64,000 nucleotides of DNA, from assembly GCF_040712075.1 (NCBI RefSeq), contig NZ_JBFCVL010000005.1, forward strand, positions 248,001 through 312,000, given 5' to 3'. Below, piece by piece: positions 1 through 64,000 of the stretch (position 1 is the first letter of the stretch; the number at the start of each line of letters is the position of its first letter). Under the pieces are notes generated by a model. The model saw only the letters and a list, made by a program, of their open reading frames with translations. It was not told where the DNA came from and made no database searches. The position numbers were made by a program, and so were the translations under genes. This DNA comes from Fodinicurvata sp. EGI_FJ10296. GTDB lineage: Bacteria; Pseudomonadota; Alphaproteobacteria; DSM-16000; Inquilinaceae.

Positions 1-1640
1 CCGATCAGGTCATTGCGCCGCTGAATGCGATCGGCGACAGGCACGGCGCCACCTTGAACGGCAATACAGTGTCCATGCCGCCCGGTTTCGCCGAAGCCTA
101 TGCGCAGTACCGGGACGGAGGATGGAATGCCATCCCGTTCAACCCGGAGTTTGGCGGCCAGGGCCTGCCATGGGCGGTCGCAACCGCCGTCCAGGAGATG
201 TGGCATTCCGCCAATATGGCGTTCGGTCTGTGTCCTACGCTTAATCAAGGCGCGGTCGAGGCGCTCGACACCCACGGCACTGCCGAACAAAAAACCCTCT
301 ACCTGCCAAAGCTGATCGCCGGCACCTGGACCGGCACGATGAACCTGACGGAACCGCAAGCCGGCACTGATCTCGGGGCCGTGCGATGCCGTGCAGAGCG
401 TCTCGGCAATGGCAGCTTTGGCATAACCGGACAGAAGATCTTCATCACCTATGGCGACCACGACCTCGCCGAAAACATTATCCACCTGGTCTTGGCGCGA
501 GTTCCCGGCGCACCCGCAGGTGTGAAGGGCATCAGCCTTTTCCTGGTGCCAAAGTTCCTTCCCGACGACCGGGGTGAGCCCGGACTGCGCAATGACGCCC
601 ACTGCGTCGGCATCGAGCACAAGCTGGGGATTCATGCATCGCCCACCTGTGTAATGTCCTATGGCGACAACGGTGATGGAGGCGCAGTCGGTTTTCTGAT
701 CGGCGAAGAGAATCGCGGACTGGAATACATGTTCACGATGATGAACAACGCCCGGCTTGCCGTCGGTCTTCAGGGAGTTGCCATCGCTGAACGCGCCCGG
801 CAGCAGGCACTGGCGCATGCACGCGATCGGGTGCAGGGCCGGCCGATCGGGGGGGATCAGGGACATGGAAGCGGCGCGCCCGCGATTGTCGAGCATCCGG
901 ATGTGCGTCGAATGTTGCTCGATATGCGGTCCAGAACCGACATGGCCCGTACCCTCGCCTATTACGTTGCGGCCCGGCTGGATGTGGCGAAAAAACACCC
1001 TGACGCCGGCCAGCGGGACAGCGCCCAGAAGCGGGTCGATCTGCTGATTCCGGTCGTGAAAGCCTATGCGACGGATCTGGGCGTCGACGTTGCGTCCATG
1101 GGTATCCAGGTCCACGGCGGCATGGGCTATATCGAGGAAACGGGCGCCGCACAGCATCTGCGCGACGCCCGCATTGCGCCGATCTACGAGGGCACGAACG
1201 GTATCCAGGCCAATGACCTGGTTTTCAGGAAAACCGCCCGCGACGGCGGCGGCGCCATGACGGCGTATATCGCCGACATCCGGGACGTTGCAGCCAATGC
1301 AGCCCGGATCGGTGGCCCGGTCTGCGGCGCCGTCGCCGAACACCTGAACGCCGGCATCGATACGCTGGAACTGGCGACGAAATGGATCGTCGAGACGGCG
1401 TCTTCCGATCCGGCGCGCGCCGCCGCTGCGTCCTCGCGATTTCTGGAATGCGTCGGTCTGGTCGCTTGCGGTCACATGGCAGCGATGAGCGTGATCGCCG
1501 CGACCGATAATCCCGAGACTGCACCGCCCGACAAACAGGACCTCTGCCGGTATTTTGCCGAACAGTGGCTGTCACGGGCACCCGGCCTGTCGACTGCCAT
1601 CATGGCCATGGCCGATCTCCACGATTACGCGATCAACTGA
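1..1640 (+). CDS. Acyl-CoA dehydrogenase, DmdC-like (5' end outside window)
   Basis: FAD-dependent alpha,beta-dehydrogenation of an acyl-CoA thioester. The frame is open from the first bases of the window, so the start lies upstream and about 545 residues are visible. Family signatures are seen: a substrate/FAD-binding stretch with MNLTEPQAGTDLG, then FITYGDHDL, and near the C-terminus QVHGGMGYIEE and PIYEGTNGIQANDLVFRK, the last typical of the long acyl-CoA dehydrogenases related to 3-methylmercaptopropionyl-CoA dehydrogenase (DmdC). The extra C-terminal helical region after the EGTNGIQ motif also fits that long subfamily. The true substrate cannot be read from sequence; medium-chain or branched acyl-CoA is as likely as methylmercaptopropionyl-CoA. 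No beta-oxidation partner follows it. Confidence 0.93.
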   Translation, partial: DQVIAPLNAIGDRHGATLNGNTVSMPPGFAEAYAQYRDGGWNAIPFNPEFGGQGLPWAVATAVQEMWHSANMAFGLCPTLNQGAVEALDTHGTAEQKTLYLPKLIAGTWTGTMNLTEPQAGTDLGAVRCRAERLGNGSFGITGQKIFITYGDHDLAENIIHLVLARVPGAPAGVKGISLFLVPKFLPDDRGEPGLRNDAHCVGIEHKLGIHASPTCVMSYGDNGDGGAVGFLIGEENRGLEYMFTMMNNARLAVGLQGVAIAERARQQALAHARDRVQGRPIGGDQGHGSGAPAIVEHPDVRRMLLDMRSRTDMARTLAYYVAARLDVAKKHPDAGQRDSAQKRVDLLIPVVKAYATDLGVDVASMGIQVHGGMGYIEETGAAQHLRDARIAPIYEGTNGIQANDLVFRKTARDGGGAMTAYIADIRDVAANAARIGGPVCGAVAEHLNAGIDTLELATKWIVETASSDPARAAAASSRFLECVGLVACGHMAAMSVIAATDNPETAPPDKQDLCRYFAEQWLSRAPGLSTAIMAMADLHDYAIN

Positions 1641-1940
1641 TTACCTGACCGGGTACTGCGTCCGGGACTCCGGGGTTGCGCCGTCGCCCGCTTCATAAGC
1701 CGACACAAGCGGGGCTGTGGGTTCCGGACCTGCAGCGCATCTCTTCGCACCAACGGCTCGTACCGGCGGCACAGGGAAGGAAGCTGTTGCCGCCAAAAAC
1801 GCGTAAAATTTTGCTCTTTTCAGCTGGAAGTAAAATCGGTAAGGTAGCAGGAGGAAACAGGTCGCCTGACGAATGGTAGATGGCACGGCAACAGCCGCAT
1901 GACCGATTGGCAGGAATTGGCAATAGCGCGGAGACGTCCG
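1641..1940. other. Intergenic region, nothing recognised
   Basis: About 300 bases between the acyl-CoA dehydrogenase and the next small gene. The middle is locally AT-richer (about 1795-1850) and could hold a promoter. I see no convincing gene, hairpin with a T-run, or RNA. Confidence 0.4.
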
Positions 1941-2216
1941 ATGAAGCACGGTCCGACAGCCTATATGGTGTCATACGACGAGCTGGCGCGGCGTCTCGAA
2001 TCCGTTGGCGAAACGCTGCTATCCGACTACAGTGACGGCGCTGCCGCCGCGGCCGGCATGGCAGCCAACCAGTCCGAAACGCGCGATCGGCACATCTTTG
2101 CCAGGCCGATGGATCCTGTTGAGCGTGAAAGGCTGGGCCGCAGACTACTTGATCGTGCTCGAAGAATGCGGGCCGACGCGACCCGCCCCGGGCCTGACCG
2201 GGCGCAATCTATCTAG
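1941..2216 (+). CDS. Small hypothetical protein, about 91 aa
   Basis: Not recognised. The preferred start is the ATG at 1941, preceded by GGAG about 7 bases upstream; a start 14 codons earlier has no ribosome binding site. The product is hydrophilic and mixed in charge, with a predicted helical N-terminal part (YMVSYDELARRLESVGETL), an Ala-rich middle and an Arg-rich C-terminal half (ERERLGRRLLDRARRMRAD). It has no signal peptide or membrane segment. It stands alone between an acyl-CoA dehydrogenase and a GST gene. The codon pattern resembles its neighbours, but it could still be spurious. Confidence 0.42.
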   Translation: MKHGPTAYMVSYDELARRLESVGETLLSDYSDGAAAAAGMAANQSETRDRHIFARPMDPVERERLGRRLLDRARRMRADATRPGPDRAQSI

Positions 2217-2319
2217 ATCATTTCCCTTGACGACAACAAGGCCGGCACAGAGTGTCGCGTTCTGGCGGCGACGGCTACCGTCTCGCCGTTTGCTGATCGT
2301 CACGACAGGGAAATGAAAT

Positions 2320-2952
2320 ATGAAGCTTATCGGCCGCAATATGTCGCCGTTCGTCCGGCGCGTCGCGATTTCACTTCGCGAACTTGGGCAGGAGTTCGAG
2401 CAGGAATGGCTTTCGACAGCCGATCATAAAGACGAAATCCGCAACTACAATCCGCTCGGCCGCGTGCCGGCGCTCGTACTGGATAACGGAACGCGCCTGA
2501 TCGATAGCGGTGCAATCCTCAGCGCGATCGACATGACCGTCCCGGAGGAGCGCCGCCTGGTTCCGGCCGACATTGCAGGTCATATCGCCGTGAATCAGCT
2601 ATGTGCAATAGCTATTGGTGCCGTGGAGAAAGCTGTCCTGTCCTTCTATGAAAGGACTAGACGCCCTGAAGAACTGCGCTGGGCCCAGGCGATCGAGGAC
2701 TATGACCGCCAGACTGCCGACGGACTGACGGTTCTGAATTCCATTGCGCAAGATACTGCCGACACGACCGGCCACTTTCATGGCGAACGTCTCACCCAGG
2801 CCGATATCACAGTCGCCGTCGTTTTCGCGTTCGTTGGACGCGTCAATCCGGAACTTCTGGAGCGGCACAAATTTTCATCGCTCCAGGCGCACAGCGACCG
2901 CTGCGGCCAGATCGAAAGCTTTTTGCAGTCCGGAATCGACCAGGCCCATTGA
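2320..2952 (+). CDS. Glutathione S-transferase family protein
   Basis: Cytosolic GST of 210 residues. The N-terminal thioredoxin-like domain (about 1-78) starts MKLIGRNMSPFVRRVAI, where the Ser near residue 9 occupies the usual catalytic Ser/Cys position. The glutathione-binding segment LGRVPALVLDNGTRLIDSGAI holds the cis-Pro (VPAL) and the D-S pair that contacts the gamma-glutamyl group. The C-terminal all-helical domain (about 85-205) contains LTQADITVAVVFAF, the conserved Asp N-capping box of GSTs. The start is supported by AGGGAA just upstream. Role is probably glutathione conjugation or thiol chemistry; the substrate is unknown and the neighbours give no clue. Confidence 0.9.
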   Translation: MKLIGRNMSPFVRRVAISLRELGQEFEQEWLSTADHKDEIRNYNPLGRVPALVLDNGTRLIDSGAILSAIDMTVPEERRLVPADIAGHIAVNQLCAIAIGAVEKAVLSFYERTRRPEELRWAQAIEDYDRQTADGLTVLNSIAQDTADTTGHFHGERLTQADITVAVVFAFVGRVNPELLERHKFSSLQAHSDRCGQIESFLQSGIDQAH

Positions 2953-3078
2953 AATCGTGGTTTAGTAGGACGATTTAAAATTATAGACGAAACATCTCGT
3001 TAGGGGGCGCAGGGGCAGCTCGCTGTCCCAGCGTGTTTCAGGAGACGGGTTCAAGGCTGAAGCACATCTGGTGAGACA

Positions 3079-3609
3079 TTACCAGTTGCGGACGGGACCT
3101 GTATCCACGTGAAGGAAGTTCGATCGGCCATAGTATCCGACGCCGCCGACACCGAGTTCCAATGCGCGATCGCGAAGGTGGCGTGTGCTCACTCCGGGAA
3201 AGCGGAAGTCCACAGCCATGGCACGAGTGTGATAACTATTGGAAGCAACGGCGGGATTGGAACTTCTCAGGCGTGAGTTTGTTCGTGGAGTACGATAGCC
3301 GGAAATGACCTGTAGCGGTTCTTGGGGGTTGCCCTCGCGGTGAAGCGTATGAAGGATGTCGAAAACTCCGACGTCGAAATCTTCGACAGCGTCTTCACGC
3401 CAGTCGCGCAAGAAATGGTTCAGCCTTGCGATAGCATCTGGATGGTACCAGCCATCGATAAAGTATTCAGCATTTAGGATTTCGTCCGTATTCTTGTTAT
3501 GCAATTTGAGAACACGGCGGCTTGGTGCTGATGCCAAGGCAGAACCCATCATCGACGTACAGCTAATTGTTGCTGCAGCCGCAAGAAAAAATCGCCTGCG
3601 GTTTAACAA
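3079..3609 (-). CDS. DUF882/YcbK-family murein-type metallopeptidase, Tat-exported
   Basis: About 176 residues if translation begins at the TTG at 3609, which has AGGGGG upstream and puts a twin-arginine signal (NRRRFFLAAAA) at the N-terminus. An ATG at 3648 gives a 13-residue longer product with a less typical leader. The mature part matches the YcbK/DUF882 group of peptidase M15-like enzymes: VISGYRTPRTNSRLR, SYHTRAMAVDFRFPG (a His/Asp zinc-ligand region) and FLHVDTGPVRNW (a terminal His ligand). Family knowledge suggests periplasmic D,D- or L,D-peptidase activity on peptidoglycan. It lies just downstream of an L,D-transpeptidase, the same pairing as ycbB-ycbK in E. coli. Confidence 0.87.
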   Translation of the reverse strand: MLNRRRFFLAAAATISCTSMMGSALASAPSRRVLKLHNKNTDEILNAEYFIDGWYHPDAIARLNHFLRDWREDAVEDFDVGVFDILHTLHREGNPQEPLQVISGYRTPRTNSRLRSSNPAVASNSYHTRAMAVDFRFPGVSTRHLRDRALELGVGGVGYYGRSNFLHVDTGPVRNW

Positions 3610-3799
3610 AACTATTGACCCCCTCTGGTAGCAGTTTTGCGCGTGCATATCGGCCCCGTGAAAAAACATCAGTGGGGACGGTTTTGCAAGCGTCGGAACG
3701 TCTAGCCGACAATTTTTTGGGTCGGCTCCCCCGTCCGAACAAATTTAACTATGAATATCAACGCGATAGAGAAACGCGCTCGTGCCATACATTAATAAG

Positions 3800-5872
3800 T
3801 CACGGCATTATCAGAGCATATCTACCCCCTTCCCCATCCAGTTCAAGAAGTGATTCGCCAATAGCGCGATCGATCCCGTAGATATCTTCTCTAACTTGAA
3901 TCGAATTATCTTCATCGCGCCACGCCGTATGATAGGCAAGATGGACCGGTACATGGTTTTCAAGGTTCACGCGGCGTGTCTGCCAGTCGGACTGCATCCG
4001 TGACCGCAGCCCGCTCCACCCGTCCTGATCGCCCATCACATAGTCGGCCAGCCACATCGGGTCCTCGACACGGACACATCCCGAGCTATAGGCACGATGC
4101 GTACGGTCGAAAAGGTATCGTGACGGCGTATCGTGCAGGTAGACCGAGAAGTTGTTGGCCATCATGAACTTCACTTTGCCAAGAGAGTTCTGAGGCCCTG
4201 GTGCCTGTACGAGCCGGAACTGGCGTATGTCGTTGCCGATCTGCTCCCAGTCCAGATATTCCTCGTTCAGAACCGGCGAATCCTGATGCCAGCCGCCATA
4301 AACCGTGATGCCCATCCTGCTGAAATAGCCGGGATCGTTGAGGACATTCGGCAGCATATCCCGAACGGCAATCGAAGTGGGCACGGTCCAGGTCGGATTG
4401 AATTCAAGCCACGTCATCCGGCTCGAAAATAGCGGAGTCTGACGGCTTGGCCGACCGACCACCGTGTCCATGCTGCGGATCAGCTCGCCGTCTTCGACGA
4501 CATCCATGGAAAATGCCGCCAGATTGACCATGATGTAGCGACCATACCCCTGGCCCAGATCCCGCGGCAACCACCGCCAGCGTTCCATTCCGGCAATCAC
4601 CTGCTCGATACGGTCTTCGATCGGAACGTTCAGCGCCTCCAGCGTCCTGGGACCGACGATACCGTCGACGGTCAGGCCATGGCGCCTCTGGAATCGTTCC
4701 AACGCGATGGCCAACCGGTCGTCGTAGAATAACGGATCCCCCTCTCCGGCGCTTTGAACGGCCGCATAGGCGTTGGCCATTGCCAGAGCCGGATCGACCC
4801 GGCCCCAGGCTGCGGTGTCGTGTTCCGGCCGCTCGACATCGGCCGAGGCGCCGATCGATTGCCGCAATCGGTTGCTGCCGGCGTCGTTGCCGTTTCGCCT
4901 GTCACGCAGTTGATCGAAATCGCGCCCATTGAACGAGAGCGCCCCCTTAGCCGGATTGGACGAAGTTCGCTGCGGGACATAATCACCCGAAACGGCAAGC
5001 CGCTCACGCATTGCCGGAACACGGGCGTCACGGCTGCCTGGACGGATCGCGCCACCGTCGCTGGTTCCGTTCTCGCTTTCGATCCTTGGCCATCCTCCGT
5101 CGCGTGCCAGGGAACGGAACTCCGCCAGAATGCCGACGAGATCGGCATACCCGTCGCTCGGCGGAGCATAGGATTGCATGACGGCCCCCGGCTCCGCCGC
5201 GGCGGCCACCTCTGCCACTGCGTCACCCAGGTCGATCGTCCGGCGGTCGTAGTCGAACTCCCGATCGATCGTTCGCGGCGCGACCCGACCCACATGGATA
5301 TGCCTGAGATAGCGGCCGACAGCCGCCGTCATCAGCAGTTCCGCATCGAGGCGGGCGACCGAGGCGAGAGGTTCCGGCAGGTTGGCGTCGAGACCGGATG
5401 CCGCATTACTGGCAGAGTCCGGCGACGACAACAGGGCCGCCAATTCTTCGACATGGTATGCGCGCGGCGAAAGCCCGTGCGCGTGGGCGTTCTGCAGCGT
5501 GCGAAAAACCTCCCGGCTCCGTTCGGCATTCTCCACCCAGATCGGTTGATTGCCATTGGCCTCGTAAATCTCGCGGAGCATATCGACGTCCAGGTCGCGT
5601 CCACGAACGCTGACGGCCTCGACATCGTCCCATCCGTCCGTTGACCGACCGCCCGAGGCAGCATCCGCTTCGAACGCATCCGCCACTGCTGGGGCCCGGC
5701 CCGAATCCTGGGCCACCGCGCCCGGAATACTCGCCGCGGCCAGGGCGAGCATTGATATTGCCCCGACAATCGCTCCCGCTATCCGTGCCGGTCGAGCGCC
5801 CCGAACGCCTTCACCGGGAACGCCGTCAACTGTCGCAGTCATTCGTCCGTGCCCCTGTATCGCGGTCATCAT
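3800..5872 (-). CDS. L,D-transpeptidase, YcbB/LdtD type
   Basis: Periplasmic cross-linking enzyme that forms 3-3 peptide bridges in peptidoglycan. About 690 residues from the ATG at 5872; an ATG at 5842 with AGGGG upstream is an equally good start. A hydrophobic export segment (GAIVGAISMLALAAASIPG) precedes the mature protein. In order: a helical N-terminal region with IYEANGNQPIWVEN, a peptidoglycan-binding domain (FQRRHGLTVDGIVGPRTLEA), and the YkuD catalytic domain ending in the Cys motif YSSGCVRVEDP with an upstream His (YLHDTPS). A long low-complexity insert between the N-terminal and PG-binding parts is poorly conserved. Transcribed toward the YcbK-like gene 190 bases downstream. Confidence 0.93.
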   Translation of the reverse strand: MMTAIQGHGRMTATVDGVPGEGVRGARPARIAGAIVGAISMLALAAASIPGAVAQDSGRAPAVADAFEADAASGGRSTDGWDDVEAVSVRGRDLDVDMLREIYEANGNQPIWVENAERSREVFRTLQNAHAHGLSPRAYHVEELAALLSSPDSASNAASGLDANLPEPLASVARLDAELLMTAAVGRYLRHIHVGRVAPRTIDREFDYDRRTIDLGDAVAEVAAAAEPGAVMQSYAPPSDGYADLVGILAEFRSLARDGGWPRIESENGTSDGGAIRPGSRDARVPAMRERLAVSGDYVPQRTSSNPAKGALSFNGRDFDQLRDRRNGNDAGSNRLRQSIGASADVERPEHDTAAWGRVDPALAMANAYAAVQSAGEGDPLFYDDRLAIALERFQRRHGLTVDGIVGPRTLEALNVPIEDRIEQVIAGMERWRWLPRDLGQGYGRYIMVNLAAFSMDVVEDGELIRSMDTVVGRPSRQTPLFSSRMTWLEFNPTWTVPTSIAVRDMLPNVLNDPGYFSRMGITVYGGWHQDSPVLNEEYLDWEQIGNDIRQFRLVQAPGPQNSLGKVKFMMANNFSVYLHDTPSRYLFDRTHRAYSSGCVRVEDPMWLADYVMGDQDGWSGLRSRMQSDWQTRRVNLENHVPVHLAYHTAWRDEDNSIQVREDIYGIDRAIGESLLELDGEGGRYALIMP

Positions 5873-6096
5873 CGTCTTCAATCCTACGGTCGATCCTGTT
5901 ACCGGAAGACTAAGACATCCGGCCTGAAAGACCCACAAAATCACTCGTGACAAATGTTCGGCAGGTTTCAGCCTTTCGTAACCATTAGCAAGCAATATTT
6001 GCACCTGTTTATGGGTCGGAGATGATGTGGATTGGGCACGCATGCTGCCGATCCGCCCGGCTCCGATCCTCCGCACTCCAGGGATGGCACGATCAG

Positions 6097-7389
6097 ATGG
6101 ACTGGATCGCCGAACGGATCGACCAGCACAGAATCTGGCTGAAAACGCCCAACCGCGGCCGCCGCGCCGACTTCGTGCTCGCCGATCTGAGCTACAGGGA
6201 TCTTGCCGGTGTGGATCTTCGCGGCGCGCGGATGACCGGCGCCAAACTGTGCGGGGCAAGCCTGTCCGGCGCAACGATGATCGGCGCTGACCTTTTTGCA
6301 GCCGATCTCACCGGTGCCAACCTTACTTCGGCGGACCTCAGCGAAACGGATATGCGCGGCGCCAGGCTGGAGAAGGCCGACTTCACCGGCTGCGTTCTCC
6401 GGCGCGCCGACCTGCGCGACGGAACGCTCTTCAGTCCCGGCAACGGCGGATATGTCAACGCCCACGAGATCAAGGCCGGTACGCTCGTCATCAATCGGGC
6501 GATCCTCGCCAAAGCCGATCTGTCCCATACCCGCCTGACCCGTTCCGTCATCGTGCAAACCGATCTGTCCGGCGCCAATCTCACCGGCGCCGATCTGACG
6601 GGATCAGACCTGACCGGCAGCGTCCTTCAGAACACGAACCTGACCCGCGCAATCCTCACTGGTGCGATTCTGGTCAATGCCCGGCTGTCCGGTGCCAGAA
6701 TGTTCGAAGCGAAACTGGACGGCGCAATTCTCCGGGGGGCCGACCTGATCGGCGCCGATCTTCAGGGATGCGCCATAGACCGCGCCGACCTGACCGGCGC
6801 GCAGTTTCACCGCGCCTGCGATACGCTTGCTTCAGAGGTCCACCGAGCAATTCTTGCGCATGAGAGGTGGATCGACTCATCAGGCAGCCGTGGCGAACGC
6901 GCGATCCTCGATGCCGCTGACCTGCGCCAGGTCGATCTGCGCGGCACCAACCTGTCCGCCGCGATCCTCCGCGGCAGCCGGCTTGACCGAGCCGTCCTGG
7001 GTGGCGGGACGTTCATCATGACGGATTTTCGCGGAGCCTGCCTGGACGGCGCCAATCTGATGGGGGCCAATCTGTCCGGCGCCCGCTTCGATCATGCGAG
7101 CCTGGAAGCGGCCGATCTGACCGATGCCGTTCTGGCGCCGGCACCGCTTTCGGATGCCAACGGCCTCGGTGTCGATCGAGCCTGGCCGGCATCGCTGCGA
7201 TCGGCAAAGCTCCGGCGCGCCCATCTGGCCGGTGCCGATCTTCGGGGCGCCATTCTCTCCGGTGCCGATCTCACGCTTGCCGATCTCACCGGGGCGAACC
7301 TTCAGGATACGGCACTGGACGGCAGCATCCTCGACGGGGCGGCACTTGATCCCGGATACCGACCTACGCCGGTCCCGCACGCGGTTTGA
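6097..7389 (+). CDS. Pentapeptide-repeat protein
   Basis: About 430 residues, built largely of A(D/N)LXX repeats that fold into a right-handed quadrilateral beta-helix. The ATG at 6097 is preferred (AGGGA upstream); an in-frame ATG at 6022 would add 25 unconserved residues. The N-terminal helix reads MDWIAERIDQHRIWLK. The repeats are interrupted twice: by a short segment with FSPGNGGYVNAHEIKAGTLV (about residues 110-130), and by a helical insert with HRAILAHERWIDSSGSRGERA (about 247-268). No signal peptide or membrane segment. Function unknown: such proteins range from gyrase-mimicking resistance factors to scaffolds, and nothing here decides. It lies between an L,D-transpeptidase and a giant adhesin. 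Confidence 0.88.
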   Translation: MDWIAERIDQHRIWLKTPNRGRRADFVLADLSYRDLAGVDLRGARMTGAKLCGASLSGATMIGADLFAADLTGANLTSADLSETDMRGARLEKADFTGCVLRRADLRDGTLFSPGNGGYVNAHEIKAGTLVINRAILAKADLSHTRLTRSVIVQTDLSGANLTGADLTGSDLTGSVLQNTNLTRAILTGAILVNARLSGARMFEAKLDGAILRGADLIGADLQGCAIDRADLTGAQFHRACDTLASEVHRAILAHERWIDSSGSRGERAILDAADLRQVDLRGTNLSAAILRGSRLDRAVLGGGTFIMTDFRGACLDGANLMGANLSGARFDHASLEAADLTDAVLAPAPLSDANGLGVDRAWPASLRSAKLRRAHLAGADLRGAILSGADLTLADLTGANLQDTALDGSILDGAALDPGYRPTPVPHAV

Positions 7390-7513
7390 CGATCGTTCAA
7401 GTACAGCAATCGCATCGACAGATCCGTTCGCCCGCTGCCATCCAAGAACAACCCCTAGATGAGATCGCATAGTTATAGGTTGCGCTTCCCCGGACTCATG
7501 GCGATAATCGTTA

Positions 7514-7533
7514 AGGTAGAAATTTATCTACCT
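7514..7533 (+). promoter_or_regulatory. Inverted repeat before the adhesin start
   Basis: AGGTAGA and TCTACCT form a perfect 7-base inverted repeat around a 6-base AT-rich centre, ending 27 bases before the proposed GTG start at 7561. This could be an operator for a dimeric regulator or a leader hairpin. No regulator is adjacent. Confidence 0.4.
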
Positions 7534-7560
7534 GGCCGGGCGTCAAGGACGAGGGCAGCC

Positions 7561-10500
7561 GTGAATAATGTTGCGAAATTCCGGGCGGCGGTGTCCTGCC
7601 GCAATCCCCGATATGTCCGGCCAGCGGGCGGCATGGTTTCCGTTTCTCGCGCTGGAACAGCGTTGGGGGCAGGCGCTGCGGTCGGCTCTGCGTTCCTTGC
7701 CATTGCCGGGGCGGCCCTGCCCGGCCTGACGGTTTCGTCGACATCCGTCGCTTTTGCCTCAGGCTTGCCTGCGGACGGAACTGTCATGAGCGGCGATGGC
7801 ACGATTGCCATCGACGGTCAGACCATGACCATTCGCCAGTTGTCCGACCGGCTGGGAATCGATTGGCGGGAATTCTCCATAGGCCCGGACAATACTGTTG
7901 TCTTCAATCAGCCTTCGGCCTCGGCGGCAGCGTTGAACCGGGTGACAGGCGGCGAACCGTCGGCCATTCTTGGCGCATTGCAAAGCAATGGCCGCGTTTT
8001 TCTGGTCAACCCCAACGGCATCGTTTTCGGCGCCGATGCGGCGGTCGATGTGGGGGCGCTGGTAGCGTCGACCCTGGATCTCGGTCACGACGATTTTCAG
8101 AACGGAGAGCTTCTGTTCGACGGCGACAGCGGCGCGGCGATCGTCAATCTCGGCCAGATCAGGGCCGCCGACGGCGGCACGGTCGCTCTCGTTGCCGCCC
8201 GGATCGAGAATGCCGGGACCATCACGGCCGATCGCGGTGCCGTACTCATGGGCGCCGGCAGCCGGGTACGCCTCGACATGGGCGGACCCGCATCGATCGA
8301 GGTCGAAGAGGCCGCGGTCGATGCCCTGATCGAACAGGGTGGCGCCGTCCGCGCCGACGGCGGCCGCGTGATCATGGAAGCCCGTGGCGCCGGCGATCTT
8401 GCAGCGTCGGTGATCAATCATACCGGCGTCACCGAGGCGCGGACGCTTGAGACGGGCAACGACGGCAGCATCAGACTGACCGGCGGCATGGACGGCGACC
8501 GGATTTCCGTCGGCGGCAGCCTCGATGCCAGCGCCCCGGCCAGCGGACCGGATGGTGGCGACGGCGGCATCATCGAGACGTCGGCCGCACGGGTCGACAT
8601 TGCCGACGACGTCCACGTCACAACCGATGCACCGGCGGGACAGACAGGTGAATGGGTGATTGACCCGACAGATATCGAAATTGTCGAGGGTCCCGACAAT
8701 GCCGATATTACCGGCCCGACGACGATCAACAATGCCGCGATCGATGCCGCACTGGCCACGACGGATGTGACGATCGAGACGGCCGAGGCCGGGGCCGACG
8801 CGGGCGATATCACCATCAACGCGCCGATAAGCTGGAGTTCCGGAAACAGGCTGACCTTGAGTGCGCATCGCGACATCGTCATCAACGAGGTCATCGATGC
8901 CAGCACCGGCTCCGGCGGTCATCTGGCGCTGCATTTCGGGCAGGCAACCGATGACGGCGCCGGGGGCGGCTACCGCGTCAACCATAGTGGCGGAAAGGGG
9001 CGCGTCGATCTTCAGGCGGGTTCCAATTTCTCGACCCGACAGGGTGCGACCGGCGCCGTCATCGAGTTCGAGGTCATCACCGATCTGGGCGTCGAAGGCG
9101 ATGACGACAGTGGCGCCCTGACTTTGCAGGGCCTGAGCCATAGCGACAATCTCGCGGGCAGCTTCGTGCTCGGCGCCGATATCAACGCGGCCGCGACAGC
9201 GACCTGGAATGCAGATGCAGGATTCACTCCTGTCGGAGAAAGTACCGACCCTTTTACAGGCCGTTTCGACGGCCTCGGCCACAAGATCGACGGTTTGACG
9301 ATCGACACCACCAACGACAACTATGTGGGAATGTTCGGGTCTGTGGTAGGCGCCGATGTTCGGCATATCGGTCTGTCAGACGCTTCGGTCGCCGCTCAAA
9401 GTGCAGTCGGCGCACTAGTGGGATATGCAGCCCGGTCAACGATTTCGAATGTTTACGCGACCGGTAGCGTCGCTGGACAGAGCTTCATCGGCGGTCTCAT
9501 CGGCTATTCGATCGATCACTCCGAAATCGCCGGGTCCTATGCCGATACTGCCGTGACCGCCCAGGGAGAACGGATCGGCGGTCTGGTCGGCTACGCATAC
9601 GAAGGCACCGACATTTCGAATTCGTTTGCCGTTGGCGACGTGGCCGGCAGCGATGCTGTCGGTGGATTGGTGGGAAACCTGGACGAGGCTTCCCTCATCT
9701 CCCGGTCCTACGCCAGCGGCGCCGTCGAGGGCGACGACGGTCTCGGCGGCCTGGTTGGCGAGGCGTCCGGCGATTCGGCGATCTCTTATTCCTTCGCCGC
9801 CGGCCCGGTGAACGAGGGGCAGACCGACACCAATGACGGCGGTTTGGTGGGCGGCACGACAGCGCCCTCGGTCCAGGACTCCTATTGGGATATTGACGCC
9901 ACTGGCCAGGGTGCCAGCCAGGGCGGTGTCGGTCTGGCATCGAACGCGATGCGCGAGGCCGCGTCGTTCGACAGTTGGGACATTGCTGCAAGCCAGGGCG
10001 GGGGGTCCGTCTGGCGCATTTACGAGGGGCAATCCACGCCGCTGTTGCGCGACTTCATGACCCAGGCCACCGGTACGGTAGCGAACCGGGCCTATGACGG
10101 CTCGACCGCCATAGATCTCGCCGATCTGACATTCGATCACGGCACCGTCGCGGCCGATCTGCCGATAACCGGCGGGGATTTCGCATTCGCAGACGTCGGC
10201 ACCGACATGCCGGTTTCCCTGGCTTTCGATCCGGCCGCCGATGACCTTTCGGCGCGGCTGCAGCAATACGACCTGGCAGTTACCGGCGCAGTCGATCGGC
10301 GCATTATCACGATTGCCGATTTCGAGGTTCAGGACCGCCCATACGACGCCACTGACGCCGCGACGATTTCTCCCGGCAGCGTGATCTTCAACAACCTGGT
10401 GGCAACAGAGACACTGAATGCCGACAGCCCGCAGGTGACATTCGCCCAGATCGATGCCGGCACGGATATCGAAGCCACGCTGACCACCGCAACGCTTGCC

Positions 10501-13191
10501 GACGGCACCAATGGCGGCAAGGCCTCCAACTATCAACTCGATCTCGATCCGGCGCCGACATCGAGTGGCGACATCACACCACTGACGCTCACGGTTTCCA
10601 GCTTTGCGATTGACGACCGGATCTACGACGGCACCAATGACGCGTCCGTTGTGCCCGGTACGCTGGCTCTGGATGGACTGCTCGGTGCAGAAACGCTGGG
10701 CATCGGCGGCACCGATGCCAGTTTCGCCCAAGCCGACGCCGATACCGGCATTGCCGTTGCATTGAACGCAGCGACGCTGGCCGATGGCAGCAATGGCGGC
10801 AAAGCCTCCAACTACGTGTTGGACCTCGACCCCGCGCCGACCGCGCTTGCCGACATCCTGCGCCGGACCGTCACCATCGACGATTTCGCGGCCGAGTCCC
10901 GCCAATACGATGGCACCGACGCGGCAACCGTCACAGCCGGGAGCACGGTCTTCGCCAACCTCGTCGGTGCAGAAACCCTGACCCTCGACGACCCGACAGC
11001 GAGTTTCGCCCAGATCGACGCCGGTTCCGACCTTACCGTGTCTTTGACCGGTGCAACGCTCGTAGATGGCGGCAACGGCGGCAAGGCGTCGAACTACACA
11101 CTGGACCTGGATCCCGCGCCGACAGCCGTCGCCGATATTCTGCTGCGTGACCTTGTCGTGGCCGGCTTCGCCGCCGACGACCGCGTCTATGACAGCACAA
11201 CAGATGCCACCGTGACCGCCGGAAGCCTGACGTTCAACGGGCTGATCGGCGCGGAAACGCTGGGTATCGGCGGCACCGATGCCAGTTTCGCCCAAGCCGA
11301 CGCCGATACCGGCATTGCCGTTGCATTGAACGCAGCCACCCTGACCGATGGCAGCAATGGCGGCAAGGCGTCGAACTACGCACTGGATCTCGATCCGGCG
11401 CCGACCGCGCTTGCCGATATCCTGCGCCGGACCGTCACCATCGACGATTTCGCCGCCGAGACCCGCCAATACGATGGAACCGACGACGCGACGCTGACGG
11501 CAGACAGCGCGGTGTTCGGCAACCTCGTCGGCGCGGAAACCCTGACCATCGACGCCCCGCAAGCGACGTTCGCCCAGATCGATGCCGGTTCCGACCTGAC
11601 CGTGTCCCTGGACGGCGCAACGCTGGCCGACGGCGGCAACGGCGGCAAGGCGTCGAACTACACACTGGACCTGGCCGCCGCGCCGACAGCCGTCGCCGAT
11701 ATTCTGCGGCGTGACCTTGTCGTGGCCGGCTTCGCCGCCGACGACCGCGTCTATGACAGCACAACAGATGCCACCGTGACCGCCGGAAGCCTGACGTTCA
11801 ACGGGCTGATCGGCGCGGAAACGCTGGATATCGGCGGCACCGATGCCAGTTTCGCCCAAGCCGACGCCGATACCGGCATTGCCGTTGCATTGAACGCAGC
11901 GGCCCTGACCGATGGCAGCAATGGCGGCAAAGCCTCCAACTACGAGTTGGACCTCGATCCTGCACCGACCGCGCTTGCCGATATCCTGCGCCGGACCGTC
12001 ACCATCGACGATTTCGCCGCCGAGACCCGCCAATACGATGGAACCGACGACGCAACGCTGACGGCAGGCAGCGCCGTGTTCGGCAACCTCGTCGGTGCGG
12101 AAACCCTGACCATCGACGCCCCGCAAGCGACGTTCGCCCAGATCGATGCCGGTTCCGACCTGACCGTGTCCCTGGACGGCGCAACGCTGGCCGACGGCGG
12201 CAACGGCGGCAAGGCGTCGAACTACACACTGGACCTGGCCGCCGCGCCGACAGCCGTCGCCGATATTCTGCGGCGTGACCTTGTCGTGGCCGGCTTCGCC
12301 GCCGACGACCGCGTCTATGACAGCACAACAGATGCCACCGTGACCGCCGGAAGCCTAACGTTCAACGGGCTGGTCGGCGCGGAAACGCTGGGCATCGGCG
12401 GCACCGATGCCAGTTTCGCCCAAGCCGACGCCGATACCGGCATTGCCGTTGCATTGAACGCAGCGGCCCTGACCGATGGCAGCAATGGCGGCAAAGCCTC
12501 CAACTACGTGTTGGACCTCGATCCCGCCCCGACGACTGCTGCCGACATCGCCAGACGGCCGGTAACCGTCGCCGCCGACGATCAGCAGCGGCCGATCGAC
12601 GAACCCGACCCGGATTTCACTTTCGCCATCACCGATGGCAGCCTGGCGGGGGATGATACTCTGCCCGGCTCGCTGACGCGTGAACCCGGCAGTGCGCAGG
12701 GGGCTTATGCCATTCAGCAGGGCACGCTGGACGACCCCAACTACGACATCACATTTGTAGACGGCCTGCTCACCATCGCGGCCGACATCGAGCCTCCTCC
12801 GCCCCCGCAGCCGCCGCCCCAGCAACCGGCTCCCCCTGCTCCGCCGCAACAACCGGCCACGCCCGCAGAACCGTCGACCGATCCGCCGGATCCTGAAACC
12901 CGGCCTGCCGACGACGAGATTGCCGACCCTGAACCGGATCCAGCTCTATTGGTTACTGCTCAGGAGATCATCAGGTACAATCTTGAACAGGCCGATACTC
13001 AGAGACGCGGCTTTGCCGAGGAAGAAGAATGGACTGACGACCGGGAACCGGAACTCGGACTATCAGATCCTGACGTCGGCGCCGGAACGGCCGACAACGG
13101 GATGGGTAGTGTCACGGTCATCGATACTGGCGTCAATTTTCCGGAGTCGGTGTTCGAAGACGAGGATGCCGCCGACGCGCTGACCAACTAG
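7561..13191 (+). CDS. Large filamentous-haemagglutinin-like adhesin (TPS domain, GLUG, YDG repeats)
   Basis: Predicted secreted adhesin of about 1,876 residues. The GTG at 7561 is chosen because GAGGG precedes it and the N-terminus then carries an extended signal peptide (hydrophobic core about residues 30-60). Domains: a haemagglutination/TPS secretion domain (about 65-360) with VTGGEPSAILGAL and FLVNPNGIVFG, the diagnostic NPNG motif; a transition region with WVIDPTDIEI; GLUG motifs (about 600-765, such as VGALVGYAARSTISNVYATG); YDG/MBG-type repeats of about 94 residues (about 833-1,660); a Pro-rich linker (about 1,742-1,780); and an acidic C-terminal tail. Known TPS-domain proteins leave through a two-partner system, but no TpsB gene is in the window. 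Stop codon overlaps the convergent COG0523 gene by four bases. Confidence 0.93.
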   Translation: MNNVAKFRAAVSCRNPRYVRPAGGMVSVSRAGTALGAGAAVGSAFLAIAGAALPGLTVSSTSVAFASGLPADGTVMSGDGTIAIDGQTMTIRQLSDRLGIDWREFSIGPDNTVVFNQPSASAAALNRVTGGEPSAILGALQSNGRVFLVNPNGIVFGADAAVDVGALVASTLDLGHDDFQNGELLFDGDSGAAIVNLGQIRAADGGTVALVAARIENAGTITADRGAVLMGAGSRVRLDMGGPASIEVEEAAVDALIEQGGAVRADGGRVIMEARGAGDLAASVINHTGVTEARTLETGNDGSIRLTGGMDGDRISVGGSLDASAPASGPDGGDGGIIETSAARVDIADDVHVTTDAPAGQTGEWVIDPTDIEIVEGPDNADITGPTTINNAAIDAALATTDVTIETAEAGADAGDITINAPISWSSGNRLTLSAHRDIVINEVIDASTGSGGHLALHFGQATDDGAGGGYRVNHSGGKGRVDLQAGSNFSTRQGATGAVIEFEVITDLGVEGDDDSGALTLQGLSHSDNLAGSFVLGADINAAATATWNADAGFTPVGESTDPFTGRFDGLGHKIDGLTIDTTNDNYVGMFGSVVGADVRHIGLSDASVAAQSAVGALVGYAARSTISNVYATGSVAGQSFIGGLIGYSIDHSEIAGSYADTAVTAQGERIGGLVGYAYEGTDISNSFAVGDVAGSDAVGGLVGNLDEASLISRSYASGAVEGDDGLGGLVGEASGDSAISYSFAAGPVNEGQTDTNDGGLVGGTTAPSVQDSYWDIDATGQGASQGGVGLASNAMREAASFDSWDIAASQGGGSVWRIYEGQSTPLLRDFMTQATGTVANRAYDGSTAIDLADLTFDHGTVAADLPITGGDFAFADVGTDMPVSLAFDPAADDLSARLQQYDLAVTGAVDRRIITIADFEVQDRPYDATDAATISPGSVIFNNLVATETLNADSPQVTFAQIDAGTDIEATLTTATLADGTNGGKASNYQLDLDPAPTSSGDITPLTLTVSSFAIDDRIYDGTNDASVVPGTLALDGLLGAETLGIGGTDASFAQADADTGIAVALNAATLADGSNGGKASNYVLDLDPAPTALADILRRTVTIDDFAAESRQYDGTDAATVTAGSTVFANLVGAETLTLDDPTASFAQIDAGSDLTVSLTGATLVDGGNGGKASNYTLDLDPAPTAVADILLRDLVVAGFAADDRVYDSTTDATVTAGSLTFNGLIGAETLGIGGTDASFAQADADTGIAVALNAATLTDGSNGGKASNYALDLDPAPTALADILRRTVTIDDFAAETRQYDGTDDATLTADSAVFGNLVGAETLTIDAPQATFAQIDAGSDLTVSLDGATLADGGNGGKASNYTLDLAAAPTAVADILRRDLVVAGFAADDRVYDSTTDATVTAGSLTFNGLIGAETLDIGGTDASFAQADADTGIAVALNAAALTDGSNGGKASNYELDLDPAPTALADILRRTVTIDDFAAETRQYDGTDDATLTAGSAVFGNLVGAETLTIDAPQATFAQIDAGSDLTVSLDGATLADGGNGGKASNYTLDLAAAPTAVADILRRDLVVAGFAADDRVYDSTTDATVTAGSLTFNGLVGAETLGIGGTDASFAQADADTGIAVALNAAALTDGSNGGKASNYVLDLDPAPTTAADIARRPVTVAADDQQRPIDEPDPDFTFAITDGSLAGDDTLPGSLTREPGSAQGAYAIQQGTLDDPNYDITFVDGLLTIAADIEPPPPPQPPPQQPAPPAPPQQPATPAEPSTDPPDPETRPADDEIADPEPDPALLVTAQEIIRYNLEQADTQRRGFAEEEEWTDDREPELGLSDPDVGAGTADNGMGSVTVIDTGVNFPESVFEDEDAADALTN
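10867..12561 (+). repeat. Tandem 564-bp repeat units (paired 282-bp YDG-type repeats)
   Basis: Two alternating 282-base repeat types, one beginning RRTVTIDDFAAE.RQYDGTD and one beginning RRDLVVAGFAADDRVYDSTT, form a 564-base higher-order unit. Copies of the first type begin at about 10867, 11431 and 11995. The last two 564-base units (about 11434-11997 and 11998-12561) differ at only a handful of bases by eye, which indicates recent duplication or gene conversion. More divergent copies lie at about 10300-10866. Confidence 0.9.
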
Positions 13192-14411
13192 CCGGAGTCT
13201 GCGCCCGAGGCCGGATCGGACGGCACCGGGGCCGATGCCGCCCCGGCGGGCGAGGTCAGGCAGGATTTGAGGCAGGCTTCAATGGCATCGAATGCCGCGT
13301 CCCTGCCGCCATCGGCAAAGACACAGGCCGGAAAGATAGCCTCGATTCGGCTTTGGCCGCGAAACGCAATGGGTGCGGCCGTCGATTGCCTCCCTGCCCG
13401 CTCGATACGATCGGCGCCCTTCGGCGTTCGAACGGCGGCTTTGATCCGTTCGGCCTGCCCGAGTTGCGAACACCCGGCCCCCGCCGGATCACGCAGCAGA
13501 GCGGCGATAGCGTCGCCGTCAAACCGATCACTGTCGTGAAACAACCAGCCGCAGACAACGGCTTCATCGTTGGCGGCGCTCAGCCGGACCGGCTGTCCCG
13601 GCGCCGGTTCGGTGGCGACCAGATCGTCCGGTGAATCTTCGTGCTGGTGGCTGTGATGATGATGCTCACCATGCCCGTGACCATGACGGGGCTCTGACCC
13701 GGACTGGCTGTGCCCGCTATGAGCCTCGGGGAACAGAGCCAGACGGCCGGAAGAAGCCGGCGCATCCACGACCCATGCCGGCAATCGACCATGGGCTATG
13801 CGCAATATCGCCGATTTTGGCGGAAAAAACTCGGCAGCAAACGTGTCGAACGCGACCAGCGCCGAGGCGTCGCAAAGATCCGTCTTGGTCGCGACCAGAA
13901 TATCGGCAAGATTCGTCTGATCGATGAAAACCTGCGACTGGCGGACGCGTGCTTCTTCCAGCCGCGCCGGATCGACCAGGCAGACAACTGCGCGGCGCTC
14001 GATGGCTCCGGCTGTCTCGAAGCCGTGCAGGCAGTCCAGAATGCCGACCGGATGGCCCAGCCCCGTCGGCTCGATGATCAGCCGATCGGGCCGGATCCGC
14101 GACAGTATTTCCTTGATCGCCACGGACAAGGTCAGATTGGCACTGCAGCAGATGCATCCACCAGGAATCATCCTGACGGCGATGCCGGAGTCGCGCGCTT
14201 TCTCACCGGCTTTTGGATCGCTGGCGGCACTGAGATAGACATCGTCCAGGCCGATGGGGCCGAACTCGTTGACGAGGACCGCCCATACTTCTCCCGCGGG
14301 TTTTTCCGCCAGCAGATGCCGTATGGCCGTGGTCTTGCCAACACCCAGGAATCCCGTGATCAACGTCGTCGGAACCGGCGATCGGCCTGGTTTCCGCTGT
14401 TCCTTGTTCAT
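13188..14411 (-). CDS. COG0523 (CobW/YjiA/ZNG) family GTP-binding metallochaperone
   Basis: G3E-family GTPase of 407 residues. Seen: Walker A GFLGVGKTT (residues 20-28), the metal-binding CICC motif (IPGGCICCSAN), and the guanine-specificity region VATKTDL. A His-rich loop (HGHGHGEHHHHSHQHED) separates the GTPase half from a CobW C-terminal domain (about 290-390). The family supplies zinc or other metals to client enzymes, or inserts cobalt in cobalamin synthesis. The His-rich loop favours zinc or nickel handling, but no Zur-like site or client gene is evident here. AGGA lies about 7 bases before the start. Probably the distal gene of a minus-strand series beginning at the HDAC-like gene. Confidence 0.92.
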   Translation of the reverse strand: MNKEQRKPGRSPVPTTLITGFLGVGKTTAIRHLLAEKPAGEVWAVLVNEFGPIGLDDVYLSAASDPKAGEKARDSGIAVRMIPGGCICCSANLTLSVAIKEILSRIRPDRLIIEPTGLGHPVGILDCLHGFETAGAIERRAVVCLVDPARLEEARVRQSQVFIDQTNLADILVATKTDLCDASALVAFDTFAAEFFPPKSAILRIAHGRLPAWVVDAPASSGRLALFPEAHSGHSQSGSEPRHGHGHGEHHHHSHQHEDSPDDLVATEPAPGQPVRLSAANDEAVVCGWLFHDSDRFDGDAIAALLRDPAGAGCSQLGQAERIKAAVRTPKGADRIERAGRQSTAAPIAFRGQSRIEAIFPACVFADGGRDAAFDAIEACLKSCLTSPAGAASAPVPSDPASGADSG

Positions 14412-14447
14412 AATGCCGTCCTTTGGCGCTGACGGCCGCGCCGTCCG

Positions 14448-15032
14448 TCAACGCAAGCCGCGTTCCGCTTGCTCCTGGCGCCACGCCCACGGGCGTTGAG
14501 CCCTGCCTGACCAGACGCCGGCCCGGCGGGACTGTGCGGATGCCTCATGGCGTTCATACCTGTTGGAATGGCCGCGTTCCGAAAAGGCAAAACCCCGATA
14601 CACCATTGCGGCCCCTACATCCAGCCCGACGCTGATGCCACCGATCCAGCAGGACGCCGACCGTGTTCCGGTATGCAAGTCCGAGTAGACAGCGCATTCG
14701 ACCTCACGCCCGTCGATGATCATATCGAGCATGTTGCGCGCTGCCATACCGCAATCATAGGGCCGATTGCCGCGAGCAAAGCAAATCTGGCCCATCTCCG
14801 GCGCGTCGATGCCGTACAGGCGGACGGGGGTGCCGTTCACGATCAGCCGATCGCCTTCGATGACCTGCGTCGGACCGGTGATATCGGGATAGGGATCGAA
14901 CTGGCTTTGCGCCCGAGCCGGCTCAACCGGGCCAATATGAAGGCCGGTGATCAGAATAGCGACCGGGCAGAGAACCCTGAATGCGCCTGAGAGGGCGCCG
15001 AAGATGGAAGTGGAGAAGCGATGTGCGGTCAT
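14448..15032 (-). CDS. Thermonuclease (SNase)-family protein, exported
   Basis: 194 residues with an N-terminal hydrophobic signal (VLCPVAILITGLHIGPVEPARA). The staphylococcal-nuclease fold is shown by VIEGDRLIVNGTPVRLYGIDAPE, which has the Arg/Asp/Glu cluster of the active site, and by YERHEASAQSRRAGVW, the final helix and W motif of the family. A CFARGNRPYDCG segment with two Cys may form a disulfide. The expected activity is Ca-dependent phosphodiesterase on nucleic acids in the periplasm, although many alphaproteobacterial members are uncharacterised. It is 36 bases upstream of the COG0523 gene and on the same strand. Confidence 0.85.
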   Translation of the reverse strand: MTAHRFSTSIFGALSGAFRVLCPVAILITGLHIGPVEPARAQSQFDPYPDITGPTQVIEGDRLIVNGTPVRLYGIDAPEMGQICFARGNRPYDCGMAARNMLDMIIDGREVECAVYSDLHTGTRSASCWIGGISVGLDVGAAMVYRGFAFSERGHSNRYERHEASAQSRRAGVWSGRAQRPWAWRQEQAERGLR

Positions 15033-15095
15033 GCCCGATCATCCGTCAGGCATGGTTACCAAAGAGTTATCCGTTACGGCGTATACGCGGCGCGC

Positions 15096-15890
15096 TCAAA
15101 AAAGTTCACCCTGGCACGGCTTCTTCGGTTCCGGGCCTTGAACTTCCGCAACAGGAGTTTCCGCAACATGAGTTTCCGGGATCAGAATCGACGGGTCGTC
15201 GTTGCGCACCGCGTTGACGCGCAGAGAGACCGGCCGGATCGACAGAGCGATCGAAGATGGCCTTATGAGATCGGCTGCCAGTTCCACCGGCCCATGCAAC
15301 CACGCTTCGAAATCGTCCGGTTCCAGGATCAGGGGCATGCGGTCGTGGAGCGATGCGACGTCGCCGACCGCCTGTGTGGTGACGATCGCGAGGCTCAGCC
15401 GCGATCCGCCAGCGGACACAGGGCGTGATTCCGGGCCCGATTCGGCATCCGGTTCGGCACGCTCGCCGACCAGCCCGCCGACGGCCATCATCCTGCCGTC
15501 GGCTCTGCCGATCAGGTAAGGACGCTTGGGGCCCGACAATCGGGACCATTCGTAGAATCCGTCCATCGGCACCAGACAACGGCTCCGACGGAAGGCATCG
15601 CGGAACATCGGCTTGTCCGCAACGCTCTCACCGCGGGCATTGATCGGCCTGGGCATTTTGGATTCCGGTTTGGCCCAGCGCGGCGCGAAACCCCATTGGG
15701 CTTCGCGCAGGCTTCGGCCGCCGGCCCCGCCATCCTGCGGATCCTCCGGCCCGACCATCGACACCACGATTGGCACCGTTTGCCCTGGCGCGACATTGTA
15801 GCGTGGGCTGATCCCGGTAATGACACCATCGAGATCGAAGGCCTCGCGCAGCGCCCGCTCAGGGCTCGTGATCACATATCGGCCGCACAT
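15096..15890 (-). CDS. SOS response-associated peptidase family protein (YedK/HMCES)
   Basis: 264 residues. The start is fixed by MCGRY, because Cys2 must become N-terminal after Met removal to form the thiazolidine crosslink with abasic sites in single-stranded DNA. Other family hallmarks are seen: SPRYNVAPGQ, PRPINARGESVADKPMF, RCLVPMDGFYEW, and the conserved His in LHDRMPLIL. Established role: shielding abasic sites in ssDNA during replication. The C-terminus has a Pro/Glu-rich tail (about 240-264) beyond the fold. No LexA box was found upstream by eye. The last codons read EPKKPCQGELF. Confidence 0.93.
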   Translation of the reverse strand: MCGRYVITSPERALREAFDLDGVITGISPRYNVAPGQTVPIVVSMVGPEDPQDGGAGGRSLREAQWGFAPRWAKPESKMPRPINARGESVADKPMFRDAFRRSRCLVPMDGFYEWSRLSGPKRPYLIGRADGRMMAVGGLVGERAEPDAESGPESRPVSAGGSRLSLAIVTTQAVGDVASLHDRMPLILEPDDFEAWLHGPVELAADLIRPSSIALSIRPVSLRVNAVRNDDPSILIPETHVAETPVAEVQGPEPKKPCQGELF

Positions 15891-15931
15891 CGTCGATCAA
15901 GCTCTTTTCATCTCGCTATGCCGCCCGGAGC

Positions 15932-16414
15932 CTATTCAAAGGCTCCGTGAACGACACGGTCGCCGGCAGCGATCCCGATCATGTTGGCAAGGCCACCGTT
16001 GATTTCCAGCACTGCCGCAGCCGGTCCATCGGATGTATACTGCCCTGACCGCTCGTCGCCTGGCACCGCTCGCGCCGCGATGTTGATGATCTCACCTTCA
16101 GGATCGATGAACAGCATATCGAGCGAAATGCGCGTGTTGCGCATCCAGAAACTGCGCGGCGCGACATCGTCGAACAGGAACAGCATGCCGTGGTCGGCCG
16201 GCATATCCTCCACGAACATCAGGCCGTAAGACCGTTCTCGCGGCGTCGTCGCCAGTTCGACCGTGAAATCGAAGGTCCGGCCGGAGGCGGTTTCGATCTG
16301 CAATGTGTCACGTTCGAAGTCGGGACGGTCGTTCGGCGACTGCGCGGCCGCCGGGTGCGCGCCCAGGGGCAGGACCAGAAAGGCCAGCAGAACGAATAAC
16401 TTCTTAGGCATCAA
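15932..16414 (-). CDS. DUF192 family exported protein
   Basis: 160 residues with a Sec signal peptide (MMPKKLFVLLAFLVLPLGAHPAAAQS). The rest is a DUF192 domain: FTVELATTPRERSYGLMFVEDMP, MLFLFDDVAPRSFWMRNTRISLDMLFID, and INGGLANMIGIAAGDRV at the end. These small periplasmic proteins are widespread and of unknown biochemical function. It sits between the YedK-like gene and the HDAC-like gene on the minus strand, with short spacers of about 40 bases, so it may share their transcript. Confidence 0.92.
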   Translation of the reverse strand: MMPKKLFVLLAFLVLPLGAHPAAAQSPNDRPDFERDTLQIETASGRTFDFTVELATTPRERSYGLMFVEDMPADHGMLFLFDDVAPRSFWMRNTRISLDMLFIDPEGEIINIAARAVPGDERSGQYTSDGPAAAVLEINGGLANMIGIAAGDRVVHGAFE

Positions 16415-16455
16415 CAGGGCTCCGGCAGTGGGTCGGGACTAATAGTGTCATGGGA

Positions 16456-17595
16456 TCACGGCTTCATGACGATGCCAAGGCGGTCGCGGATGGTTTCGCG
16501 GATCGGCCCGGGCCGGGGACGGTCGGCGATCGTGGAAAGCCATGCACGTTCCGGATCCCGGCCGCGCGACCGCGACCACGAAAGGCCGGACAGCACGGCC
16601 GCCGCTGCGGCCGGCGTCTCCTGCGGGCCGGGTACGGGAATGTCGTTGAGAATCGCCCATATGCCGGCCCAGCAACGGCCGACCGTCCAGGGGTTATAGC
16701 CGCCACCGCCGAGCACCATGAACCGCGGTGCAAGCGGCCGCAGCGCGCGAACGACATTCCACAAGGCATTGTTGGACAACGAGAGGCGGCTGAGCGGATC
16801 GTCTTCCAGTGCGTCCGCACCACATTGAAGGACCACGACTTGCGGGTCGAAGCCGCTGACCAGCGGCACCAGCATGACGTCCAGAACCAGCGCCATCTCG
16901 TCGTCATTGAAACCGCGCGGCAGGGGAAGATTGCGCGCCAAGCCGCCAGCGCGGTCATCGACCGTCCCGGTAAACGGCCAGCGTTTTTCCTCGTGAACCG
17001 ACAGTGTCAGTACGCGGTCGTCGTTGCTGAATGCGTCCTGAACGCCGTCGCCGTGATGGGCATCGACATCGACATAGGCGATCCGCTCGATCCCGCGATC
17101 CAGAAACCGCAGGATCGCCAGCACGGGGTCGTTCACATAGCAAAAACCGCTCGCCCTGTCCGGCCGGCCGTGATGGGTGCCACCGGCGGGACTGAAGACA
17201 ACCCCCGGCGTCGCCACGAGCCGGTCGGCCGCAAGCAGGCTGGCGCCGGCAGCGGTGGCGGGGCGGGAAAAGATCTCGGCGAAAATGGGGTTCTCGACGC
17301 CGCCGATATTGTGGCGGGCCCGGCGCTCGGCATCAATCTGCTGATCGCGTTCTGCATGTTGCAGCGCCTCGATATAGGCAGCGTCATGATAGCGCGCCAG
17401 ATCATCGGCGGAGGCCACCGGGCTGTCGGCGTATTGGTCCTGCGGCAGCCATCCCATCGCCCGGCAGAGATCGATCGCCGTCGAGACCCGGGGGATCGCC
17501 AGCGGATGCTTGGGACCATAGGATGAATGGCGGTAGATTTCACTGCCGAGGAATAGCGGAGAAACGCACATCGGGCCCGACATTGTGGCTGACAT
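16456..17595 (-). CDS. Histone-deacetylase-family (AcuC-like) Zn-dependent deacetylase
   Basis: About 379 residues from the ATG at 17595; the frame is open to 17670 and the start is uncertain. The HDAC/arginase fold motifs are clear: THHGRPDRASGFCYVNDPV, YVDVDAHHGDGVQDAF with the Asp and His zinc ligands and the catalytic His pair, VVLQCGADALEDD, and GGGYNPWTVGRCW. Bacterial members hydrolyse acetyl-lysine, acetylated polyamines or similar amides; the closest name is acetoin utilisation protein AcuC, but no acetoin genes are here. It is divergent from the thiamine operon and probably the first gene of a minus-strand set running to 13188. Confidence 0.9.
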   Translation of the reverse strand: MSATMSGPMCVSPLFLGSEIYRHSSYGPKHPLAIPRVSTAIDLCRAMGWLPQDQYADSPVASADDLARYHDAAYIEALQHAERDQQIDAERRARHNIGGVENPIFAEIFSRPATAAGASLLAADRLVATPGVVFSPAGGTHHGRPDRASGFCYVNDPVLAILRFLDRGIERIAYVDVDAHHGDGVQDAFSNDDRVLTLSVHEEKRWPFTGTVDDRAGGLARNLPLPRGFNDDEMALVLDVMLVPLVSGFDPQVVVLQCGADALEDDPLSRLSLSNNALWNVVRALRPLAPRFMVLGGGGYNPWTVGRCWAGIWAILNDIPVPGPQETPAAAAAVLSGLSWSRSRGRDPERAWLSTIADRPRPGPIRETIRDRLGIVMKP

Positions 17596-17740
17596 GGAAG
17601 CCGACGTAGCGTCCGGGAAGGCCGCCGTCAATCGTGACGGCGGCGCATCGTTTGCCGGTCCACACTGCATTCTGGCCCGATGAGCTTCTTCTTCCGAGGC
17701 TTGACGCCATTGGGGTGATTGCTTAGGTCTGCTCAGGTCT
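17596..17740. other. Divergent promoter region, HDAC-like gene and thi operon
   Basis: The space between the divergent HDAC-like gene and the TPP riboswitch must contain both promoters. I do not see clear -35/-10 boxes in this GC-rich stretch. Confidence 0.35.
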
Positions 17741-17822
17741 CAAGGGGGTGCCGTCGGCTGAGAGAGGCTAACACCTTAACCCCACGAACCTGATCCGGGT
17801 CATGCCGGCGAAGGGAAATGGG
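17741..17822 (+). promoter_or_regulatory. TPP riboswitch (THI element)
   Basis: Matches the TPP aptamer: GGGGGTGCC near the 5' end, the core CTGAGA at 17758-17763, then ACCTGATCCGGGTCATGCC and GGCGAAGGGA closing the aptamer. It lies about 130 bases before thiB and in the same orientation. A GC-rich helix (CCCCGCTAAGTGGGG, about 17831-17845) follows directly and could be part of the expression platform. No long T-run follows, so control is more likely at translation initiation or by Rho than by an intrinsic terminator. Binding of thiamine pyrophosphate is expected to turn off thiBPQ. Confidence 0.96.
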
Positions 17823-17954
17823 ACGGAATCCCCCGCTAAGTGGGGCGCACGGTCCGCTGATGTTGGCCGTCCGGTTTTCCGTATTCCCGCCCATCGCTGA
17901 CACGGGCCCGAACAAGGGCCGGATAGCGGCCGGAATACCAAAAGGACCATCGGG

Positions 17955-19007
17955 ATGAACGCCTTGACCGTCCGCTGCCGTGTGCCGGCAGCCGCTGCCC
18001 TGAGGTTGGCCCCGGGAATCGCCTTCGGGATGGCCCTGCTGATGACCGCCAGCGCCAACGCTTTGGCAGACGATCGGCCGACCCTGACCGTCTACACCTA
18101 TTCCTCTTTCGATACCGAATGGGGGCCGGGTCCGCAGATCAAGAGCGGGTTCGAAGAAATTTGCGGCTGCACTGTCTCATACGTCGCCGTTGATGATGGC
18201 GTCGCCCTGCTGAGCCGAATGCGGCTCGAAGGGCCGTCGACGAATGCCGATGTCGTCCTTGGACTGGACATGAACCTGATTGCGGAAGCGCGCGAACTGG
18301 ATCTGTTGATCCCCCACGGCCAGCAGCTCGATGATCTGGATCTGCCGATCGATTGGAGCGACGATGTCTTCGTGCCGTTCGACTGGGGCTATTTTGCCTT
18401 CGTCTATGACAGTCAGTCGGTGGAAACACCGCCCGCATCGCTGCGCGCCCTGGTCGAGGAAAGCGATCTCGAACTGCTGATCCAGGATCCGCGCACCAGC
18501 ACGCCGGGGCTGGGCCTGCTGCTATGGGTCAAGGCGGTTTATGGCGACGACGCCGGGGACGCCTGGGCGGTCATGCGCGATCGCATTGTTACGGTCACCA
18601 GCGGCTGGAGCGAAGCATACGGCCTGTTCCAGGAAGGCGAAGCGCCGCTGGTGCTCAGTTACAGCACGTCGCCCGCCTATCACATCGTGGCCGAGGAAAC
18701 CGACCGCTATCGGGCGGCGGCATTCGACGAAGGCCACTACATGCAGATCGAGGTCGCCGCGGCGACGAACACGAGCGATCATCCCGAACTCGCCCGCTCG
18801 TTTCTGGAATATCTGACTTCCGAAGACGCACAGTCCATCCTTCCGGTAACGAACTGGATGTATCCGGTCCGAAATGACGATGTCGCATTGCCCGCGGCCT
18901 TCGACAATCTCATCCACCCCTCCGAGGCGCTGCTGTTCGATCCCGAGACGGTGCGCGACAACCGATCCGACTGGGTCGACGAATGGCTCGACGGCATGAG
19001 CCGTTGA
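17955..19007 (+). CDS. thiB: Thiamine ABC transporter substrate-binding protein ThiB
   Basis: 350-residue periplasmic binding protein for thiamine and its phosphates. The signal peptide spans about residues 1-38 (hydrophobic core LAPGIAFGMALLMTASANALA). The mature start LTVYTYSSFDTEWGPGPQ is typical of ThiB. Further ThiB-like segments are VPFDWGYFAFVYDS, LLIQDPRTSTPGLGLLLWV and SYSTSPAYHIVAEE. Preceded by a TPP riboswitch and followed by thiP, whose start overlaps its end, so transcription and translation are coupled. Confidence 0.95.
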   Translation: MNALTVRCRVPAAAALRLAPGIAFGMALLMTASANALADDRPTLTVYTYSSFDTEWGPGPQIKSGFEEICGCTVSYVAVDDGVALLSRMRLEGPSTNADVVLGLDMNLIAEARELDLLIPHGQQLDDLDLPIDWSDDVFVPFDWGYFAFVYDSQSVETPPASLRALVEESDLELLIQDPRTSTPGLGLLLWVKAVYGDDAGDAWAVMRDRIVTVTSGWSEAYGLFQEGEAPLVLSYSTSPAYHIVAEETDRYRAAAFDEGHYMQIEVAAATNTSDHPELARSFLEYLTSEDAQSILPVTNWMYPVRNDDVALPAAFDNLIHPSEALLFDPETVRDNRSDWVDEWLDGMSR

Positions 19008-20617
19008 ACCGGACCGCTCGGGCCGCCGCGCTCTGGTGGCCCGCGGCGCTCGCTCTCTCGATCGTCGCCACGATTGTCGGCGGCGCCATTGCCGGCATGC
19101 TGATGGCGGGCGGCGATCCCCGCGGGCATTTCCCCTTCACCGATGGCTATATCCGGTCGATCGTCGTCTTCACCGTCGTTCAGGCGTTCCTGTCCGCAGT
19201 TCTCAGCGTCGGACTGGCAATCCCGGTCGCGCGGGCCATCCATCGGCGCCGTTTTCCCGGCCGCAAGCCGTTCATCCGCATTCTGGGTCTGCCAATGGTG
19301 ATCCCGACCATCGTCGGCGTGCTGGGGATCGTGGCCATCTACGGCCGATCGGGATGGCTGAACGCCGGGCTTGAGCAGCTGGGCCTGCAGGGCAGGTTCG
19401 ACGTCTACGGACTGCAGGGCATATTGATCGCCCATATCTTCTTCAACATGCCGTTCGCCGCCCGCATTCTTTTACAGGCCTGGGAGTCGGTTCCGGCGGA
19501 ATCCTGGCGGCTCGCCGGGCAACTGGGCGCGTCGGAGATCCAGACTTTCTGCCTGGTGGAATGGCCGGTCGTGCGTCAGGCCGCGCCGGGGCTATTCGCG
19601 CTTGTGTTTCTGCTGTGCTTCACCAGCTTCTCCGTGGTGCTGGTGCTGGGCGGCGGACCCCCGAATGCGACCATCGAAGTCGCGATCTATCAGGCCCTGC
19701 GATTCGATTTCGATCTGCCTCGGGTTTCCGCGCTGGCCATCATCCAGGTCGCATTTTGCGGCGCCCTGGCAATCGGCGCCGCACGTCTTTTCACCGCATT
19801 GCCGGATACGCCGCCAGCGGGCCGGCCCGCCGTCCGCTTCGATGGCCGGGCGATGCCGTCACGGCTGGTCGACGGTGCCGCGATCATGGTGGGCGCCGTG
19901 GTTCTGCTAGCGCCGCTGGCCGCCGTGGTTCTGTCCGCCGGACGCGGACCGATTGCAGCGACGTTGAGCGACCCCGCATTGTGGGCGGCCACGGGCCGGA
20001 GCATTGCCGTCGGTCTGACCGCCGGAACGCTGTCGCTGGCACTGGGACTGGGAATGGTCGCCACCCTGCGGCGGTTGCGGTACCGCGAGGGCAACGAACG
20101 GACCGCGGCTCTGCTGGAGGCGGTAGGCTCGCTGGTCCTGATCATCCCACCCTTCGTGATCGGGGCCGGTCTGTTCGTGCTGGCGCGCAGCCATGTCAAC
20201 GTATTCGATAATGGCCTTCCGCTGGTGGTCTCGATCAACGCCCTCATGGGGCTGCCCTTCGTGATCCGCGTTCTCGGTCCGCCGGCGACCCAGACGTTGC
20301 AGCGGCACGGGCGGCTTACCGCCGCACTGGGCATGCGCCTCGGCCATCGCGTCCGGCTCGTCGACTGGCCGTTGCTGCGCCGACCGATCGCTCTTTCCCT
20401 GGCGCTGACCACGGCTCTTGCCATGGGCGATTTCGGCGTCATCGCCCTGTTCGGTACACCGGAAACCCGAACCCTGCCGCTTTACCTTTATCAGCAGATG
20501 GGAAGTTACCAGCTCGGCCGCGCCGCCGTCTCGGCAGCGGTTCTGGTGGCAACGACCCTGATCATGTTCCTTTTGATCGAACGGATCGTTGGAGGCCGCG
20601 CCGATGATAAGGCTTGA
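18983..20617 (+). CDS. thiP: Thiamine ABC transporter permease ThiP
   Basis: 544-residue inner-membrane permease, close to the usual length of about 536. Two tandem BPD_transp_1 units are seen, each with several hydrophobic helices. The first carries the coupling EAA-like loop ESVPAESWRLAGQLGASEIQ; the second carries the corresponding loop in RLTAALGMRLGHRVRLVDWP. It starts inside the last codons of thiB (25-base overlap); a TTG start near the thiB stop codon is an alternative. The protein forms the transmembrane channel for ThiB-delivered thiamine. Confidence 0.94.
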   Translation: MARRHEPLNRTARAAALWWPAALALSIVATIVGGAIAGMLMAGGDPRGHFPFTDGYIRSIVVFTVVQAFLSAVLSVGLAIPVARAIHRRRFPGRKPFIRILGLPMVIPTIVGVLGIVAIYGRSGWLNAGLEQLGLQGRFDVYGLQGILIAHIFFNMPFAARILLQAWESVPAESWRLAGQLGASEIQTFCLVEWPVVRQAAPGLFALVFLLCFTSFSVVLVLGGGPPNATIEVAIYQALRFDFDLPRVSALAIIQVAFCGALAIGAARLFTALPDTPPAGRPAVRFDGRAMPSRLVDGAAIMVGAVVLLAPLAAVVLSAGRGPIAATLSDPALWAATGRSIAVGLTAGTLSLALGLGMVATLRRLRYREGNERTAALLEAVGSLVLIIPPFVIGAGLFVLARSHVNVFDNGLPLVVSINALMGLPFVIRVLGPPATQTLQRHGRLTAALGMRLGHRVRLVDWPLLRRPIALSLALTTALAMGDFGVIALFGTPETRTLPLYLYQQMGSYQLGRAAVSAAVLVATTLIMFLLIERIVGGRADDKA

Positions 20618-21326
20618 GAATGTCCGGTTCTACTATGGCGATCTGGCCATGTGCTTCGATCTCGAAGTGCCCAGAGGTGAAATGGCGGTCGTCTTCGGCC
20701 CGAGCGGCGCTGGCAAGAGCACGCTGCTCAACCTCATCGCCGGGTTCGAGGAACCGGCCGGTGGGCGCATCGCGCTCGATGGCCGGGACGTTGGAAACCT
20801 GCCGCCGGCCCGCCGGCCCGTCACATCGCTGTTTCAGGACCACAATCTGTTCGCCCATCTGTCGGCGGCCCGCAATGTGGGGCTCGGCATTCATCCGGGT
20901 CTGAAGCTGGCAGCGAGCGATCACAAGCGGATCGAACAGGCACTCGCCAGCGTCGGGCTGGCCGGATACAGCGATCGCTTTCCCGGGACACTGTCCGGTG
21001 GCGAGCGCCAGCGTATTGCATTGGCGCGAAGCCTTGTCTCGGCCCGCCCGATCCTGCTTCTGGATGAGCCGTTTGCAGCGCTCGGGCCGGCACAGCGCCG
21101 CGAACTGGCGGATCTGGTCCACCGGCTGCACGAAGAACGCGAATTGACCGTCCTGATGGTCAGCCACATGCCCGATGAAGCCGGCCATCTGCCGGTGCGG
21201 GGACTGTTCCTTGCCGACGGGCGGATACACGCAGATGGTCCGATCACCACCCTGCTGGCCCCTGACGCACCGCCGGTCGTCAGGGCTTATCTGGGAACCG
21301 GAGCTGGTCCCGGACCGGAACCGTAA
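20604..21326 (+). CDS. thiQ: Thiamine ABC transporter ATP-binding protein ThiQ
   Basis: About 240 residues from the ATG at 20604, which has a perfect GGAGG 8 bases upstream and overlaps thiP by 14 bases. ABC ATPase motifs: Walker A GPSGAGKST, Q-loop LFQDHNLFAHL, signature LSGGERQR, Walker B ILLLDEPFA and switch His in VSHMPDEA. It lacks the long C-terminal regulatory domain of other importers, as is usual for ThiQ. It powers thiamine uptake together with ThiB and ThiP. Confidence 0.94.
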   Translation: MIRLENVRFYYGDLAMCFDLEVPRGEMAVVFGPSGAGKSTLLNLIAGFEEPAGGRIALDGRDVGNLPPARRPVTSLFQDHNLFAHLSAARNVGLGIHPGLKLAASDHKRIEQALASVGLAGYSDRFPGTLSGGERQRIALARSLVSARPILLLDEPFAALGPAQRRELADLVHRLHEERELTVLMVSHMPDEAGHLPVRGLFLADGRIHADGPITTLLAPDAPPVVRAYLGTGAGPGPEP

Positions 21327-21430
21327 GTAGGGGCCGGGCTTGTCCCGGCGCCGGTAGCGGCATAGCCTGACATTGAATTCAGTCGCCGCGCGGGATCGGG
21401 CGGTCGACTTCATGATTTCGGGAGACGAAA

Positions 21431-22231
21431 ATGGAATTGAACGGCGAATACGAAATAGCAGCACCGCGGGAACGCGTCTGGGCGGCACTGAACGATCCCG
21501 ACGTCCTGAAAGCGTGCATACCGGGCTGCGAGAGTCTGGAAAAGACCGCGGACAACGCCTTCGAAGCAAAAGTGACCGCCAAGGTGGGCCCGGTGAAGGC
21601 GAAATTCGCCGGCGGCGTCACCCTTGAGAATATCAACGCGCCGGAATCCTATACGATTTCCGGTGAAGGCAAGGGCGGCGCGGCCGGGTTCGCCAAGGGC
21701 AGTGCCGACGTTCATCTGGCCGAAACGGCGCCCGAACTGACACAGCTCAGTTATGTCGTTCACGCCAATGTCGGCGGCAAGCTGGCACAGCTCGGCACCC
21801 GCCTGATCCAGGGCACCTCCAAGCGCATGGCCGACGATTTCTTTGCCCGATTCCGCGAGCGAGTCGAGAGCGATGGCGCCAGGGCAGCGGCGGCAGCGGC
21901 CGAACCCGTCCCCGATTCGACGCCGGCACCCGAGGCTGTGCCGGAACCCGCCACCAGGCCGGAAACCGTGACCGCACCGGAGCCGGCACCGGAGCCGGCA
22001 CCCGAACCGGCTGCCGGGCCCACTCCGGAACCGGCCCCCCGCCCCGAGCCCCATCCTGAACCTGAACCTGAACCTGCGACGGCCGGCCCGGCGCCCGGCA
22101 CCCACGAGCGGGCCAAAGAGCGGGATCGCGAACGCGTCCAGCCCCCGCCGCCACCGAAAACACTGAGCCCGGCGGTCTGGATCGGTGGATTGGTCGTGAT
22201 CATCATCCTTTTGCTCTGGTTGATCACCTGA
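21431..22231 (+). CDS. coxG: CoxG-like SRPBCC protein with C-terminal membrane anchor
   Basis: 266 residues. The N-terminal SRPBCC/CoxG domain (about 1-150) begins MELNGEYEIAAPRERVWAALNDP and contains AKVGPVKAKFAGGVTL and GSADVHLAE, all typical of the CO dehydrogenase G family. A long Pro/Glu/Ala-rich linker (about 155-235) follows. The C-terminal hydrophobic helix (AVWIGGLVVIIILLLWLIT) should anchor the protein in the inner membrane. Family work links CoxG to recruiting the soluble hydroxylase to the membrane and to quinone handling. A strong GGAGACGAAA motif precedes the ATG. It is the first gene of the cox block, with a 227-base gap before coxS. Confidence 0.9.
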   Translation: MELNGEYEIAAPRERVWAALNDPDVLKACIPGCESLEKTADNAFEAKVTAKVGPVKAKFAGGVTLENINAPESYTISGEGKGGAAGFAKGSADVHLAETAPELTQLSYVVHANVGGKLAQLGTRLIQGTSKRMADDFFARFRERVESDGARAAAAAAEPVPDSTPAPEAVPEPATRPETVTAPEPAPEPAPEPAAGPTPEPAPRPEPHPEPEPEPATAGPAPGTHERAKERDRERVQPPPPPKTLSPAVWIGGLVVIIILLLWLIT

Positions 22232-22458
22232 ACCGCGTCAGGTTCTTGCTCGCCACTCGAATCGTGATCGAAGCCACGCGGTATGCTTGCCAGTCGAGGC
22301 TTCGTGAGCGACCATATGATCGATTTTGGTCAAGCACGCCATTTGCCCGTCCGCCATCGGCCAGACGCCATCCCGGAACAACTGCCGGAATGCGTTTGTA
22401 CGGGCAACGGTCCCAGGAAGGTGTGCGCCAGGGATGACACGCAATAGGGAGGACCTTG
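22232..22458. other. Leader region before coxS
   Basis: 227 bases without a gene. An inverted repeat CGAAGCC/GGCTTCG lies at 22269-22275 and 22298-22304. A strong ribosome binding site (AGGGAGG) ends the region. A separate coxSLM promoter here is plausible but not visible as a consensus. Confidence 0.35.
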
Positions 22459-22950
22459 ATGCCCAGCACCGTTTCGATGACGGTGAACGGCAAGTCGGTA
22501 TCGAAGGAAGTCGATGACCGGACGCTGCTCGTTCAATTTCTTCGCGAAGATCTGCACCTTACCGGCACACATGTCGGCTGCGATACCAGCCAGTGCGGCT
22601 CGTGCGTCGTCCACGTCAACGGCAGGTCGGTAAAAGCCTGCACCATGCTGGCGGCCCAGGCCGATGGCGCGTCCGTCACCTCGATCGAGGGCTTGGCCGC
22701 CGAGGACGGAACACTGCATCCGATGCAGGAAGCGTTCCGCGAGCATCATGGCCTGCAATGCGGCTTTTGCACGCCCGGCATGATCATGAGCGCCGTGGAT
22801 CTGCTGCAGAACAATCCCTCCCCGTCCGAACACGAGGTTCGGGACTGGCTGGAAGGCAATATCTGCCGCTGCACGGGCTATCACAACATCGTAAAGGCGG
22901 TACTCAGCGCTGCCGATGAAATGCGCGGCGCTGCAAAAGCGGCCGAATAA
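22459..22950 (+). CDS. coxS: Small [2Fe-2S] subunit of form II CO dehydrogenase-type hydroxylase
   Basis: 163 residues from the ATG at 22459, with GGGAGG 7 bases upstream. The N-terminal plant-type ferredoxin domain has [16 protein letters not shown] and KACTMLA for the first [2Fe-2S] cluster. The C-terminal helical domain has QCGFCTPGM and [15 protein letters not shown] for the second. It carries electrons from the molybdenum centre to FAD in the L2M2S2 enzyme. It is immediately followed by coxL (17-base gap). The gene order S-L-M is that described for form II clusters, whereas form I clusters are ordered M-S-L. Confidence 0.95.
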
Positions 22951-22967
22951 ATGGGGGACGGGAAGCA

Positions 22968-25337
22968 ATGGCACCTGATGGGATCGGCACCGCCCTGCGG
23001 CGCAAGGAAGACAAACGCTTTATCACCGGCAACGGGCACTATACCGACGACCTGAATCGGCAGGGACAGGCGCACGCATACTTCCTGCGATCTCCCCTGG
23101 CTCACGCAAGAATCCGCTCCATCAAAACGGCGGATGCCGAAAAAGCCGACGGCGTCGTGGCGGTTTTTACCGGCAAGGATGTCCAGGCGGCTGGCCTTGG
23201 CGGCCTGATCTGCGGCTGGATGGTCAAGTCCAAAGACGGGTCGGATATGAAGGCCGGCGCCCATCCGGCGCTTGCCGTGGACCGGGTCCGCTATGTCGGC
23301 GACCATGTGGCCGTCGTCATCGCCGAAACGCTGGACCAGGCGAAGGACGCCGCAGACCTGATCGACGTCGACTATGAAGAACTGGCGCCGATTGTCGCCA
23401 CGGCCGACGCGGATGCCCCCGATGCGCCGCGCGTTCATGACGAAGCACCCGACAATGTGTGTTTCGACTGGGAAATCGGCGACAAGGCGGCGACGGACGG
23501 TGCCTTCGAAAAGGCCAGCCACGTTACCCGGATGTCGCTGATCAACAACCGGCTGATCCCCAACGCGATCGAACCCCGCGCGGCGGTTGGTGAATTCGAC
23601 CCCGGCACGGACAGCTATACGCTTTATACGACATCGCAGAATCCGCACGTCGCCCGGCTCGTCCTGTCGGCTTTCGTGGGCATCGCGCCCGAGCACAAGC
23701 TAAGGGTCGTGGCGCCGGATGTCGGCGGCGGCTTCGGTTCCAAGATATTCATCTATGCCGAGGAAACGATCTGCGTCTGGGCGGCGGCCAAGGTGAAACG
23801 TCCCGTCAAATGGACGGCGGAGCGCGGCGAAAGCTTCCTGTCCGACGCCCATGGCCGCGATCATGTGACCGAGGCGGAAATGGCGCTCGACGCCGACGGC
23901 AGGATCCTGGGGCTGCGCGTTCACACCAAGGCCAATCTCGGCGCCTATCTGTCGACCTTCGCTTCAGCGGTACCCACCTATCTCTATGGCACCCTGCTGT
24001 CGGGGCAATATGCCATCCCGGCAATCCACTGCGAGGTCAGGGGGCTTTACACCAATACTGCCCCTGTCGACGCCTATCGCGGCGCCGGACGGCCGGAGGC
24101 AACATATGTTGTTGAACGCATGTGCGAACGGGCGGCCCGCGACCTGAAGATGGACCCGGCCGAGTTCCGCCGGAAGAACTTCATTCAGCCCGATGCCTAT
24201 CCGTACCAGACCCCCGTGATCATGACCTATGACTGCGGCGACTATCCTCGCGGACTGCAAAAGGCTCTGGAAAACGCCGATTACGCCAATTTTGCAAAGC
24301 GCCGGAGCGAAAGCGAAGCGCGCGGCAAGCTTCGCGGTGTCGGTTTCTCAAGCTATATCGAAGCCTGCGGCATCGCGCCGTCGGCGGCCGTCGGCTCGCT
24401 GGGCGCGGGCGTCGGGCTCTGGGAAAGCGCAAAGATCCGTTTCAACCCCACCGGCAACGTGACCGTCTACACCGGCGCGCACAGTCATGGCCAGGGCCAC
24501 GAGACGAGCTTCGCGCAGTTGATTTCGAGCTATCTCGGGGTCGATCCCGCCAATGTCGAAGTCTCGCATGGCGACACGGCACAGACACCGTTCGGCATGG
24601 GCACATACGGCTCGCGCTCCCTGGCGGTCGGCGGCTCCGCGATCTTCAAGGCGGCGGAAAAGGTGATCGAAAAAGGCAAGAAGATCGCCGCTCACCTGAT
24701 GGAAGCCTCCGAGGGCGATATCGAGTTCAAGGACGGCAAGTTCACGGTCGCCGGTACCGACAACTCGAAGACCATCCAGGAAATCGCTTTCTCGGCTTAT
24801 GTTCCGCATAACTATCCGGCGGACCTTGAACCGGGGCTGGAAGAAAGCGCCTTCTACGACCCGATCAACTTTACCTTCCCGGCCGGAACGCAGATCTGCG
24901 AAGTCGAGATCGATCCCGATACCGGAGTGACCGAGATCGTCAACTTCGTCGCGGTGGACGATTTCGGCGTCATCATCAATCCGATGATCGTCGAAGGTCA
25001 GGTGCATGGCGGAATTGCCCAGGGCGTCGGTCAGGCCCTTCTTGAAAACTGCGTCTACGACACCGCCACCGGACAGCTTCTGACCGGATCCTATATGGAT
25101 TACTGCATGCCGCGCGCCGACAACCTGCCGAGTTTCAACATCGGCATGATCGAAACGCGCAATCCCAGCAATCCGCTGGGCGTCAAGGGCTGCGGCGAAG
25201 CCGGCGCGATCGCGGCGCCGGCCGCTGTGATGAACGCCGTGACGGACGCTATCGGCATGGAGATACAGATGCCGGCATCGCCCGAAAGGGTGTGGCGCGC
25301 GATTCAGCAGAACCGTCAGGCCGTGGCGGCCGAATAA
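22968..25337 (+). CDS. coxL: Large molybdopterin subunit, form II CO dehydrogenase-type (CoxL)
   Basis: 789 residues, xanthine-oxidase-family molybdenum hydroxylase. The active-site loop reads [18 protein letters not shown]. The AYRGAGR signature is that of form II (BMS-type) enzymes; the form I CO-oxidising signature AYXCSFR is absent. Other family motifs: [47 protein letters not shown], and the catalytic Glu in [19 protein letters not shown] cytosine-dinucleotide molybdopterin cofactor is expected. Whether it oxidises CO physiologically or another carbonyl/heterocyclic substrate cannot be told from sequence. It sits between coxS and coxM in one transcription unit. Confidence 0.95.
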
Positions 25338-25355
25338 GGCAAGGGGAATAATTCC

Positions 25356-26153
25356 ATGTATGCGTTCAGCTATCACCGGCCCACGTCGCTCGATGACGCC
25401 GCCAAGGCGCTTGCGGGCAAACCCGAGGCCAAGTTTCTCGCCGGCGGCATGACGATCCTGCCGACCATGAAGCAGCGGCTGGCTTCACCGTCCGACCTGA
25501 TCGATCTTGGCGCCATCAACGAGTTGGTGGGCATCTGCGAAGACAATGGCAGCGTCGTGATCGGCGCCATGACGACCCACGCTGCCGTCGCAGCCGATCA
25601 GACCGTTGCCCGCTTGATCCCCGCCATCACCACGGTTGCGTCGGGGATCGGCGATGCCCAGGTCCGCAACCGCGGCACCATCGGCGGTTCACTGGCGAAC
25701 AACGACCCAACGGCCGACTACCCGGCTGCTTTGCTGGGCCTCAAAGGATCGGTCAAAACGAACAAAAGGACGATCCAGGCGGACGATTTCTTCAACGCCA
25801 TATTCGAGACGGCGCTGGAGGAAGACGAAATCATCGTCTCGGTGACCTTCCCCAAACCGGATGCGGCGGCCTATGTGAAATTCGCCAACCCGGCCAGCCG
25901 CTATGCCATCGTCGGTGTCATGGTCGCCCGCACCGGCGGCGAAACCAGGGTCGCGGTAACCGGCGCCGGTCAGAACGGCGTTTTCAGGGCAACGCCGCTG
26001 GAACAGGCGCTGTCCGGCTCGTTCGACCCGGCCGCCGTCGAAGGAGTCCCGATCGCGACCGAAGAACTGAACAGCGACATTCATGCGTCGGCCGAGTATC
26101 GCGCCAGTTTGATCAAAACTTTGACCAAACGCGCGGTAAAAGCTTGCCTTTAG
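25356..26153 (+). CDS. coxM: FAD-binding medium subunit (CoxM)
   Basis: 265 residues. FAD-binding PCMH fold with the two diphosphate-binding motifs LAGGMTILPTMKQRLASP and TIGGSLANNDPTADYPAALL, followed by a CO dehydrogenase flavoprotein C-terminal domain from about residue 165. It accepts electrons from CoxS and passes them to the respiratory chain. AAGGGGAATA precedes the start. A strong intrinsic terminator 65 bases after its stop separates it from the accessory genes. Confidence 0.95.
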   Translation: MYAFSYHRPTSLDDAAKALAGKPEAKFLAGGMTILPTMKQRLASPSDLIDLGAINELVGICEDNGSVVIGAMTTHAAVAADQTVARLIPAITTVASGIGDAQVRNRGTIGGSLANNDPTADYPAALLGLKGSVKTNKRTIQADDFFNAIFETALEEDEIIVSVTFPKPDAAAYVKFANPASRYAIVGVMVARTGGETRVAVTGAGQNGVFRATPLEQALSGSFDPAAVEGVPIATEELNSDIHASAEYRASLIKTLTKRAVKACL

Positions 26154-26218
26154 GGGAGCAATAATCACCTCTGCCACTAAGGGCAAAACGACGCAGGCGG
26201 CATTTGTCGCCAGTGATG

Positions 26219-26242
26219 AAAGGGGGCTTCGGCCCCCTTTTC
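26219..26242 (+). terminator. Rho-independent terminator after coxM
   Basis: Stem AAGGGGGC / GCCCCCTT closed by a TTCG tetraloop and followed by TTTTCCTTT. It ends the coxSLM transcript and implies that the downstream accessory genes have another promoter or depend on read-through. Confidence 0.93.
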
Positions 26243-26282
26243 CTTTGGTTTAGGGCTTGGCGCGGACTCTTGTGCCGACAAA

Positions 26283-26362
26283 TTCCCAACCGCAGATAAA
26301 TAGAGCGCTGACATGGATCAATGCCCCGGTGTCAGCTGTTATTATAGTGAACGAGTTGGGAA
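26283..26362 (+). other. Nested inverted repeats, possible structured RNA or regulatory site
   Basis: An outer perfect 8-base inverted repeat (TTCCCAAC at 26283-26290 and GTTGGGAA at 26355-26362) encloses an inner perfect 7-base repeat (GCTGACA at 26307-26313 and TGTCAGC at 26330-26336). The region is AT-richer than its surroundings. It could fold as a two-stem RNA in the leader of the 66-residue gene, or be a pair of operator sites. Nothing known was recognised. Confidence 0.4.
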
Positions 26363-26526
26363 CAAGATCGCGCACGATCGACGGCCGGACGACAAACGGC
26401 CGGGATCGACGGTTCGTCTCGGGCGGCCCGTGGCTCAACCGCGAGTCAGGTCCGAATCGGCGACGGCCGGAACGCTCATCCTTGCTCTCCGATGGAACGT
26501 TGTTTTCAAACTGGGAGGAATGCAAG

Positions 26527-26727
26527 ATGCCTGTGGATCACGAACCGGTTATCATCGAGGGCCGCAAGCTGGGCGATCTGATTTCGATCGACCGCAAGGT
26601 GATCTTCTTCACCACACGCCCGGAATGCCAACGCTTTGACGGACGGATTTTCGCGGACGCCAAGGCCGCGCACGACGCGCTCAAGAATCTGGCGGCCCAG
26701 GAGACCGAGATTTCCGCCACCGGGTAA
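26527..26727 (+). CDS. Small conserved-looking hypothetical protein, 66 aa
   Basis: Not recognised. The ATG at 26527 has GGGAGG about 9 bases upstream, which is why it is preferred over longer in-frame starts. The compact product begins MPVDHEPVIIEGRKLGDLI and continues ISIDRKVIFFTTRPECQRFD, then a helix AKAAHDALKNLAAQE. No membrane segment; one Cys. The amphipathic beta-beta-alpha pattern looks like a real folded peptide. It stands alone between the coxM terminator and coxD, on the same strand, and could be transcribed with the cox accessory genes from a promoter in the upstream gap. Its role in the cluster is unknown. Confidence 0.65.
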   Translation: MPVDHEPVIIEGRKLGDLISIDRKVIFFTTRPECQRFDGRIFADAKAAHDALKNLAAQETEISATG

Positions 26728-26860
26728 CAGCCCGTGCGACTGGCCCGATGTCGTTCGTTCATGATCGTCCCTCTCGGAAGCTGGACAATCCCCCCCGGCA
26801 AGCGCGTATCGTGGCCGGAAGGAAGACTACCGAAACCAGCAACGACGGCGGACGGCAGAA

Positions 26861-27850
26861 ATGACGGCGGATGGGCGTATGACCACGGACGGGTTGATCG
26901 GCGAAAAAAGCGCGGGAGCCGGCACGGGGCGGCCGGTAATTCCCGACAGCGTAGATGAAACCATCGCGCTTCTGGCAGGGGCCGATTATATGGCCGACCG
27001 ATCGCTGGCCACGGCCCTCTTCCTGTCACTCAAACTCAATCGCCCGCTCTTTCTCGAAGGCGAAGCCGGTGTCGGCAAGACGGAAATCGCCAAAGTCCTG
27101 TCGAAATCGCTGAATCGCCGGCTGGTCCGGTTGCAATGCTACGAGGGTCTGGACGTTTCCGCGGCCGTCTACGAGTGGAACTACCAGCGCCAGATGCTGG
27201 AGATCCGCCTCGCCGAAGCCGCCGGCAATGCCGACAAGGAAGCCCTTGCCGACGATCTCTTTTCCGAAAAATTCCTGATCCGCCGCCCCCTGCTCCAGGC
27301 TCTGGAATGCGGCGAAGATGAAGACGCCCCCGTTCTTCTGATCGATGAACTGGACCGCACAGACGAACCGTTCGAAGCCTATCTCCTGGAAATCCTGTCG
27401 GATTTTCAGGTCTCCATTCCCGAGATCGGGACGATCAGGGCGACCAAGCCGCCGATCGTGATCGTGACCTCCAACCGGACCCGCGAAATCCACGACGCCC
27501 TCAAGCGGCGTTGCTTCTATCACTGGGTCGATTATCCCGACGCCGACCGCGAGCGGCGCATCCTGACCGCGAAGGCGACGGGAACGCCGGCCGTGCTTTC
27601 GGCCCAGATCGTCGGCTTCGTCCAGAAGCTGCGCCAGGGCGACCTGTTCAAATCGCCCGGTGTTGCCGAAACACTCGATTGGGCACAGGCGCTCAGTCAG
27701 CTCGACGTGATCGAACTCGACCCCGAAATCATCAACGACACCCTCGGCACCCTGCTGAAATATCAGGACGATATCGACAGCATTCGCGGCACCGAAGCCG
27801 GCAAGATCCTCGCCGAAGTCCGCCACGATCTGAATACCACCCTGACATGA
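26861..27850 (+). CDS. coxD: MoxR-family AAA+ ATPase, CoxD-like
   Basis: 329 residues. Walker A EGEAGVGKTE (about residue 69), Walker B APVLLIDELDR, sensor region IVIVTSNRTREIHDALKRR, and the MoxR lid domain after about 230. In CO dehydrogenase maturation CoxD works with the VWA protein CoxE as a chaperone pair, and is needed to build the [CuSMoO2] centre of form I enzymes. With a form II enzyme the exact step is unclear. The start is uncertain: a later ATG at 26879 and a GTG are possible. Its stop overlaps the ATG of coxE (ATGA). Confidence 0.92.
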   Translation: MTADGRMTTDGLIGEKSAGAGTGRPVIPDSVDETIALLAGADYMADRSLATALFLSLKLNRPLFLEGEAGVGKTEIAKVLSKSLNRRLVRLQCYEGLDVSAAVYEWNYQRQMLEIRLAEAAGNADKEALADDLFSEKFLIRRPLLQALECGEDEDAPVLLIDELDRTDEPFEAYLLEILSDFQVSIPEIGTIRATKPPIVIVTSNRTREIHDALKRRCFYHWVDYPDADRERRILTAKATGTPAVLSAQIVGFVQKLRQGDLFKSPGVAETLDWAQALSQLDVIELDPEIINDTLGTLLKYQDDIDSIRGTEAGKILAEVRHDLNTTLT

Positions 27851-29115
27851 CCACTGCCTTCGACAGTCCGGCATCCGACGCAACAGAAGCGGACCCGGAT
27901 GACAAGCCGGGAACGCTGGCCGCAAACGTGATGCAGTTTTGCCGCGTTCTGCGCCGGGCGGGGATTCCGGTCGGTCCCGGACGAATGCTCGCCGCCGTCG
28001 AAGCCGTCGAAACCGTCGGGGTCGACAGCCGTCAGGACTTCTACTGGGCACTGCATGCGACCCTTGTTACCCGAAACGACCAGCACGAGACTTTCGACGA
28101 GGCGTTCAAACTGTTCTGGCGCGACCCGGATCTGCTGAAGCGCCTTATGGGTCTGATGCTGCCGGAGATCGACACCGGCCGCAAAGACAGGCGGGAGGCC
28201 AGCCGACGCGTCAGCGAGGCGTTCGGCCCACCGCCCGGCGAACGTCAATCAAGGGGCGACCAGGACGAACAGCCTGAGGTCGAGATCGACGCCCGACTGA
28301 CAGTGTCCGAACGCGAGGTCCTGCAGACGCGGGATTTCGACAAGATGTCGGCAGCGGAACTGGATCGGGCGAAGGACGACATCGCCCGCATGCGGCTGCC
28401 GCTGGACGAGCGGCCGACGCGCCGATTCCGCCCCGACCGCAATGGCCGGCGCATCGATCCGCGCGCAACCATGCGCTCAATGATGCGCGGCGGTGGCACG
28501 GCGATCGACCTCAGCTATCGGCGCCGGGCGACCAAGCCGCCGCCTCTGGTGATCCTGTGCGACATTTCGGGATCCATGAGCCGCTATGCCCGGGTGATGC
28601 TGCATTTCATCCATGCGGTCACACAGGCCCGGCATCGCGTACACAGTTTCGTTTTCGGGACCCGGCTGTCGAACATTACCCGCATGATCCGGGCACGCGA
28701 TGTTGACGACGCGCTGGCAAGGGTTGGCGAACAGGTGGTCGACTGGTCCGGCGGCACGCGGATCGGCACCAGTCTCGACAGCTTCAACCGCCAATGGGCG
28801 CGGCGGGTCCTCGGTCAATCGGCAGTCGTACTGCTGATCACCGACGGGCTGGACCGGGGCGACGATCAATCGCTCGCCCCGGCGATGGATCGGCTGCATC
28901 GCAGTTGCGGCCGACTCGTCTGGTTGAACCCGCTATTGCGCTTCGATGGCTATGCTCCAAAATCACAAGGAGCCAGGGCCATGATCGACCATGTCGACGA
29001 CCTGAGGCCGGTGCATTCGCTGGACAGTCTGCGCGATCTGATCGACGCGCTGGCCGCCGACGACACCGCCAGGCCGGCAGCCATGCGGCGCTGGCGGTCC
29101 ATGGCGCGCTCGTGA
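27847..29115 (+). CDS. coxE: VWA-domain protein, CoxE-like
   Basis: 422 residues from the ATG at 27847, overlapping the coxD stop as ATGA, so translation is coupled. The N-terminal helical part has FCRVLRRAGIPVGPGRML. The C-terminal half is a von Willebrand A domain with an intact MIDAS: DISGSMSRYA (DxSxS), SGGTRIGTSL (Thr) and ITDGLDRGDD (Asp). CoxE is the partner of CoxD in maturation of molybdenum hydroxylases. An acidic/Arg-rich segment between the two halves is low in complexity. Confidence 0.93.
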   Translation: MTTAFDSPASDATEADPDDKPGTLAANVMQFCRVLRRAGIPVGPGRMLAAVEAVETVGVDSRQDFYWALHATLVTRNDQHETFDEAFKLFWRDPDLLKRLMGLMLPEIDTGRKDRREASRRVSEAFGPPPGERQSRGDQDEQPEVEIDARLTVSEREVLQTRDFDKMSAAELDRAKDDIARMRLPLDERPTRRFRPDRNGRRIDPRATMRSMMRGGGTAIDLSYRRRATKPPPLVILCDISGSMSRYARVMLHFIHAVTQARHRVHSFVFGTRLSNITRMIRARDVDDALARVGEQVVDWSGGTRIGTSLDSFNRQWARRVLGQSAVVLLITDGLDRGDDQSLAPAMDRLHRSCGRLVWLNPLLRFDGYAPKSQGARAMIDHVDDLRPVHSLDSLRDLIDALAADDTARPAAMRRWRSMARS

Positions 29116-29155
29116 ATTGACCGCGAGTATGCCGGGAATACGGGAGGGAAATGCG

Positions 29156-29476
29156 ATGGCGGACGAAGACGACATATTGAGCATCGGCGCTGCCTGGCGC
29201 GCGGAAGGTCGGGATATTGCGCTGGCGACCGTCATCGACACCTGGGGGTCATCACCGCGACCGGCGGGTAGCCGGCTGGTCGTCGATCGCAACGGCGCGA
29301 TGCAGGGTTCGGTGTCCGGTGGCTGCATCGAAGGCGCCGTGGTACAGGAGGCGCTGGAAGTGATCGAAGACGGCAAGCCGCGCCAACTCGAATTCGGTGT
29401 CAGCAACGAGCAGGCGTGGGATGTCGGCCTCGCCTGCGGCGGCACGGTGCGCGTCTTCGTCGAGAGGGTCGAATGA
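29156..29476 (+). CDS. XdhC/CoxI N-terminal-domain protein (CoxF-like)
   Basis: 106 residues from the ATG at 29156, which has a strong GGGAGGGAA upstream. It is a free-standing XdhC_CoxI domain: ALATVIDTWGSSPRPAGSRLVV, GSVSGGCIEGAVVQEALEV and ACGGTVRVFVERV. The GG-Cys motif in SVSGGCIEG and the Cys in ACGG are the family's conserved Cys positions. XdhC proteins bind molybdenum cofactor, promote its sulfuration and insert it into the hydroxylase. Here the usual single XdhC is split in two genes; the next gene overlaps by four bases (ATGA) and supplies the Rossmann half. Confidence 0.9.
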   Translation: MADEDDILSIGAAWRAEGRDIALATVIDTWGSSPRPAGSRLVVDRNGAMQGSVSGGCIEGAVVQEALEVIEDGKPRQLEFGVSNEQAWDVGLACGGTVRVFVERVE

Positions 29477-30216
29477 AAAAAGCCACTCTGGACGCCCTTT
29501 TGCGCATGAAAGCCGACGACAGAGCGGCGGTACTGATCACCCGTTTAAGCGACGGCGCGCAGGCCCTGATATCGGATCGTCCTGACCAGGAAGCGGCCAG
29601 CGGCGAGCTTACCCTCACCGAAGCATTGGCGGACAGGGCGGCCGCGGCCATGCGGGCCGATCGCTGTTCGACGGCCGAGATCGACGGCGAGCGCTATTTC
29701 CTCCACGTTCACAGCCCTGCCCTGACGCTTGCGCTCGTCGGCGCCGTTCATATCGCACAGGCCCTGGTGCCGATCGCGCGAATAGCCGGTTATGGCGTGA
29801 CGGTGATCGACCCCCGCCGATCCTTCGCCAGTGCTGAGCGGTTTCCCGACGTCGCCCTCAGCAACGATTGGCCGGACGAAGCTCTTGACGGCATGCGGCT
29901 GACGCGGCGGACCGCGATCGTGACGCTGACCCACGACCCGAAGCTGGACGACCCGGCCCTGGACCGGGCGCTGCGTTCCGAGGCCTTCTACATCGCGGCT
30001 TTGGGCAGCCGGCGGACCCATGCCCTGCGGCGCGAACGGCTGCAGGCGCTGGGCCATGATGATAGCGCTATCGACCGCATACACGGTCCTGCCGGCCTTC
30101 CCATCGGCGCCGTCTCGCCTGCGGAAATCGCCATTTCCGTCATGGCGGAAATGACCGATGTCCTGCGCGGGGGCACAGCAAGGCCGTCGGCGACTGCGGC
30201 CGGGGCCGCAGGATGA
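29473..30216 (+). CDS. XdhC Rossmann-domain protein
   Basis: 247 residues from the ATG at 29473 (ATGA overlap with the previous gene). The N-terminal third is a degenerate XdhC-like part (ERYFLHVHSPALTLALVGAVHIA). The rest is an XdhC C-terminal NAD-type fold: GYGVTVIDPRRSFASAERFP, IVTLTHDPKLDDPAL and YIAALGSRRTHALRRERL, ending GLPIGAVSPAEIAISVMAEM. Expected role: molybdenum cofactor handling with the preceding domain protein. Its stop overlaps the next ATG (ATGA), so four genes in a row are coupled. Confidence 0.92.
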   Translation: MKKATLDALLRMKADDRAAVLITRLSDGAQALISDRPDQEAASGELTLTEALADRAAAAMRADRCSTAEIDGERYFLHVHSPALTLALVGAVHIAQALVPIARIAGYGVTVIDPRRSFASAERFPDVALSNDWPDEALDGMRLTRRTAIVTLTHDPKLDDPALDRALRSEAFYIAALGSRRTHALRRERLQALGHDDSAIDRIHGPAGLPIGAVSPAEIAISVMAEMTDVLRGGTARPSATAAGAAG

Positions 30217-31958
30217 TTTTCGGCGACCTTCCATTGGACGAAGCCCAGGGTGCTTATCTGGTGCATTCGGTCCGGCAGCCACCCGTGGTCCTGGCGAAGG
30301 GGCATCGTCTGACCGAAATGAACGTCGAGTCGTTGCGTGGGCTTGGCATAAACGCGGTAACAGCGGTCCGGCTGGGGGCTGGCGACGTGCACGAGGACGA
30401 GGCGGCCCGCCGCGTTGCCCGCGCGATCGCCGATGATGCCCTGACGCTGGGCGAGGCCGCGACCGGTCGCGTCAACATCTTTGCGCGGGTCGCCGGATTG
30501 TTTGCTGTCGACCGCGAACGGATCGACCGCATGAACCGGCTCGACGAAAGCATCACTATCGCCACATTGCCGGCCTTCGAGGCGGTGGCCGCGGGCCAGA
30601 TGGTTGCGACCGTCAAGATCATCCCGTTTGCCGCGCCGGCCGGGGCTGTCGGACTTGGCGAAGCCGTAGCCGCGCGAGGCGATCAGGGTTCGGCCATCCG
30701 GGTCGCGCCCTACCACGAGAAGAGGGCCGCTCTCCTTCAGACCCGCCTGCCCGGCACGGCGGACAAGATGCTCGACAAGACGGTGTCGATCACGCGACAG
30801 CGGCTGTCGGACGCCGGATCCGTTCTGGTCGGCGAAAGGCGCTGCGCTCATACGGCCAAGACACTGGCCGGCGAGATCCGCACCCAGCTGGACAACGGCC
30901 TCGACCTGATCCTGATCGCCGGTGCATCGGCGATCACCGACCGCCGCGACGTTCTGCCGACGGCCGTGGAAATCGCCGGCGGTGTAGTCGATCATTTCGG
31001 CATGCCCGTAGACCCCGGCAATCTTCTCCTTATCGGCCATATTGGCCGAACGACCGTTGTCGGGCTTCCCGGCTGCGCACGCTCGCCCAAACTCAACGGG
31101 TTCGACTGGATTCTCAAGCGGCTTTGCGCCGATATCGCGATCGATCGCGACGCCATAATGGGTATGGGCGTCGGCGGGCTGCTGACGGAAATACCGACCA
31201 GGCCGCAACCGCGCGCAGCAACCAAACCCATCGACCGGGGTACGGTCGGCCCTGTTGCACACACGGAAAACGCCGCGCCGACGGGCCCGGACTACGCACC
31301 ACCGGTGATCGATGCCGTAATCCTGGCCGCCGGACAGTCGCGCCGCATGGGCGCGGCGAACAAGCTGCTTTGCGACATCGACGGTGTGCCGATGATCCGG
31401 CGGGTCGTCGACACGCTTACATCCAGCGGACGTATCGGCGCCATCCATATCGTAACCGGTCATCGAAATGCCGATCTCGCCGCCGCTCTGGCGGGCACGC
31501 CCGTGTCGTTCATCGCAAATCCCGATTTTGCGGACGGGTTGTCGACCTCGGTCAAGGCAGCGGCCCGCACTCTGGCGGCTGGTTCGCCATCCGGCGATCG
31601 TCCCGATGGTGTCTTCTTCGTCCTCGGCGACATGCCGGATATCGATGTGGCGACGATCGGCGCGCTGGCCGATGCCTTCGATCCGGCGCGCGGGCCGTCG
31701 ATCATCGTACCGACCTTTCAGGGAAAGCGTGGGCATCCGGTGTTGTGGGATAGCCGGTTCCTGCCGGATTTCGCCGCCCTGACCGGCGATATCGGCGCCA
31801 AATCGGTAATCGCCAGCAATGAAGACGCGGTCGTCGAAATCGCCGTCGGGTCCGACGGAATTCTGACCGATATCGACACGCCGGAAGCCCTGTCGGCCCG
31901 CAACGCGGCCATAGGGCCGCCGCGTGCGCAGGATGACGCCAGCCAGGAAAATAAATGA
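30213..31958 (+). CDS. Molybdopterin-binding / MobA-like nucleotidyltransferase fusion
   Basis: 581 residues with two enzymatic halves. About 1-340: a MoeA-like opening (FGDLPLDEAQGAYLVHSV) and a MoCF-type molybdopterin-binding domain (LILIAGASAITDRRDVLP, VDHFGMPVDPGNLLLIG, VVGLPGCARSPKLNGFDWIL). About 365-580: an NTP-transferase of the MocA/MobA type (DAVILAAGQSRRMGAANKLL, VFFVLGDMPDIDVATI, GDIGAKSVI). The likely product is cytidylylated molybdopterin, the cofactor form needed by CO dehydrogenase-type hydroxylases. Coupled by ATGA overlaps to both neighbours. Such fusions are common next to alphaproteobacterial hydroxylase genes. Confidence 0.9.
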   Translation: MIFGDLPLDEAQGAYLVHSVRQPPVVLAKGHRLTEMNVESLRGLGINAVTAVRLGAGDVHEDEAARRVARAIADDALTLGEAATGRVNIFARVAGLFAVDRERIDRMNRLDESITIATLPAFEAVAAGQMVATVKIIPFAAPAGAVGLGEAVAARGDQGSAIRVAPYHEKRAALLQTRLPGTADKMLDKTVSITRQRLSDAGSVLVGERRCAHTAKTLAGEIRTQLDNGLDLILIAGASAITDRRDVLPTAVEIAGGVVDHFGMPVDPGNLLLIGHIGRTTVVGLPGCARSPKLNGFDWILKRLCADIAIDRDAIMGMGVGGLLTEIPTRPQPRAATKPIDRGTVGPVAHTENAAPTGPDYAPPVIDAVILAAGQSRRMGAANKLLCDIDGVPMIRRVVDTLTSSGRIGAIHIVTGHRNADLAAALAGTPVSFIANPDFADGLSTSVKAAARTLAAGSPSGDRPDGVFFVLGDMPDIDVATIGALADAFDPARGPSIIVPTFQGKRGHPVLWDSRFLPDFAALTGDIGAKSVIASNEDAVVEIAVGSDGILTDIDTPEALSARNAAIGPPRAQDDASQENK

Positions 31959-32422
31959 TGGCGGACGAAATCTATCAGGAAACGCTGATCGCCCGGGCGA
32001 AATCAGGGCGCGAGCGGAACAGGCTCCCGGAACCGGATGCGACCGTCACGCTGGACAACCCGCTTTGCGGCGATCGTGTCACCATCGACGTCTCGGTCGA
32101 CGAAGGTGTCGTCACGGCCGTCGGCCACGAAGTCCGGGGCTGCATGCTTTGCGAGGCGACAGCCGCCATGATCGCCGCCTATGCCGTGGGCGGCAATGTC
32201 GATTCGATTCACGCTCACGCAGACGCGGTGCGGAAAATGATCAAGGAGGGCACCCCGGCGCCCGGCTCGTGGCCGGATACCGCAGCGCTTGGACCGGTAC
32301 ATGGCACGAAGAGCCGCCACAACTGTGTTCTGCTGCCCTTCGACGCGCTGACCGATGCCATTGCTCAGGCCACCCGAACACCGGCAAGCCCGCCTTCGAC
32401 CGAGAACGCGTCACCATTCTAG
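31955..32422 (+). CDS. IscU/SufU/NifU-N-like Fe-S cluster scaffold protein
   Basis: 155 residues. Three conserved Cys in scaffold context: NPLCGDRVTIDV, GCMLCEATAAMIAA and SRHNCVLLPFDAL, plus the Asp after the first Cys as in IscU. This is the ligand set for assembling a [2Fe-2S] cluster. It overlaps the upstream cofactor gene (ATGA) and so belongs to the cox operon, which suggests cluster supply to CoxS, though this is inference. A divergent paralog at 46647-47156 has lost the third Cys. AGGAAAA precedes the start. Confidence 0.88.
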   Translation: MMADEIYQETLIARAKSGRERNRLPEPDATVTLDNPLCGDRVTIDVSVDEGVVTAVGHEVRGCMLCEATAAMIAAYAVGGNVDSIHAHADAVRKMIKEGTPAPGSWPDTAALGPVHGTKSRHNCVLLPFDALTDAIAQATRTPASPPSTENASPF

Positions 32423-32457
32423 CCCGCATTTCTCACCGGCGAGGGGCCGCGGCATTG

Positions 32458-32562
32458 CTAACGCCGTGGCGAATGATCGGGCGTTTCCAGTGCCATCCTG
32501 ACAATACCACAGAGAGCCAGGAACACGACGATGCCGAGCGCAAAGATGATCGTTCCGGTCAT
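32458..32562 (-). CDS. Possible 34-aa single-span membrane peptide
   Basis: Encodes MTGTIIFALGIVVFLALCGI followed by a polar Arg-ending tail: one clear membrane helix of about 18 residues. Upstream, a six-codon ORF (32559-32579, MAFIDQ) has a perfect AGGAGG 5 bases before its ATG, and its stop overlaps the ATG of the 34-residue ORF as ATGA. That geometry suggests translational coupling. It could resemble small accessory membrane peptides such as KdpF or CydX in form only. It lies after the glutamine amidotransferase gene on the same strand, about 120 bases downstream. It may be fortuitous. Confidence 0.4.
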   Translation of the reverse strand: MTGTIIFALGIVVFLALCGIVRMALETPDHSPRR

Positions 32563-32683
32563 TGGTCGATAAAGGCCATCTCAGCCTCCTCCGTCCATGT
32601 CACGTTATCCGAATGAATAACGGGTTACCCCTATCGGACAATCCAATAGTATTCCTAACGAAATACCAATGCGGGGTTTCGTC

Positions 32684-33448
32684 TCAAATTCCAGCGATCT
32701 GACCTTCGATCTCCCTGTCGGCCGCATCCGATCCGGGGCCAGCCAAAACCATGGCGCTCCAGCGTCTGGCGATCATTCGGCCAACATCCATCGAGGCCGC
32801 CAAACGCCCGTCCAGATCGTTGCGGAGTCGCCGCGCATGGGCCCTGTTGTCGTCACCGCCAATGCCGTCCAGATGTTCGATCCAGCCGCCAACGATCGTC
32901 GGCGTGACTTCCGGGTGGAACTGCAGTCCCCAGACGGCGGACCCGATCCGGAATGCCTGATGAGGACAGTCAGGCGACGAGACCAGTTCCACCGAACCCG
33001 GAGGGACATCGAATCGATCGAAATGCATTTCCATTGCGGCCAATGGCTCGATCCCCGAAAGCAGTGGGTCATCCTCACAATCCGGCGTCGGTTCAAGGCG
33101 AGTGACGCCGACCTCCGTGCAGGCATCGCGATGAACAACACCGCCGAATGCTCGCGCCAATATCTGTCCACCGAGACAAATACCCAGAATCGGCACGTTT
33201 TTCCAGTGCCCACATCTGAGAAGTGCGATAATTCCTGAAATTCCCGGATAGGCGGTGTCGTCGAGGGCGGACATCGCGCCGCCGAGGACGACGATCCCGG
33301 CAAAACCCGAGACGTTTTCGGGTACCGAGTCGGCATCCTCCATCGGATAGCGGATATCAAGGCCGATACCCTGCTCTCGAAACACCGGCTCCAGAACCCC
33401 GAGAGGAGAAAGCGGATCGTTCTGCAGCACAAGAATGGTATGGGTCAT
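32684..33448 (-). CDS. Class I glutamine amidotransferase-like protein
   Basis: 254 residues from the ATG at 33448 (MTHTILVLQNDPLSPLG). The GATase triad is visible: nucleophile Cys in ILGICLGGQILARAFGG, and the His-Glu pair in WGLQFHPEVTPTI. The oxyanion-region IVVLGGAMSA also fits. It has no synthetase domain, as in GMP-synthase-like amidotransferases (GuaA homologs) that hydrolyse gamma-glutamyl amides. The substrate is unknown. Divergent from the MATE transporter gene, with a 60-base spacer. Confidence 0.9.
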   Translation of the reverse strand: MTHTILVLQNDPLSPLGVLEPVFREQGIGLDIRYPMEDADSVPENVSGFAGIVVLGGAMSALDDTAYPGISGIIALLRCGHWKNVPILGICLGGQILARAFGGVVHRDACTEVGVTRLEPTPDCEDDPLLSGIEPLAAMEMHFDRFDVPPGSVELVSSPDCPHQAFRIGSAVWGLQFHPEVTPTIVGGWIEHLDGIGGDDNRAHARRLRNDLDGRLAASMDVGRMIARRWSAMVLAGPGSDAADREIEGQIAGI

Positions 33449-33508
33449 GGGCGACACGAATAGCGCCGATGCCGACGCGCCCGCAAGTCCCACATCAATG
33501 ACGGCACA

Positions 33509-34915
33509 ATGACACCTCAATCACTGCCGCGCCCCCCGACCGGAACCGACGGATACTGGCATCGGCGGGTCTGGGCGCTGGCATTCCCGATCATCATCTC
33601 CAATGTCTCGACCCCCCTGCTGGGCATGGTCGATACGGCCGTTGTCGGCCATTTGCCCAGCGCCCACTATCTCGGCGCCGTCGCGATCGGTGCAGTGATC
33701 TTCTCATCGATCTTCTGGCTGTTCGGCTTCCTGCGCATGGGCACCAGCGGCCTGTCCGCGCAGGCCTATGGGGCGGGAGATACAACGGAATCGGCCGCCA
33801 TCCTCGGACGGGCATTGATGACCGCCGTGGTGTTGGGAACCCTGCTCGTCATTCTCAATGCGCCGATCGCAGCAGCCGCGTTCTCATTCTTCGAGACGAC
33901 GCCCGCTGTGGAATCAGCGGCGATCGTCTACTACGACATCCGGCTCTGGGCCGCGCCCGCAACGCTGGTCAATTACGCCCTGCTCGGCTGGTTTCTCGGC
34001 ATGCAAAGGGCCGGACTCGGCCTCGTATTGCAACTTATCCTTAATGTGACGAATATTATACTGGACCTGTTTTTCGTCATCGGACTCGGCTGGACCGTGG
34101 ACGGCGTGGCACTGGCCTCCGTCCTGGCCGAGGGCGTCGCTGCGGTGGTCGGGCTTGCCATCGCCTTTGCAATGATCCGTCGAGGTCGAACGCAATGGAC
34201 ATCGATATGGCAGCGGACGAGGGATTCAGCGGCATTCATCCGGCTCGCCGTGGTCAATCGGGACATATTCCTGCGCACCCTGTGCCTGATCGCCGCGACA
34301 TTGTGGTTTACGCGGCAAAGCGCCCGATTCGGCGAGACGACGCTCGCGGCGACCGCAATCCTTCAGCAACTGCATCTCTTCATGGCTCACGCGCTCGACG
34401 GATTCGCCCACGCTGCACAGGCATTGATCGGCCGCACCGTCGGGGCCCGGCGCCGCCGCGACTTTATTGCAGCCATGCGGGCCTCGACGATCTGGGCGGG
34501 GGTCGCGGCCGCAATTTTCGTCGTGGTTTACGCGGTTGCCGGAAAATCCATCGTCGCCCTTTTGACGAGCCTGCCAGAGGTCCGCGAGACAGCGGCGATC
34601 TATTTGCCTTGGGCGATCATGATGCCGCTTGCGGCGGTGTGGTCGTTCCAGCTCGACGGGATTTTCATCGGGGCAACCTGGACCCGTGCGATGCGCAATT
34701 CGATGGCCGTGTCTCTGGTCGTATTTCTGCTCGCCACCTGGGCCGCGATCCCGGTGCTCGGTGTCCACGGACTCTGGCTGGCGATGGTTCTCTTCGTGCT
34801 CGCGCGGGCAGCCACTCTGGGATCCTTCCTGCCGGCATTGATCCGCTCGATTCCCGACGGCCCCGCCTTACAGCACCCCGATCCATATCCAAACCCGAAT
34901 AGGAGCCAGGCATGA
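33509..34915 (+). CDS. MATE-family efflux transporter, DinF-like
   Basis: 468 residues with about 12 membrane helices in two MatE repeats (about 20-180 and 245-405). The first helix region WALAFPIIISNVSTPLLGMVDTAVVGHL contains the typical P and D residues, and SAHYLGAVAIGAVIF follows. It exports drugs or organic cations in exchange for sodium or protons; the substrate is unknown. The stop codon overlaps the next ATG (ATGA), so it is coupled to the patatin-like gene. Confidence 0.92.
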   Translation: MTPQSLPRPPTGTDGYWHRRVWALAFPIIISNVSTPLLGMVDTAVVGHLPSAHYLGAVAIGAVIFSSIFWLFGFLRMGTSGLSAQAYGAGDTTESAAILGRALMTAVVLGTLLVILNAPIAAAAFSFFETTPAVESAAIVYYDIRLWAAPATLVNYALLGWFLGMQRAGLGLVLQLILNVTNIILDLFFVIGLGWTVDGVALASVLAEGVAAVVGLAIAFAMIRRGRTQWTSIWQRTRDSAAFIRLAVVNRDIFLRTLCLIAATLWFTRQSARFGETTLAATAILQQLHLFMAHALDGFAHAAQALIGRTVGARRRRDFIAAMRASTIWAGVAAAIFVVVYAVAGKSIVALLTSLPEVRETAAIYLPWAIMMPLAAVWSFQLDGIFIGATWTRAMRNSMAVSLVVFLLATWAAIPVLGVHGLWLAMVLFVLARAATLGSFLPALIRSIPDGPALQHPDPYPNPNRSQA

Positions 34916-35871
34916 CAGCACCAGTTATCGGATTGGCACTTGGCGGCGGCGTCGCGCGGGGTTGGGCGCATATCGGTGTTCTAAGGGCGCTGGAAGAAGC
35001 GGGAATTCGCCCGGACATCGTCGCAGGGACCTCGATCGGCGCCGTGGTTGGTGGCTGTTACACCGCCGGCAAGCTCGATCCGCTGGAAGAGTGGGCACGC
35101 CGACTCAATCGCTTGCGCATGATCGGCTATATGGACTTCAAGGTTCGTCAGCCTGGCCTGATCGGCGGCAAGCGGCTTGCACGCGAACTGCGGGCCAATC
35201 TCGGCGACCTCACGATCGGCTCTCTGGACCGGCCGTTCATTTCCGTGGCAACCGATATCAACACCGGCCACGAAGTATGGCTGCGCGAGGGGCGGCTGGT
35301 CGAGGCGGTAAGAGCATCCTATGCCCTGCCCGGCATTTTTCCGCCGCTGATGGTCAATGGCCGATCGCTGGTCGACGGCGCGTTGGTGAACCCGGTCCCG
35401 GTTTCCGTATGTCTTGCCATGGGAGCGACCATGGTCATCGCGGTCAACCTGAACGCCGACCTCGTCGGCCGCGCCCGCGTCCCCGGCACATCGTTTCAGC
35501 GGGCGACCGGCTTCGATGTGATGGACTATCTCAAGAACCGCAACGGCAATGGCGCGGCAAACGGCGACGCGCATTCCAACGGCAACGGCAACAGCCGCTT
35601 CGGGTTTCAGACAGTGCTGAGCAAGATTTTCGGCCGCACTACCGACATGCCCAGCGTGTTCGGTGTCATGACCTCGTCTCTGGGGATCATCCTCGACCGG
35701 CTTACACGGTCACGTCTTGCCGGCGATCCGCCGGACATCCATATTGCCCCACGGCTGGGCCATATCGGGCTGATGGAATTCGACCGGGCCGAAGAGATGA
35801 TCGACCTCGGCTATCAGGCGACGAAGCAGTCGATCCCGGACATCTTCGATGCCCGCCAGCTTCTCGAATAG
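34912..35871 (+). CDS. Patatin-like phospholipase family protein (RssA-like)
   Basis: 319 residues. Patatin fold with the oxyanion loop GLALGGGVARGWAHIGVL, the catalytic Ser in GTSIGAVVGG, and the catalytic Asp in DGALVNPVPV. The N-terminal half matches the RssA/YchK group of bacterial patatins. An Asn/Gly-rich loop (KNRNGNGAANGDAHSNGNGN) interrupts the C-terminal half. No signal peptide, so it acts in the cytoplasm or on the inner membrane. It is coupled to the MATE gene by a four-base overlap and convergent with dusA. Confidence 0.92.
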   Translation: MTAPVIGLALGGGVARGWAHIGVLRALEEAGIRPDIVAGTSIGAVVGGCYTAGKLDPLEEWARRLNRLRMIGYMDFKVRQPGLIGGKRLARELRANLGDLTIGSLDRPFISVATDINTGHEVWLREGRLVEAVRASYALPGIFPPLMVNGRSLVDGALVNPVPVSVCLAMGATMVIAVNLNADLVGRARVPGTSFQRATGFDVMDYLKNRNGNGAANGDAHSNGNGNSRFGFQTVLSKIFGRTTDMPSVFGVMTSSLGIILDRLTRSRLAGDPPDIHIAPRLGHIGLMEFDRAEEMIDLGYQATKQSIPDIFDARQLLE

Positions 35872-35889
35872 ACCAACTTCCGAACCGAA

Positions 35890-36888
35890 TTAAGCCGCCC
35901 TGTCCATCACGATGCCTTCCTGCGCCTGGGCAAACAGATCCGCCGGATCACCGGTATGGACGCGCGCACCTTCCGACAGCACACGGCGCCAATGCCGGGC
36001 ACCGGGCTGGCCCTGGAACAGCCCCAGCATGTGCCGCGTGACGGCGTGCAACGGCACGCCGGCCGCCACCTGCGCCCGGCAGTAGTCGACCATGGAGTCG
36101 ACGATCTCCGTCCGTGGCGCGACCGGTTTGGCCAGACCGAAGATCTCTTTATCCACGGCGGCCAGAAGATACGGCGACTGATAGGCCGCCCGGCCCAGCA
36201 TGACGCCGTCGACCCGCTCAAGCGCCGCCTGACTGTCGGCGATCGTGGTCAGCCCGCCATTCAGAACCACCGTCAGCTCCGGATAGTCGGACTTGAGCTG
36301 GAAGACCCGTTCGTAATCGAGCGGCGGGACCTCGCGGTTCTCCTTGGGGCTGAGACCATTCAGCCACGCTTTCCGGGCATGGACGATAAAGGTATCGCAG
36401 CCGGCGCCGGCAACGATATCGACGAACCGCCTGAGATCGGCATAGCTGTCCTGGTCGTCGATGCCAATGCGCGTCTTGACCGTAACCGGGATGTCGACCG
36501 CCGCGCGCATGGCCGCAACACATGCCGCAACGGTCTCCGGTTCGGCCATCAGGCAGGCACCGAACCGGCCGTTCTGCACGCGGTCACTGGGGCATCCGAC
36601 ATTGATGTTGATCTCGTCATAGCCATAGGCGCCACCAATCTCGGCCGCCGCCGCCATTTCAACGGCGTCCGATCCACCAAGCTGCAATGCGATTGGATTT
36701 TGTGCCGCATCGAACCCGAGCAGACGATCCCGATCCCCGTGAATGACCGCGGCGCTGGTCACCATCTCGGTGTAAAGCAGCGCGCAGCCGGTCAGCGACC
36801 GATGGAACCGACGGCAATGCCGTGTCGTCCAGTCCATCATGGGTGCAATGGAAAACCTCGCGGCCCTGGTGGCAGCGTTCGCCTGCAT
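35890..36888 (-). CDS. dusA: tRNA-dihydrouridine synthase DusA
   Basis: 332-residue FMN-dependent TIM-barrel enzyme that reduces uridines 20/20a in the tRNA D-loop. Signatures: FSIAPMMDWTTRHCRRFHR at the N-terminus, the catalytic Cys in NVGCPSDRVQNGRFGACLM, TVKTRIGIDDQDSY, FIVHARKAWLNGLSPKENRE (characteristic of DusA), and the FMN phosphate-binding NGGLTT and MLGRAAYQSPYL. Length is normal. Confidence 0.96.
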   Translation of the reverse strand: MQANAATRAARFSIAPMMDWTTRHCRRFHRSLTGCALLYTEMVTSAAVIHGDRDRLLGFDAAQNPIALQLGGSDAVEMAAAAEIGGAYGYDEININVGCPSDRVQNGRFGACLMAEPETVAACVAAMRAAVDIPVTVKTRIGIDDQDSYADLRRFVDIVAGAGCDTFIVHARKAWLNGLSPKENREVPPLDYERVFQLKSDYPELTVVLNGGLTTIADSQAALERVDGVMLGRAAYQSPYLLAAVDKEIFGLAKPVAPRTEIVDSMVDYCRAQVAAGVPLHAVTRHMLGLFQGQPGARHWRRVLSEGARVHTGDPADLFAQAQEGIVMDRAA

Positions 36889-37123
36889 TTACCGTACCCT
36901 TCCAACCAGCCATTGATCGTCTTTGATCGCCAGCGACAATATAGGCACTTCACCGCCGCCGTGCCACCCACCCTCGCACACGCAACAGGCCTCGATGGTG
37001 CTCACGTATCGTCGTGGACGGCCTGGCCGTGGACATCCGGCTGGGGTTGATCCATGTCAGGGCCGACTCTGTTCACGCGATATATCATTACCGAACGACT
37101 TGCCGTCATTTCGGAGAATGCCG

Positions 37124-37978
37124 ATGAAAGCCGGTCCGGTTCTGATATCTCGTCACGACTTGCCATCCTCGTCGCTTCTGCCGTTCATCGGCCTTACCTT
37201 CCTCATCACATGGGGGCTGGTTGGTATCTATATTCTCTGGCCCGAAGCAGCCACGGCCCGGTTCGGCGCAATCAGCGGGTCGCATCCCTTTTTCTTCCTC
37301 GCAACCTGGTCGCCCGCAATTGCTGCCTTTGTGGTGGTATTCTTCCATTCCGGCACGGCAGGCGTCCGGGCCTTCCTGTCCCGACTTTTCCTGTGGAAAT
37401 GCTCGGCAGGCTGGGTCGCCTTCATCCTGATCTGCATTCCACTCGTTTTCGTCGCAGGCTCGCTGATAAAGGGCGGTCCGGTTCTGGCGCCGCTGCCGCC
37501 CGAAGGCGTGACCCCGGTTGTGGCGGTGCTGTTCATGATGCTGTTTCTGGGCCCGATCGAGGAGTTCGGCTGGCGCGGCGTCGCCCAACCCCTGCTTCAG
37601 CGGCACATGGCGCCGATCTGGGCGGGGCTGCTGATCGGTGCGACCTGGGGCCTCTGGCACCTGCCGGCATTCGCCCTTGCGGGAACGGTCTTTGCCGACT
37701 GGAACTTCCTGCCGTTTTTCGTCGGCAACGTCGTGCTGGCGGTGCTGGTCACGCCGATCTTCAACCGGGCGCGGGGCAGCCTGCTCTGGCCGATGCTTTT
37801 CCATTGGCAACTCATCAACCCGTTCTGGCCCGACGCCCAGCCGTGGGACACGATCATCCTCGTCGGCGTGGCCGCCATCGTTGTGTGGTGGAACCGTGAC
37901 ACGATGTTCACGCGCAAAGGGGCGGTGACCGAGGCTGTGCCCGCAGAGCGCGCGCTCGCACCCAAAGCTGCGGAGTAG
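37124..37978 (+). CDS. CPBP-family intramembrane metalloprotease
   Basis: 284 residues from the ATG at 37124, which has GGAG 7 bases upstream (an ATG two codons earlier is possible). About seven membrane helices. CPBP/Abi active-site motifs are seen: EE..xR in LGPIEEFGWRGVAQPL, and the His motifs WGLWHLPAF and MLFHWQLINP. This family includes prenyl-protein CAAX processing and bacteriocin-immunity proteases; the substrate here is unknown. It is the first of three plus-strand genes with gaps of only a few bases. Confidence 0.9.
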   Translation: MKAGPVLISRHDLPSSSLLPFIGLTFLITWGLVGIYILWPEAATARFGAISGSHPFFFLATWSPAIAAFVVVFFHSGTAGVRAFLSRLFLWKCSAGWVAFILICIPLVFVAGSLIKGGPVLAPLPPEGVTPVVAVLFMMLFLGPIEEFGWRGVAQPLLQRHMAPIWAGLLIGATWGLWHLPAFALAGTVFADWNFLPFFVGNVVLAVLVTPIFNRARGSLLWPMLFHWQLINPFWPDAQPWDTIILVGVAAIVVWWNRDTMFTRKGAVTEAVPAERALAPKAAE

Positions 37979-37982
37979 ACGG

Positions 37983-39152
37983 ATGCGCGGATGTCTCATC
38001 GCGGCCGGTATCGTGGCATCCCTCAGTGCGTTCGCGCCCGCAATGGCGCAGAACGTCGCCGATGTCTCCCTGCGGTTGGAAGCGGCGCTTGAAGACTACC
38101 GCGCCCGGCACGGCTTTCCCGGCGCGACCGCGGCTGTCGCACTGCCCGACGGCAGGATCGCAGCAGCTGCAACCGGCCTTGCCGACGTCGAATCAGGGCG
38201 GCCGATGATGCCCGACACCCCCATGCTGGCTGCGAGCATCGGCAAGAGTTTCGTCGCGGCAACGGTGCTGGCGCTGGAGAGCGAGGGCCGCCTGTCCCGA
38301 GCGGACCTGCTGGCCGATCATCTGGGCGACCGGCCGTGGTTCGGCGATCTGCCCAACGCGGAAACCATGACCATCGGCCACTTGCTGCACCACAGTGCGG
38401 GCCTGCCGGACCACGTCTATCTGCCCGCGTTCCAGGCCGCCTGGGCGCAGACGGCGGCCGGTGATGGCGCGATCAGCCCCGATGATCTCGTCGGTTTCGT
38501 AACGGGGATGGCGCCGCTGTTCGAGGCCGGCACCGCCTGGGCCTATACAGACACGGGGTACGTCCTTCTGGGACTGGTGATCGAGGAGGTGACGGGTCAG
38601 CCCTGGCATGAGGTCGTGAACGCGCGTTTCCTCAGCCCTCTCGCGTTGGCCGGCACCTTCCCTTCGGACCGCCGCGACCTGGCGGGTCTCGCGGTGGGCT
38701 ACATTGCGCCCGACAATCCCTTCGGCCTGCCGGAGCGGACGGCAGACGCCGAAGGCCGGCTGCTCTGGAATCCGGCCGTGGAGGGGGCCGGCGGCGGACT
38801 GGCCTCGACCTCGCGCGACCTTGCACGCTGGGGGCACGCCCTGTTCGGCGGCACGGCGATGGCGGCGCCCTACCTCGACCGGTTGCTCGACGGGGTGCCG
38901 GTGGCCCCCGACACCCCCGGCGTCCTCTATGGCGCGGGCGTCGCCATCTACGCCGAAACGCCGCGTGGGCCCGTTTACGGCCATGGCGGCTGGATCCCCG
39001 CCTATGTGTCGAGCCTGCGCCACTATGCCGACCATGGCGTGACTGTCGCATTCCAGATCAATACCGACGTGGGCTTCCTTGACGATTCCAGCGATCTGGT
39101 TCCCGCTCTGGAGGCGGTGCTCGCGGATCTGGCGCTTGAAGCTGCACAATGA
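37983..39152 (+). CDS. Beta-lactamase class C-fold serine hydrolase, exported
   Basis: 389 residues. Signal peptide MRGCLIAAGIVASLSAFAPAMAQ. Penicillin-recognition motifs are present in modified form: SxxK in AASIGKSFVAA, Y-x-N replaced by YTDTGYVLLG, and HGG in VYGHGGWIPAY. Such proteins are D-Ala-D-Ala peptidases, esterases or D-aminopeptidases; which one is unclear. It starts four bases after the CPBP gene and overlaps the next gene by four bases. Confidence 0.92.
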   Translation: MRGCLIAAGIVASLSAFAPAMAQNVADVSLRLEAALEDYRARHGFPGATAAVALPDGRIAAAATGLADVESGRPMMPDTPMLAASIGKSFVAATVLALESEGRLSRADLLADHLGDRPWFGDLPNAETMTIGHLLHHSAGLPDHVYLPAFQAAWAQTAAGDGAISPDDLVGFVTGMAPLFEAGTAWAYTDTGYVLLGLVIEEVTGQPWHEVVNARFLSPLALAGTFPSDRRDLAGLAVGYIAPDNPFGLPERTADAEGRLLWNPAVEGAGGGLASTSRDLARWGHALFGGTAMAAPYLDRLLDGVPVAPDTPGVLYGAGVAIYAETPRGPVYGHGGWIPAYVSSLRHYADHGVTVAFQINTDVGFLDDSSDLVPALEAVLADLALEAAQ

Positions 39153-40546
39153 TCGCATCGACCGTCGGGCGGCTGATGTTGGCGGCGCTGCTCACGCTCG
39201 CGCCCGGACTGTCCCCCTTGCGGGCAGATACCCTGCCGCTGGAAGACCGTCTGGCAGAGACAATCCCGGCGCGCATGGCGCTGGACGACGTACCAGGCGT
39301 GGTGGTCGTGCTGATCGAGCGCGGCGCGGCGGTCTGGACGGCGGCCTTCGGCTTCTCCGATCCGGAAACCGACCGGCCCATGACCGAAGACGCGCTGTTC
39401 CGGGTCGAGTCGATATCGAAACCCGTGACCGCCTGGGGCGCCATGCGGCTGGCCGAGACCGGACGGTTCGACCTCGACGCCCCCGTCTCGGACTGCCTGA
39501 CCCGCTGGCAACCGCCCGCAGGAACGCCGCTCATTACCGGGCGGCAACTTCTCAGCCACAGCGCAGGTGTTGGTCTTGGCGACTATGCCGCACGCTATGC
39601 GCCCGATGCGCCACGACCGCGGTTACCGACGCATCTGGCGGAAGATTTCGCCATGATCGGCGCGCCGGGGGCGCAATTCGCCTATTCCGATACCGGCTAT
39701 AACCTGCTGGAACTGGCGATCGAGGACTGCACCGAAGAAGATTTTTCCGCCTTGATGGGGCGTGAGATCCTCGTCCCGCTCGGGATGGCGCGTGCGAGTT
39801 TCGACTGGTCCGGTGCCGAAATGCCGGTCGGACACGACCTGCACGGCCAGCCAGTGGCGCCATACCTCTATCCGGGACGCGGATCGGGCGGGCTGTTTGC
39901 CACCGCCGCCGACATTGCACGCTTCGCCGTCGCAGCTATGGCGGGCGCCGATCAGGACGTGCTGTCGCCGGAAGGCATCGCCGCGCTGCATCGCCCCGGC
40001 GTGCCGGTCGGCGGGTTGTTCAGCGTCGCCGCCGAGGGCTACGGGCTTGGGCATTTCACCGAAGTCCTCTCGGATGGGCGAGCGGCGGTCTGGCATGGCG
40101 GACAGGGCTATGGCTGGATGAGCCACCTTCACATGGTCCCGGAAACCGGCGATGGCATCGTGATTCTGTCGAACAGCCAGCGGGCCTGGCCGCTTTTCGC
40201 CGCGATTCTCCGGGACTGGTCGGAAAGCCTCGGCGTCGAACAGGTGGGCATGGCGCGTGTGCTTTGGGCGGAAACGGCGGCACGGGCAACCATCGCGTTG
40301 CTGATTGCAGGTGCGGTGCTTGCGCTTTGGCTGGCGTTCCGGGGCCGGCCGCGCCGCCACGTCACCAGGATCGGCGTCGGCGGGATCGCGGCCGCTCTCA
40401 TGCTCTGGCCACTCTGGGCAGCCGCACAGGACTACCTGTTCCTGTTCTCGATCCTGCCCGGCCTCTGGCCCTGGCTCGGGGTGGCGTCGGCGCTGTGTGG
40501 CATCGGACTCACCGCCATCGCGATCGGACCGGAGCGGCGCACATGA
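39149..40546 (+). CDS. Beta-lactamase class C-fold serine hydrolase with C-terminal membrane domain
   Basis: 465 residues. Signal peptide at the N-terminus (LMLAALLTLAPGLSPLRA), then the hydrolase domain: VESISKPVTAWGAM (SxxK), AYSDTGYNLLELAIE, and VWHGGQGYGWMS. After about residue 370 there are three hydrophobic helices (ATIALLIAGAVLALWLAF, GIAAALMLWPLWAAA and the last segment), so the enzyme is tethered to the inner membrane facing the periplasm. It differs from the preceding gene, with which it shares only fold-level similarity. Convergent with the M23-like gene. Confidence 0.91.
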   Translation: MIASTVGRLMLAALLTLAPGLSPLRADTLPLEDRLAETIPARMALDDVPGVVVVLIERGAAVWTAAFGFSDPETDRPMTEDALFRVESISKPVTAWGAMRLAETGRFDLDAPVSDCLTRWQPPAGTPLITGRQLLSHSAGVGLGDYAARYAPDAPRPRLPTHLAEDFAMIGAPGAQFAYSDTGYNLLELAIEDCTEEDFSALMGREILVPLGMARASFDWSGAEMPVGHDLHGQPVAPYLYPGRGSGGLFATAADIARFAVAAMAGADQDVLSPEGIAALHRPGVPVGGLFSVAAEGYGLGHFTEVLSDGRAAVWHGGQGYGWMSHLHMVPETGDGIVILSNSQRAWPLFAAILRDWSESLGVEQVGMARVLWAETAARATIALLIAGAVLALWLAFRGRPRRHVTRIGVGGIAAALMLWPLWAAAQDYLFLFSILPGLWPWLGVASALCGIGLTAIAIGPERRT

Positions 40547-40564
40547 CCCGGACCGCCGCCTGCC

Positions 40565-41527
40565 TCACCCATCGGACCCGACGAGGTGGTCGCCGCGCAC
40601 GAGGAATCGCCCATCGATGCGCAAGCCAAGCGGCTCGCCCGAGATCGGCGGAGCGCCCGCTTCGGCGGGGCGCTGGGCATGGATGTGCAGATGCGGCTCG
40701 GTGCTGGCGCCGGAATTGCCGACCTCGCCAATCCGGTCGCCCACGGCCAGCTGGTCGCCTGGCACGACCGTGACGCTGCCGTGGCGCATATGGGCGAAAA
40801 CGATCTCGGCCGCGCCGCAGCGCATGATGACATGGTTGCCAAGCCGGTTCACCGCATCCTCGTTCGGCACCTCGAAATCCGGCATCCGGCCCTCGGCCGC
40901 CGCCACAGTGCCGTCGCAGGGCGCACGAAGCTCCGCGCCGAAGATCGCGTAGGCCCCGGGATCGGCGGGCCGCCAGCCACGGGCGCGCAGGCCCCAGGGT
41001 CCAAGGCCGAAGAAATCGACCGCGTAGGACTGCCCGCGCCACGGCAGAAAACGGTCGACGCCGGCATCCAGTGTCCGCATGTGCCCGTTGACCAACGTGT
41101 TGGACCCGCCATGGCCGACGAGATAGTGGCCCGGGCCAAAGGGGTTGGCGATATCGACGACCTCCACCGGTGGCAGACTTTGGCCCGCCATCGCCCGCAC
41201 GCCATACCACCCGCCAACGCCAATCAGCACGAGCGACAGGGCGAGACCCGACCACCCCCACAGCCCTGAAGGCAGCAGAGGCAGGCCGGTCACTCCCTTG
41301 CGCAATGGCCAGACCAGCACCGCCACCAGCCAAAGCCCGCCAAAGACCCACGGCAACCACCAGACCGGCACCGCCCATTGCGCCACGCGCGCCAATGCGA
41401 ACAGGAAGACCCCCGTGCCCACCGCCTGCAGGGCGAAACCGCTCAGGCTTCCGGCTGGCAGCAGCGCAAGCCAGAGAAGCAGTGCCAAAGGCAGCAAGAC
41501 CTGAATGGCAAGGACGGTGGCGGTCAC
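40565..41527 (-). CDS. Membrane-anchored M23 (LytM)-like peptidase
   Basis: 320 residues. Four hydrophobic helices occupy about residues 1-110, followed by a periplasmic LytM-type domain. The second zinc motif is intact: EPHLHIHAQ, with VIMRCGAAEIVFAHMRHGSV and GDRIGEVGNSGAST before it. At the first zinc motif the sequence reads RGQSYAVDFFG: the Asp is present but the His four residues before it is Ser, so the metal site may be altered or inactive. Expected ligand is peptidoglycan cross-peptides. It overlaps the DUF6544-like gene by four bases (ATGA) and converges with the hydrolase genes. Confidence 0.87.
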   Translation of the reverse strand: MTATVLAIQVLLPLALLLWLALLPAGSLSGFALQAVGTGVFLFALARVAQWAVPVWWLPWVFGGLWLVAVLVWPLRKGVTGLPLLPSGLWGWSGLALSLVLIGVGGWYGVRAMAGQSLPPVEVVDIANPFGPGHYLVGHGGSNTLVNGHMRTLDAGVDRFLPWRGQSYAVDFFGLGPWGLRARGWRPADPGAYAIFGAELRAPCDGTVAAAEGRMPDFEVPNEDAVNRLGNHVIMRCGAAEIVFAHMRHGSVTVVPGDQLAVGDRIGEVGNSGASTEPHLHIHAQRPAEAGAPPISGEPLGLRIDGRFLVRGDHLVGSDG

Positions 41528-42363
41528 GGCGTCGCCCCCGGAAACCGGATCTCCGTCACGTCGGCGAGGAAGAATGGAAAATAGTCGTCGGTCCCGAACA
41601 TGTTGCCGGCCTCCACGCGGAACGGCAGGTGATAGCCATCCACCTCGCGAAAATCTGACATGAGGGCACCGAAGGGCTGCAACCGGTGCACCTTGTCGGG
41701 GTTGGCGTTGCTCCAGCGCTGGAACGAGGCAATGACCGGCCTTCCCTCGCTATCGACGGTCACATCGACCGCCTGGCTCAATTCGCCCTGCCGGACGGTT
41801 ACGCGCGCGGTGTCATCGCCCACCGCCGACCATATTACACCCGGTCCCGGCAGCAGGGCCGCCGGCGTCCAGATCGCGGCCTCGGCAACGTAGCGACCGA
41901 AGGCCGATCGCGAATGATCCGGATCACCGCCGAGCCGGGCGACCGGGATCAGGCCGAAGATGCGGAACCGTGTCCATGATCCGGAGTCAGACCCCGAGAC
42001 CGGCATCCCGCCGCGCGTGCGCATGGCCCAGACGAAACCCTCGGGCGCGGCGAGAATCTGGCGCGCTTCCATCGGCTGATAGGCGGGGTTGTCTTTGGTG
42101 CCAAGGCTGAACTGGCCGCTCATGTCGATCTCGGCTACCGGCAGAAGCGGCGTTCCGGGCTCGATCATGAAGCTGAAATACCGGCGCGCAGGCTCAGGCA
42201 GGTCCGCGACCAGATCATGCGAGAAGCGTGGCGGAGCCTCCGGCTGAAGGGCTGCCAGACGCTGCCATTCCGCCCGGTCGGCACGCTGGTCCCACACGCG
42301 AAGGGCAACCAGCGCCAGGATGGCGAACAGAAACAGGAGAGCAAGGGCGATGATGAACTTCAT
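41524..42363 (-). CDS. DUF6544-like membrane-anchored protein
   Basis: 279 residues. One N-terminal membrane helix (MKFIIALALLFLFAILALVAL). The rest looks like a beta-rich extracytoplasmic domain with RYFSFMIEPGTPLLPVAEIDMSG, FVWAMRTRGGMPVSGSDSG and ARVTVRQGELSQAVDVTVDS. I connect it to the DUF6544 group from its overall pattern; biochemical function is unknown. It is translationally coupled to the M23-like gene, which implies joint work in the envelope. Confidence 0.8.
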   Translation of the reverse strand: MKFIIALALLFLFAILALVALRVWDQRADRAEWQRLAALQPEAPPRFSHDLVADLPEPARRYFSFMIEPGTPLLPVAEIDMSGQFSLGTKDNPAYQPMEARQILAAPEGFVWAMRTRGGMPVSGSDSGSWTRFRIFGLIPVARLGGDPDHSRSAFGRYVAEAAIWTPAALLPGPGVIWSAVGDDTARVTVRQGELSQAVDVTVDSEGRPVIASFQRWSNANPDKVHRLQPFGALMSDFREVDGYHLPFRVEAGNMFGTDDYFPFFLADVTEIRFPGATP

Positions 42364-42543
42364 GATCCCGACAAAGGAGGCTGTGGGCGATCAATTGAAA
42401 CCCTTTTCGCTGCCCGACGCGATGACCTGAATCAAAAGTTGGCAGTGGATTGAAATCGTCGCGTGCGCGACCGTCGCACCCGTAAGGTCGGCCATGGTGC
42501 TCACCAGGAGCGGTGTGTCACCCGGTGGCGCCATGGTCGAACG

Positions 42544-42573
42544 GGAGCGTCAGCAGCCCGGTTCGGACGCTCC
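42544..42573 (-). terminator. Hairpin directly after the FadL-like gene
   Basis: Perfect 8-base stem GGAGCGTC/GACGCTCC with a 14-base loop, abutting the stop codon. No T-run follows on the minus strand, so it may be a Rho-linked 3' end or an mRNA-stabilising stem rather than an intrinsic terminator. Confidence 0.45.
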
Positions 42574-43890
42574 TCAGAACCGATAGCGCAAGCCGGCGGC
42601 GACGATATGGACATCGGAGTCGATGCTTGCCTGAATGTTACTGGCGGCTGCACCGTCCAAAAGTGAACGCTGGAGATCGACATCCTCATCGGAAATATCG
42701 ATATAGGTATAGGCCAGATCGGTGGTCAGATCCTCGGTGACGTCAAAGGAAAGCCCGGCCGACAGCCAGGTTCGGTCGCCATCGGGGGTGCGCGAACTGC
42801 GGAAGCCGTCGCGAGTAGGCGTGGTGTCGTATTGGGCGCCACCGCGAACCGTCAACCGCTCGGTCGCGTCGTACTGGGCGCCGATAGAGATAGAATACGA
42901 GTCGCGATAATTCTGCGGCGTCACCCGACTCAGCGCAGCCCTATCCGCTTCGACGCGGATTTCATCGAACCGCGACCATCCGTAGTAGTTGTACTCTGCC
43001 ATCAGGGTGAGACGGTCGGTCGCTTCATGGGCAATGCCGACGGCGACGATATCGGGAAGATCCAGCCCGGCGCTGCCATCAGAATCCTGAGTAACGGCTG
43101 CTGAATCGACGGTGACGGTACCGTCCAGATCGTGCGACATGGCAGACCGATAATGGACACCGATTCTCGTTCCGGCAATTGGCTCGACGATCGCCCCGAC
43201 ATTGAACCCGATCGATGTCGTTTCGCCCTCCACCGTCACCAGGGCGTCCGGGCCGGGCACCGGACCGGGCAACGCGGTCGCCGCCGCCTGCGTCAGCTTG
43301 GCCTCGGCGTGCTGCACGTCCAGCCCCGCGCCGATGGCGAAATAGTCATTCACCCGCCACGCTACGGTCGGCGCGACATTGATGGTCTTCAGCGATGTCT
43401 CGATGCTGTCGTACCGGCCGAACCAATCTTCATCGTATTCGTTGGAGAGGCCGAACGGCGCACTCAATCCGATCCCGACCCAGATATCGCCGCTCTCTGT
43501 CACGGGAATGGCGCCGTACAGATTAGGCACCAGACTGGGCTCATAGGGATTGCCGCCGTCACCGCCGACCGGCCACCCGGGCGGCTGGGCCGTTCCGGTG
43601 TCGGTCATCGATGTTTGCGGAACCAGCAGATGACCGTTGGCCTGCACTTCCGCGCGATCGAGATAGGTCATGCCGGCGGGATTGAAGAAGATCGTGCTGG
43701 CATCCTCGGCCATCGCGGATTCGCCGGCGAAAGCGCGGCCGAGCCCCGTCACGCCTTGTTCCTTGATATAAAATCCGGCCCCGACGGCTGGCGTCGGCGC
43801 CGTCTGAACGACCGCCGTCGCTGCGGCGCCGACGGCCGACATGAGAAGCATGTGCCGGTGGCTTCGGCGAAAACCGTGTCTCGGATTCAT
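42574..43890 (-). CDS. FadL/OmpP1/TodX-type outer membrane transport protein
   Basis: 438 residues. After a signal peptide (SAVGAAATAVVQTAPTPAVGA) the mature protein begins GFYIKEQGVTGLGRAFAGESAMAEDASTIFFNPAGM, the FadL N-terminal hatch pattern. NVAPTVAWRVNDYFAIGAGL and repeated amphipathic strands follow, ending in the outer-membrane C-terminal Phe (VAAGLRYRF). It transports hydrophobic compounds such as long-chain fatty acids or aromatics across the outer membrane. A pair of palindromic sites at 43988-44013 lies upstream. Confidence 0.93.
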   Translation of the reverse strand: MNPRHGFRRSHRHMLLMSAVGAAATAVVQTAPTPAVGAGFYIKEQGVTGLGRAFAGESAMAEDASTIFFNPAGMTYLDRAEVQANGHLLVPQTSMTDTGTAQPPGWPVGGDGGNPYEPSLVPNLYGAIPVTESGDIWVGIGLSAPFGLSNEYDEDWFGRYDSIETSLKTINVAPTVAWRVNDYFAIGAGLDVQHAEAKLTQAAATALPGPVPGPDALVTVEGETTSIGFNVGAIVEPIAGTRIGVHYRSAMSHDLDGTVTVDSAAVTQDSDGSAGLDLPDIVAVGIAHEATDRLTLMAEYNYYGWSRFDEIRVEADRAALSRVTPQNYRDSYSISIGAQYDATERLTVRGGAQYDTTPTRDGFRSSRTPDGDRTWLSAGLSFDVTEDLTTDLAYTYIDISDEDVDLQRSLLDGAAASNIQASIDSDVHIVAAGLRYRF

Positions 43891-43987
43891 GGCGTAACCG
43901 GACTCCCATCCTGAAGGGCGCTGTTGCGTTGCGCCTTATGCGTGCGAAATGCAGCTTCAGGACGTAGATATCACGGCTTCCGGCTCC

Positions 43988-44013
43988 CGGCAATTGCGAT
44001 CGGCAATTGCGAC
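43988..44013. repeat. Tandem 13-base repeat with two GCAATTGC palindromes
   Basis: CGGCAATTGCGA(T/C) occurs twice in direct tandem. Each copy contains the 8-base palindrome GCAATTGC, spaced 13 bases apart. The site is 98 bases upstream of the fadL-like start and 26 bases from the end of the dnaJ-like gene. The spacing is operator-like, but no regulator is adjacent. Confidence 0.5.
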
Positions 44014-44038
44014 CGGGTTGTGTTTCGGACGATGACGA

Positions 44039-44977
44039 TCAGGCCTGATCGGACGTGGCCTGCTGCCAGTTCTTCACGAATGCCGTCAGTTCAGGATCCT
44101 TTTCCGCCGGCAGCGCGATCATTACGCGCGCATAGTGATCGCCGCCGTCGATGCCCTTGCCCTTCAGGCGCATACGGGTCCCACTGCTCGTATTGGGCTT
44201 GACCGACACCGATACCGGACCGTGAACGGTCTGAGCTGTCACTCGCCCTCCCAGCACGGCCTCACGCAGACCGACCTTGAGATCGGCATGAATATCCTTG
44301 CCGTGGCGTTCGAACCGGGAATCAGGCTGGACATGGATCTCGACCAGCGCATCGCCGGCCGGGCCACCGGCACGTCCCTGTTCTCCCTGCCCGCGCAAAC
44401 GCAGCGTCTGCCCGTCGTCCACCCCTTCGGGAATGGTGACGGTAATTGTGCGGCCGTCGATCAACTTGATCGGTCGTTTGCCGCCAACGGCTGCCTGCAC
44501 GAATGGGACGGTCAGGGTATAGGCGACATCTCGACCCCGCGCCCGTCGGGTCTGGCCACCGAAACCGGAGCCGCCAAAACCCTGGCCGGTCTGTCGGCCG
44601 TCGCCGCCCATGCTGCGAAAGAGGTCGGAGAAGATGTCGTCCGCATCGGCGTGACCCTGGCCGGTGCTGCGCCATTCCCAACGGGTACCGCCACCGGGTC
44701 CGCCAGCCCCTGCACCAGCACCTGCACCTGGCCAACCCTGCCGCATCACAGGCTCACCATCGGCACCAATCATCCCCGCGTCGTACTGCTCGCGCTTCTC
44801 GGCGTCACTCAAGATCGCATAGGCAGCGCCGACCTTCTTGAACATCTCCTCGGCTTTGGCGTCGTTCGGATTGACGTCCGGATGATAGCGCTTGGCGAGC
44901 TTGCGATAAGCCTTGCGGATATCGTCATCCGTCGCCGACCGGGTCAGACCCAAAACATTGTAAAGTTCGTCTTTCAT
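44039..44977 (-). CDS. DnaJ-like co-chaperone without zinc finger (CbpA type)
   Basis: About 312 residues from the ATG at 44977 (MKDELYNVLGLTRSATDDDIRKAYRKLAKRYHPDVNPND): J domain with HPD. A Gly/Phe-rich segment follows (about 80-145), then the C-terminal client-binding domain without the CxxCxGxG zinc repeats (IKLIDGRTITVTIPEGVDDGQTLRLRGQG, DALVEIHVQPDSRFERHGKDI). This makes it a class B/CbpA-like protein that stimulates DnaK ATPase. No dnaK is nearby. Confidence 0.93.
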   Translation of the reverse strand: MKDELYNVLGLTRSATDDDIRKAYRKLAKRYHPDVNPNDAKAEEMFKKVGAAYAILSDAEKREQYDAGMIGADGEPVMRQGWPGAGAGAGAGGPGGGTRWEWRSTGQGHADADDIFSDLFRSMGGDGRQTGQGFGGSGFGGQTRRARGRDVAYTLTVPFVQAAVGGKRPIKLIDGRTITVTIPEGVDDGQTLRLRGQGEQGRAGGPAGDALVEIHVQPDSRFERHGKDIHADLKVGLREAVLGGRVTAQTVHGPVSVSVKPNTSSGTRMRLKGKGIDGGDHYARVMIALPAEKDPELTAFVKNWQQATSDQA

Positions 44978-45096
44978 CGCTTGGCACAAATCCTGATAAG
45001 CAAATCCTGATCAGCGGCGCTCCGCCAATCCCGTAAGCCGTTTCCAGCCAGGGCGGCGGCCGGCGCCAATATCAATACATATAGATCGTCAATCGA

Positions 45097-45110
45097 TTGA
45101 TCGGGATCAA
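45097..45110 (+). promoter_or_regulatory. Perfect FNR/FnrL (Anr) box upstream of hemN
   Basis: TTGATCGGGATCAA matches the TTGAT-N4-ATCAA consensus exactly. It lies about 45 bases before the preferred hemN ATG, so the site centred at 45103.5 would place transcription near 45145 if it works at -41.5. Oxygen-dependent control of hemN by an FNR-type activator is well established in related bacteria. Confidence 0.9.
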
Positions 45111-45154
45111 TGCCGCGCGGCGCTTGCGGCCCAAAAATCGGCCGGACCACAAAA

Positions 45155-46642
45155 ATGAGCGCCATGATGAAACATCAACGGATCGACAATCCCGGATCGT
45201 TCCGGCCGGAACCTTGCCGGCCACCGGCCGCCCAGTCCGAAACCGTCAGGACCGGGGCGGGCACGACTGCCGACGCTATCATATCCAGAATGGCCGAGGA
45301 ACGTCTTCCACGATATACAAGCTATCCCACCGCCCCGGCCTTCGGTTCGGGGAACGGTCCGGAAGCCTGGGCAGCCGACCACGCAGATTGGCTGGCGGCC
45401 TTGCCGATTGACCGGCCGGTATCGCTCTATCTGCATGTCCCCTATTGCCGTTCCATGTGCCGGTATTGCGGTTGTACGACCAAGATAACACGCCGGGACG
45501 ATCCGATTGATGCCTACGCCGCCGTCCTGCAGCGCGAGATCGACCTGGTGGCGGATCGCATGCCGGACGCCATGAAAGCCGGGCACATTCATTGGGGCGG
45601 CGGCACACCCGGCATTCTCGGGACAGAGCGGATGAAGGCCATCAGGCGGCGATTGGCCGACCGCTTCACACTCGATCCGGCCGCCGAATGCGCCATCGAA
45701 CTCGACCCCCGACACATGGCATCGGTGCCGCCGCGCGATCTCGCCGCGATGGGCGTCAACCGCGTCAGCTTTGGCATCCAGACCCTTGACGCGCGCGTCC
45801 AGGCAGCGATCGGCCGCATCCAGCCATTTGAACAGGTGGCAGCGGCTGTGGCGAGCGTGCGCGATGTCGGCATCCGGCGCATCAGCTTCGATCTCATCTA
45901 TGGTCTGCCTTATCAGACAGTGGAGTCCGCCGCGCAGACGGTATGGACGCTCCTCGCCTTGTCGCCCGACCGGATCAGCATTTTCGGGTACGCCCACATT
46001 CCCTGGGCCAAGCCGCATCAACGGCTGATACCGGACGAAACGCTGCCCGATGCGCATGATCGCGCCGCGCAATTCACTGCCATGGCGGATGTTCTGGCTG
46101 ATGCTGGCTATGTTGCCATCGGCATCGATCACTTCGCCCGGCCTGACGACAGTATGGCCATCGCCCATCGCGACGGTACGCTGCGGCGGAACTTCCAGGG
46201 CTACACAACGGATCCGTGCGATACGATCCTCGGATTCGGCGCGTCCGCCATCAGCACACTGCGCCAGGGATACACCGGCAACGATACGTCAATTGCAGCC
46301 TATTCCCGCTCCATACACGACGGACGTCTCGCCACCAATCGTGGCTATGAACTGACGCGGGAAGACCGCCTCAGGGGAGATGCGATAAACGCCCTCATGT
46401 GCACGTCATCGGTTTCGATCGACGACGTTGCCCGGCGGCATCCCGGTTTGCGGGACCAGATTCAGCGGATCTTCGACGATGCCGCAAGCTCGCTCGAACA
46501 TCTGGGAAATGCCGGATTGGTCGAATGGGACGGCAATCGTCTGTCCATAGCCCGTGAGGCTCGGCTGCTGGTCCGATCCGTTGCGGCGGCCTTTGACGAA
46601 TATCTGGCGAAGACAGGCGAAAAATATTCAAAGGCGATCTAG
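45155..46642 (+). CDS. hemN: Oxygen-independent coproporphyrinogen III oxidase HemN
   Basis: About 495 residues from the ATG at 45155; the upstream FNR box rules out the longer frame from 45110, whose start overlaps the box. Radical-SAM enzyme that converts coproporphyrinogen III to protoporphyrinogen IX without O2. Seen: PRYTSYPTAPAF, the cluster motif HVPYCRSMCRYCGC (CxxxCxxC, plus a further Cys), HWGGGTP, ISFDLIYGLPYQT, GIDHFARPDD, FQGYTTDP and GFGASAIS. The C-terminus KYSKAI aligns with the family end. The gene is followed closely by a convergent scaffold gene. Confidence 0.96.
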   Translation: MSAMMKHQRIDNPGSFRPEPCRPPAAQSETVRTGAGTTADAIISRMAEERLPRYTSYPTAPAFGSGNGPEAWAADHADWLAALPIDRPVSLYLHVPYCRSMCRYCGCTTKITRRDDPIDAYAAVLQREIDLVADRMPDAMKAGHIHWGGGTPGILGTERMKAIRRRLADRFTLDPAAECAIELDPRHMASVPPRDLAAMGVNRVSFGIQTLDARVQAAIGRIQPFEQVAAAVASVRDVGIRRISFDLIYGLPYQTVESAAQTVWTLLALSPDRISIFGYAHIPWAKPHQRLIPDETLPDAHDRAAQFTAMADVLADAGYVAIGIDHFARPDDSMAIAHRDGTLRRNFQGYTTDPCDTILGFGASAISTLRQGYTGNDTSIAAYSRSIHDGRLATNRGYELTREDRLRGDAINALMCTSSVSIDDVARRHPGLRDQIQRIFDDAASSLEHLGNAGLVEWDGNRLSIAREARLLVRSVAAAFDEYLAKTGEKYSKAI

Positions 46643-46646
46643 GGGG

Positions 46647-47156
46647 TCATCCGGATTGGTCGGGCTGATCCGGTCTGCCTTCGATCGCCTTGTCCGATCT
46701 TTCGATCGCCTCAACCACGGCATCGAACGGCAGCATGACCGAACCGTGCCGGGAGCGAAGGTCGCGCGCCGGCAGCAGCAATTCGAGATCCTGCCAGATC
46801 CCGCCGGGAAGGCTCGCCTCTGGCGAGGTCAGCATTGACTGAACGGCATCGCGGATCTGGATGGCCTCGCTGACGGAACGTCCCGGAAGCACCGAGGCAA
46901 GGATCGAAGTACCGGCCTGCCCCAGCGCGCAGGCCCGGACGGCAAAGCCGATTTCAGTAATGATGTCGCCGTCACGATTGAGATCGAGGGTGATCGTGCT
47001 GCCGCATACCGGACTACGGCGTTTCACCGTTACCTGAGGATCGCTCAAGCGGGCGTCGTTCCTGACCGATCGACCATGGGCCGAGAGCCGTTCGGTGTAG
47101 ATCTCAAGCCATTCGGCATCGCCGGATTCCAACTGCCCCATTATGCGTTGATCCAT
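46647..47156 (-). CDS. NifU-N/IscU-like scaffold protein, third Cys missing
   Basis: About 169 residues from the ATG at 47156 (MDQRIMGQLESGDAEWLEIY). Same fold and motif order as the cox-linked scaffold: SPVCGSTITLDL, RACALGQAGTSIL and RSRHGSVMLPFDAVVEA. Compared with its paralog (SRHNCVLLPFDAL) the third position is Gly-Ser rather than Cys, and the D after the first Cys is S. Only two Cys remain of the classical three, so it may be a carrier or have another role. This variant is a known alphaproteobacterial group; its function has not been established that I know of. It is convergent with hemN, with stops almost touching. Confidence 0.84.
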   Translation of the reverse strand: MDQRIMGQLESGDAEWLEIYTERLSAHGRSVRNDARLSDPQVTVKRRSPVCGSTITLDLNRDGDIITEIGFAVRACALGQAGTSILASVLPGRSVSEAIQIRDAVQSMLTSPEASLPGGIWQDLELLLPARDLRSRHGSVMLPFDAVVEAIERSDKAIEGRPDQPDQSG

Positions 47157-47327
47157 ATTCCGCTGCCAAAGCGAACCGCTACCGGCAGCAATTATCCTGC
47201 GAAACGCAAAAAAGCTCTGCCCACCCACCTTGCGATAGCTGACGCAGAGCCAGCGGGCGGCCGGACCAGCGCGCGAAACGCGCGTTGATCCGGCCGCTCC
47301 GAAGGTCACGAACCTGAAAGGGTCCGC

Positions 47328-47558
47328 TTATTTACGCATGTCGGAAGCCGACATCCGTTCCATCCGCTCTGCGGCGGCGGCAGCTTGCTGTGCAGCAGCG
47401 CGCGCTTCCTGGGCAGCCTGAGCTGCCTGTTCGGCCGAGGCCTGAGCATTCGCGGCAGCAGCCATGTCAGCGTCGCTCTGCTGAGCGCACGCAGCAGCAC
47501 CAAAGGTCACAGCAACGAGCGCAGCCGGGATGGTGAGCTTTTTCAGATTGAATGCCAT
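47328..47558 (-). CDS. Small Ala-rich coiled-coil lipoprotein (Lpp-like)
   Basis: 76 residues from the ATG at 47558 (GGGGAGAAG upstream). A lipoprotein signal peptide ends at the lipobox GAAAC (LVAVTFGAAACAQQSDAD). The mature part is a short Ala/Gln-rich heptad-like helix (EQAAQAAQEARAAAQQAAAA), of the alanine-zipper type seen in Lpp/OprI proteins. The C-terminus is MSASDMRK, with a terminal Lys, the residue by which Lpp is linked to peptidoglycan. It could be a structural outer membrane lipoprotein; attachment is inference. The gene has its own leader with two hairpins. Confidence 0.85.
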   Translation of the reverse strand: MAFNLKKLTIPAALVAVTFGAAACAQQSDADMAAAANAQASAEQAAQAAQEARAAAQQAAAAAERMERMSASDMRK

Positions 47559-47881
47559 TTGACTTCTCCCCTTCTTCTTGGTGGGCAAATATCCGGTTCC
47601 CCGCGAACCGAACGTATTAATCCCGGTAGACCGGGATATGCAGATGATGCGGGATGTTCCACCGCTGGTCCACACCAGCCGATATCCGTCTCACAATAAC
47701 CATCGCTAAGCCGCAATCTCGGCCGAAACGGTTGGAATTACAAGTATAATTGTCGAAATACCGGCCTGTTACCCGCTTTTATCACAAGCTGAAAAATCGC
47801 AAAACGGTCCATGGTCGCGATCGCAAAGCCTGTCGATGCCACTACCTGCTATTTTTCATCAATGTCACCTAAATGCCTCAT
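47559..47881 (-). other. Intergenic region with two leader hairpins and AT-rich promoter
   Basis: Between fliJ and the lipoprotein gene. Reading on the minus strand, an AT-rich stretch (about 47730-47760) may hold the lipoprotein promoter. Two inverted repeats follow: ATCCCGGT/ACCGGGAT (47620-47637, 2-base gap) and CGGTTC/GAACCG (47594-47610, 5-base loop). They lie 36-80 bases before the ATG, so they are likely in the 5' leader. Leader hairpins often stabilise highly abundant lipoprotein mRNAs; that is inference here. Confidence 0.5.
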
Positions 47882-48328
47882 TTACACTTCATTGAAGGAG
47901 TCTTTACCCCTCTTCTTTCGCTCGTGCGCAGACACTGCGATCTCATCAAGCGCGGCACCCTCGATCCGGCGGTTGCGGAGTGTCGCTGTCGAAGCGCGGT
48001 CATCCCGCACGACCTCGAACCTCTTAACAGTTTGAAACGCCTCGTTTATTTCATCCTGCGCAGCCGACAACTTCTGCTTTGCGTGCTTCATCGATGCCTT
48101 GAGCGTCTCCCGGCGCAGGTCCGTCGCCTTCAGATAGGCGCCGAACGTCATGGTCGCAGCCGGATTGTCCCTGATTTCTGCCGCACCCCGTTCGGCGACG
48201 ATCTCTTCGTCGAGACGGTCGATCTGATCCTGCAGCGATTGGACAAGTGTTTCCAGCTCGGCTACAGAACGCCGCTTTTCATCGAGCTGCCAACGATGCA
48301 GGCGAATCAACGTATCCAGTGAACTCAT
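47882..48328 (-). CDS. fliJ: Flagellar export protein FliJ
   Basis: 148 residues, almost wholly predicted coiled coil ([40 protein letters not shown]). Assigned from size, coiled-coil pattern and position: its ATG overlaps the end of fliI by four bases. FliJ is the stalk protein of the flagellar type III export ATPase and also a chaperone escort protein. It has the low sequence conservation usual for FliJ, so the call rests on context as well as shape. Confidence 0.9.
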
Positions 48329-49800
48329 GCCTTACCCTGCCGTTTACCCCCGGATCGACGCCGATCCGATTCGCTGATCCTGATGCCTTCGCCCCGCCCG
48401 GTTCGCCTGGCCGCCTCATCGCCGTCAGAAGAGGGATCAGACGCCGTCTTCTTCCAGGGGACACCGAGAATTCTGGCCAAACGCGCGAACCCTTCGTCCA
48501 GGCCTGTATGCTCATCCTTTGTCTGGGTAAGGAATGCCTCCAGCGCCGGGTTGAGCCGGATCGCTTCATCGACGCCAGCATCGGTGCCCTGCCTGTACGC
48601 ACCGAGCCGGATCATTTCTGCCATATCCTCATAGGTACTCATCACCAGGCGTGCACGCCGGATCAGTTCCGTCTCTTCGGCCGTATTGCACGCGGGCATC
48701 GATCTGGAAACCGAACGCAGGATGTTGATCGCCGGATAACGGCCGCGCTCGGCAATCTTGCGTTCGAGCACGATATGGCCGTCAACGATGCCCCGCACCG
48801 CGTCGGCGATCGGCTCGTTGTGATCGTCGCCTTCCACGAGGACCGTGAATAGCGCCGTGATGGCCCCTGCGCCAATCCCCGGTCCCGCGCGCTCCAGTAA
48901 TCGGGGCAGTTCGCCGAAGGTGGTCGGAGGATACCCCTTGCTCGTGGGAGGCTCACCCGCCGACAGGCCGATTTCGCGCTGCGCCATGGCGAACCGGGTA
49001 ATGCTGTCCATCATGCACAGCACATGCTTTCCACGGTCACGGAAACTTTCCGCCACCGAAAGCGTCGTATAGGCTGCCTGACGGCGCATCAGCGGCGACT
49101 CGTCCGACGTGGCCACAACGACGACAGACCGTGCGAGCCCTTCCGGCCCCAGGTCGTCTTCGATGAATTCCTGGACTTCGCGGCCCCGCTCTCCGATCAG
49201 GCCGATAACGGCGACATCCGACTGGGTATAGCGGGCCAGCATCGACATGAGTACGGATTTGCCGACACCGGAGCCGGCGAAGATGCCCATTCTCTGACCG
49301 CGGCAACAGGTGATAAAGGAATTCAGCGCGCGAACGCCCACATCGACCTTCCCTCCCAGACGCGACCGCAGCCCGGCGGGTGGCGGATCGTTCCGCAGCG
49401 GAGCCGCCGTCGGCCCGGCCTGTATGGGACCCTTGCCGTCGATCGGTTCGCCCAGAGCGTTGACGACCCGTCCCAGCCATGCGTTGGAGGGATAGACGGC
49501 CGGCGTACGCTCAACCAGTTCGGCGCGGCATCCCAGGCCCACGTCCTGCAGACTTCCCAGCGGCATGAGAAGGGCGCGTGTCTCCCGGAATCCGACGACC
49601 TCGCACGGTATCCGCCGGCCGCTTCTGGAAATAACATCGCACCGCCCGCCGATGGAAAGCCGCCGCTCGATCCCGGCGACCTCGACAAGCAAACCCTGAA
49701 CGCCCACAACCCGTCCAAAAATCCGCCACGGACGCACTTCATTCAGCGCCTCCGCGATCGCACTCCCGACATCGTCCGACACTCTGCCGTCTGGAATCAT
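48325..49800 (-). CDS. fliI: Flagellum-specific ATP synthase FliI
   Basis: 491 residues. F1-beta/Rho-type ATPase. N-terminal beta-barrel domain with [26 protein letters not shown]; Walker A region [39 protein letters not shown]; Walker [20 protein letters not shown]; then [23 protein letters not shown], characteristic of FliI/type III ATPases. It energises export of rod, hook and filament subunits. The C-terminal tail is unusually long and Arg/Ser-rich. Divergent from ctrA across a 331-base region. Confidence 0.96.
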
Positions 49801-50131
49801 TCCACCCGATACTCCGGTAACTTCGTGCCTGCCGACGTCGCGCTCCGGGACGATACCCAGGCCGAGGACAAGGTCGGGATCGCCGCCAAAGCCTCGTTCT
49901 GCTACGATAGCGGCATGCTAGGATTCGCCTGGTTAATCAGGCGTAAAGCCCGCAGCGTTTTATCTATTAACCTTTTACGGCTGATTAACCTTTAGAACTT
50001 AAGTTTGGTTAAGAAGCCTCAGATCGGTCATTCCTTGAACGGGACGCTAATTCGGGGCGATAATATAGGGTAGATTGTCATTCCCCTTGGCTGAGGCGCA
50101 AGACGCCCTCCTTGGTTGAAAGGTTTGAGAT
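49801..50131. promoter_or_regulatory. fliI-ctrA divergent regulatory region with CtrA-type half-sites
   Basis: 331 bases without a gene. Four TTAACC half-sites are present: two on the plus strand (49967-49972, 49985-49990) and two on the minus strand (49931-49936, 50007-50012). A fifth TTAA is at 49999. TTAAC(C) is the CtrA half-site core in alphaproteobacteria, but the spacings here are not the classical TTAA-N7-TTAA. A GATTC (GANTC, CcrM-type) site lies at 49922-49926. The region is AT-rich compared with its surroundings and lies between two genes that CtrA commonly controls. Confidence 0.7.
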
Positions 50132-50863
50132 ATGCGGGTTCTTCTGGTTGAAGACGATAGCGCAACGGCCAAGAGCATAGAATTGATGCTGCAGACCGAA
50201 GGATTCGTTATCGATCTGACCGATATGGGCGAAGATGGCCTCGAGATCGGCAAGCTCTATGACTATGACATCATCATTCTCGACATCATGCTCCCGGACA
50301 TGGACGGATACGAGGTGCTCCGTCGCCTGCGTTCGGCCCGCGTCGATACGCCGATTCTCATCCTTTCCGGATTGAGTGAAATGGACCACAAGATCAAGGG
50401 TCTGGGGGTCGGCGCGGACGATTATCTGACCAAGCCGTTCGACAAGCGGGAACTCATCGCCCGGATTCACGCAATTGTCCGCCGCTCCAAGGGCCACTCG
50501 GACAGTGTGATCCAGACCGGGCAGCTGACCGTCAATCTGGATACCCGGACGGTTGAAGTTGCCGGGCAGCCCCTTCATCTGACGGGCAAGGAATATGGGA
50601 TTCTCGAACTTCTGTCGTTGCGCAAGGGCACAACGCTGACCAAGGAAATGTTCCTGAATCATCTGTATGGCGGGATGGACGAACCCGAACTCAAAATCAT
50701 CGACGTGTTCGTCTGCAAACTCCGAAAAAAGCTGGCGCAGTCGACCGGCGGCGAGAACTACATCGAGACAGTATGGGGACGCGGCTATGTCCTGCGCGAT
50801 CCCTCGGCGAGTCGCGAACCTCCCGCCAAGAAAAAGGGCACCAAGCAGCTCGCGAACGCCTGA
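50132..50863 (+). CDS. ctrA: Cell-cycle/motility response regulator CtrA
   Basis: 243 residues, OmpR family. Receiver domain (1-120) with acidic pocket E7-D8-D9 and phospho-acceptor Asp51 in [20 protein letters not shown], the position known from CtrA. DNA-binding winged helix (about 125-228) with [17 protein letters not shown] and [12 protein letters not shown], nearly identical to the CtrA consensus. The short Lys-rich tail ([15 protein letters not shown]) carries a hydrophobic end that resembles the ClpXP degradation tail (AA-type) of Caulobacter CtrA. In non-Caulobacter relatives CtrA mainly drives flagellar and chemotaxis genes, which fits the neighbours fliIJ, che and chpT. Confidence 0.96.
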
Positions 50864-51073
50864 CGCACCTGATGACTGCGGCCGCACACGGGCCGGCATT
50901 CGCAACCCCGCATTCGCCCCATCGCAACAGCCTTCCTGCCGGGCATTGGACCCGTTGCTTTCTCGCGATCCGGTCGCCTCACTGATTGTGCTGCATCAAC
51001 CACTTTTCCCGCGCGGCAGCCCAAAGCCGCCAGCGCGGAAATAGTGTGGTTCGCCAGTCAGGATCCGGCCCTA
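50864..51073. other. Convergent gap ctrA/cheR
   Basis: 210 bases between convergent genes. No clear intrinsic terminator with a T-run on either strand; I see nothing else. Confidence 0.4.
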
Positions 51074-51940
51074 TCACGATTTGGATTGCGCCAGGGCTGG
51101 CTGCCCACCCCGAACCGAGCCAGCGGCTTTGGCCGCGGGCTCGTAAAGACCGCGCCGGCCGTCCACGGGACGGAATCGATCGCTCACTCCCAGAACCGTC
51201 TCGGCGCCACCCAGGAACAGATGTCCATCCGCGGGCATCACCTTGCTGATACCGTCCAGTACCTTCGTCTTGTTTGCCTGATCGAAATAAATCAATACAT
51301 TCCGGCAGAAGACGACATCGAACTGGCCGAGCCCGCTCATGTTATCCAGCAGATTGAATGTCCGCCAGGTGACCATTTTTTTCAATTCGTCGGATATGTA
51401 CCATTTGTCGCCGACCTGCTTGAAGTATTTCACAAGATGAGTAATAGGAAGACCGCGCTGTATTTCGAACTGGGTGTAGACACCGGCGCGGCAGCGGTCG
51501 ATCATCTCGGTTGACAGATCGGTGCCGACGATTTCAATCTTCCAGCCGCGCAGCCTTGCCGCCTCTTCGTGCAACAGCATGGCAAGCGAATACGGTTCCT
51601 GACCGCTGGAACAGGCGGCGGACCAGATGCGAAACGATTTCCTGGCCGACCTCGCCTCCAGCAGATGCGGCAGGACCACGGATTTGAACAGTTCGAACGG
51701 CTTGCTGTCGCGAAAGAACGACGATTCGTTTGTCGTCATCGCTTCGGTGATGTCGTTCAGGAGCGACTCCTGCCGACGCGTTCTGGCCAACTGAACAAGA
51801 TCATCCAACGACTTGACCTGCCACTTTCGCGCCACAGGCATCAGCCGGCTTTCCAGCAAATAGGATTTATCGGGCGTCACGACGAGTCCCGAACGCTGGT
51901 GGAGCAGTGTCCGCAGGTAGTTGAAGTCATCGGTCTTCAT
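51074..51940 (-). CDS. cheR: Chemotaxis protein-glutamate O-methyltransferase CheR
   Basis: 288 residues from the ATG at 51940, preceded by GGAGG (8-base spacing). N-terminal helical domain (FNYLRTLLHQRSGLVVTPDKSYLLESRL). The SAM-binding part has TTNESSFFRDSKPFELF, IWSAACSSGQEPYSLAMLL, IVGTDLSTEMIDRCRAGVY and FDVVFCRNVLIYFD. It methylates chemoreceptor glutamates using S-adenosylmethionine. The last gene of the che block, 28 bases after cheB. Confidence 0.95.
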   Translation of the reverse strand: MKTDDFNYLRTLLHQRSGLVVTPDKSYLLESRLMPVARKWQVKSLDDLVQLARTRRQESLLNDITEAMTTNESSFFRDSKPFELFKSVVLPHLLEARSARKSFRIWSAACSSGQEPYSLAMLLHEEAARLRGWKIEIVGTDLSTEMIDRCRAGVYTQFEIQRGLPITHLVKYFKQVGDKWYISDELKKMVTWRTFNLLDNMSGLGQFDVVFCRNVLIYFDQANKTKVLDGISKVMPADGHLFLGGAETVLGVSDRFRPVDGRRGLYEPAAKAAGSVRGGQPALAQSKS

Positions 51941-51968
51941 TGCCAGTCCTCCGGACCATACCTCATAC

Positions 51969-53150
51969 TCAATGCGCCAAAAGCTTGCGAACCGACGGTC
52001 CCAGCTTTGCAAGCGGCAAGACTTCCGAACACAGGCCACCAGTCGCAACGGCGCCCGGCATGCCCCAGACCACGCTGGACGCTTCATCCTGAGCTATGAC
52101 CACGCCACCGGCTTCGACCACCTGTCGGCACCCACTCAGGCCGTCATGCCCCATACCCGTCAGAATGACCGCCAAACTGCGGCCACCGAAAGCCTTGACG
52201 ACACTGCGCATCATGGGATCGACAGACGGGCGGCAGAAGTTCTCAGGCGGATCCTGGTTGATGCGCAAGACCGGAGACGCGGCGTTGCCGCCAACGACCA
52301 TGTGGAACTGGCCCGGCGCAATATGAACACGGCCCGGCCGGAGCACCTCTCCATCACTGACCTCAATGGCTTCGATGTCGCATTGACGCGCAATGTGCTC
52401 AGCGAGAATCGTCGTGAAGGTCGCGGGCATGTGCTGCGTGACGATTATGGGAACGGACAAGGCCCCGCCCCGCTTTGGCGACAGCGCGCCGATGACCTCG
52501 AACAATGCCTGGGGACCGCCCGTGGAACTGCCGATAGCCACGATTGCCGGATTGAATCCTCGGGGTACCGGGCGAAGAATCGGCGCCGCAGATCTTGTAT
52601 TGGCGGATGGCGCGTCTCCGGGCCTCCGCACTGGTCTTTCCGACGCAGCCGTCGACGCGCCCGTACCCGAGGTCCCGCCGGTCGGAGCAGCCGGACGGAC
52701 CGCCCGTCCCAACGCCTTGACCTTCTGAACGAGTTCCTGGCGAAACCCGTCGGCTCCGTGAATATCCCGGGTGGCTGTCGGTTTCGGGAGATAGTCGGCC
52801 GCCCCTGCCCTCATCGCTTTCATCGTGATGTCGGCGCCGCGCCGGGTCAGGGTCGATGCCATGACGATCCGGGTGCGAGGCGACGCCTTCAGCAGCAGCG
52901 GAAGCGCGGTCAGGCCGTCCATTACGGGCATCTCGATGTCGAGCACGATCACATCAATTTCCATGCGGCCGGCGGTGTTGACCGCCATCTGCCCATTGCC
53001 GACCGAAGCGACGACCTCGATGTCAGGATCCTGCTCCAGCGCCTTCGACAGCAGTCCACGGATGACCGCACTGTCGTCCACCACCATGACTCTGATAGCG
53101 CCCGCACCCGACGATGGCGGTCTGGACTGTGTTCCAGTCGGTAGTGTCAT
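51969..53150 (-). CDS. cheB: Chemotaxis protein-glutamate methylesterase/glutaminase CheB
   Basis: 393 residues. Receiver domain (about 20-140) with D25-D26 and phospho-acceptor D71 (VIVLDIEMPVMDGL), then a Ser/Thr/Pro-rich linker, then the methylesterase domain. Catalytic Ser in IGSSTGGPQAL, His in TQHMPATFT, Asp in LTGMGHDGLSG. It removes methyl groups from chemoreceptors and deamidates glutamines under CheA control. It lies 12 bases after cheY. Confidence 0.96.
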   Translation of the reverse strand: MTLPTGTQSRPPSSGAGAIRVMVVDDSAVIRGLLSKALEQDPDIEVVASVGNGQMAVNTAGRMEIDVIVLDIEMPVMDGLTALPLLLKASPRTRIVMASTLTRRGADITMKAMRAGAADYLPKPTATRDIHGADGFRQELVQKVKALGRAVRPAAPTGGTSGTGASTAASERPVRRPGDAPSANTRSAAPILRPVPRGFNPAIVAIGSSTGGPQALFEVIGALSPKRGGALSVPIIVTQHMPATFTTILAEHIARQCDIEAIEVSDGEVLRPGRVHIAPGQFHMVVGGNAASPVLRINQDPPENFCRPSVDPMMRSVVKAFGGRSLAVILTGMGHDGLSGCRQVVEAGGVVIAQDEASSVVWGMPGAVATGGLCSEVLPLAKLGPSVRKLLAH

Positions 53151-53162
53151 CTCGCACGCGCC

Positions 53163-53534
53163 TTAAATGAGACCAACCTGGGCAAACTTCGTCTGGATGA
53201 TCTCGCTATCGAATGGCTTCATGATGTATTCGTTCGCTCCGGCGCTGAGGGCTTCCTGTATGTGAGCCAGGTCGTTTTCCGTCGTGCAGAACACGACTTT
53301 GGGGTCAGTTCCACCCGACATCTTGCGCAGCCGTTTAAGGAACTCGATTCCCGTCATTACCGGCATGTTCCAGTCGAGCAGGATCGCATCCGGCATGGAC
53401 TGACCGCACGCGTCCATAGCCTGCTTGCCGTCTTCCGCCTCGCTGCATTCGAAATCCAGGTCCTCCAGTATCCGTCGGGCTACCTTCCGAACGACGCGAC
53501 TGTCATCGACAACTAGGCAGGTTTTCATCATCAT
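53163..53534 (-). CDS. cheY: Chemotaxis response regulator CheY
   Basis: 123-residue single receiver domain. Acidic pocket D10-D11, phospho-acceptor D54 in LLDWNMPVM, Thr in VFCTTENDLA and Lys in EYIMKPFDSE. The unusual W next to D54 matches alphaproteobacterial CheY forms. One of three consecutive ATG codons starts the gene. It is 168 bases downstream of cheA; that gap contains no cheW or other gene. Phospho-CheY controls flagellar motor direction or speed. Confidence 0.94.
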   Translation of the reverse strand: MMMKTCLVVDDSRVVRKVARRILEDLDFECSEAEDGKQAMDACGQSMPDAILLDWNMPVMTGIEFLKRLRKMSGGTDPKVVFCTTENDLAHIQEALSAGANEYIMKPFDSEIIQTKFAQVGLI

Positions 53535-53702
53535 TTCCCAATACTGGAAGCTTGCCCCTGGGACACTTTGGACATCCTCCGGAACGCACTGTAGATGCGT
53601 GCCGAGTCAGAACGGAATTTTGCGCTCTACTGCTTTCGACCTGGCGTCGCCGCTTCGTTACGCCGACTCCCGGCCCATGCCCGGCTCATGTCCATGCCCA
53701 TC

Positions 53703-56700
53703 TCAGGCCGCCCGTCCGGAGAATTCCTTGACCTGTGCCAACGTATCTCGAATGGCAGACAGGATGGCGTCGCGGTCGAATTTGGCGACGTAGTCGGTGA
53801 ACCCGGCGCGACGACCGCGGTCGAGGTCCTTGGGTGTGGCGTGCGAGGAAAGCGCAATCATCGGCAGGTTGGACCAGCGGTCGAGAGTCCGGATCTTCTC
53901 GGCCAGCTCGAAGCCATTCATGCCCGGCATTTCGATATCGCTGACGATGACCTCGAATTCGGCACCACTTTCGTGCTGGGCCAACGCTTCTTCAGCGCCT
54001 GCGACGGCCGTCACTTCATAGCCGGCCACCGTCAACAGGGGGGAAAGCATGTTGCGGAAGAACGGGCTGTCATCGATCAGCAGAACCTTGGGCGGATCCT
54101 CGGCATCTTCCAGCGCCTCGCTCTTCGATTCGAACCAGTCATCATAGGCCTGGGTCAGGAAGTAACCGGCATCGATCACGTCGGTTGCACGCCCGGCGAT
54201 GATCGCGCTTCCCAGAAGGCCGGTACGCTCGCCACCCAGTTCCACTTTCAGCGGCTGTTCGACGATGTCGACGATCTCGTCGACGATCAGGCCCATCGAG
54301 CGGTCGCCATCGGCGAAAACCAGTACCGGCCTGCGCGTCCTGGATTCGTCGGCGCGCGCCATTTCCAGACTGAAGCCGGGGTCGAAGGGGATCAGCGGCA
54401 TCAGGCGGTCGCGGTACTGAACGACCATGTGGTTGTTGGAATATTCGATCGACTTTGCATCGATGTCTTCCAACCGGGCGACGAGGGCCAGCGGCACCGC
54501 CTTTGGCGCATCGGCGTTCGTTCCCATGCCGGCCCGGAAGACGAGAAGGGATACCGCATCGTCCCGCCGCGATCTCTTGACCTTGGTCTCGGTATTCTCC
54601 AGCGCCTCGGCCATGGAAACTTCTCCGGTCGCCGATGCGATGCCGTTGGGATCGAGGATCATGATCACACTGCCATCGCCGAGGATGGTGTTCCCGGAGA
54701 ACATTTCGATGTGGCGCAGAATCGGGGCCACCGGCTTGACAACGATTTCCTCGGTATCGAACACACGGTCGACAATGATGCCGAAGCTATACGTCCCCAC
54801 CTGAGCGACGACGATGAAAGCGTCCTCGGCCGAGGGTGCGCCTTCGTCTTCTGCGCCGGGGGAGTCCTCCAGATGGAGCAGTTCGCGCAGCGAAACGAGC
54901 GGAAGCAGCCTGTCGCGCAACCGAAGCACGGGTGTGTTGTTGATGCGTTCAACCGAATGCTCGCTGTTCCCACCGGCCCGCACCAGTTCGACCACACTGA
55001 TCTGCGGAATGGCGAACCGTTCGCCGCCACACTCGACAACAAGTGCGGAAACGATGGCCAGGGTCAGCGGAATCTTGATGATGAAGGTCGATCCGCGCCC
55101 TTCCCGGGATTTCAACTCGATGGTGCCACCGATCTTCTCGATGTTCGTGCGCACCACATCCATACCCACGCCCCGACCGGACACGCTGGTTACCTGAGCG
55201 GCGGTCGAAAAGCCTGCCTTGAAGATGAACTGCTGAATCTGCATCTCGGTCAGGTTGGCGATCTCGGCCTCGGTCGCGAGGCCGTTGGCAATGGCTTTCG
55301 CCTTGATCTTGTCGACCGCGAGACCACGACCGTCGTCCGTGATCTCGATGATGATATGACCGCCTTCGTGATAGGCGTTCAAACGCACCGTTCCGACTTC
55401 CGACTTTCCTGCGGCCACCCGCTCGGGCACGGGTTCGATCCCGTGGTCAGCGGAATTCCGGACCATATGAGTTAGCGGATCCTTGATCAGATCGAGCACC
55501 TGTCGATCCAGCTCCGTATCCGCCCCCAGCATCTGAAGATCGATTCTCTTGTTCAGATCCTGGCTGAGATCCCGGATGATTCGCGGCAACTTGGCCCAGG
55601 CGTTGCCGATCGGCTGCATCCGGGTTTTCATCACCCCTTCCTGAAGCTCCGACGTCACATGGTTGAGCCGTTGCAAGGGAGCCGCGAACTCGGAATCCTT
55701 CTGATGCCGGAGAATCTGAAGCAACTGATTCCGCGTCAGGACCAGCTCGGAGACCATCGTCATCAGGTTTTCGAGCAGGTTGACATTGACCCGGATCGAC
55801 TGGCTGGCAACGCTTTCCCGCGCCTCGGGAACCGGTTCCTGAGCCGCCGCGGCCGGTTTGTCCGACGCGCCCTTTTCAGTAGTCGCCGGCGCCTGGGCCA
55901 GTCCCTGGGCCAGTCCCTGGGCCAGTCCCTGGGCCGGTGCCTGCGCCGGGGCTGGTGCCTCGGGCTGTTGCGCAGCCACGGGCGACGAAGCGGCTGCTGC
56001 TGCGGGTTCCGGCTGTTCGCTTGCCTGTTCATCGACCGATGCCGGCTGTTGCCCGGCGCTGTCATCGGCTGATGCCGAGTCAGCAGGCAACTGACTCGCT
56101 GCCATGGGAGCCGTTTCAGCGGGAGCCGGATCCGTTGACCCACTGCCGGGCGGCGTTTTGTCCGCCGGTTCGTCGTCCATCATGGCGGCAATTGCAGCGT
56201 CCATCTCGGCGGCGGCAGCCGCCGGAACAGCCCTGGAGCTGGAATCGCTTGCCGCACCGGCACCAGCGTCCGGGGCAGTTGCATCCGGCGCGCCGCCAGA
56301 ACCGCCGGTCGATGGCGCAGCCAGATCGCTGACATCGGGTTCTTCACCATCCGCCAGCCGATTCAGTTTCTCGATCAGCTTGCTGTCGTCGCCTTCGGGT
56401 TCCTTCTCGGTGGCTTCGAGTTCGCCCACGATCTGCTTGATCGTATCAAGAGACGTCAGAATCAGCGTCACGGCCGTCGGGGTGACTTCGAGCTCGCCGT
56501 CACGGAATTTGCCGAGAACGTTTTCAGCGGCGTGCGCGACCGCCTCAAGCCGCGGCAGTCCAAGAAAGCCGCATGTGCCCTTGATCGTGTGAACCAGACG
56601 AAAAATATTGCTCAGAAGATCGGGATCATTGGGATTACGTTCGAGCTTTACGATTTCGACGTCCAGAACCGCAAGGTTCTCTGAAGTTTCAGTCAAAAAT

Positions 56701-56720
56701 TCACTGAGCAAATCATCCAT
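53703..56720 (-). CDS. cheA: Hybrid chemotaxis histidine kinase CheA with C-terminal receiver
   Basis: 1,005 residues, longer than classical CheA (about 650-700). Order: HPt with H44 in RLVHTIKGTCGFLG; a long Ala/Pro/Gln-rich linker (about 130-300) with a short tandem repeat; dimerisation helices (VNLLENLMTMVSELVLTRNQLL); HATPase with ITDDGRGLA and SVSGRGVGMDVVRTN; a CheW-like domain (about 560-690); a second CheW-like domain (about 710-860, with LVFADGDRSMGLIVDEI); and a receiver with VLLIDDSPFFRNML and VIVSDIEMPGMNGF. There is no P2 CheY-docking domain obvious by eye. Such hybrid CheA forms occur in several alphaproteobacteria. Confidence 0.95.
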   Translation of the reverse strand: MDDLLSEFLTETSENLAVLDVEIVKLERNPNDPDLLSNIFRLVHTIKGTCGFLGLPRLEAVAHAAENVLGKFRDGELEVTPTAVTLILTSLDTIKQIVGELEATEKEPEGDDSKLIEKLNRLADGEEPDVSDLAAPSTGGSGGAPDATAPDAGAGAASDSSSRAVPAAAAAEMDAAIAAMMDDEPADKTPPGSGSTDPAPAETAPMAASQLPADSASADDSAGQQPASVDEQASEQPEPAAAAASSPVAAQQPEAPAPAQAPAQGLAQGLAQGLAQAPATTEKGASDKPAAAAQEPVPEARESVASQSIRVNVNLLENLMTMVSELVLTRNQLLQILRHQKDSEFAAPLQRLNHVTSELQEGVMKTRMQPIGNAWAKLPRIIRDLSQDLNKRIDLQMLGADTELDRQVLDLIKDPLTHMVRNSADHGIEPVPERVAAGKSEVGTVRLNAYHEGGHIIIEITDDGRGLAVDKIKAKAIANGLATEAEIANLTEMQIQQFIFKAGFSTAAQVTSVSGRGVGMDVVRTNIEKIGGTIELKSREGRGSTFIIKIPLTLAIVSALVVECGGERFAIPQISVVELVRAGGNSEHSVERINNTPVLRLRDRLLPLVSLRELLHLEDSPGAEDEGAPSAEDAFIVVAQVGTYSFGIIVDRVFDTEEIVVKPVAPILRHIEMFSGNTILGDGSVIMILDPNGIASATGEVSMAEALENTETKVKRSRRDDAVSLLVFRAGMGTNADAPKAVPLALVARLEDIDAKSIEYSNNHMVVQYRDRLMPLIPFDPGFSLEMARADESRTRRPVLVFADGDRSMGLIVDEIVDIVEQPLKVELGGERTGLLGSAIIAGRATDVIDAGYFLTQAYDDWFESKSEALEDAEDPPKVLLIDDSPFFRNMLSPLLTVAGYEVTAVAGAEEALAQHESGAEFEVIVSDIEMPGMNGFELAEKIRTLDRWSNLPMIALSSHATPKDLDRGRRAGFTDYVAKFDRDAILSAIRDTLAQVKEFSGRAA
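55892..55939 (-). repeat. 12-base tandem repeat in the cheA linker
   Basis: CCTGGGCCAGTC occurs three times exactly and a fourth time with changes (55892-55903, 55904-55915, 55916-55927, 55928-55939). It encodes GLAQ-type units in the flexible linker. Copy number may vary between strains. Confidence 0.9.
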
Positions 56721-56895
56721 GGCTGCATCCTATGGGCTTGCGGTCCTGTCCGACCGGCGTGCATTCGCGCCGAACTACTTAGTTTTCGCCGGAAAACGCT
56801 GCATTAACTGTCGCAGCCAATGTCTCAGGAACACATTAAGGACCGGTAAAGGACACCAGCATGGCATCAGGCGTCGAAAGCGTGGCCGCTGGACA

Positions 56896-57579
56896 TCATA
56901 CGTCTTCGAGGCGGGCGGTAATCGACAGCCGCTCACCCTGGGTGCCATCGCCGAGAGCAGCCGGTTCGCTGCCATGACTGACGATCGCGCCGGCAAGACC
57001 AGCGTAATGACCCACCATATAGGCGTGGATAGAGCGGGCCGTAAGCGCGTCGACCCCGGACCGGTCGGCGAGAGCAACTTGCGACTCGTCAGAGAGCCGT
57101 GCGGTTCGGCCGGTTGCGGCAATCGTGAAGCCGGTGTCGTGGACCGCGACGACAATTGCGCCGCCGGCGGGCATCGCTTCCTCGGTCATGACAATCGCAT
57201 TGAGCACCAGCTTGGCGGCATAGCGCAGGAAGTCCGTCGATGCGTCTTCCGATGGAATGCTGTCGGCGGGCCAATCCAGCGTCGCCTTGCCGACTTCGAT
57301 ATAAGCCTGAGCCGCCGCGCGCGTATCGCGCCAGTTGACCCGCGAGCCGGAACCGGCCATGCCAAAGGCCAGCCTGAACATTCCAAGGCGCGCGGACGCG
57401 ATCCGCGCCGATTGACCGATCAGTTCCATCGCATCGTCGAGAACGTCCTGACCCAGTTCGTCGACCAGTTCAACGCCGTTGTTGACGGCTCCGACCGGAC
57501 TGACGAGATCGTGGCACAGACGTGACACGATCAGTTCCATCACCCGAAAGTCCAGGGCGTCGCTGTTCGTCTTTTGCAT
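56896..57579 (-). CDS. chpT: Histidine phosphotransferase ChpT
   Basis: 227 residues. DHp-like dimeric phosphotransferase: phospho-accepting H23 in RLCHDLVSPVGAVNNGVELV, followed by ARIASARLGMFRLAFGMAG and a degenerate Bergerat-like ATPase fold with no nucleotide-binding motifs. ChpT passes phosphate from CckA to CtrA and CpdR. It is placed 175 bases upstream of cheA on the same strand and 6 kb from ctrA, so its output and target lie in one locus. cckA itself is not in the window. Confidence 0.93.
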   Translation of the reverse strand: MQKTNSDALDFRVMELIVSRLCHDLVSPVGAVNNGVELVDELGQDVLDDAMELIGQSARIASARLGMFRLAFGMAGSGSRVNWRDTRAAAQAYIEVGKATLDWPADSIPSEDASTDFLRYAAKLVLNAIVMTEEAMPAGGAIVVAVHDTGFTIAATGRTARLSDESQVALADRSGVDALTARSIHAYMVGHYAGLAGAIVSHGSEPAALGDGTQGERLSITARLEDV

Positions 57580-57808
57580 GATTGCCGGCCACTATTTCGA
57601 TTGAACAAAGAAAGCGTCTCATTGGCGGGCGCCCGCGATTGCGCAGCATCGGCGGTGCGCGATTGGGTTATTCGATCATACCGGCGCACAACATCGAAAG
57701 CTACCGGACTTCAATTGTTACAGCCGGCACTCTTGACCGATCATTAACGCTGGGGTCGACTCATGGGGCGAGCGGTAAGGGCCGCCAGCCCTTTTTAACG
57801 GAGGTTTC

Positions 57809-57985
57809 ATGATTCATACTTTGGTACCCGGCGTCATCGTCGTCCATCCCGACCGTCCCGATTGGGGCACCGGGCAAGTTCAGTCCGTTGCCGGCAACCG
57901 CATCACCGTCAATTTCGAGCACTGTGGCAAAGTCACCATCAATAGCGATGTCATATCGCTTTCGATCAGTGAGGACCGAGACTGA
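57809..57985 (+). CDS. DUF3553 small protein
   Basis: 58 residues, too short for common gene-length cutoffs. Sequence pattern PGVIVVHPDRPDWGTGQVQS and VNFEHCGKVTIN matches DUF3553, a small SH3-like beta-barrel domain also found fused to the UvrD/PcrA helicases and to other DNA-associated proteins. The start has GGAGG 5 bases upstream. Function unknown. Divergent from chpT. Confidence 0.88.
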   Translation: MIHTLVPGVIVVHPDRPDWGTGQVQSVAGNRITVNFEHCGKVTINSDVISLSISEDRD

Positions 57986-58038
57986 CCGCAGCTTGCCGCG
58001 TTTGCCCTGCAACCTGGACGAAAGCGACAATGAGGTGG

Positions 58039-58554
58039 CTATGGCTGCCACGCGTCGTCTTCTTCTATCAGGTAGTCTTCGACATCCGCCTCATCGACTG
58101 AGGTTTCGCTGACCACATGCCCCGCTGCGGAGATGCCGGCAGTCCTGACTGTCTCCGGGTCGCCGGAGACCAGCGGATGCCACCAATCGAGCGGCTCGCC
58201 CAGGGCGAGTTTGCGATAGGCACATGAGTCCGGAATCCACGGCAGGTCCAGAATATTTTCCGGCGTCAATACGACGCAGTCGGGCACATGGCGCTGACGG
58301 TCGACATAATTGCTGCAGCGGCAGGTGCCGGTATCCAGGAGCCGGCAAGCGACCCGGCTCTGATAGATTGCACCGGTGTCCATATCCTCAAGTTTGACCA
58401 GACAACATTTGCCGCAGCCGTCGCAGAGCGATTCCCACTCCGCCGGTGTCATCTCGGCCAGGGTTTTGCGGATCCAGAACGGCGACTCGCCGTCGGCGGC
58501 ACCGCCCTCGTCGCCGGAAAAATCGCCGGTCATCATTCCGATAATGGACATCAC
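58039..58554 (-). CDS. YcgN-family (UPF0260) cysteine-cluster protein
   Basis: 171 residues. Cys cluster LCDGCGKCCLVKLEDMDTG, CRLLDTGTCRCSNYVDRQRHVPDCV and PDSCAYRKLALGEPLDWWHPL, all typical of YcgN/UPF0260. Eight or nine conserved Cys suggest metal or Fe-S binding, but no function has been assigned. It is nearly abutting the EamA gene on the same strand (4 bases apart). Confidence 0.93.
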   Translation of the reverse strand: MMSIIGMMTGDFSGDEGGAADGESPFWIRKTLAEMTPAEWESLCDGCGKCCLVKLEDMDTGAIYQSRVACRLLDTGTCRCSNYVDRQRHVPDCVVLTPENILDLPWIPDSCAYRKLALGEPLDWWHPLVSGDPETVRTAGISAAGHVVSETSVDEADVEDYLIEEDDAWQP

Positions 58555-58558
58555 TGCC

Positions 58559-59500
58559 TTACTTTTCCTGTCGCCGGACGCCCTGTCCGGGTGTCGCCTT
58601 TCCCGGTTGCGAAGCCCCGCCTATCACAAGCGCTACGCCGCAGACAGAAACCAGCATACCGATCAAAGATGTCGGGCCGAGGGCTTCGTCGAACATAATG
58701 AATGCGATCAGAGCCGTCATCGGAGGTACGAGATAAAACAGGCTGGCAGTCCTTGAAGCTGCGCCCATTCTGATCAGCAGCATCAATAGCGTCGTTGCAC
58801 CGAAGGACAGAACGACGACCAGCCAGGCCAGCGCAAACAGGAAATCACCGGACCACGCAATTTCCAGCGGCTCGAAAGCCAGAGCCAAAGCCGCCGTAAC
58901 CCCGGTAGCGGCAAGATACTGGGCGACCGCGCCGGCCCGGATATCGATCCCGCCGCAATATCGTTTCTGGTACAGGGTCCCGGTCGTTATTGATATCAGG
59001 GCGACGATTGACGCGCCGATTGCCCAGACCGGGGCGCCGACGCCCGGCGCCGACGCCGCACCGCCAGCGGACATCTGGTCGCCGAACAATACCAGCGCTA
59101 CGCCGACAACTCCCAGCACGAAGCCGGCACCCTGCCGCCAGGTCAACCGTTCGCCCAGCAGCGGTCCGACGACGACCGCCGTCAGCAATGGTTGAAGCGA
59201 AACGATCATGGCGGATATCCCGGCAGGAACGCCGCCATCGATCGACGTGAAGACTCCGCCGAGATAGCCGGCGTGGACGAGCACGCCCACGACCATGGCA
59301 TGGCCGAACCCGGCGGCGCTTGGCCACCTGGTTGCCGTCAATGCCGCAAAGGCCGCGAATCCGGCGAGAACAAGGGCAAGGCGCAGGGTCAGGAACGTAA
59401 ACGGCTCGGCATAGGGCAAACCGTATTTCGCGCCGATGAAGCCGGTGCTCCAGAGAAAGACGAAAACGGCCGGCATCAGTGCCAGCCACACCGACTTCAT
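58559..59500 (-). CDS. EamA/DMT-family transporter
   Basis: 313 residues with about ten membrane helices in two EamA repeats (about 5-140 and 155-295). Characteristic pieces: WSTGFIGAKYGLPYAEPFTFLTLRL in the first helix pair and FYLVPPMTALIAFIMFDEALGPTSLIGMLV in the last, with the typical P near the end. It exports or imports small metabolites (amino acids, nucleosides); substrate unknown. Confidence 0.92.
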   Translation of the reverse strand: MKSVWLALMPAVFVFLWSTGFIGAKYGLPYAEPFTFLTLRLALVLAGFAAFAALTATRWPSAAGFGHAMVVGVLVHAGYLGGVFTSIDGGVPAGISAMIVSLQPLLTAVVVGPLLGERLTWRQGAGFVLGVVGVALVLFGDQMSAGGAASAPGVGAPVWAIGASIVALISITTGTLYQKRYCGGIDIRAGAVAQYLAATGVTAALALAFEPLEIAWSGDFLFALAWLVVVLSFGATTLLMLLIRMGAASRTASLFYLVPPMTALIAFIMFDEALGPTSLIGMLVSVCGVALVIGGASQPGKATPGQGVRRQEK

Positions 59501-59573
59501 CTGCAGACCCGGTCGCCGTCGCGAGGCAGCGGACCATCGCTGCCTGCCGGAATCGAGGCTTTGGTGTGCATCC

Positions 59574-60536
59574 TCACGATGATCTTACCGATTGCCAGAC
59601 CAGCCCGGCGGCGGCCAGATCCTCAAGCGACGCACCGACGGATTTGAACAGCGTGATTTCCCCGTTGTCGGATCGTCCGGCGGCGCGGCCACCGGCCAGG
59701 TCGAAGAGGTCGGCCACGATATCGCCCGATGTCAGAGCGCCGGCCTGGATTGCCTGAACGATGTCACCGGCCTCCTTTGTCGCACCAGCCAGCGTGTCGA
59801 CGTAGACCCGGGCACGCCGCATGCACTCATCGTCGGATTCGCGCATCGTCGGCTTGAAGGCGCCAACAAGGTCGAGATGCGTTCCCGGCCTTAGCCAGCG
59901 CCCGTTGATCAGCGGTTCACTGGAAAGAGTCGCAACCGAAATCACGTCGGCAACCGCGCACCCCTCCTCGATTGTATCGACCGGCCCGATCTCAAGGCCG
60001 GCGACCCCCTCGGCATCCGACCCGCGAAGTTCGGATACGATTTCGGCGACCTTCTCGGGCCGCCGCCCCCATACCAGAATGCGGTCGTATTGCCGGACAG
60101 AGCAGTGGGCGGCGGCCAGACATGGGGCAAGGCGCCCCGTGCCAACCACCAGCAATGTCCGGGCGTCACGACGGGCCAGATAGTCAGCCGCCAGGGCCGA
60201 TGCCGCTGCGGTTCGACGCACGGTCAGCTCGCCGCCATCGAGCACCGCCAGCGGACGACCGGTCCGGGCGTCGTTCAGCAGATAGCTCGCCGATACGGCG
60301 GGCAACCCACGGTCGCCGTTGCCGGGGCACACCTGAGCAACTTTCACACCCAGGAGTTCCCCTTCCCGCCATGCCGGCATGAGCAGCAGCGTGGCGTCCG
60401 GTTCGCCGGGCACACCGACCTCATGGTGGTGGCGAACGGGACTGGTGCAGCCCGTTGCGAACATGGCGCGCAGTGACTCGACCAAAGGTCGCCATGGCAA
60501 TGCGCTTTTTACGGTCTCGGCATCGACGACGATCAT
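59574..60536 (-). CDS. Ornithine cyclodeaminase / mu-crystallin family protein
   Basis: 320 residues. NAD(P)-binding Rossmann domain with LLVVGTGRLAPCLAAAH and ILVWGRRPEKVAEIV, and family motifs LNDARTGRPLAVLDGGELTVRRTAAASALAADYLA (the L.D.xxTG.PLA.LDG..LT..RTAA signature), VISVATLSSEPLI and PGTHLDLVGAFKPTMRE. Possible reactions include ornithine to proline, alanine or lysine dehydrogenation, or ketimine reduction; the family does not allow choice. Confidence 0.92.
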   Translation of the reverse strand: MIVVDAETVKSALPWRPLVESLRAMFATGCTSPVRHHHEVGVPGEPDATLLLMPAWREGELLGVKVAQVCPGNGDRGLPAVSASYLLNDARTGRPLAVLDGGELTVRRTAAASALAADYLARRDARTLLVVGTGRLAPCLAAAHCSVRQYDRILVWGRRPEKVAEIVSELRGSDAEGVAGLEIGPVDTIEEGCAVADVISVATLSSEPLINGRWLRPGTHLDLVGAFKPTMRESDDECMRRARVYVDTLAGATKEAGDIVQAIQAGALTSGDIVADLFDLAGGRAAGRSDNGEITLFKSVGASLEDLAAAGLVWQSVRSS

Positions 60537-60653
60537 TGGCCAGCCTCACGTGATGATGTTTCGTGCGACCCGCCTACCGGATGCCGCCGAAAGGATCAAC
60601 CCCATCGGCGCCACCGGCCTGCCCCGGACAACCTCGGATTCGCGCCAGAACAC

Positions 60654-61844
60654 CTATGACGGCTGAATATCGATCACGACCCGATTGTCCAGTCTGAACG
60701 TGTTGACGCCCATTGTGCCCGCGGGTTCGATCGAAAGAACGACACCGCGATCGGTCTGAGTGATTTCAAAGCCCCTGACCCTGGAGAGACTTCGGCGGCG
60801 TGCGCCGTCGGCGTCGATCCGCGCTTCGACTGGAAAAATGATCCGTATTGCCTCTGAGTCCTGCTCGACCGAGTATTCCACCAGCTCGGGCCAGTCGAAT
60901 ACCAGCCGGCTGAATCTGTCATGCTCCCCGGCTCTCAACAGAACCTCGCCCAGATCCTTCAGGCTAATTTCGGGGCCGCTATCAGTGCTGGTATCCGCTT
61001 CTTCGTCGGTCTGGGCGTCTTCGGCCCCCGGCGCCCCGTTCTCGGATGGTCGATCGCCCTCGGGGCCGGAAGCGGGCAGCGATGCGAGCTGCGCCGCATC
61101 CCTACCGACCCGGCGGCTCACCGCGAAGCGGCTACCGGACGATTCGACGTAGCCTGCGGCGTCTCCCACGTCGTCACCCCGGACCTCCGACCCGGCGGCA
61201 TCGGGCATGATCGTACGTTGTGGCGCCTGTCCCGGTGTGGCGGTGAAGGTGGGGGTGGAGGAAGCAGTAGCGGTAGTGGCAGAGTTTGTCCGGGCCTGAG
61301 CGATTTCAGCCTCCCGGCCGCCACGGTCATCCACCGGCGGCCGCTCTGCCCGCTGAGGCTCTGAATGAGCGCTGGATTGCCAGGCAAGATCCGGCGAGGT
61401 CGCCACCACGTCTCTGGCCGGAGCGTCGTCAAAAACCGGCAGATCCCGGCGATGGGCCCGCACCGCGGGGACAATCTCCGGCATGCTGAAAAATCCGCCG
61501 GGTTCGTCTGCCGCTGCGGCACTGTTGGTTGCGAAGTTCCTGTTGATCGACGAACCGGCGACCGATGAAAGGATTGCCATTCCGCCGTCGGAGGAAAGCG
61601 CAATTCGAACACCGCGGCCATCGGCCGTGGATGTCACCGTGCGGTCGCCGGGCCGCGGCGTCAGGCGCGACACCGGGCGCGGATCAAAACACGATTCAGC
61701 GTACATGCCGAACCCGGGCTGTTGAAAGTCGGATTGGGCGTGGCAGGATGGGCTACGATCAGCCGGGTCAGTCAAAATCAGGACGGCAACAGTGGCCGTA
61801 AGCGCGCCCAGGGCAAGCCCCAGAACTTTGCCGGAAGTGAACAT
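60654..61844 (-). CDS. AMIN-like envelope protein, low-complexity middle
   Basis: 396 residues. N-terminal hydrophobic segment (VLGLALGALTATVAVLIL) as signal or anchor. Residues about 80-290 are Ser/Ala/Pro-rich and low in complexity. The C-terminal ~100 residues form a beta-rich module (RFSRLVFDWPELVEYSVEQD, IRIIFPVEARID, FRLDNRVVIDIQPS) that resembles the AMIN/amidase N-terminal beta fold, which binds peptidoglycan in the cell envelope. The hallmark pattern is fuzzy, so the domain call is tentative. Confidence 0.7.
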   Translation of the reverse strand: MFTSGKVLGLALGALTATVAVLILTDPADRSPSCHAQSDFQQPGFGMYAESCFDPRPVSRLTPRPGDRTVTSTADGRGVRIALSSDGGMAILSSVAGSSINRNFATNSAAAADEPGGFFSMPEIVPAVRAHRRDLPVFDDAPARDVVATSPDLAWQSSAHSEPQRAERPPVDDRGGREAEIAQARTNSATTATASSTPTFTATPGQAPQRTIMPDAAGSEVRGDDVGDAAGYVESSGSRFAVSRRVGRDAAQLASLPASGPEGDRPSENGAPGAEDAQTDEEADTSTDSGPEISLKDLGEVLLRAGEHDRFSRLVFDWPELVEYSVEQDSEAIRIIFPVEARIDADGARRRSLSRVRGFEITQTDRGVVLSIEPAGTMGVNTFRLDNRVVIDIQPS

Positions 61845-61959
61845 CGGACTGCCCCGCAGTCATGAAGAACTGGCGACACCGCATCGCCAATCTTCATATA
61901 TATTGTATTCAATTCAAGTTCAAGTGACCATACCTTGTGCATCGGCACGAGAGGCCGGT

Positions 61960-62691
61960 CTATGGTCCTGCGGCCAGGACTCCATAGAGCAACAACATCA
62001 TTATGGCATTGAAGATTCCGTGAATAACGATCGGCGCCCATAGCGATCCAGTGCGCTCGTACGTCCAGGCGAGAACGGCGCCAAGCACCGCGAGAGCCGG
62101 TATGAGGTGGGTAATGCCGTGGACCGAACCGAAAAGAAGGGCGGAAAGAGCGATCGCAACCCCCATGGACGAGAATCTTCTGAGCCAACGGTAAAGAACG
62201 CCGCGAAAGATCACTTCCTCGATTGCCGGGACAACGACGGCCGTCAACGCCATGGTGGTTGCCATCATCATCGGCGTGTCGCCTGTTGGCTGAATGGCGG
62301 TGACTTGCGGATTGGCTTGCGGCGCGCCCAGTAGCGACTGCACCAGCAGATTGATTGGTGCCACCACAAGGATCATGCCCACGCCGATCAGCGGCGCGCG
62401 AATTCCCCACCCCGGGGGCATCGGTCTGAAACCGATTTCAGTCCACGAGAGACCGCGCCCATAGACAAGGACGGCCCAGATCATGGCCACTTGAATTGCA
62501 GCCTGCAGAGCGATGCTGCCGATGACGCCGTGTCCGCCGACGACCTGGAGACCGACGAAGCCCAGAACCAGGAACAGCACGAGGTGACCGCTGGCCAGCA
62601 GCGCCACCTCGGTCAAGCCGATTCTGGATGCCCAAACTGTCGGATCACCCTGGGGATCGCTGCTATTCGGATTGGAAGAAGATCGTGCCAT
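61960..62691 (-). CDS. CPBP-family intramembrane metalloprotease (second)
   Basis: 243 residues, about seven helices. Motifs: IEEVIFRGVLYRWLRR (EExxxR), FGSVHGITHLIPAL and APIVIHGIFNAIM. This fits the CPBP/CAAX-protease-like group. The first codons overlap the end of the MBL-fold gene by 29 bases, suggesting coupled translation. Not closely related in sequence to the CPBP gene at 37124. Confidence 0.9.
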   Translation of the reverse strand: MARSSSNPNSSDPQGDPTVWASRIGLTEVALLASGHLVLFLVLGFVGLQVVGGHGVIGSIALQAAIQVAMIWAVLVYGRGLSWTEIGFRPMPPGWGIRAPLIGVGMILVVAPINLLVQSLLGAPQANPQVTAIQPTGDTPMMMATTMALTAVVVPAIEEVIFRGVLYRWLRRFSSMGVAIALSALLFGSVHGITHLIPALAVLGAVLAWTYERTGSLWAPIVIHGIFNAIMMLLLYGVLAAGP

Positions 62692-63715
62692 CTTTGCGCT
62701 TCAGCCGCCTGAGCCGGCCGAGTTGAACCAGTCTGTTCGCATGGGCCAGTGCTTCTCCTACGGCAAATGAGATTTCGTGGCTGTCCAGATCGGCCCTGAA
62801 CAGCGTTGTGACGAGATCCGATACGCCGGCGCCGTCCCTGCAGACTTCGAGCGTGCGGTCCAGGCGGCCGACGTGATGGGCGGCGATTTCTTTGGCCCGA
62901 CCGGCGAGCCCGGTAAACGGCACCCCATGACCGGGCAGCGCAATGATGTCGTTTCCAAAGGTTGCCAGTGTGTCGAGCGACTCCAGAAAGGCGCCCAGCG
63001 GATCGGATTCGAGATCCGATGGCCACACGCTGACATTCGGTGTGATTTCGGGCAGAACCTGATCGGCAACGATGATAATGTTGTCCGCTGGCGCTGCAAG
63101 GCAAAGTTGTTCGGGCGCATGGCCTTCGAAGGTCATGCACGACCATTCGCGCCCACCGATGGTCAGCGACATTCCGGCGCGAAGTCGAATGTAGTGCCCC
63201 GGCGGACGGCTTACCGAGCCGCGATACCGGTCGGATCGTTCGGCAAGGGATGCCGCGGTCGGTTCGGGCAAACCCAGTGACCGGTAGGAATCGAGATAGG
63301 ATTGGTGGATATCGTCACGGTCACCGATGGAAAGAAGCCGCGAGACGAGCCAGTCCGCTTGGGTCATCAGCAGCGGCGCGCCGTGCCGGCGGCAGAGCCA
63401 TCCGGCAAGCCCCGCATGATCCGGATGCATATGCGTGGCGATGACGCCTTTCAGCGGGCGCCCGGCCAATGGCCCGTCGAGCAGTCCGGCCCATATATCG
63501 CGCGCCTCTACCAGGTCGAATCCGGTATCGACGATCCAGAATCCCGACACCCCGTCCCGATCAGGATCGTCGTCCAGAACCCAGAGATTCACGTGATTGA
63601 GGCGGAACGGCAGACGCAAACGAACCCAATGGACGCCGGGCGCGACCTGCACCATGTCGCCGCCGCGCGGCACTGTGGTCATGATCGGTTCGAAGTGTCG
63701 GCGGCGTGGCGACAT
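62663..63715 (-). CDS. MBL-fold metallohydrolase with BLACT winged-helix-like end
   Basis: About 350 residues from the ATG at 63715; the frame is open to 63853 and upstream starts (for example 63784) are possible, none with a good ribosome binding site. Motifs: VNLWVLDDD, ATHMHPDHAGLAGWL (HxHxDH), TFEGHAPEQLCL (His), ALPGHGVPF (His). The C-terminus EISFAVGEALAHANRLVQLG is the beta-lactamase-associated winged helix pattern. Hydrolysis of a thioester or phosphodiester is expected; substrate unknown. Confidence 0.91.
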   Translation of the reverse strand: MSPRRRHFEPIMTTVPRGGDMVQVAPGVHWVRLRLPFRLNHVNLWVLDDDPDRDGVSGFWIVDTGFDLVEARDIWAGLLDGPLAGRPLKGVIATHMHPDHAGLAGWLCRRHGAPLLMTQADWLVSRLLSIGDRDDIHQSYLDSYRSLGLPEPTAASLAERSDRYRGSVSRPPGHYIRLRAGMSLTIGGREWSCMTFEGHAPEQLCLAAPADNIIIVADQVLPEITPNVSVWPSDLESDPLGAFLESLDTLATFGNDIIALPGHGVPFTGLAGRAKEIAAHHVGRLDRTLEVCRDGAGVSDLVTTLFRADLDSHEISFAVGEALAHANRLVQLGRLRRLKRKDGTIFFQSE

Positions 63716-63822
63716 GGGGGAGCTCTCGACGGTTGGCGGGACACGAAGGTAGCGTTCGGCTCCCGGCACGGGTAACACATCCATGACCGGATTTTGCGAA
63801 CAATCGAGATTGGCGATAGCGA

Positions 63823-64000
63823 ATGGCGTCGGGACATCCTTGGCTGATACCACTGCCGCGCCGCGTTGCGGTGACCGTTTTCTGCGTCGGGTGGGTCGGG
63901 TTCGAAATCTGGCAGCAAAGCACCATCTGGTTGGTGGTGGCGGCCGCAGTCCTGGTCTATGCCATCTGGGACTTCTTCCTGAGCGGCAATTATGCGGAGT
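63823..64000 (+). CDS. Start of a small membrane protein (3' end outside window)
   Basis: 59 residues visible from the ATG at 63823. Two hydrophobic segments: VAVTVFCVGWVGFEIW and IWLVVAAAVLVYAIWDFFL. It is divergent from the MBL-fold gene and cut by the window end. No family recognised. The start is not supported by a clear ribosome binding site. Confidence 0.5.
   Translation, partial: MASGHPWLIPLPRRVAVTVFCVGWVGFEIWQQSTIWLVVAAAVLVYAIWDFFLSGNYAE

Follow-up and report, generated by a model that had tools for sequence, protein, structure and literature searches.

The five-gene cluster described here appears to be one copy of a mobile island of envelope hydrolases switched by low oxygen or nitric oxide (NO), with the regulator and the substrate inferred; to this overall reading we give a probability of about 0.35. 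The cluster lies in the window, i.e., the whole stretch of 64,000 nt that was analysed (Fodinicurvata sp. EGI_FJ10296, NZ_JBFCVL010000005.1, positions 248,001-312,000, forward strand). The gene set and its order, its patchy spread, its changing flanks, purifying selection, the promoter boxes and the conserved S12 and CPBP catalytic motifs are read from the sequences themselves; no published description of the island was found in the open-licence papers searched. Bacterial CPBP proteins, S12 "serine hydrolases" and DUF6544 proteins are individually common and belong to mostly unassigned families; their joint travel in a fixed order, with a common promoter box, places these families in one context and offers a trigger that can be tested.

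The five genes and their products

The cluster (37124-42363) contains five ORFs, every one intact. Three are on the plus strand: CPBP (37124-37978), a CPBP (Rce1-like) intramembrane endopeptidase; BLA1 (37983-39152), an S12 serine hydrolase that is probably exported; and BLA2 (39149-40546), likewise an S12 serine hydrolase, whose C-terminal part holds three TM-like segments. The gap between the first two is 4 bp, and the second pair overlaps by 4 bp. On the minus strand, the gene of an M23-type peptidase preceded by four N-terminal TM-like helices (40565-41527) converges with BLA2, their ends being 18 bp apart, and overlaps by 4 bp the DUF6544/DUF6920 gene (41524-42363), whose product has an N-terminal TM-like helix followed by a predicted LolA/LolB-like half barrel. 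This arrangement, three nearly gapless genes converging with two overlapping ones, is that given in the initial annotation; Pfam is in accord with all five of its gene names, with every score above the curated cut-off. The products had also been placed at the membrane or in the periplasm, consistent with the TM-like segments found in all five by 19-residue Kyte-Doolittle hydropathy, a rough guide: five in CPBP, one N-terminal in BLA1, one N-terminal and three C-terminal in BLA2, four N-terminal in M23 and one in DUF6544, with one further doubtful internal peak in each of BLA1 and BLA2.

Regarding base composition, the GC content of the cluster is 67.1%, higher than in any of the 35 further five-gene blocks obtained by sliding along the window (mean 62.9%, maximum 65.2%). 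The compositional difference that had been suspected thus holds for GC; the codon-usage distance is elevated and not extreme, being matched by 3 of the 35 blocks. Both neighbours are outside the island: on the left a tRNA-dihydrouridine synthase, Dus (35890-36888, minus strand), with a strong match (E < 1e-100) in 16/21 searched genomes, and on the right an OmpP1/FadL-type protein (42574-43890, minus strand), matched in 5/21.

CPBP scores 46.7 bits against PF02517 (cut-off 22.4), and the EExxxR motif of the family is present as EExGWR in 49/49 copies; the protein of the window also has the WxxWH motif, and FHWQLINPFWPDAQPWD close to the C-terminus. As for the HxxxN pattern of the last conserved helix, the Asn of CPBP1 is at H+5, not H+4, in 43/49 copies, and in CPBP2 the pattern reads HFMIN or HFMVN (7/7). 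Among CPBP homologues, DidK is described as an esterase acting on a depsipeptide (PMC10811503).

BLA1 and BLA2 match PF00144 with 180.4 and 198.5 bits, and the SxxK, YxN-type and HGG-type motifs expected of S12 enzymes were found (SIGK, YTD and HGG in BLA1 of the window). SxxK occurs in 25/26 BLA1 copies (not found in one), in 25/26 BLA2 copies (T in one) and in 13/13 copies of BLA3, a further S12 enzyme of the island; HGG is present throughout (26/26, 26/26 and 13/13), and the third position of the YxN-type motif is D in both BLA1 and BLA2. Class C beta-lactamases have the Pfam family and the SxxK motif in common with these enzymes; this assignment was rejected, the scores of BLA1 and BLA2 being 29.7 and 50.2 bits against a cut-off of 415 (NCBIfam bla_class_C, NF033085).

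The best solved match of BLA1 is alkaline D-peptidase (4y7p, E 9.8e-33), that of BLA2 is Pab87 (2qmi), and D-residue peptidases hold two of the top three solved matches of BLA3, which counts toward a D-residue peptide as substrate; the S12 family also comprises esterases and D-Ala carboxypeptidases, which counts against a peptide. Resistance peptidases that are D-stereospecific (BogQ, TriF), like alkaline D-peptidase, work singly or next to an antibiotic cluster; the island S12 genes differ in sitting amid multiple hydrolase genes. The assignment of BogQ to S12 follows PMC9541196, and Pab87 is reported to cleave peptides with D-amino acids (PMC2651629). BLA2 has a ClbP-like layout, judged from hydropathy only: an S12 domain followed by three TM-like segments (peaks at 379-397, 408-426 and 442-460), which have no counterpart at the C-terminus of BLA1. 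ClbP is described as a D-amino peptidase that cuts an N-acyl-D-Asn motif at the membrane, and ClbP position 188 as being S or T in prodrug-activating D-Asn peptidases (PMC9889268). The island enzymes depart from that type, with D in 25/26 copies of BLA1 (not found in one), D in 25/26 of BLA2 (N in one) and N in 13/13 of BLA3; the annotated island genes showed no NRPS or PKS gene.

M23 scores 44.8 bits against PF01551 (cut-off 28.7), has the HxH motif and the catalytic His of its family, and matches the LytM-type fold with a Z of 12.3; H149, D171, H246, H279 and H281 are unchanged across 21 aligned sequences, and, as regards the HxxxD pattern, H149 and D171 are separated by 22 residues. DUF6544 matches PF20181 with 146.1 bits, above the curated cut-off, and its structure model (pLDDT 95.4) is predicted to be a LolA/LolB-like half barrel: the best Foldseek match is a LolA-superfamily protein (E 6.9e-6), and Z is 10.6 to LolB and 10.3 to LolA. 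Identity to these carriers is 4-9% across the top three structural alignments, and DUF6544 differs from them in its TM-like anchor; a carrier role is putative. No paper on DUF6544 or DUF6920 turned up in the open-licence literature searched; the LolA/LolB fold is a structural guess now on offer for the family.

Order, spread and mobility of the island

Across 79 mapped loci, 563/572 gene pairs follow a single order and 280/283 genes are on a single strand. Seven additional gene families are variably present, and the island can exceed five genes, which the initial annotation did not note: larger copies also carry alpha/beta hydrolases, an amidohydrolase and a zinc-type dehydrogenase, and at least seven loci have an Acg-type FMN protein (a name resting on the protein of locus L066). 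M23 with DUF6544 is the commonest pair among the 44 closest M23 loci.

In 394 genomes of one Rhodobacteraceae-type family, a count that includes the centre genome, picked for having both genes, M23 occurs in 10, CPBP in 42 and both in 9 (Fisher p 7e-9); the two genes are accessory in this family rather than part of its core genome, and they co-occur. The scattering in relatives that the initial annotation had named as a point against a module is partly seen: none of the four partners is present at 9 of the 44 closest M23 loci, some of which are on short contigs, none was found at 36 more distant M23 loci, and in 2 of the 9 genomes with both genes M23 and CPBP are on separate contigs. Within the host's own family, 16 further genomes were searched for M23 only, and no close copy of it was found.

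The island occurs in scattered bacteria of different classes, and its flanks change. The look for empty sites proposed in the initial annotation found no conserved flanks to compare. When positions 30001-50000 of the window were compared with three other loci (L032, L033 and L040), DNA similarity was confined to 37161-42306; for two Halomonas loci (L062 and L064) the shared DNA is limited to a DUF6544-M23 block of 1.8 kb; and Roseisalinus and Antarctobacter have 10.4 kb identical at 99.98%, their hemN stretches being just 68-70% identical. An integrase and an IS91-type transposase are near the Hyphomonas copy, a DDE transposase is at the Antarctobacter locus, and one copy adjoins a prophage-like tail module. 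One haloarchaeal plasmid has five CPBP genes clustered with DUF6544, an alpha/beta hydrolase and a nitroreductase, and relatives of the island's M23 type are present on haloarchaeal plasmids; haloarchaea are a host group without murein. In 22 comparisons dN/dS was 0.09-0.32, which shows purifying selection, and in the pair L209/L211 the dS of CPBP (0.24) and BLA1 (1.30) is so unequal as to suggest that pieces were exchanged separately. The island is thus very probably a mobile, modular unit; the transferable module of the initial annotation stands, given the same gene order elsewhere, the accessory nature of M23 and CPBP, and the lack of close M23 copies in the host family genomes searched.

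Crp/Fnr-type boxes upstream of the outer genes

A promoter box common to both outer genes, CPBP and DUF6544, is the new observation here; it is of the type that regulators responding to low oxygen and nitric oxide use. In the window, TTGATCCATGTCA (37047-37059, plus strand) is 77 bp upstream of the CPBP start codon and TTGATTCAGGTCA (42423-42435, minus strand) is 72 bp upstream of that of DUF6544; a full Fnr palindrome, TTGATCGGGATCAA (45097-45110), between the divergent dnaJ and hemN, serves as an internal comparison. The 13 bases of the first box are identical to the FnrL site listed for uspA of Rba. sphaeroides, and those of the second to the site listed for dksA of Rba. capsulatus (PMC4634722); both are close variants of TTGAT-N4-ATCAA.

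With the strict pattern TTGAYN4RTCA, a box about 75 bp upstream was found for 30/42 CPBP and 20/39 DUF6544 genes (mononucleotide-shuffle expectations 0.10 and 0.06) and is absent from the other 12 and 19, respectively; flank genes have it in 7/291 cases and eight inner gene families, with M23 and the Acg-type gene left out, in 2/93. The sequence surrounding the box is near random. Over the whole window there are five strict matches against 1.5 expected, a count reached by 3/100 shuffles. The island is probably under Crp/Fnr-type control; the upstream regions that lack the box and the window-wide count speak against it. As for the regulator, set beside the FnrL/Dnr sites of Rhodobacterales, the two window boxes match listed FnrL sites over their first 13 bases, and base 14 differs: across the island boxes it is A in 8/50 sites, mostly T or G, frequently followed by CG (one window box has T, the other G), versus A in 90% of the Rba. 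capsulatus FnrL sites as given in PMC4634722, so the regulator may be other than FnrL.

Proposed mechanism, substrate and competing readings

In the proposed mechanism, a horizontally moving, modular island would encode inner-membrane and periplasmic hydrolases, and a host Crp/Fnr-family regulator (FnrL, Dnr or FixK type) would bind the box ~75 bp ahead of CPBP and DUF6544; a drop in oxygen, or nitric oxide, would then turn on two converging transcripts, the products of which would come together at the membrane. There, the membrane-anchored half barrel of DUF6544 would hold an amphipathic, probably acylated substrate, CPBP would cleave it at the membrane or inside it, trimming or cleavage at D-residues would be the task of the S12 enzymes in the periplasm, and M23 would act as an endopeptidase. 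We infer the membrane topology, the trigger, the binding and type of the regulator and, most of all, what the substrate is. The initial annotation had named remodelling of the cell wall or the handling of an imported peptide or antibiotic as roles. Acylated or D-residue peptides, such as peptide antibiotics, lipopeptides or debris from the envelopes of neighbours, would fit best, degraded for protection or feeding, and a peptide substrate is proposed tentatively; with peptide antibiotics or lipopeptides as the substrate, the island would be a mobile, oxygen-dependent degradation route of marine and saline bacteria. The annotated island genes showed neither an importer nor an NRPS, so feeding and self-immunity are not evident, and low-oxygen control is not an obvious fit for antibiotic defence.

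The main rival, possible if somewhat unlikely, is that the host remodels its own envelope when oxygen falls, the island being an envelope programme that can be transferred. The S12 enzymes would be AmpH-kind D-Ala carboxypeptidases or endopeptidases, M23 a murein endopeptidase, CPBP a protease or the partner of a murein enzyme (cf. SagB-SpdC), and DUF6544 would serve lipoproteins or lipid intermediates. This is consistent with the fold matches of M23, mostly cell-wall peptidases with LytM-type domains (Z about 12), which count against a peptide substrate; with the weak match of CPBP to S. aureus LyrA/SpdC (6u0o, E 0.0012); and with AmpH near the top of the NCBIfam matches of BLA2 and BLA3, yet with 60.9 and 78.6 bits, far from the 266 that its model requires. 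Control by low oxygen would also be in keeping with a change of growth state. However, M23 and CPBP are mobile and, at 10 and 42 of 394 genomes, unlike core wall enzymes, and the CPBP/DUF6544 cluster of one haloarchaeal plasmid and the M23 relatives on haloarchaeal plasmids are in hosts without murein.

A loose catabolic set for scavenging or detoxifying small hydrophobic esters, amides and lactones, made up of S12 esterases, alpha/beta hydrolases, amidohydrolase and reductase, is unlikely. The additional enzymes of the larger copies, the esterases among the S12 matches and the depsipeptide esterase DidK (PMC10811503) argue for it, but the commonest pair, M23 and DUF6544, has no obvious part in it, and the annotated island genes showed neither a transporter nor a gene of central metabolism. 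It is improbable that joint function is absent and that useful single genes gather at hot spots with inherited order: gene content is variable, M23 loci without partners exist and the L209/L211 dS values differ, yet order, strand and outer boxes are kept though the flanks differ in the compared pairs. Phage defence or bacteriocin immunity is very improbable, since, despite the mobility of the island, the prophage-like tail module beside one copy and the occurrence of CAAX-type hydrolases in bacteriocin loci (PMC10811503), ten island proteins gave no match in PADLOC-DB (E 0.01) and viral contigs had no close copy of M23, DUF6544 or CPBP.

In its fullest form, which is doubtful, the peptide reading would make the island a mobile system of a kind not described before: switched by a Crp/Fnr-type regulator and bound to the membrane, it would be a disassembly line for acylated D-residue peptides under low oxygen or NO. 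A LolA-like carrier would work there with one or two intramembrane proteases, as many as three S12 D-peptidases, the membrane M23 and the accessory hydrolases, and even haloarchaea, which have no murein in their walls, would hold a related community of genes. A close parallel, drawn by family type, is the mlr cluster for microcystin degradation, with MlrA (CAAX/CPBP-type), MlrB (S12), the metallopeptidase MlrC and the transporter MlrD, the enzymes of which open and cut a peptide containing D-residues; like it, the island combines a CPBP-type enzyme, an SxxK enzyme and a metallopeptidase. MlrA is CPBP-type, a CAAX-type relation being likely, and MlrB is described as an SxxK enzyme of the penicillin-recognizing family (PMC4810221). 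Unlike mlr, the annotated island genes include M23 and DUF6544, with no MlrC-type gene or transporter seen among them, and CPBP1 has HWQLIN versus HAIHN in MlrA.

The five-gene block and its relatives

The island, that is, the block at positions 37124-42363 and its variously composed copies in other bacteria, is mobile and modular, with a regulatory signature that links its two ends. The block has five complete genes, all with names backed by Pfam: CPBP, an Rce1-like protease, and the S12 serine hydrolases BLA1 and BLA2 are on the plus strand; the minus strand has M23, a predicted membrane-anchored peptidase, and DUF6544. The plus-strand and minus-strand genes converge tail to tail, 18 bp apart. 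It was seen once in the host genome (4.83 Mb; the contig has 517 kb), flanked by patatin and dus genes on the left and by fadL and dnaJ genes on the right, as assigned by Pfam, along with a hemN gene on the right, named from its translation, whose relatives were found in two other genomes. The initial annotation had proposed a transferable envelope hydrolase module, GC-richer than its flanks; the gene set proved to be real and the island bigger than claimed, with further gene families in other copies. The GC content was indeed higher, 67.1% against at most 65.2% in the 35 other sliding five-gene blocks of the window, while codon usage was only moderately shifted, and it would not flag the island by itself. 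Elsewhere in the window, a TPP riboswitch occurs at 17734-17834 on the plus strand (RF00059, 63.7 bits).

Scanning genomes for relatives of the M23 protein gave 161, of which the best 80 were kept; 44 of these were mapped as the closest (L032-L074 and L099), and in 43 of them M23 passed the filter of 45% identity. In these 44 loci, M23 had as neighbors DUF6544 (28 loci), BLA2 (18), CPBP (13) and BLA1 (12). All five genes were present in four loci, namely L033 of Hyphomonas, L040 of Lutimaribacter saemankumensis DSM 28010, L045 of Roseovarius litoreus DSM 28249 and L068 of Jannaschia, and nine loci, some of them on short contigs, had none of the four partners. The remaining 36 loci of the best 80, with a more distant M23, had no partner genes.

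With 35 more loci centred on CPBP or M23 genes (five of the 40 fetched were repeats and were dropped), the set grew to 79 loci, in which 563 of 572 gene pairs agreed with a consensus order and 280 of 283 genes kept to a single strand; these counts are a description and not a test, because the consensus was derived from the loci on which it was then scored, and because the loci share ancestry. Orientation was set by the majority within each locus, matches below 45% identity (40% for CPBP2 and SM13) were discarded, SM13 was excluded from the pairs, single-gene loci contributed nothing, and some loci came from the same genome. According to the locus maps, the full order is DUF6544, BLA3, M23 and CPBP2 on the first strand, and ABH1, BLA2, ABH2, AMH, ADH, an Acg-type protein, BLA1 and CPBP on the opposing one; no mapped locus had the complete set, and the window has the five-gene version. 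The extra families were each named from one protein: BLA3 is a further S12 enzyme, ABH1 and ABH2 are alpha/beta hydrolases, AMH and ADH are an amidohydrolase and a zinc-type dehydrogenase, CPBP2 is another Rce1-like protein, and the Acg-type protein (C29) is an Acg-family FMN-binding oxidoreductase (297.8 bits, cut-off 199). A GyrI-like small-molecule-binding protein is additionally present in the copy of Roseisalinus and Antarctobacter. Near M23, a cyanobacterial contig (L042) and Sphingorhabdus (L069) have a gene whose translation resembles a catalase-peroxidase, and a decaying island occurs at G619:C1:763104-765894, where M23 and CPBP have one internal stop each.

As for the distribution, the best match of the M23 query in 16 other genomes of the host family was partial, limited to the peptidase domain (E 3e-10), and among 385 genomes from the class a match at 1e-30 occurred in five, host included, with 46% identity for the best non-host protein. 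G397 is the genome with the Lutimaribacter locus L040; of 394 genomes from its family, 10 had M23 (at E 1e-60), 42 had CPBP and nine had both, against 1.07 expected (Fisher p 7e-9). G397 was chosen for having both genes and is counted among the nine. Seven of the nine have the two genes within 30 kb on one contig, and two have them on separate contigs. For M23 and CPBP, the distribution in these genome sets led to rejection of the general core genome, the reading set against transfer in the initial annotation. Among the best 80 of the 161 relatives, close copies of M23 (58-79% identity) were from Rhodobacterales, Hyphomonas, Sphingorhabdus, Halomonas, Chromatocurvus, Nodosilinea, and metagenome bins with other labels.

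Edges of the island and exchange between genomes

DNA similarity ends at the island edges in the pairs compared. Window positions 30001-50000 matched the M23 loci L032, L033 and L040 only within 37161-42306, and the Halomonas loci L062 and L064 had 1.8 kb covering DUF6544-M23 in common and no flank (pieces of at least 120 bases in both cases); between L062 and L099, one extra piece of 186 bases fell outside the DUF6544-M23 block. Roseisalinus and Antarctobacter have 10.4 kb in common at 99.98%, and two aligned pieces of the hemN stretches of these genera show 68 and 70% identity; a stretch so similar in two genera could come from cross-contamination of one assembly. The DUF6544 gene of this copy starts ∼135 bp past the point up to which a phage-type module is homologous among its copies; the module has a tail gene (Rcc01698-like C-terminus), DUF2793, DUF6127 and an M15 peptidase, with nine tail-gene matches in Antarctobacter and eight in Roseisalinus, some partial. 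Antarctobacter has a second, decayed copy (L222), in which 52 residues of DUF2793 likewise remain beside DUF6544. A DDE transposase lies at the Antarctobacter copy, and the Hyphomonas copy has an IS91-type transposase and a tyrosine integrase a few kb off.

A second recent exchange, tail module included, concerns 16.8 kb at 97.7% (L253 158-16943 and L256 2715-19501), again between two genera with hemN 68-70% identical. The tail module at L055 1-4027 and in L253-L264 looks prophage- or GTA-like.

Pieces of the island also move separately, as dS between the loci L209 and L211 was 0.24 for CPBP and 1.30 for the adjoining BLA1; dN/dS was 0.09-0.32 in all 22 gene comparisons, denoting purifying selection. 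In the M23 tree, the window copy is in an unresolved fork with copies from Rhodobacterales, Hyphomonas and Aquisalimonas; the label Rhodobacterales needs eight changes, three of them forced by well-supported branches, and these changes do not prove transfer. No empty site was found in the host family or in two tries with the flank genes of other copies, both with too few relatives; three genomes of the host family (G005, G008 and G012) retain the Patatin-Dus adjacency, and neither FadL nor hemN is beside Dus in the fetched stretches of this family.

As for the vehicle, PLSDB held no plasmid copy of M23, CPBP or DUF6544 above 60% identity, and an Acaryochloris plasmid has a CPBP and BLA1-like pair at 50 and 53%. 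Phage cargo was rejected, since a search of viral contigs with lossy peptide patterns gave no close copy of M23, DUF6544 or CPBP and one distant M23 only, although one island copy does have a prophage-like neighborhood; a known defence system was ruled out, with no PADLOC match for any of ten island proteins.

A Crp/Fnr-type box before both outer genes

The box TTGAYN4RTCA occurs upstream of CPBP in 30 of 42 distinct regions and upstream of DUF6544, at the other end, in 20 of 39; the numbers expected from mononucleotide shuffles are 0.10 and 0.06, respectively. It precedes eight inner gene families (M23 and the Acg-type gene excluded) in 2 of 93 regions and flank genes in 7 of 291. The flank genes are the control that matters most, because the motif was spotted in the same sequences before counting. 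Upstream regions without a start codon, shorter than 200 bases or duplicate were dropped, which kept 39 of 44 for DUF6544 and 42 of 49 for CPBP. A set of 500 scrambled motifs gave a mean of 0.24, and it is a weaker control than the other two since one scramble hit 40 of 81 regions. Its distance to the start codon is usually 65-85 bp (24 of 30 for CPBP, 17 of 20 for DUF6544), and the sequence is near random except for the box and the next two or three bases (extended form similar to TTGATCCAGRTCATCG), which makes the box a conserved site in diverged DNA. Both strands of the 1.31 Mb of loci have 81 more matches elsewhere, a few of which are island sites outside the upstream set; two loci, L040 and L045, have the strict box, or a variant close to it, ahead of CPBP and not of DUF6544.

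In the window, the box is at 37047-37059 before CPBP and at 42423-42435 before DUF6544; a further match, TTGATCCATGTCA, is at 26309-26321 on the minus strand, and a full Fnr palindrome, TTGATCGGGATCAA, is at 45097-45110 between the divergent dnaJ and hemN, ∼2.7 kb from the island, and served as an internal reference for the island boxes. With the palindrome counted twice, the window has five matches; 1.5 would be expected, and 3 of 100 shuffles reached five. The telling feature is the position of the box before both outer genes, rather than this count.

The listed FnrL sites include TTGATTCAGGTCAA (dksA), TTGATCCATGTCAA (Rba. sphaeroides uspA) and TTGATCGGGATCAA (dorS) (PMC4634722), and the Fnr palindrome cited for Dinoroseobacter is TTGAT-N4-ATCAA (PMC5398030, a study with D. 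shibae strains that lack FnrL or single Dnr regulators). Judging from these motifs, a regulator of the Crp/Fnr family likely acts at the island boxes; whether it is FnrL itself is uncertain, because an A at base 14 occurs in 8 of 50 island sites, against 90% of the Rba. capsulatus FnrL sites (PMC4634722). At 13941-13954 of locus L207, ∼5 kb from a CPBP/DUF6544 island, an Fnr-type palindrome precedes a Crp/Fnr-like regulator gene that scores below NCBIfam cut-offs.

The single families of the island are already known. No description of their combination with the box was found in the open-licence library searched, nor a paper there on DUF6544/DUF6920; the box ties the two island ends together.

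Protein relatives and candidate substrate

By their NCBIfam scores, BLA1 and BLA2 do not rank as class C beta-lactamases, with 29.7 and 50.2 bits against a cut-off of 415. The best solved relative of BLA1 is alkaline D-peptidase (E 9.8e-33), that of BLA2 is Pab87 (E 7.6e-28), an archaeal enzyme that degrades D-amino-acid peptides (PMC2651629); IS11, Pab87 and alkaline D-peptidase are at the top of the BLA3 list. BLA2 has the layout of ClbP by hydropathy, whereas it lacks the S/T of ClbP position 188 (PMC9889268). AMH resembles a possible prolidase, a phenylurea hydrolase and arginine carboxypeptidases. The Blastomonas 'mlr' homologues are of low similarity according to their paper (PMC9505733). 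CPBP matches MmRce1 (E 3e-12) and, weakly, S. aureus LyrA/SpdC. The M23 model (pLDDT 91.6) has four helices followed by a LytM-type domain, and that of DUF6544 (pLDDT 95.4) is a LolA/LolB-like half barrel.

A haloarchaeal plasmid, of Halorientalis (L236, NZ_CP095488.1 276482-295165), has a cluster in which DUF6544, an alpha/beta hydrolase, an esterase and a nitroreductase accompany five CPBP genes, and M23 proteins of haloarchaeal plasmids align with the island M23 at 26-29% overall. Since haloarchaea are not known to have murein, the shared substrate need not be murein. A peptide lying in the membrane, acylated or with D-residues, would suit a carrier, an intramembrane protease and D-peptidases together. 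Finally, DUF6544 adjoins a DnaJ-type gene and CbpM on a Nostoc plasmid (L239, NZ_CP091915.1), and the DnaJ of the window is likewise near DUF6544.
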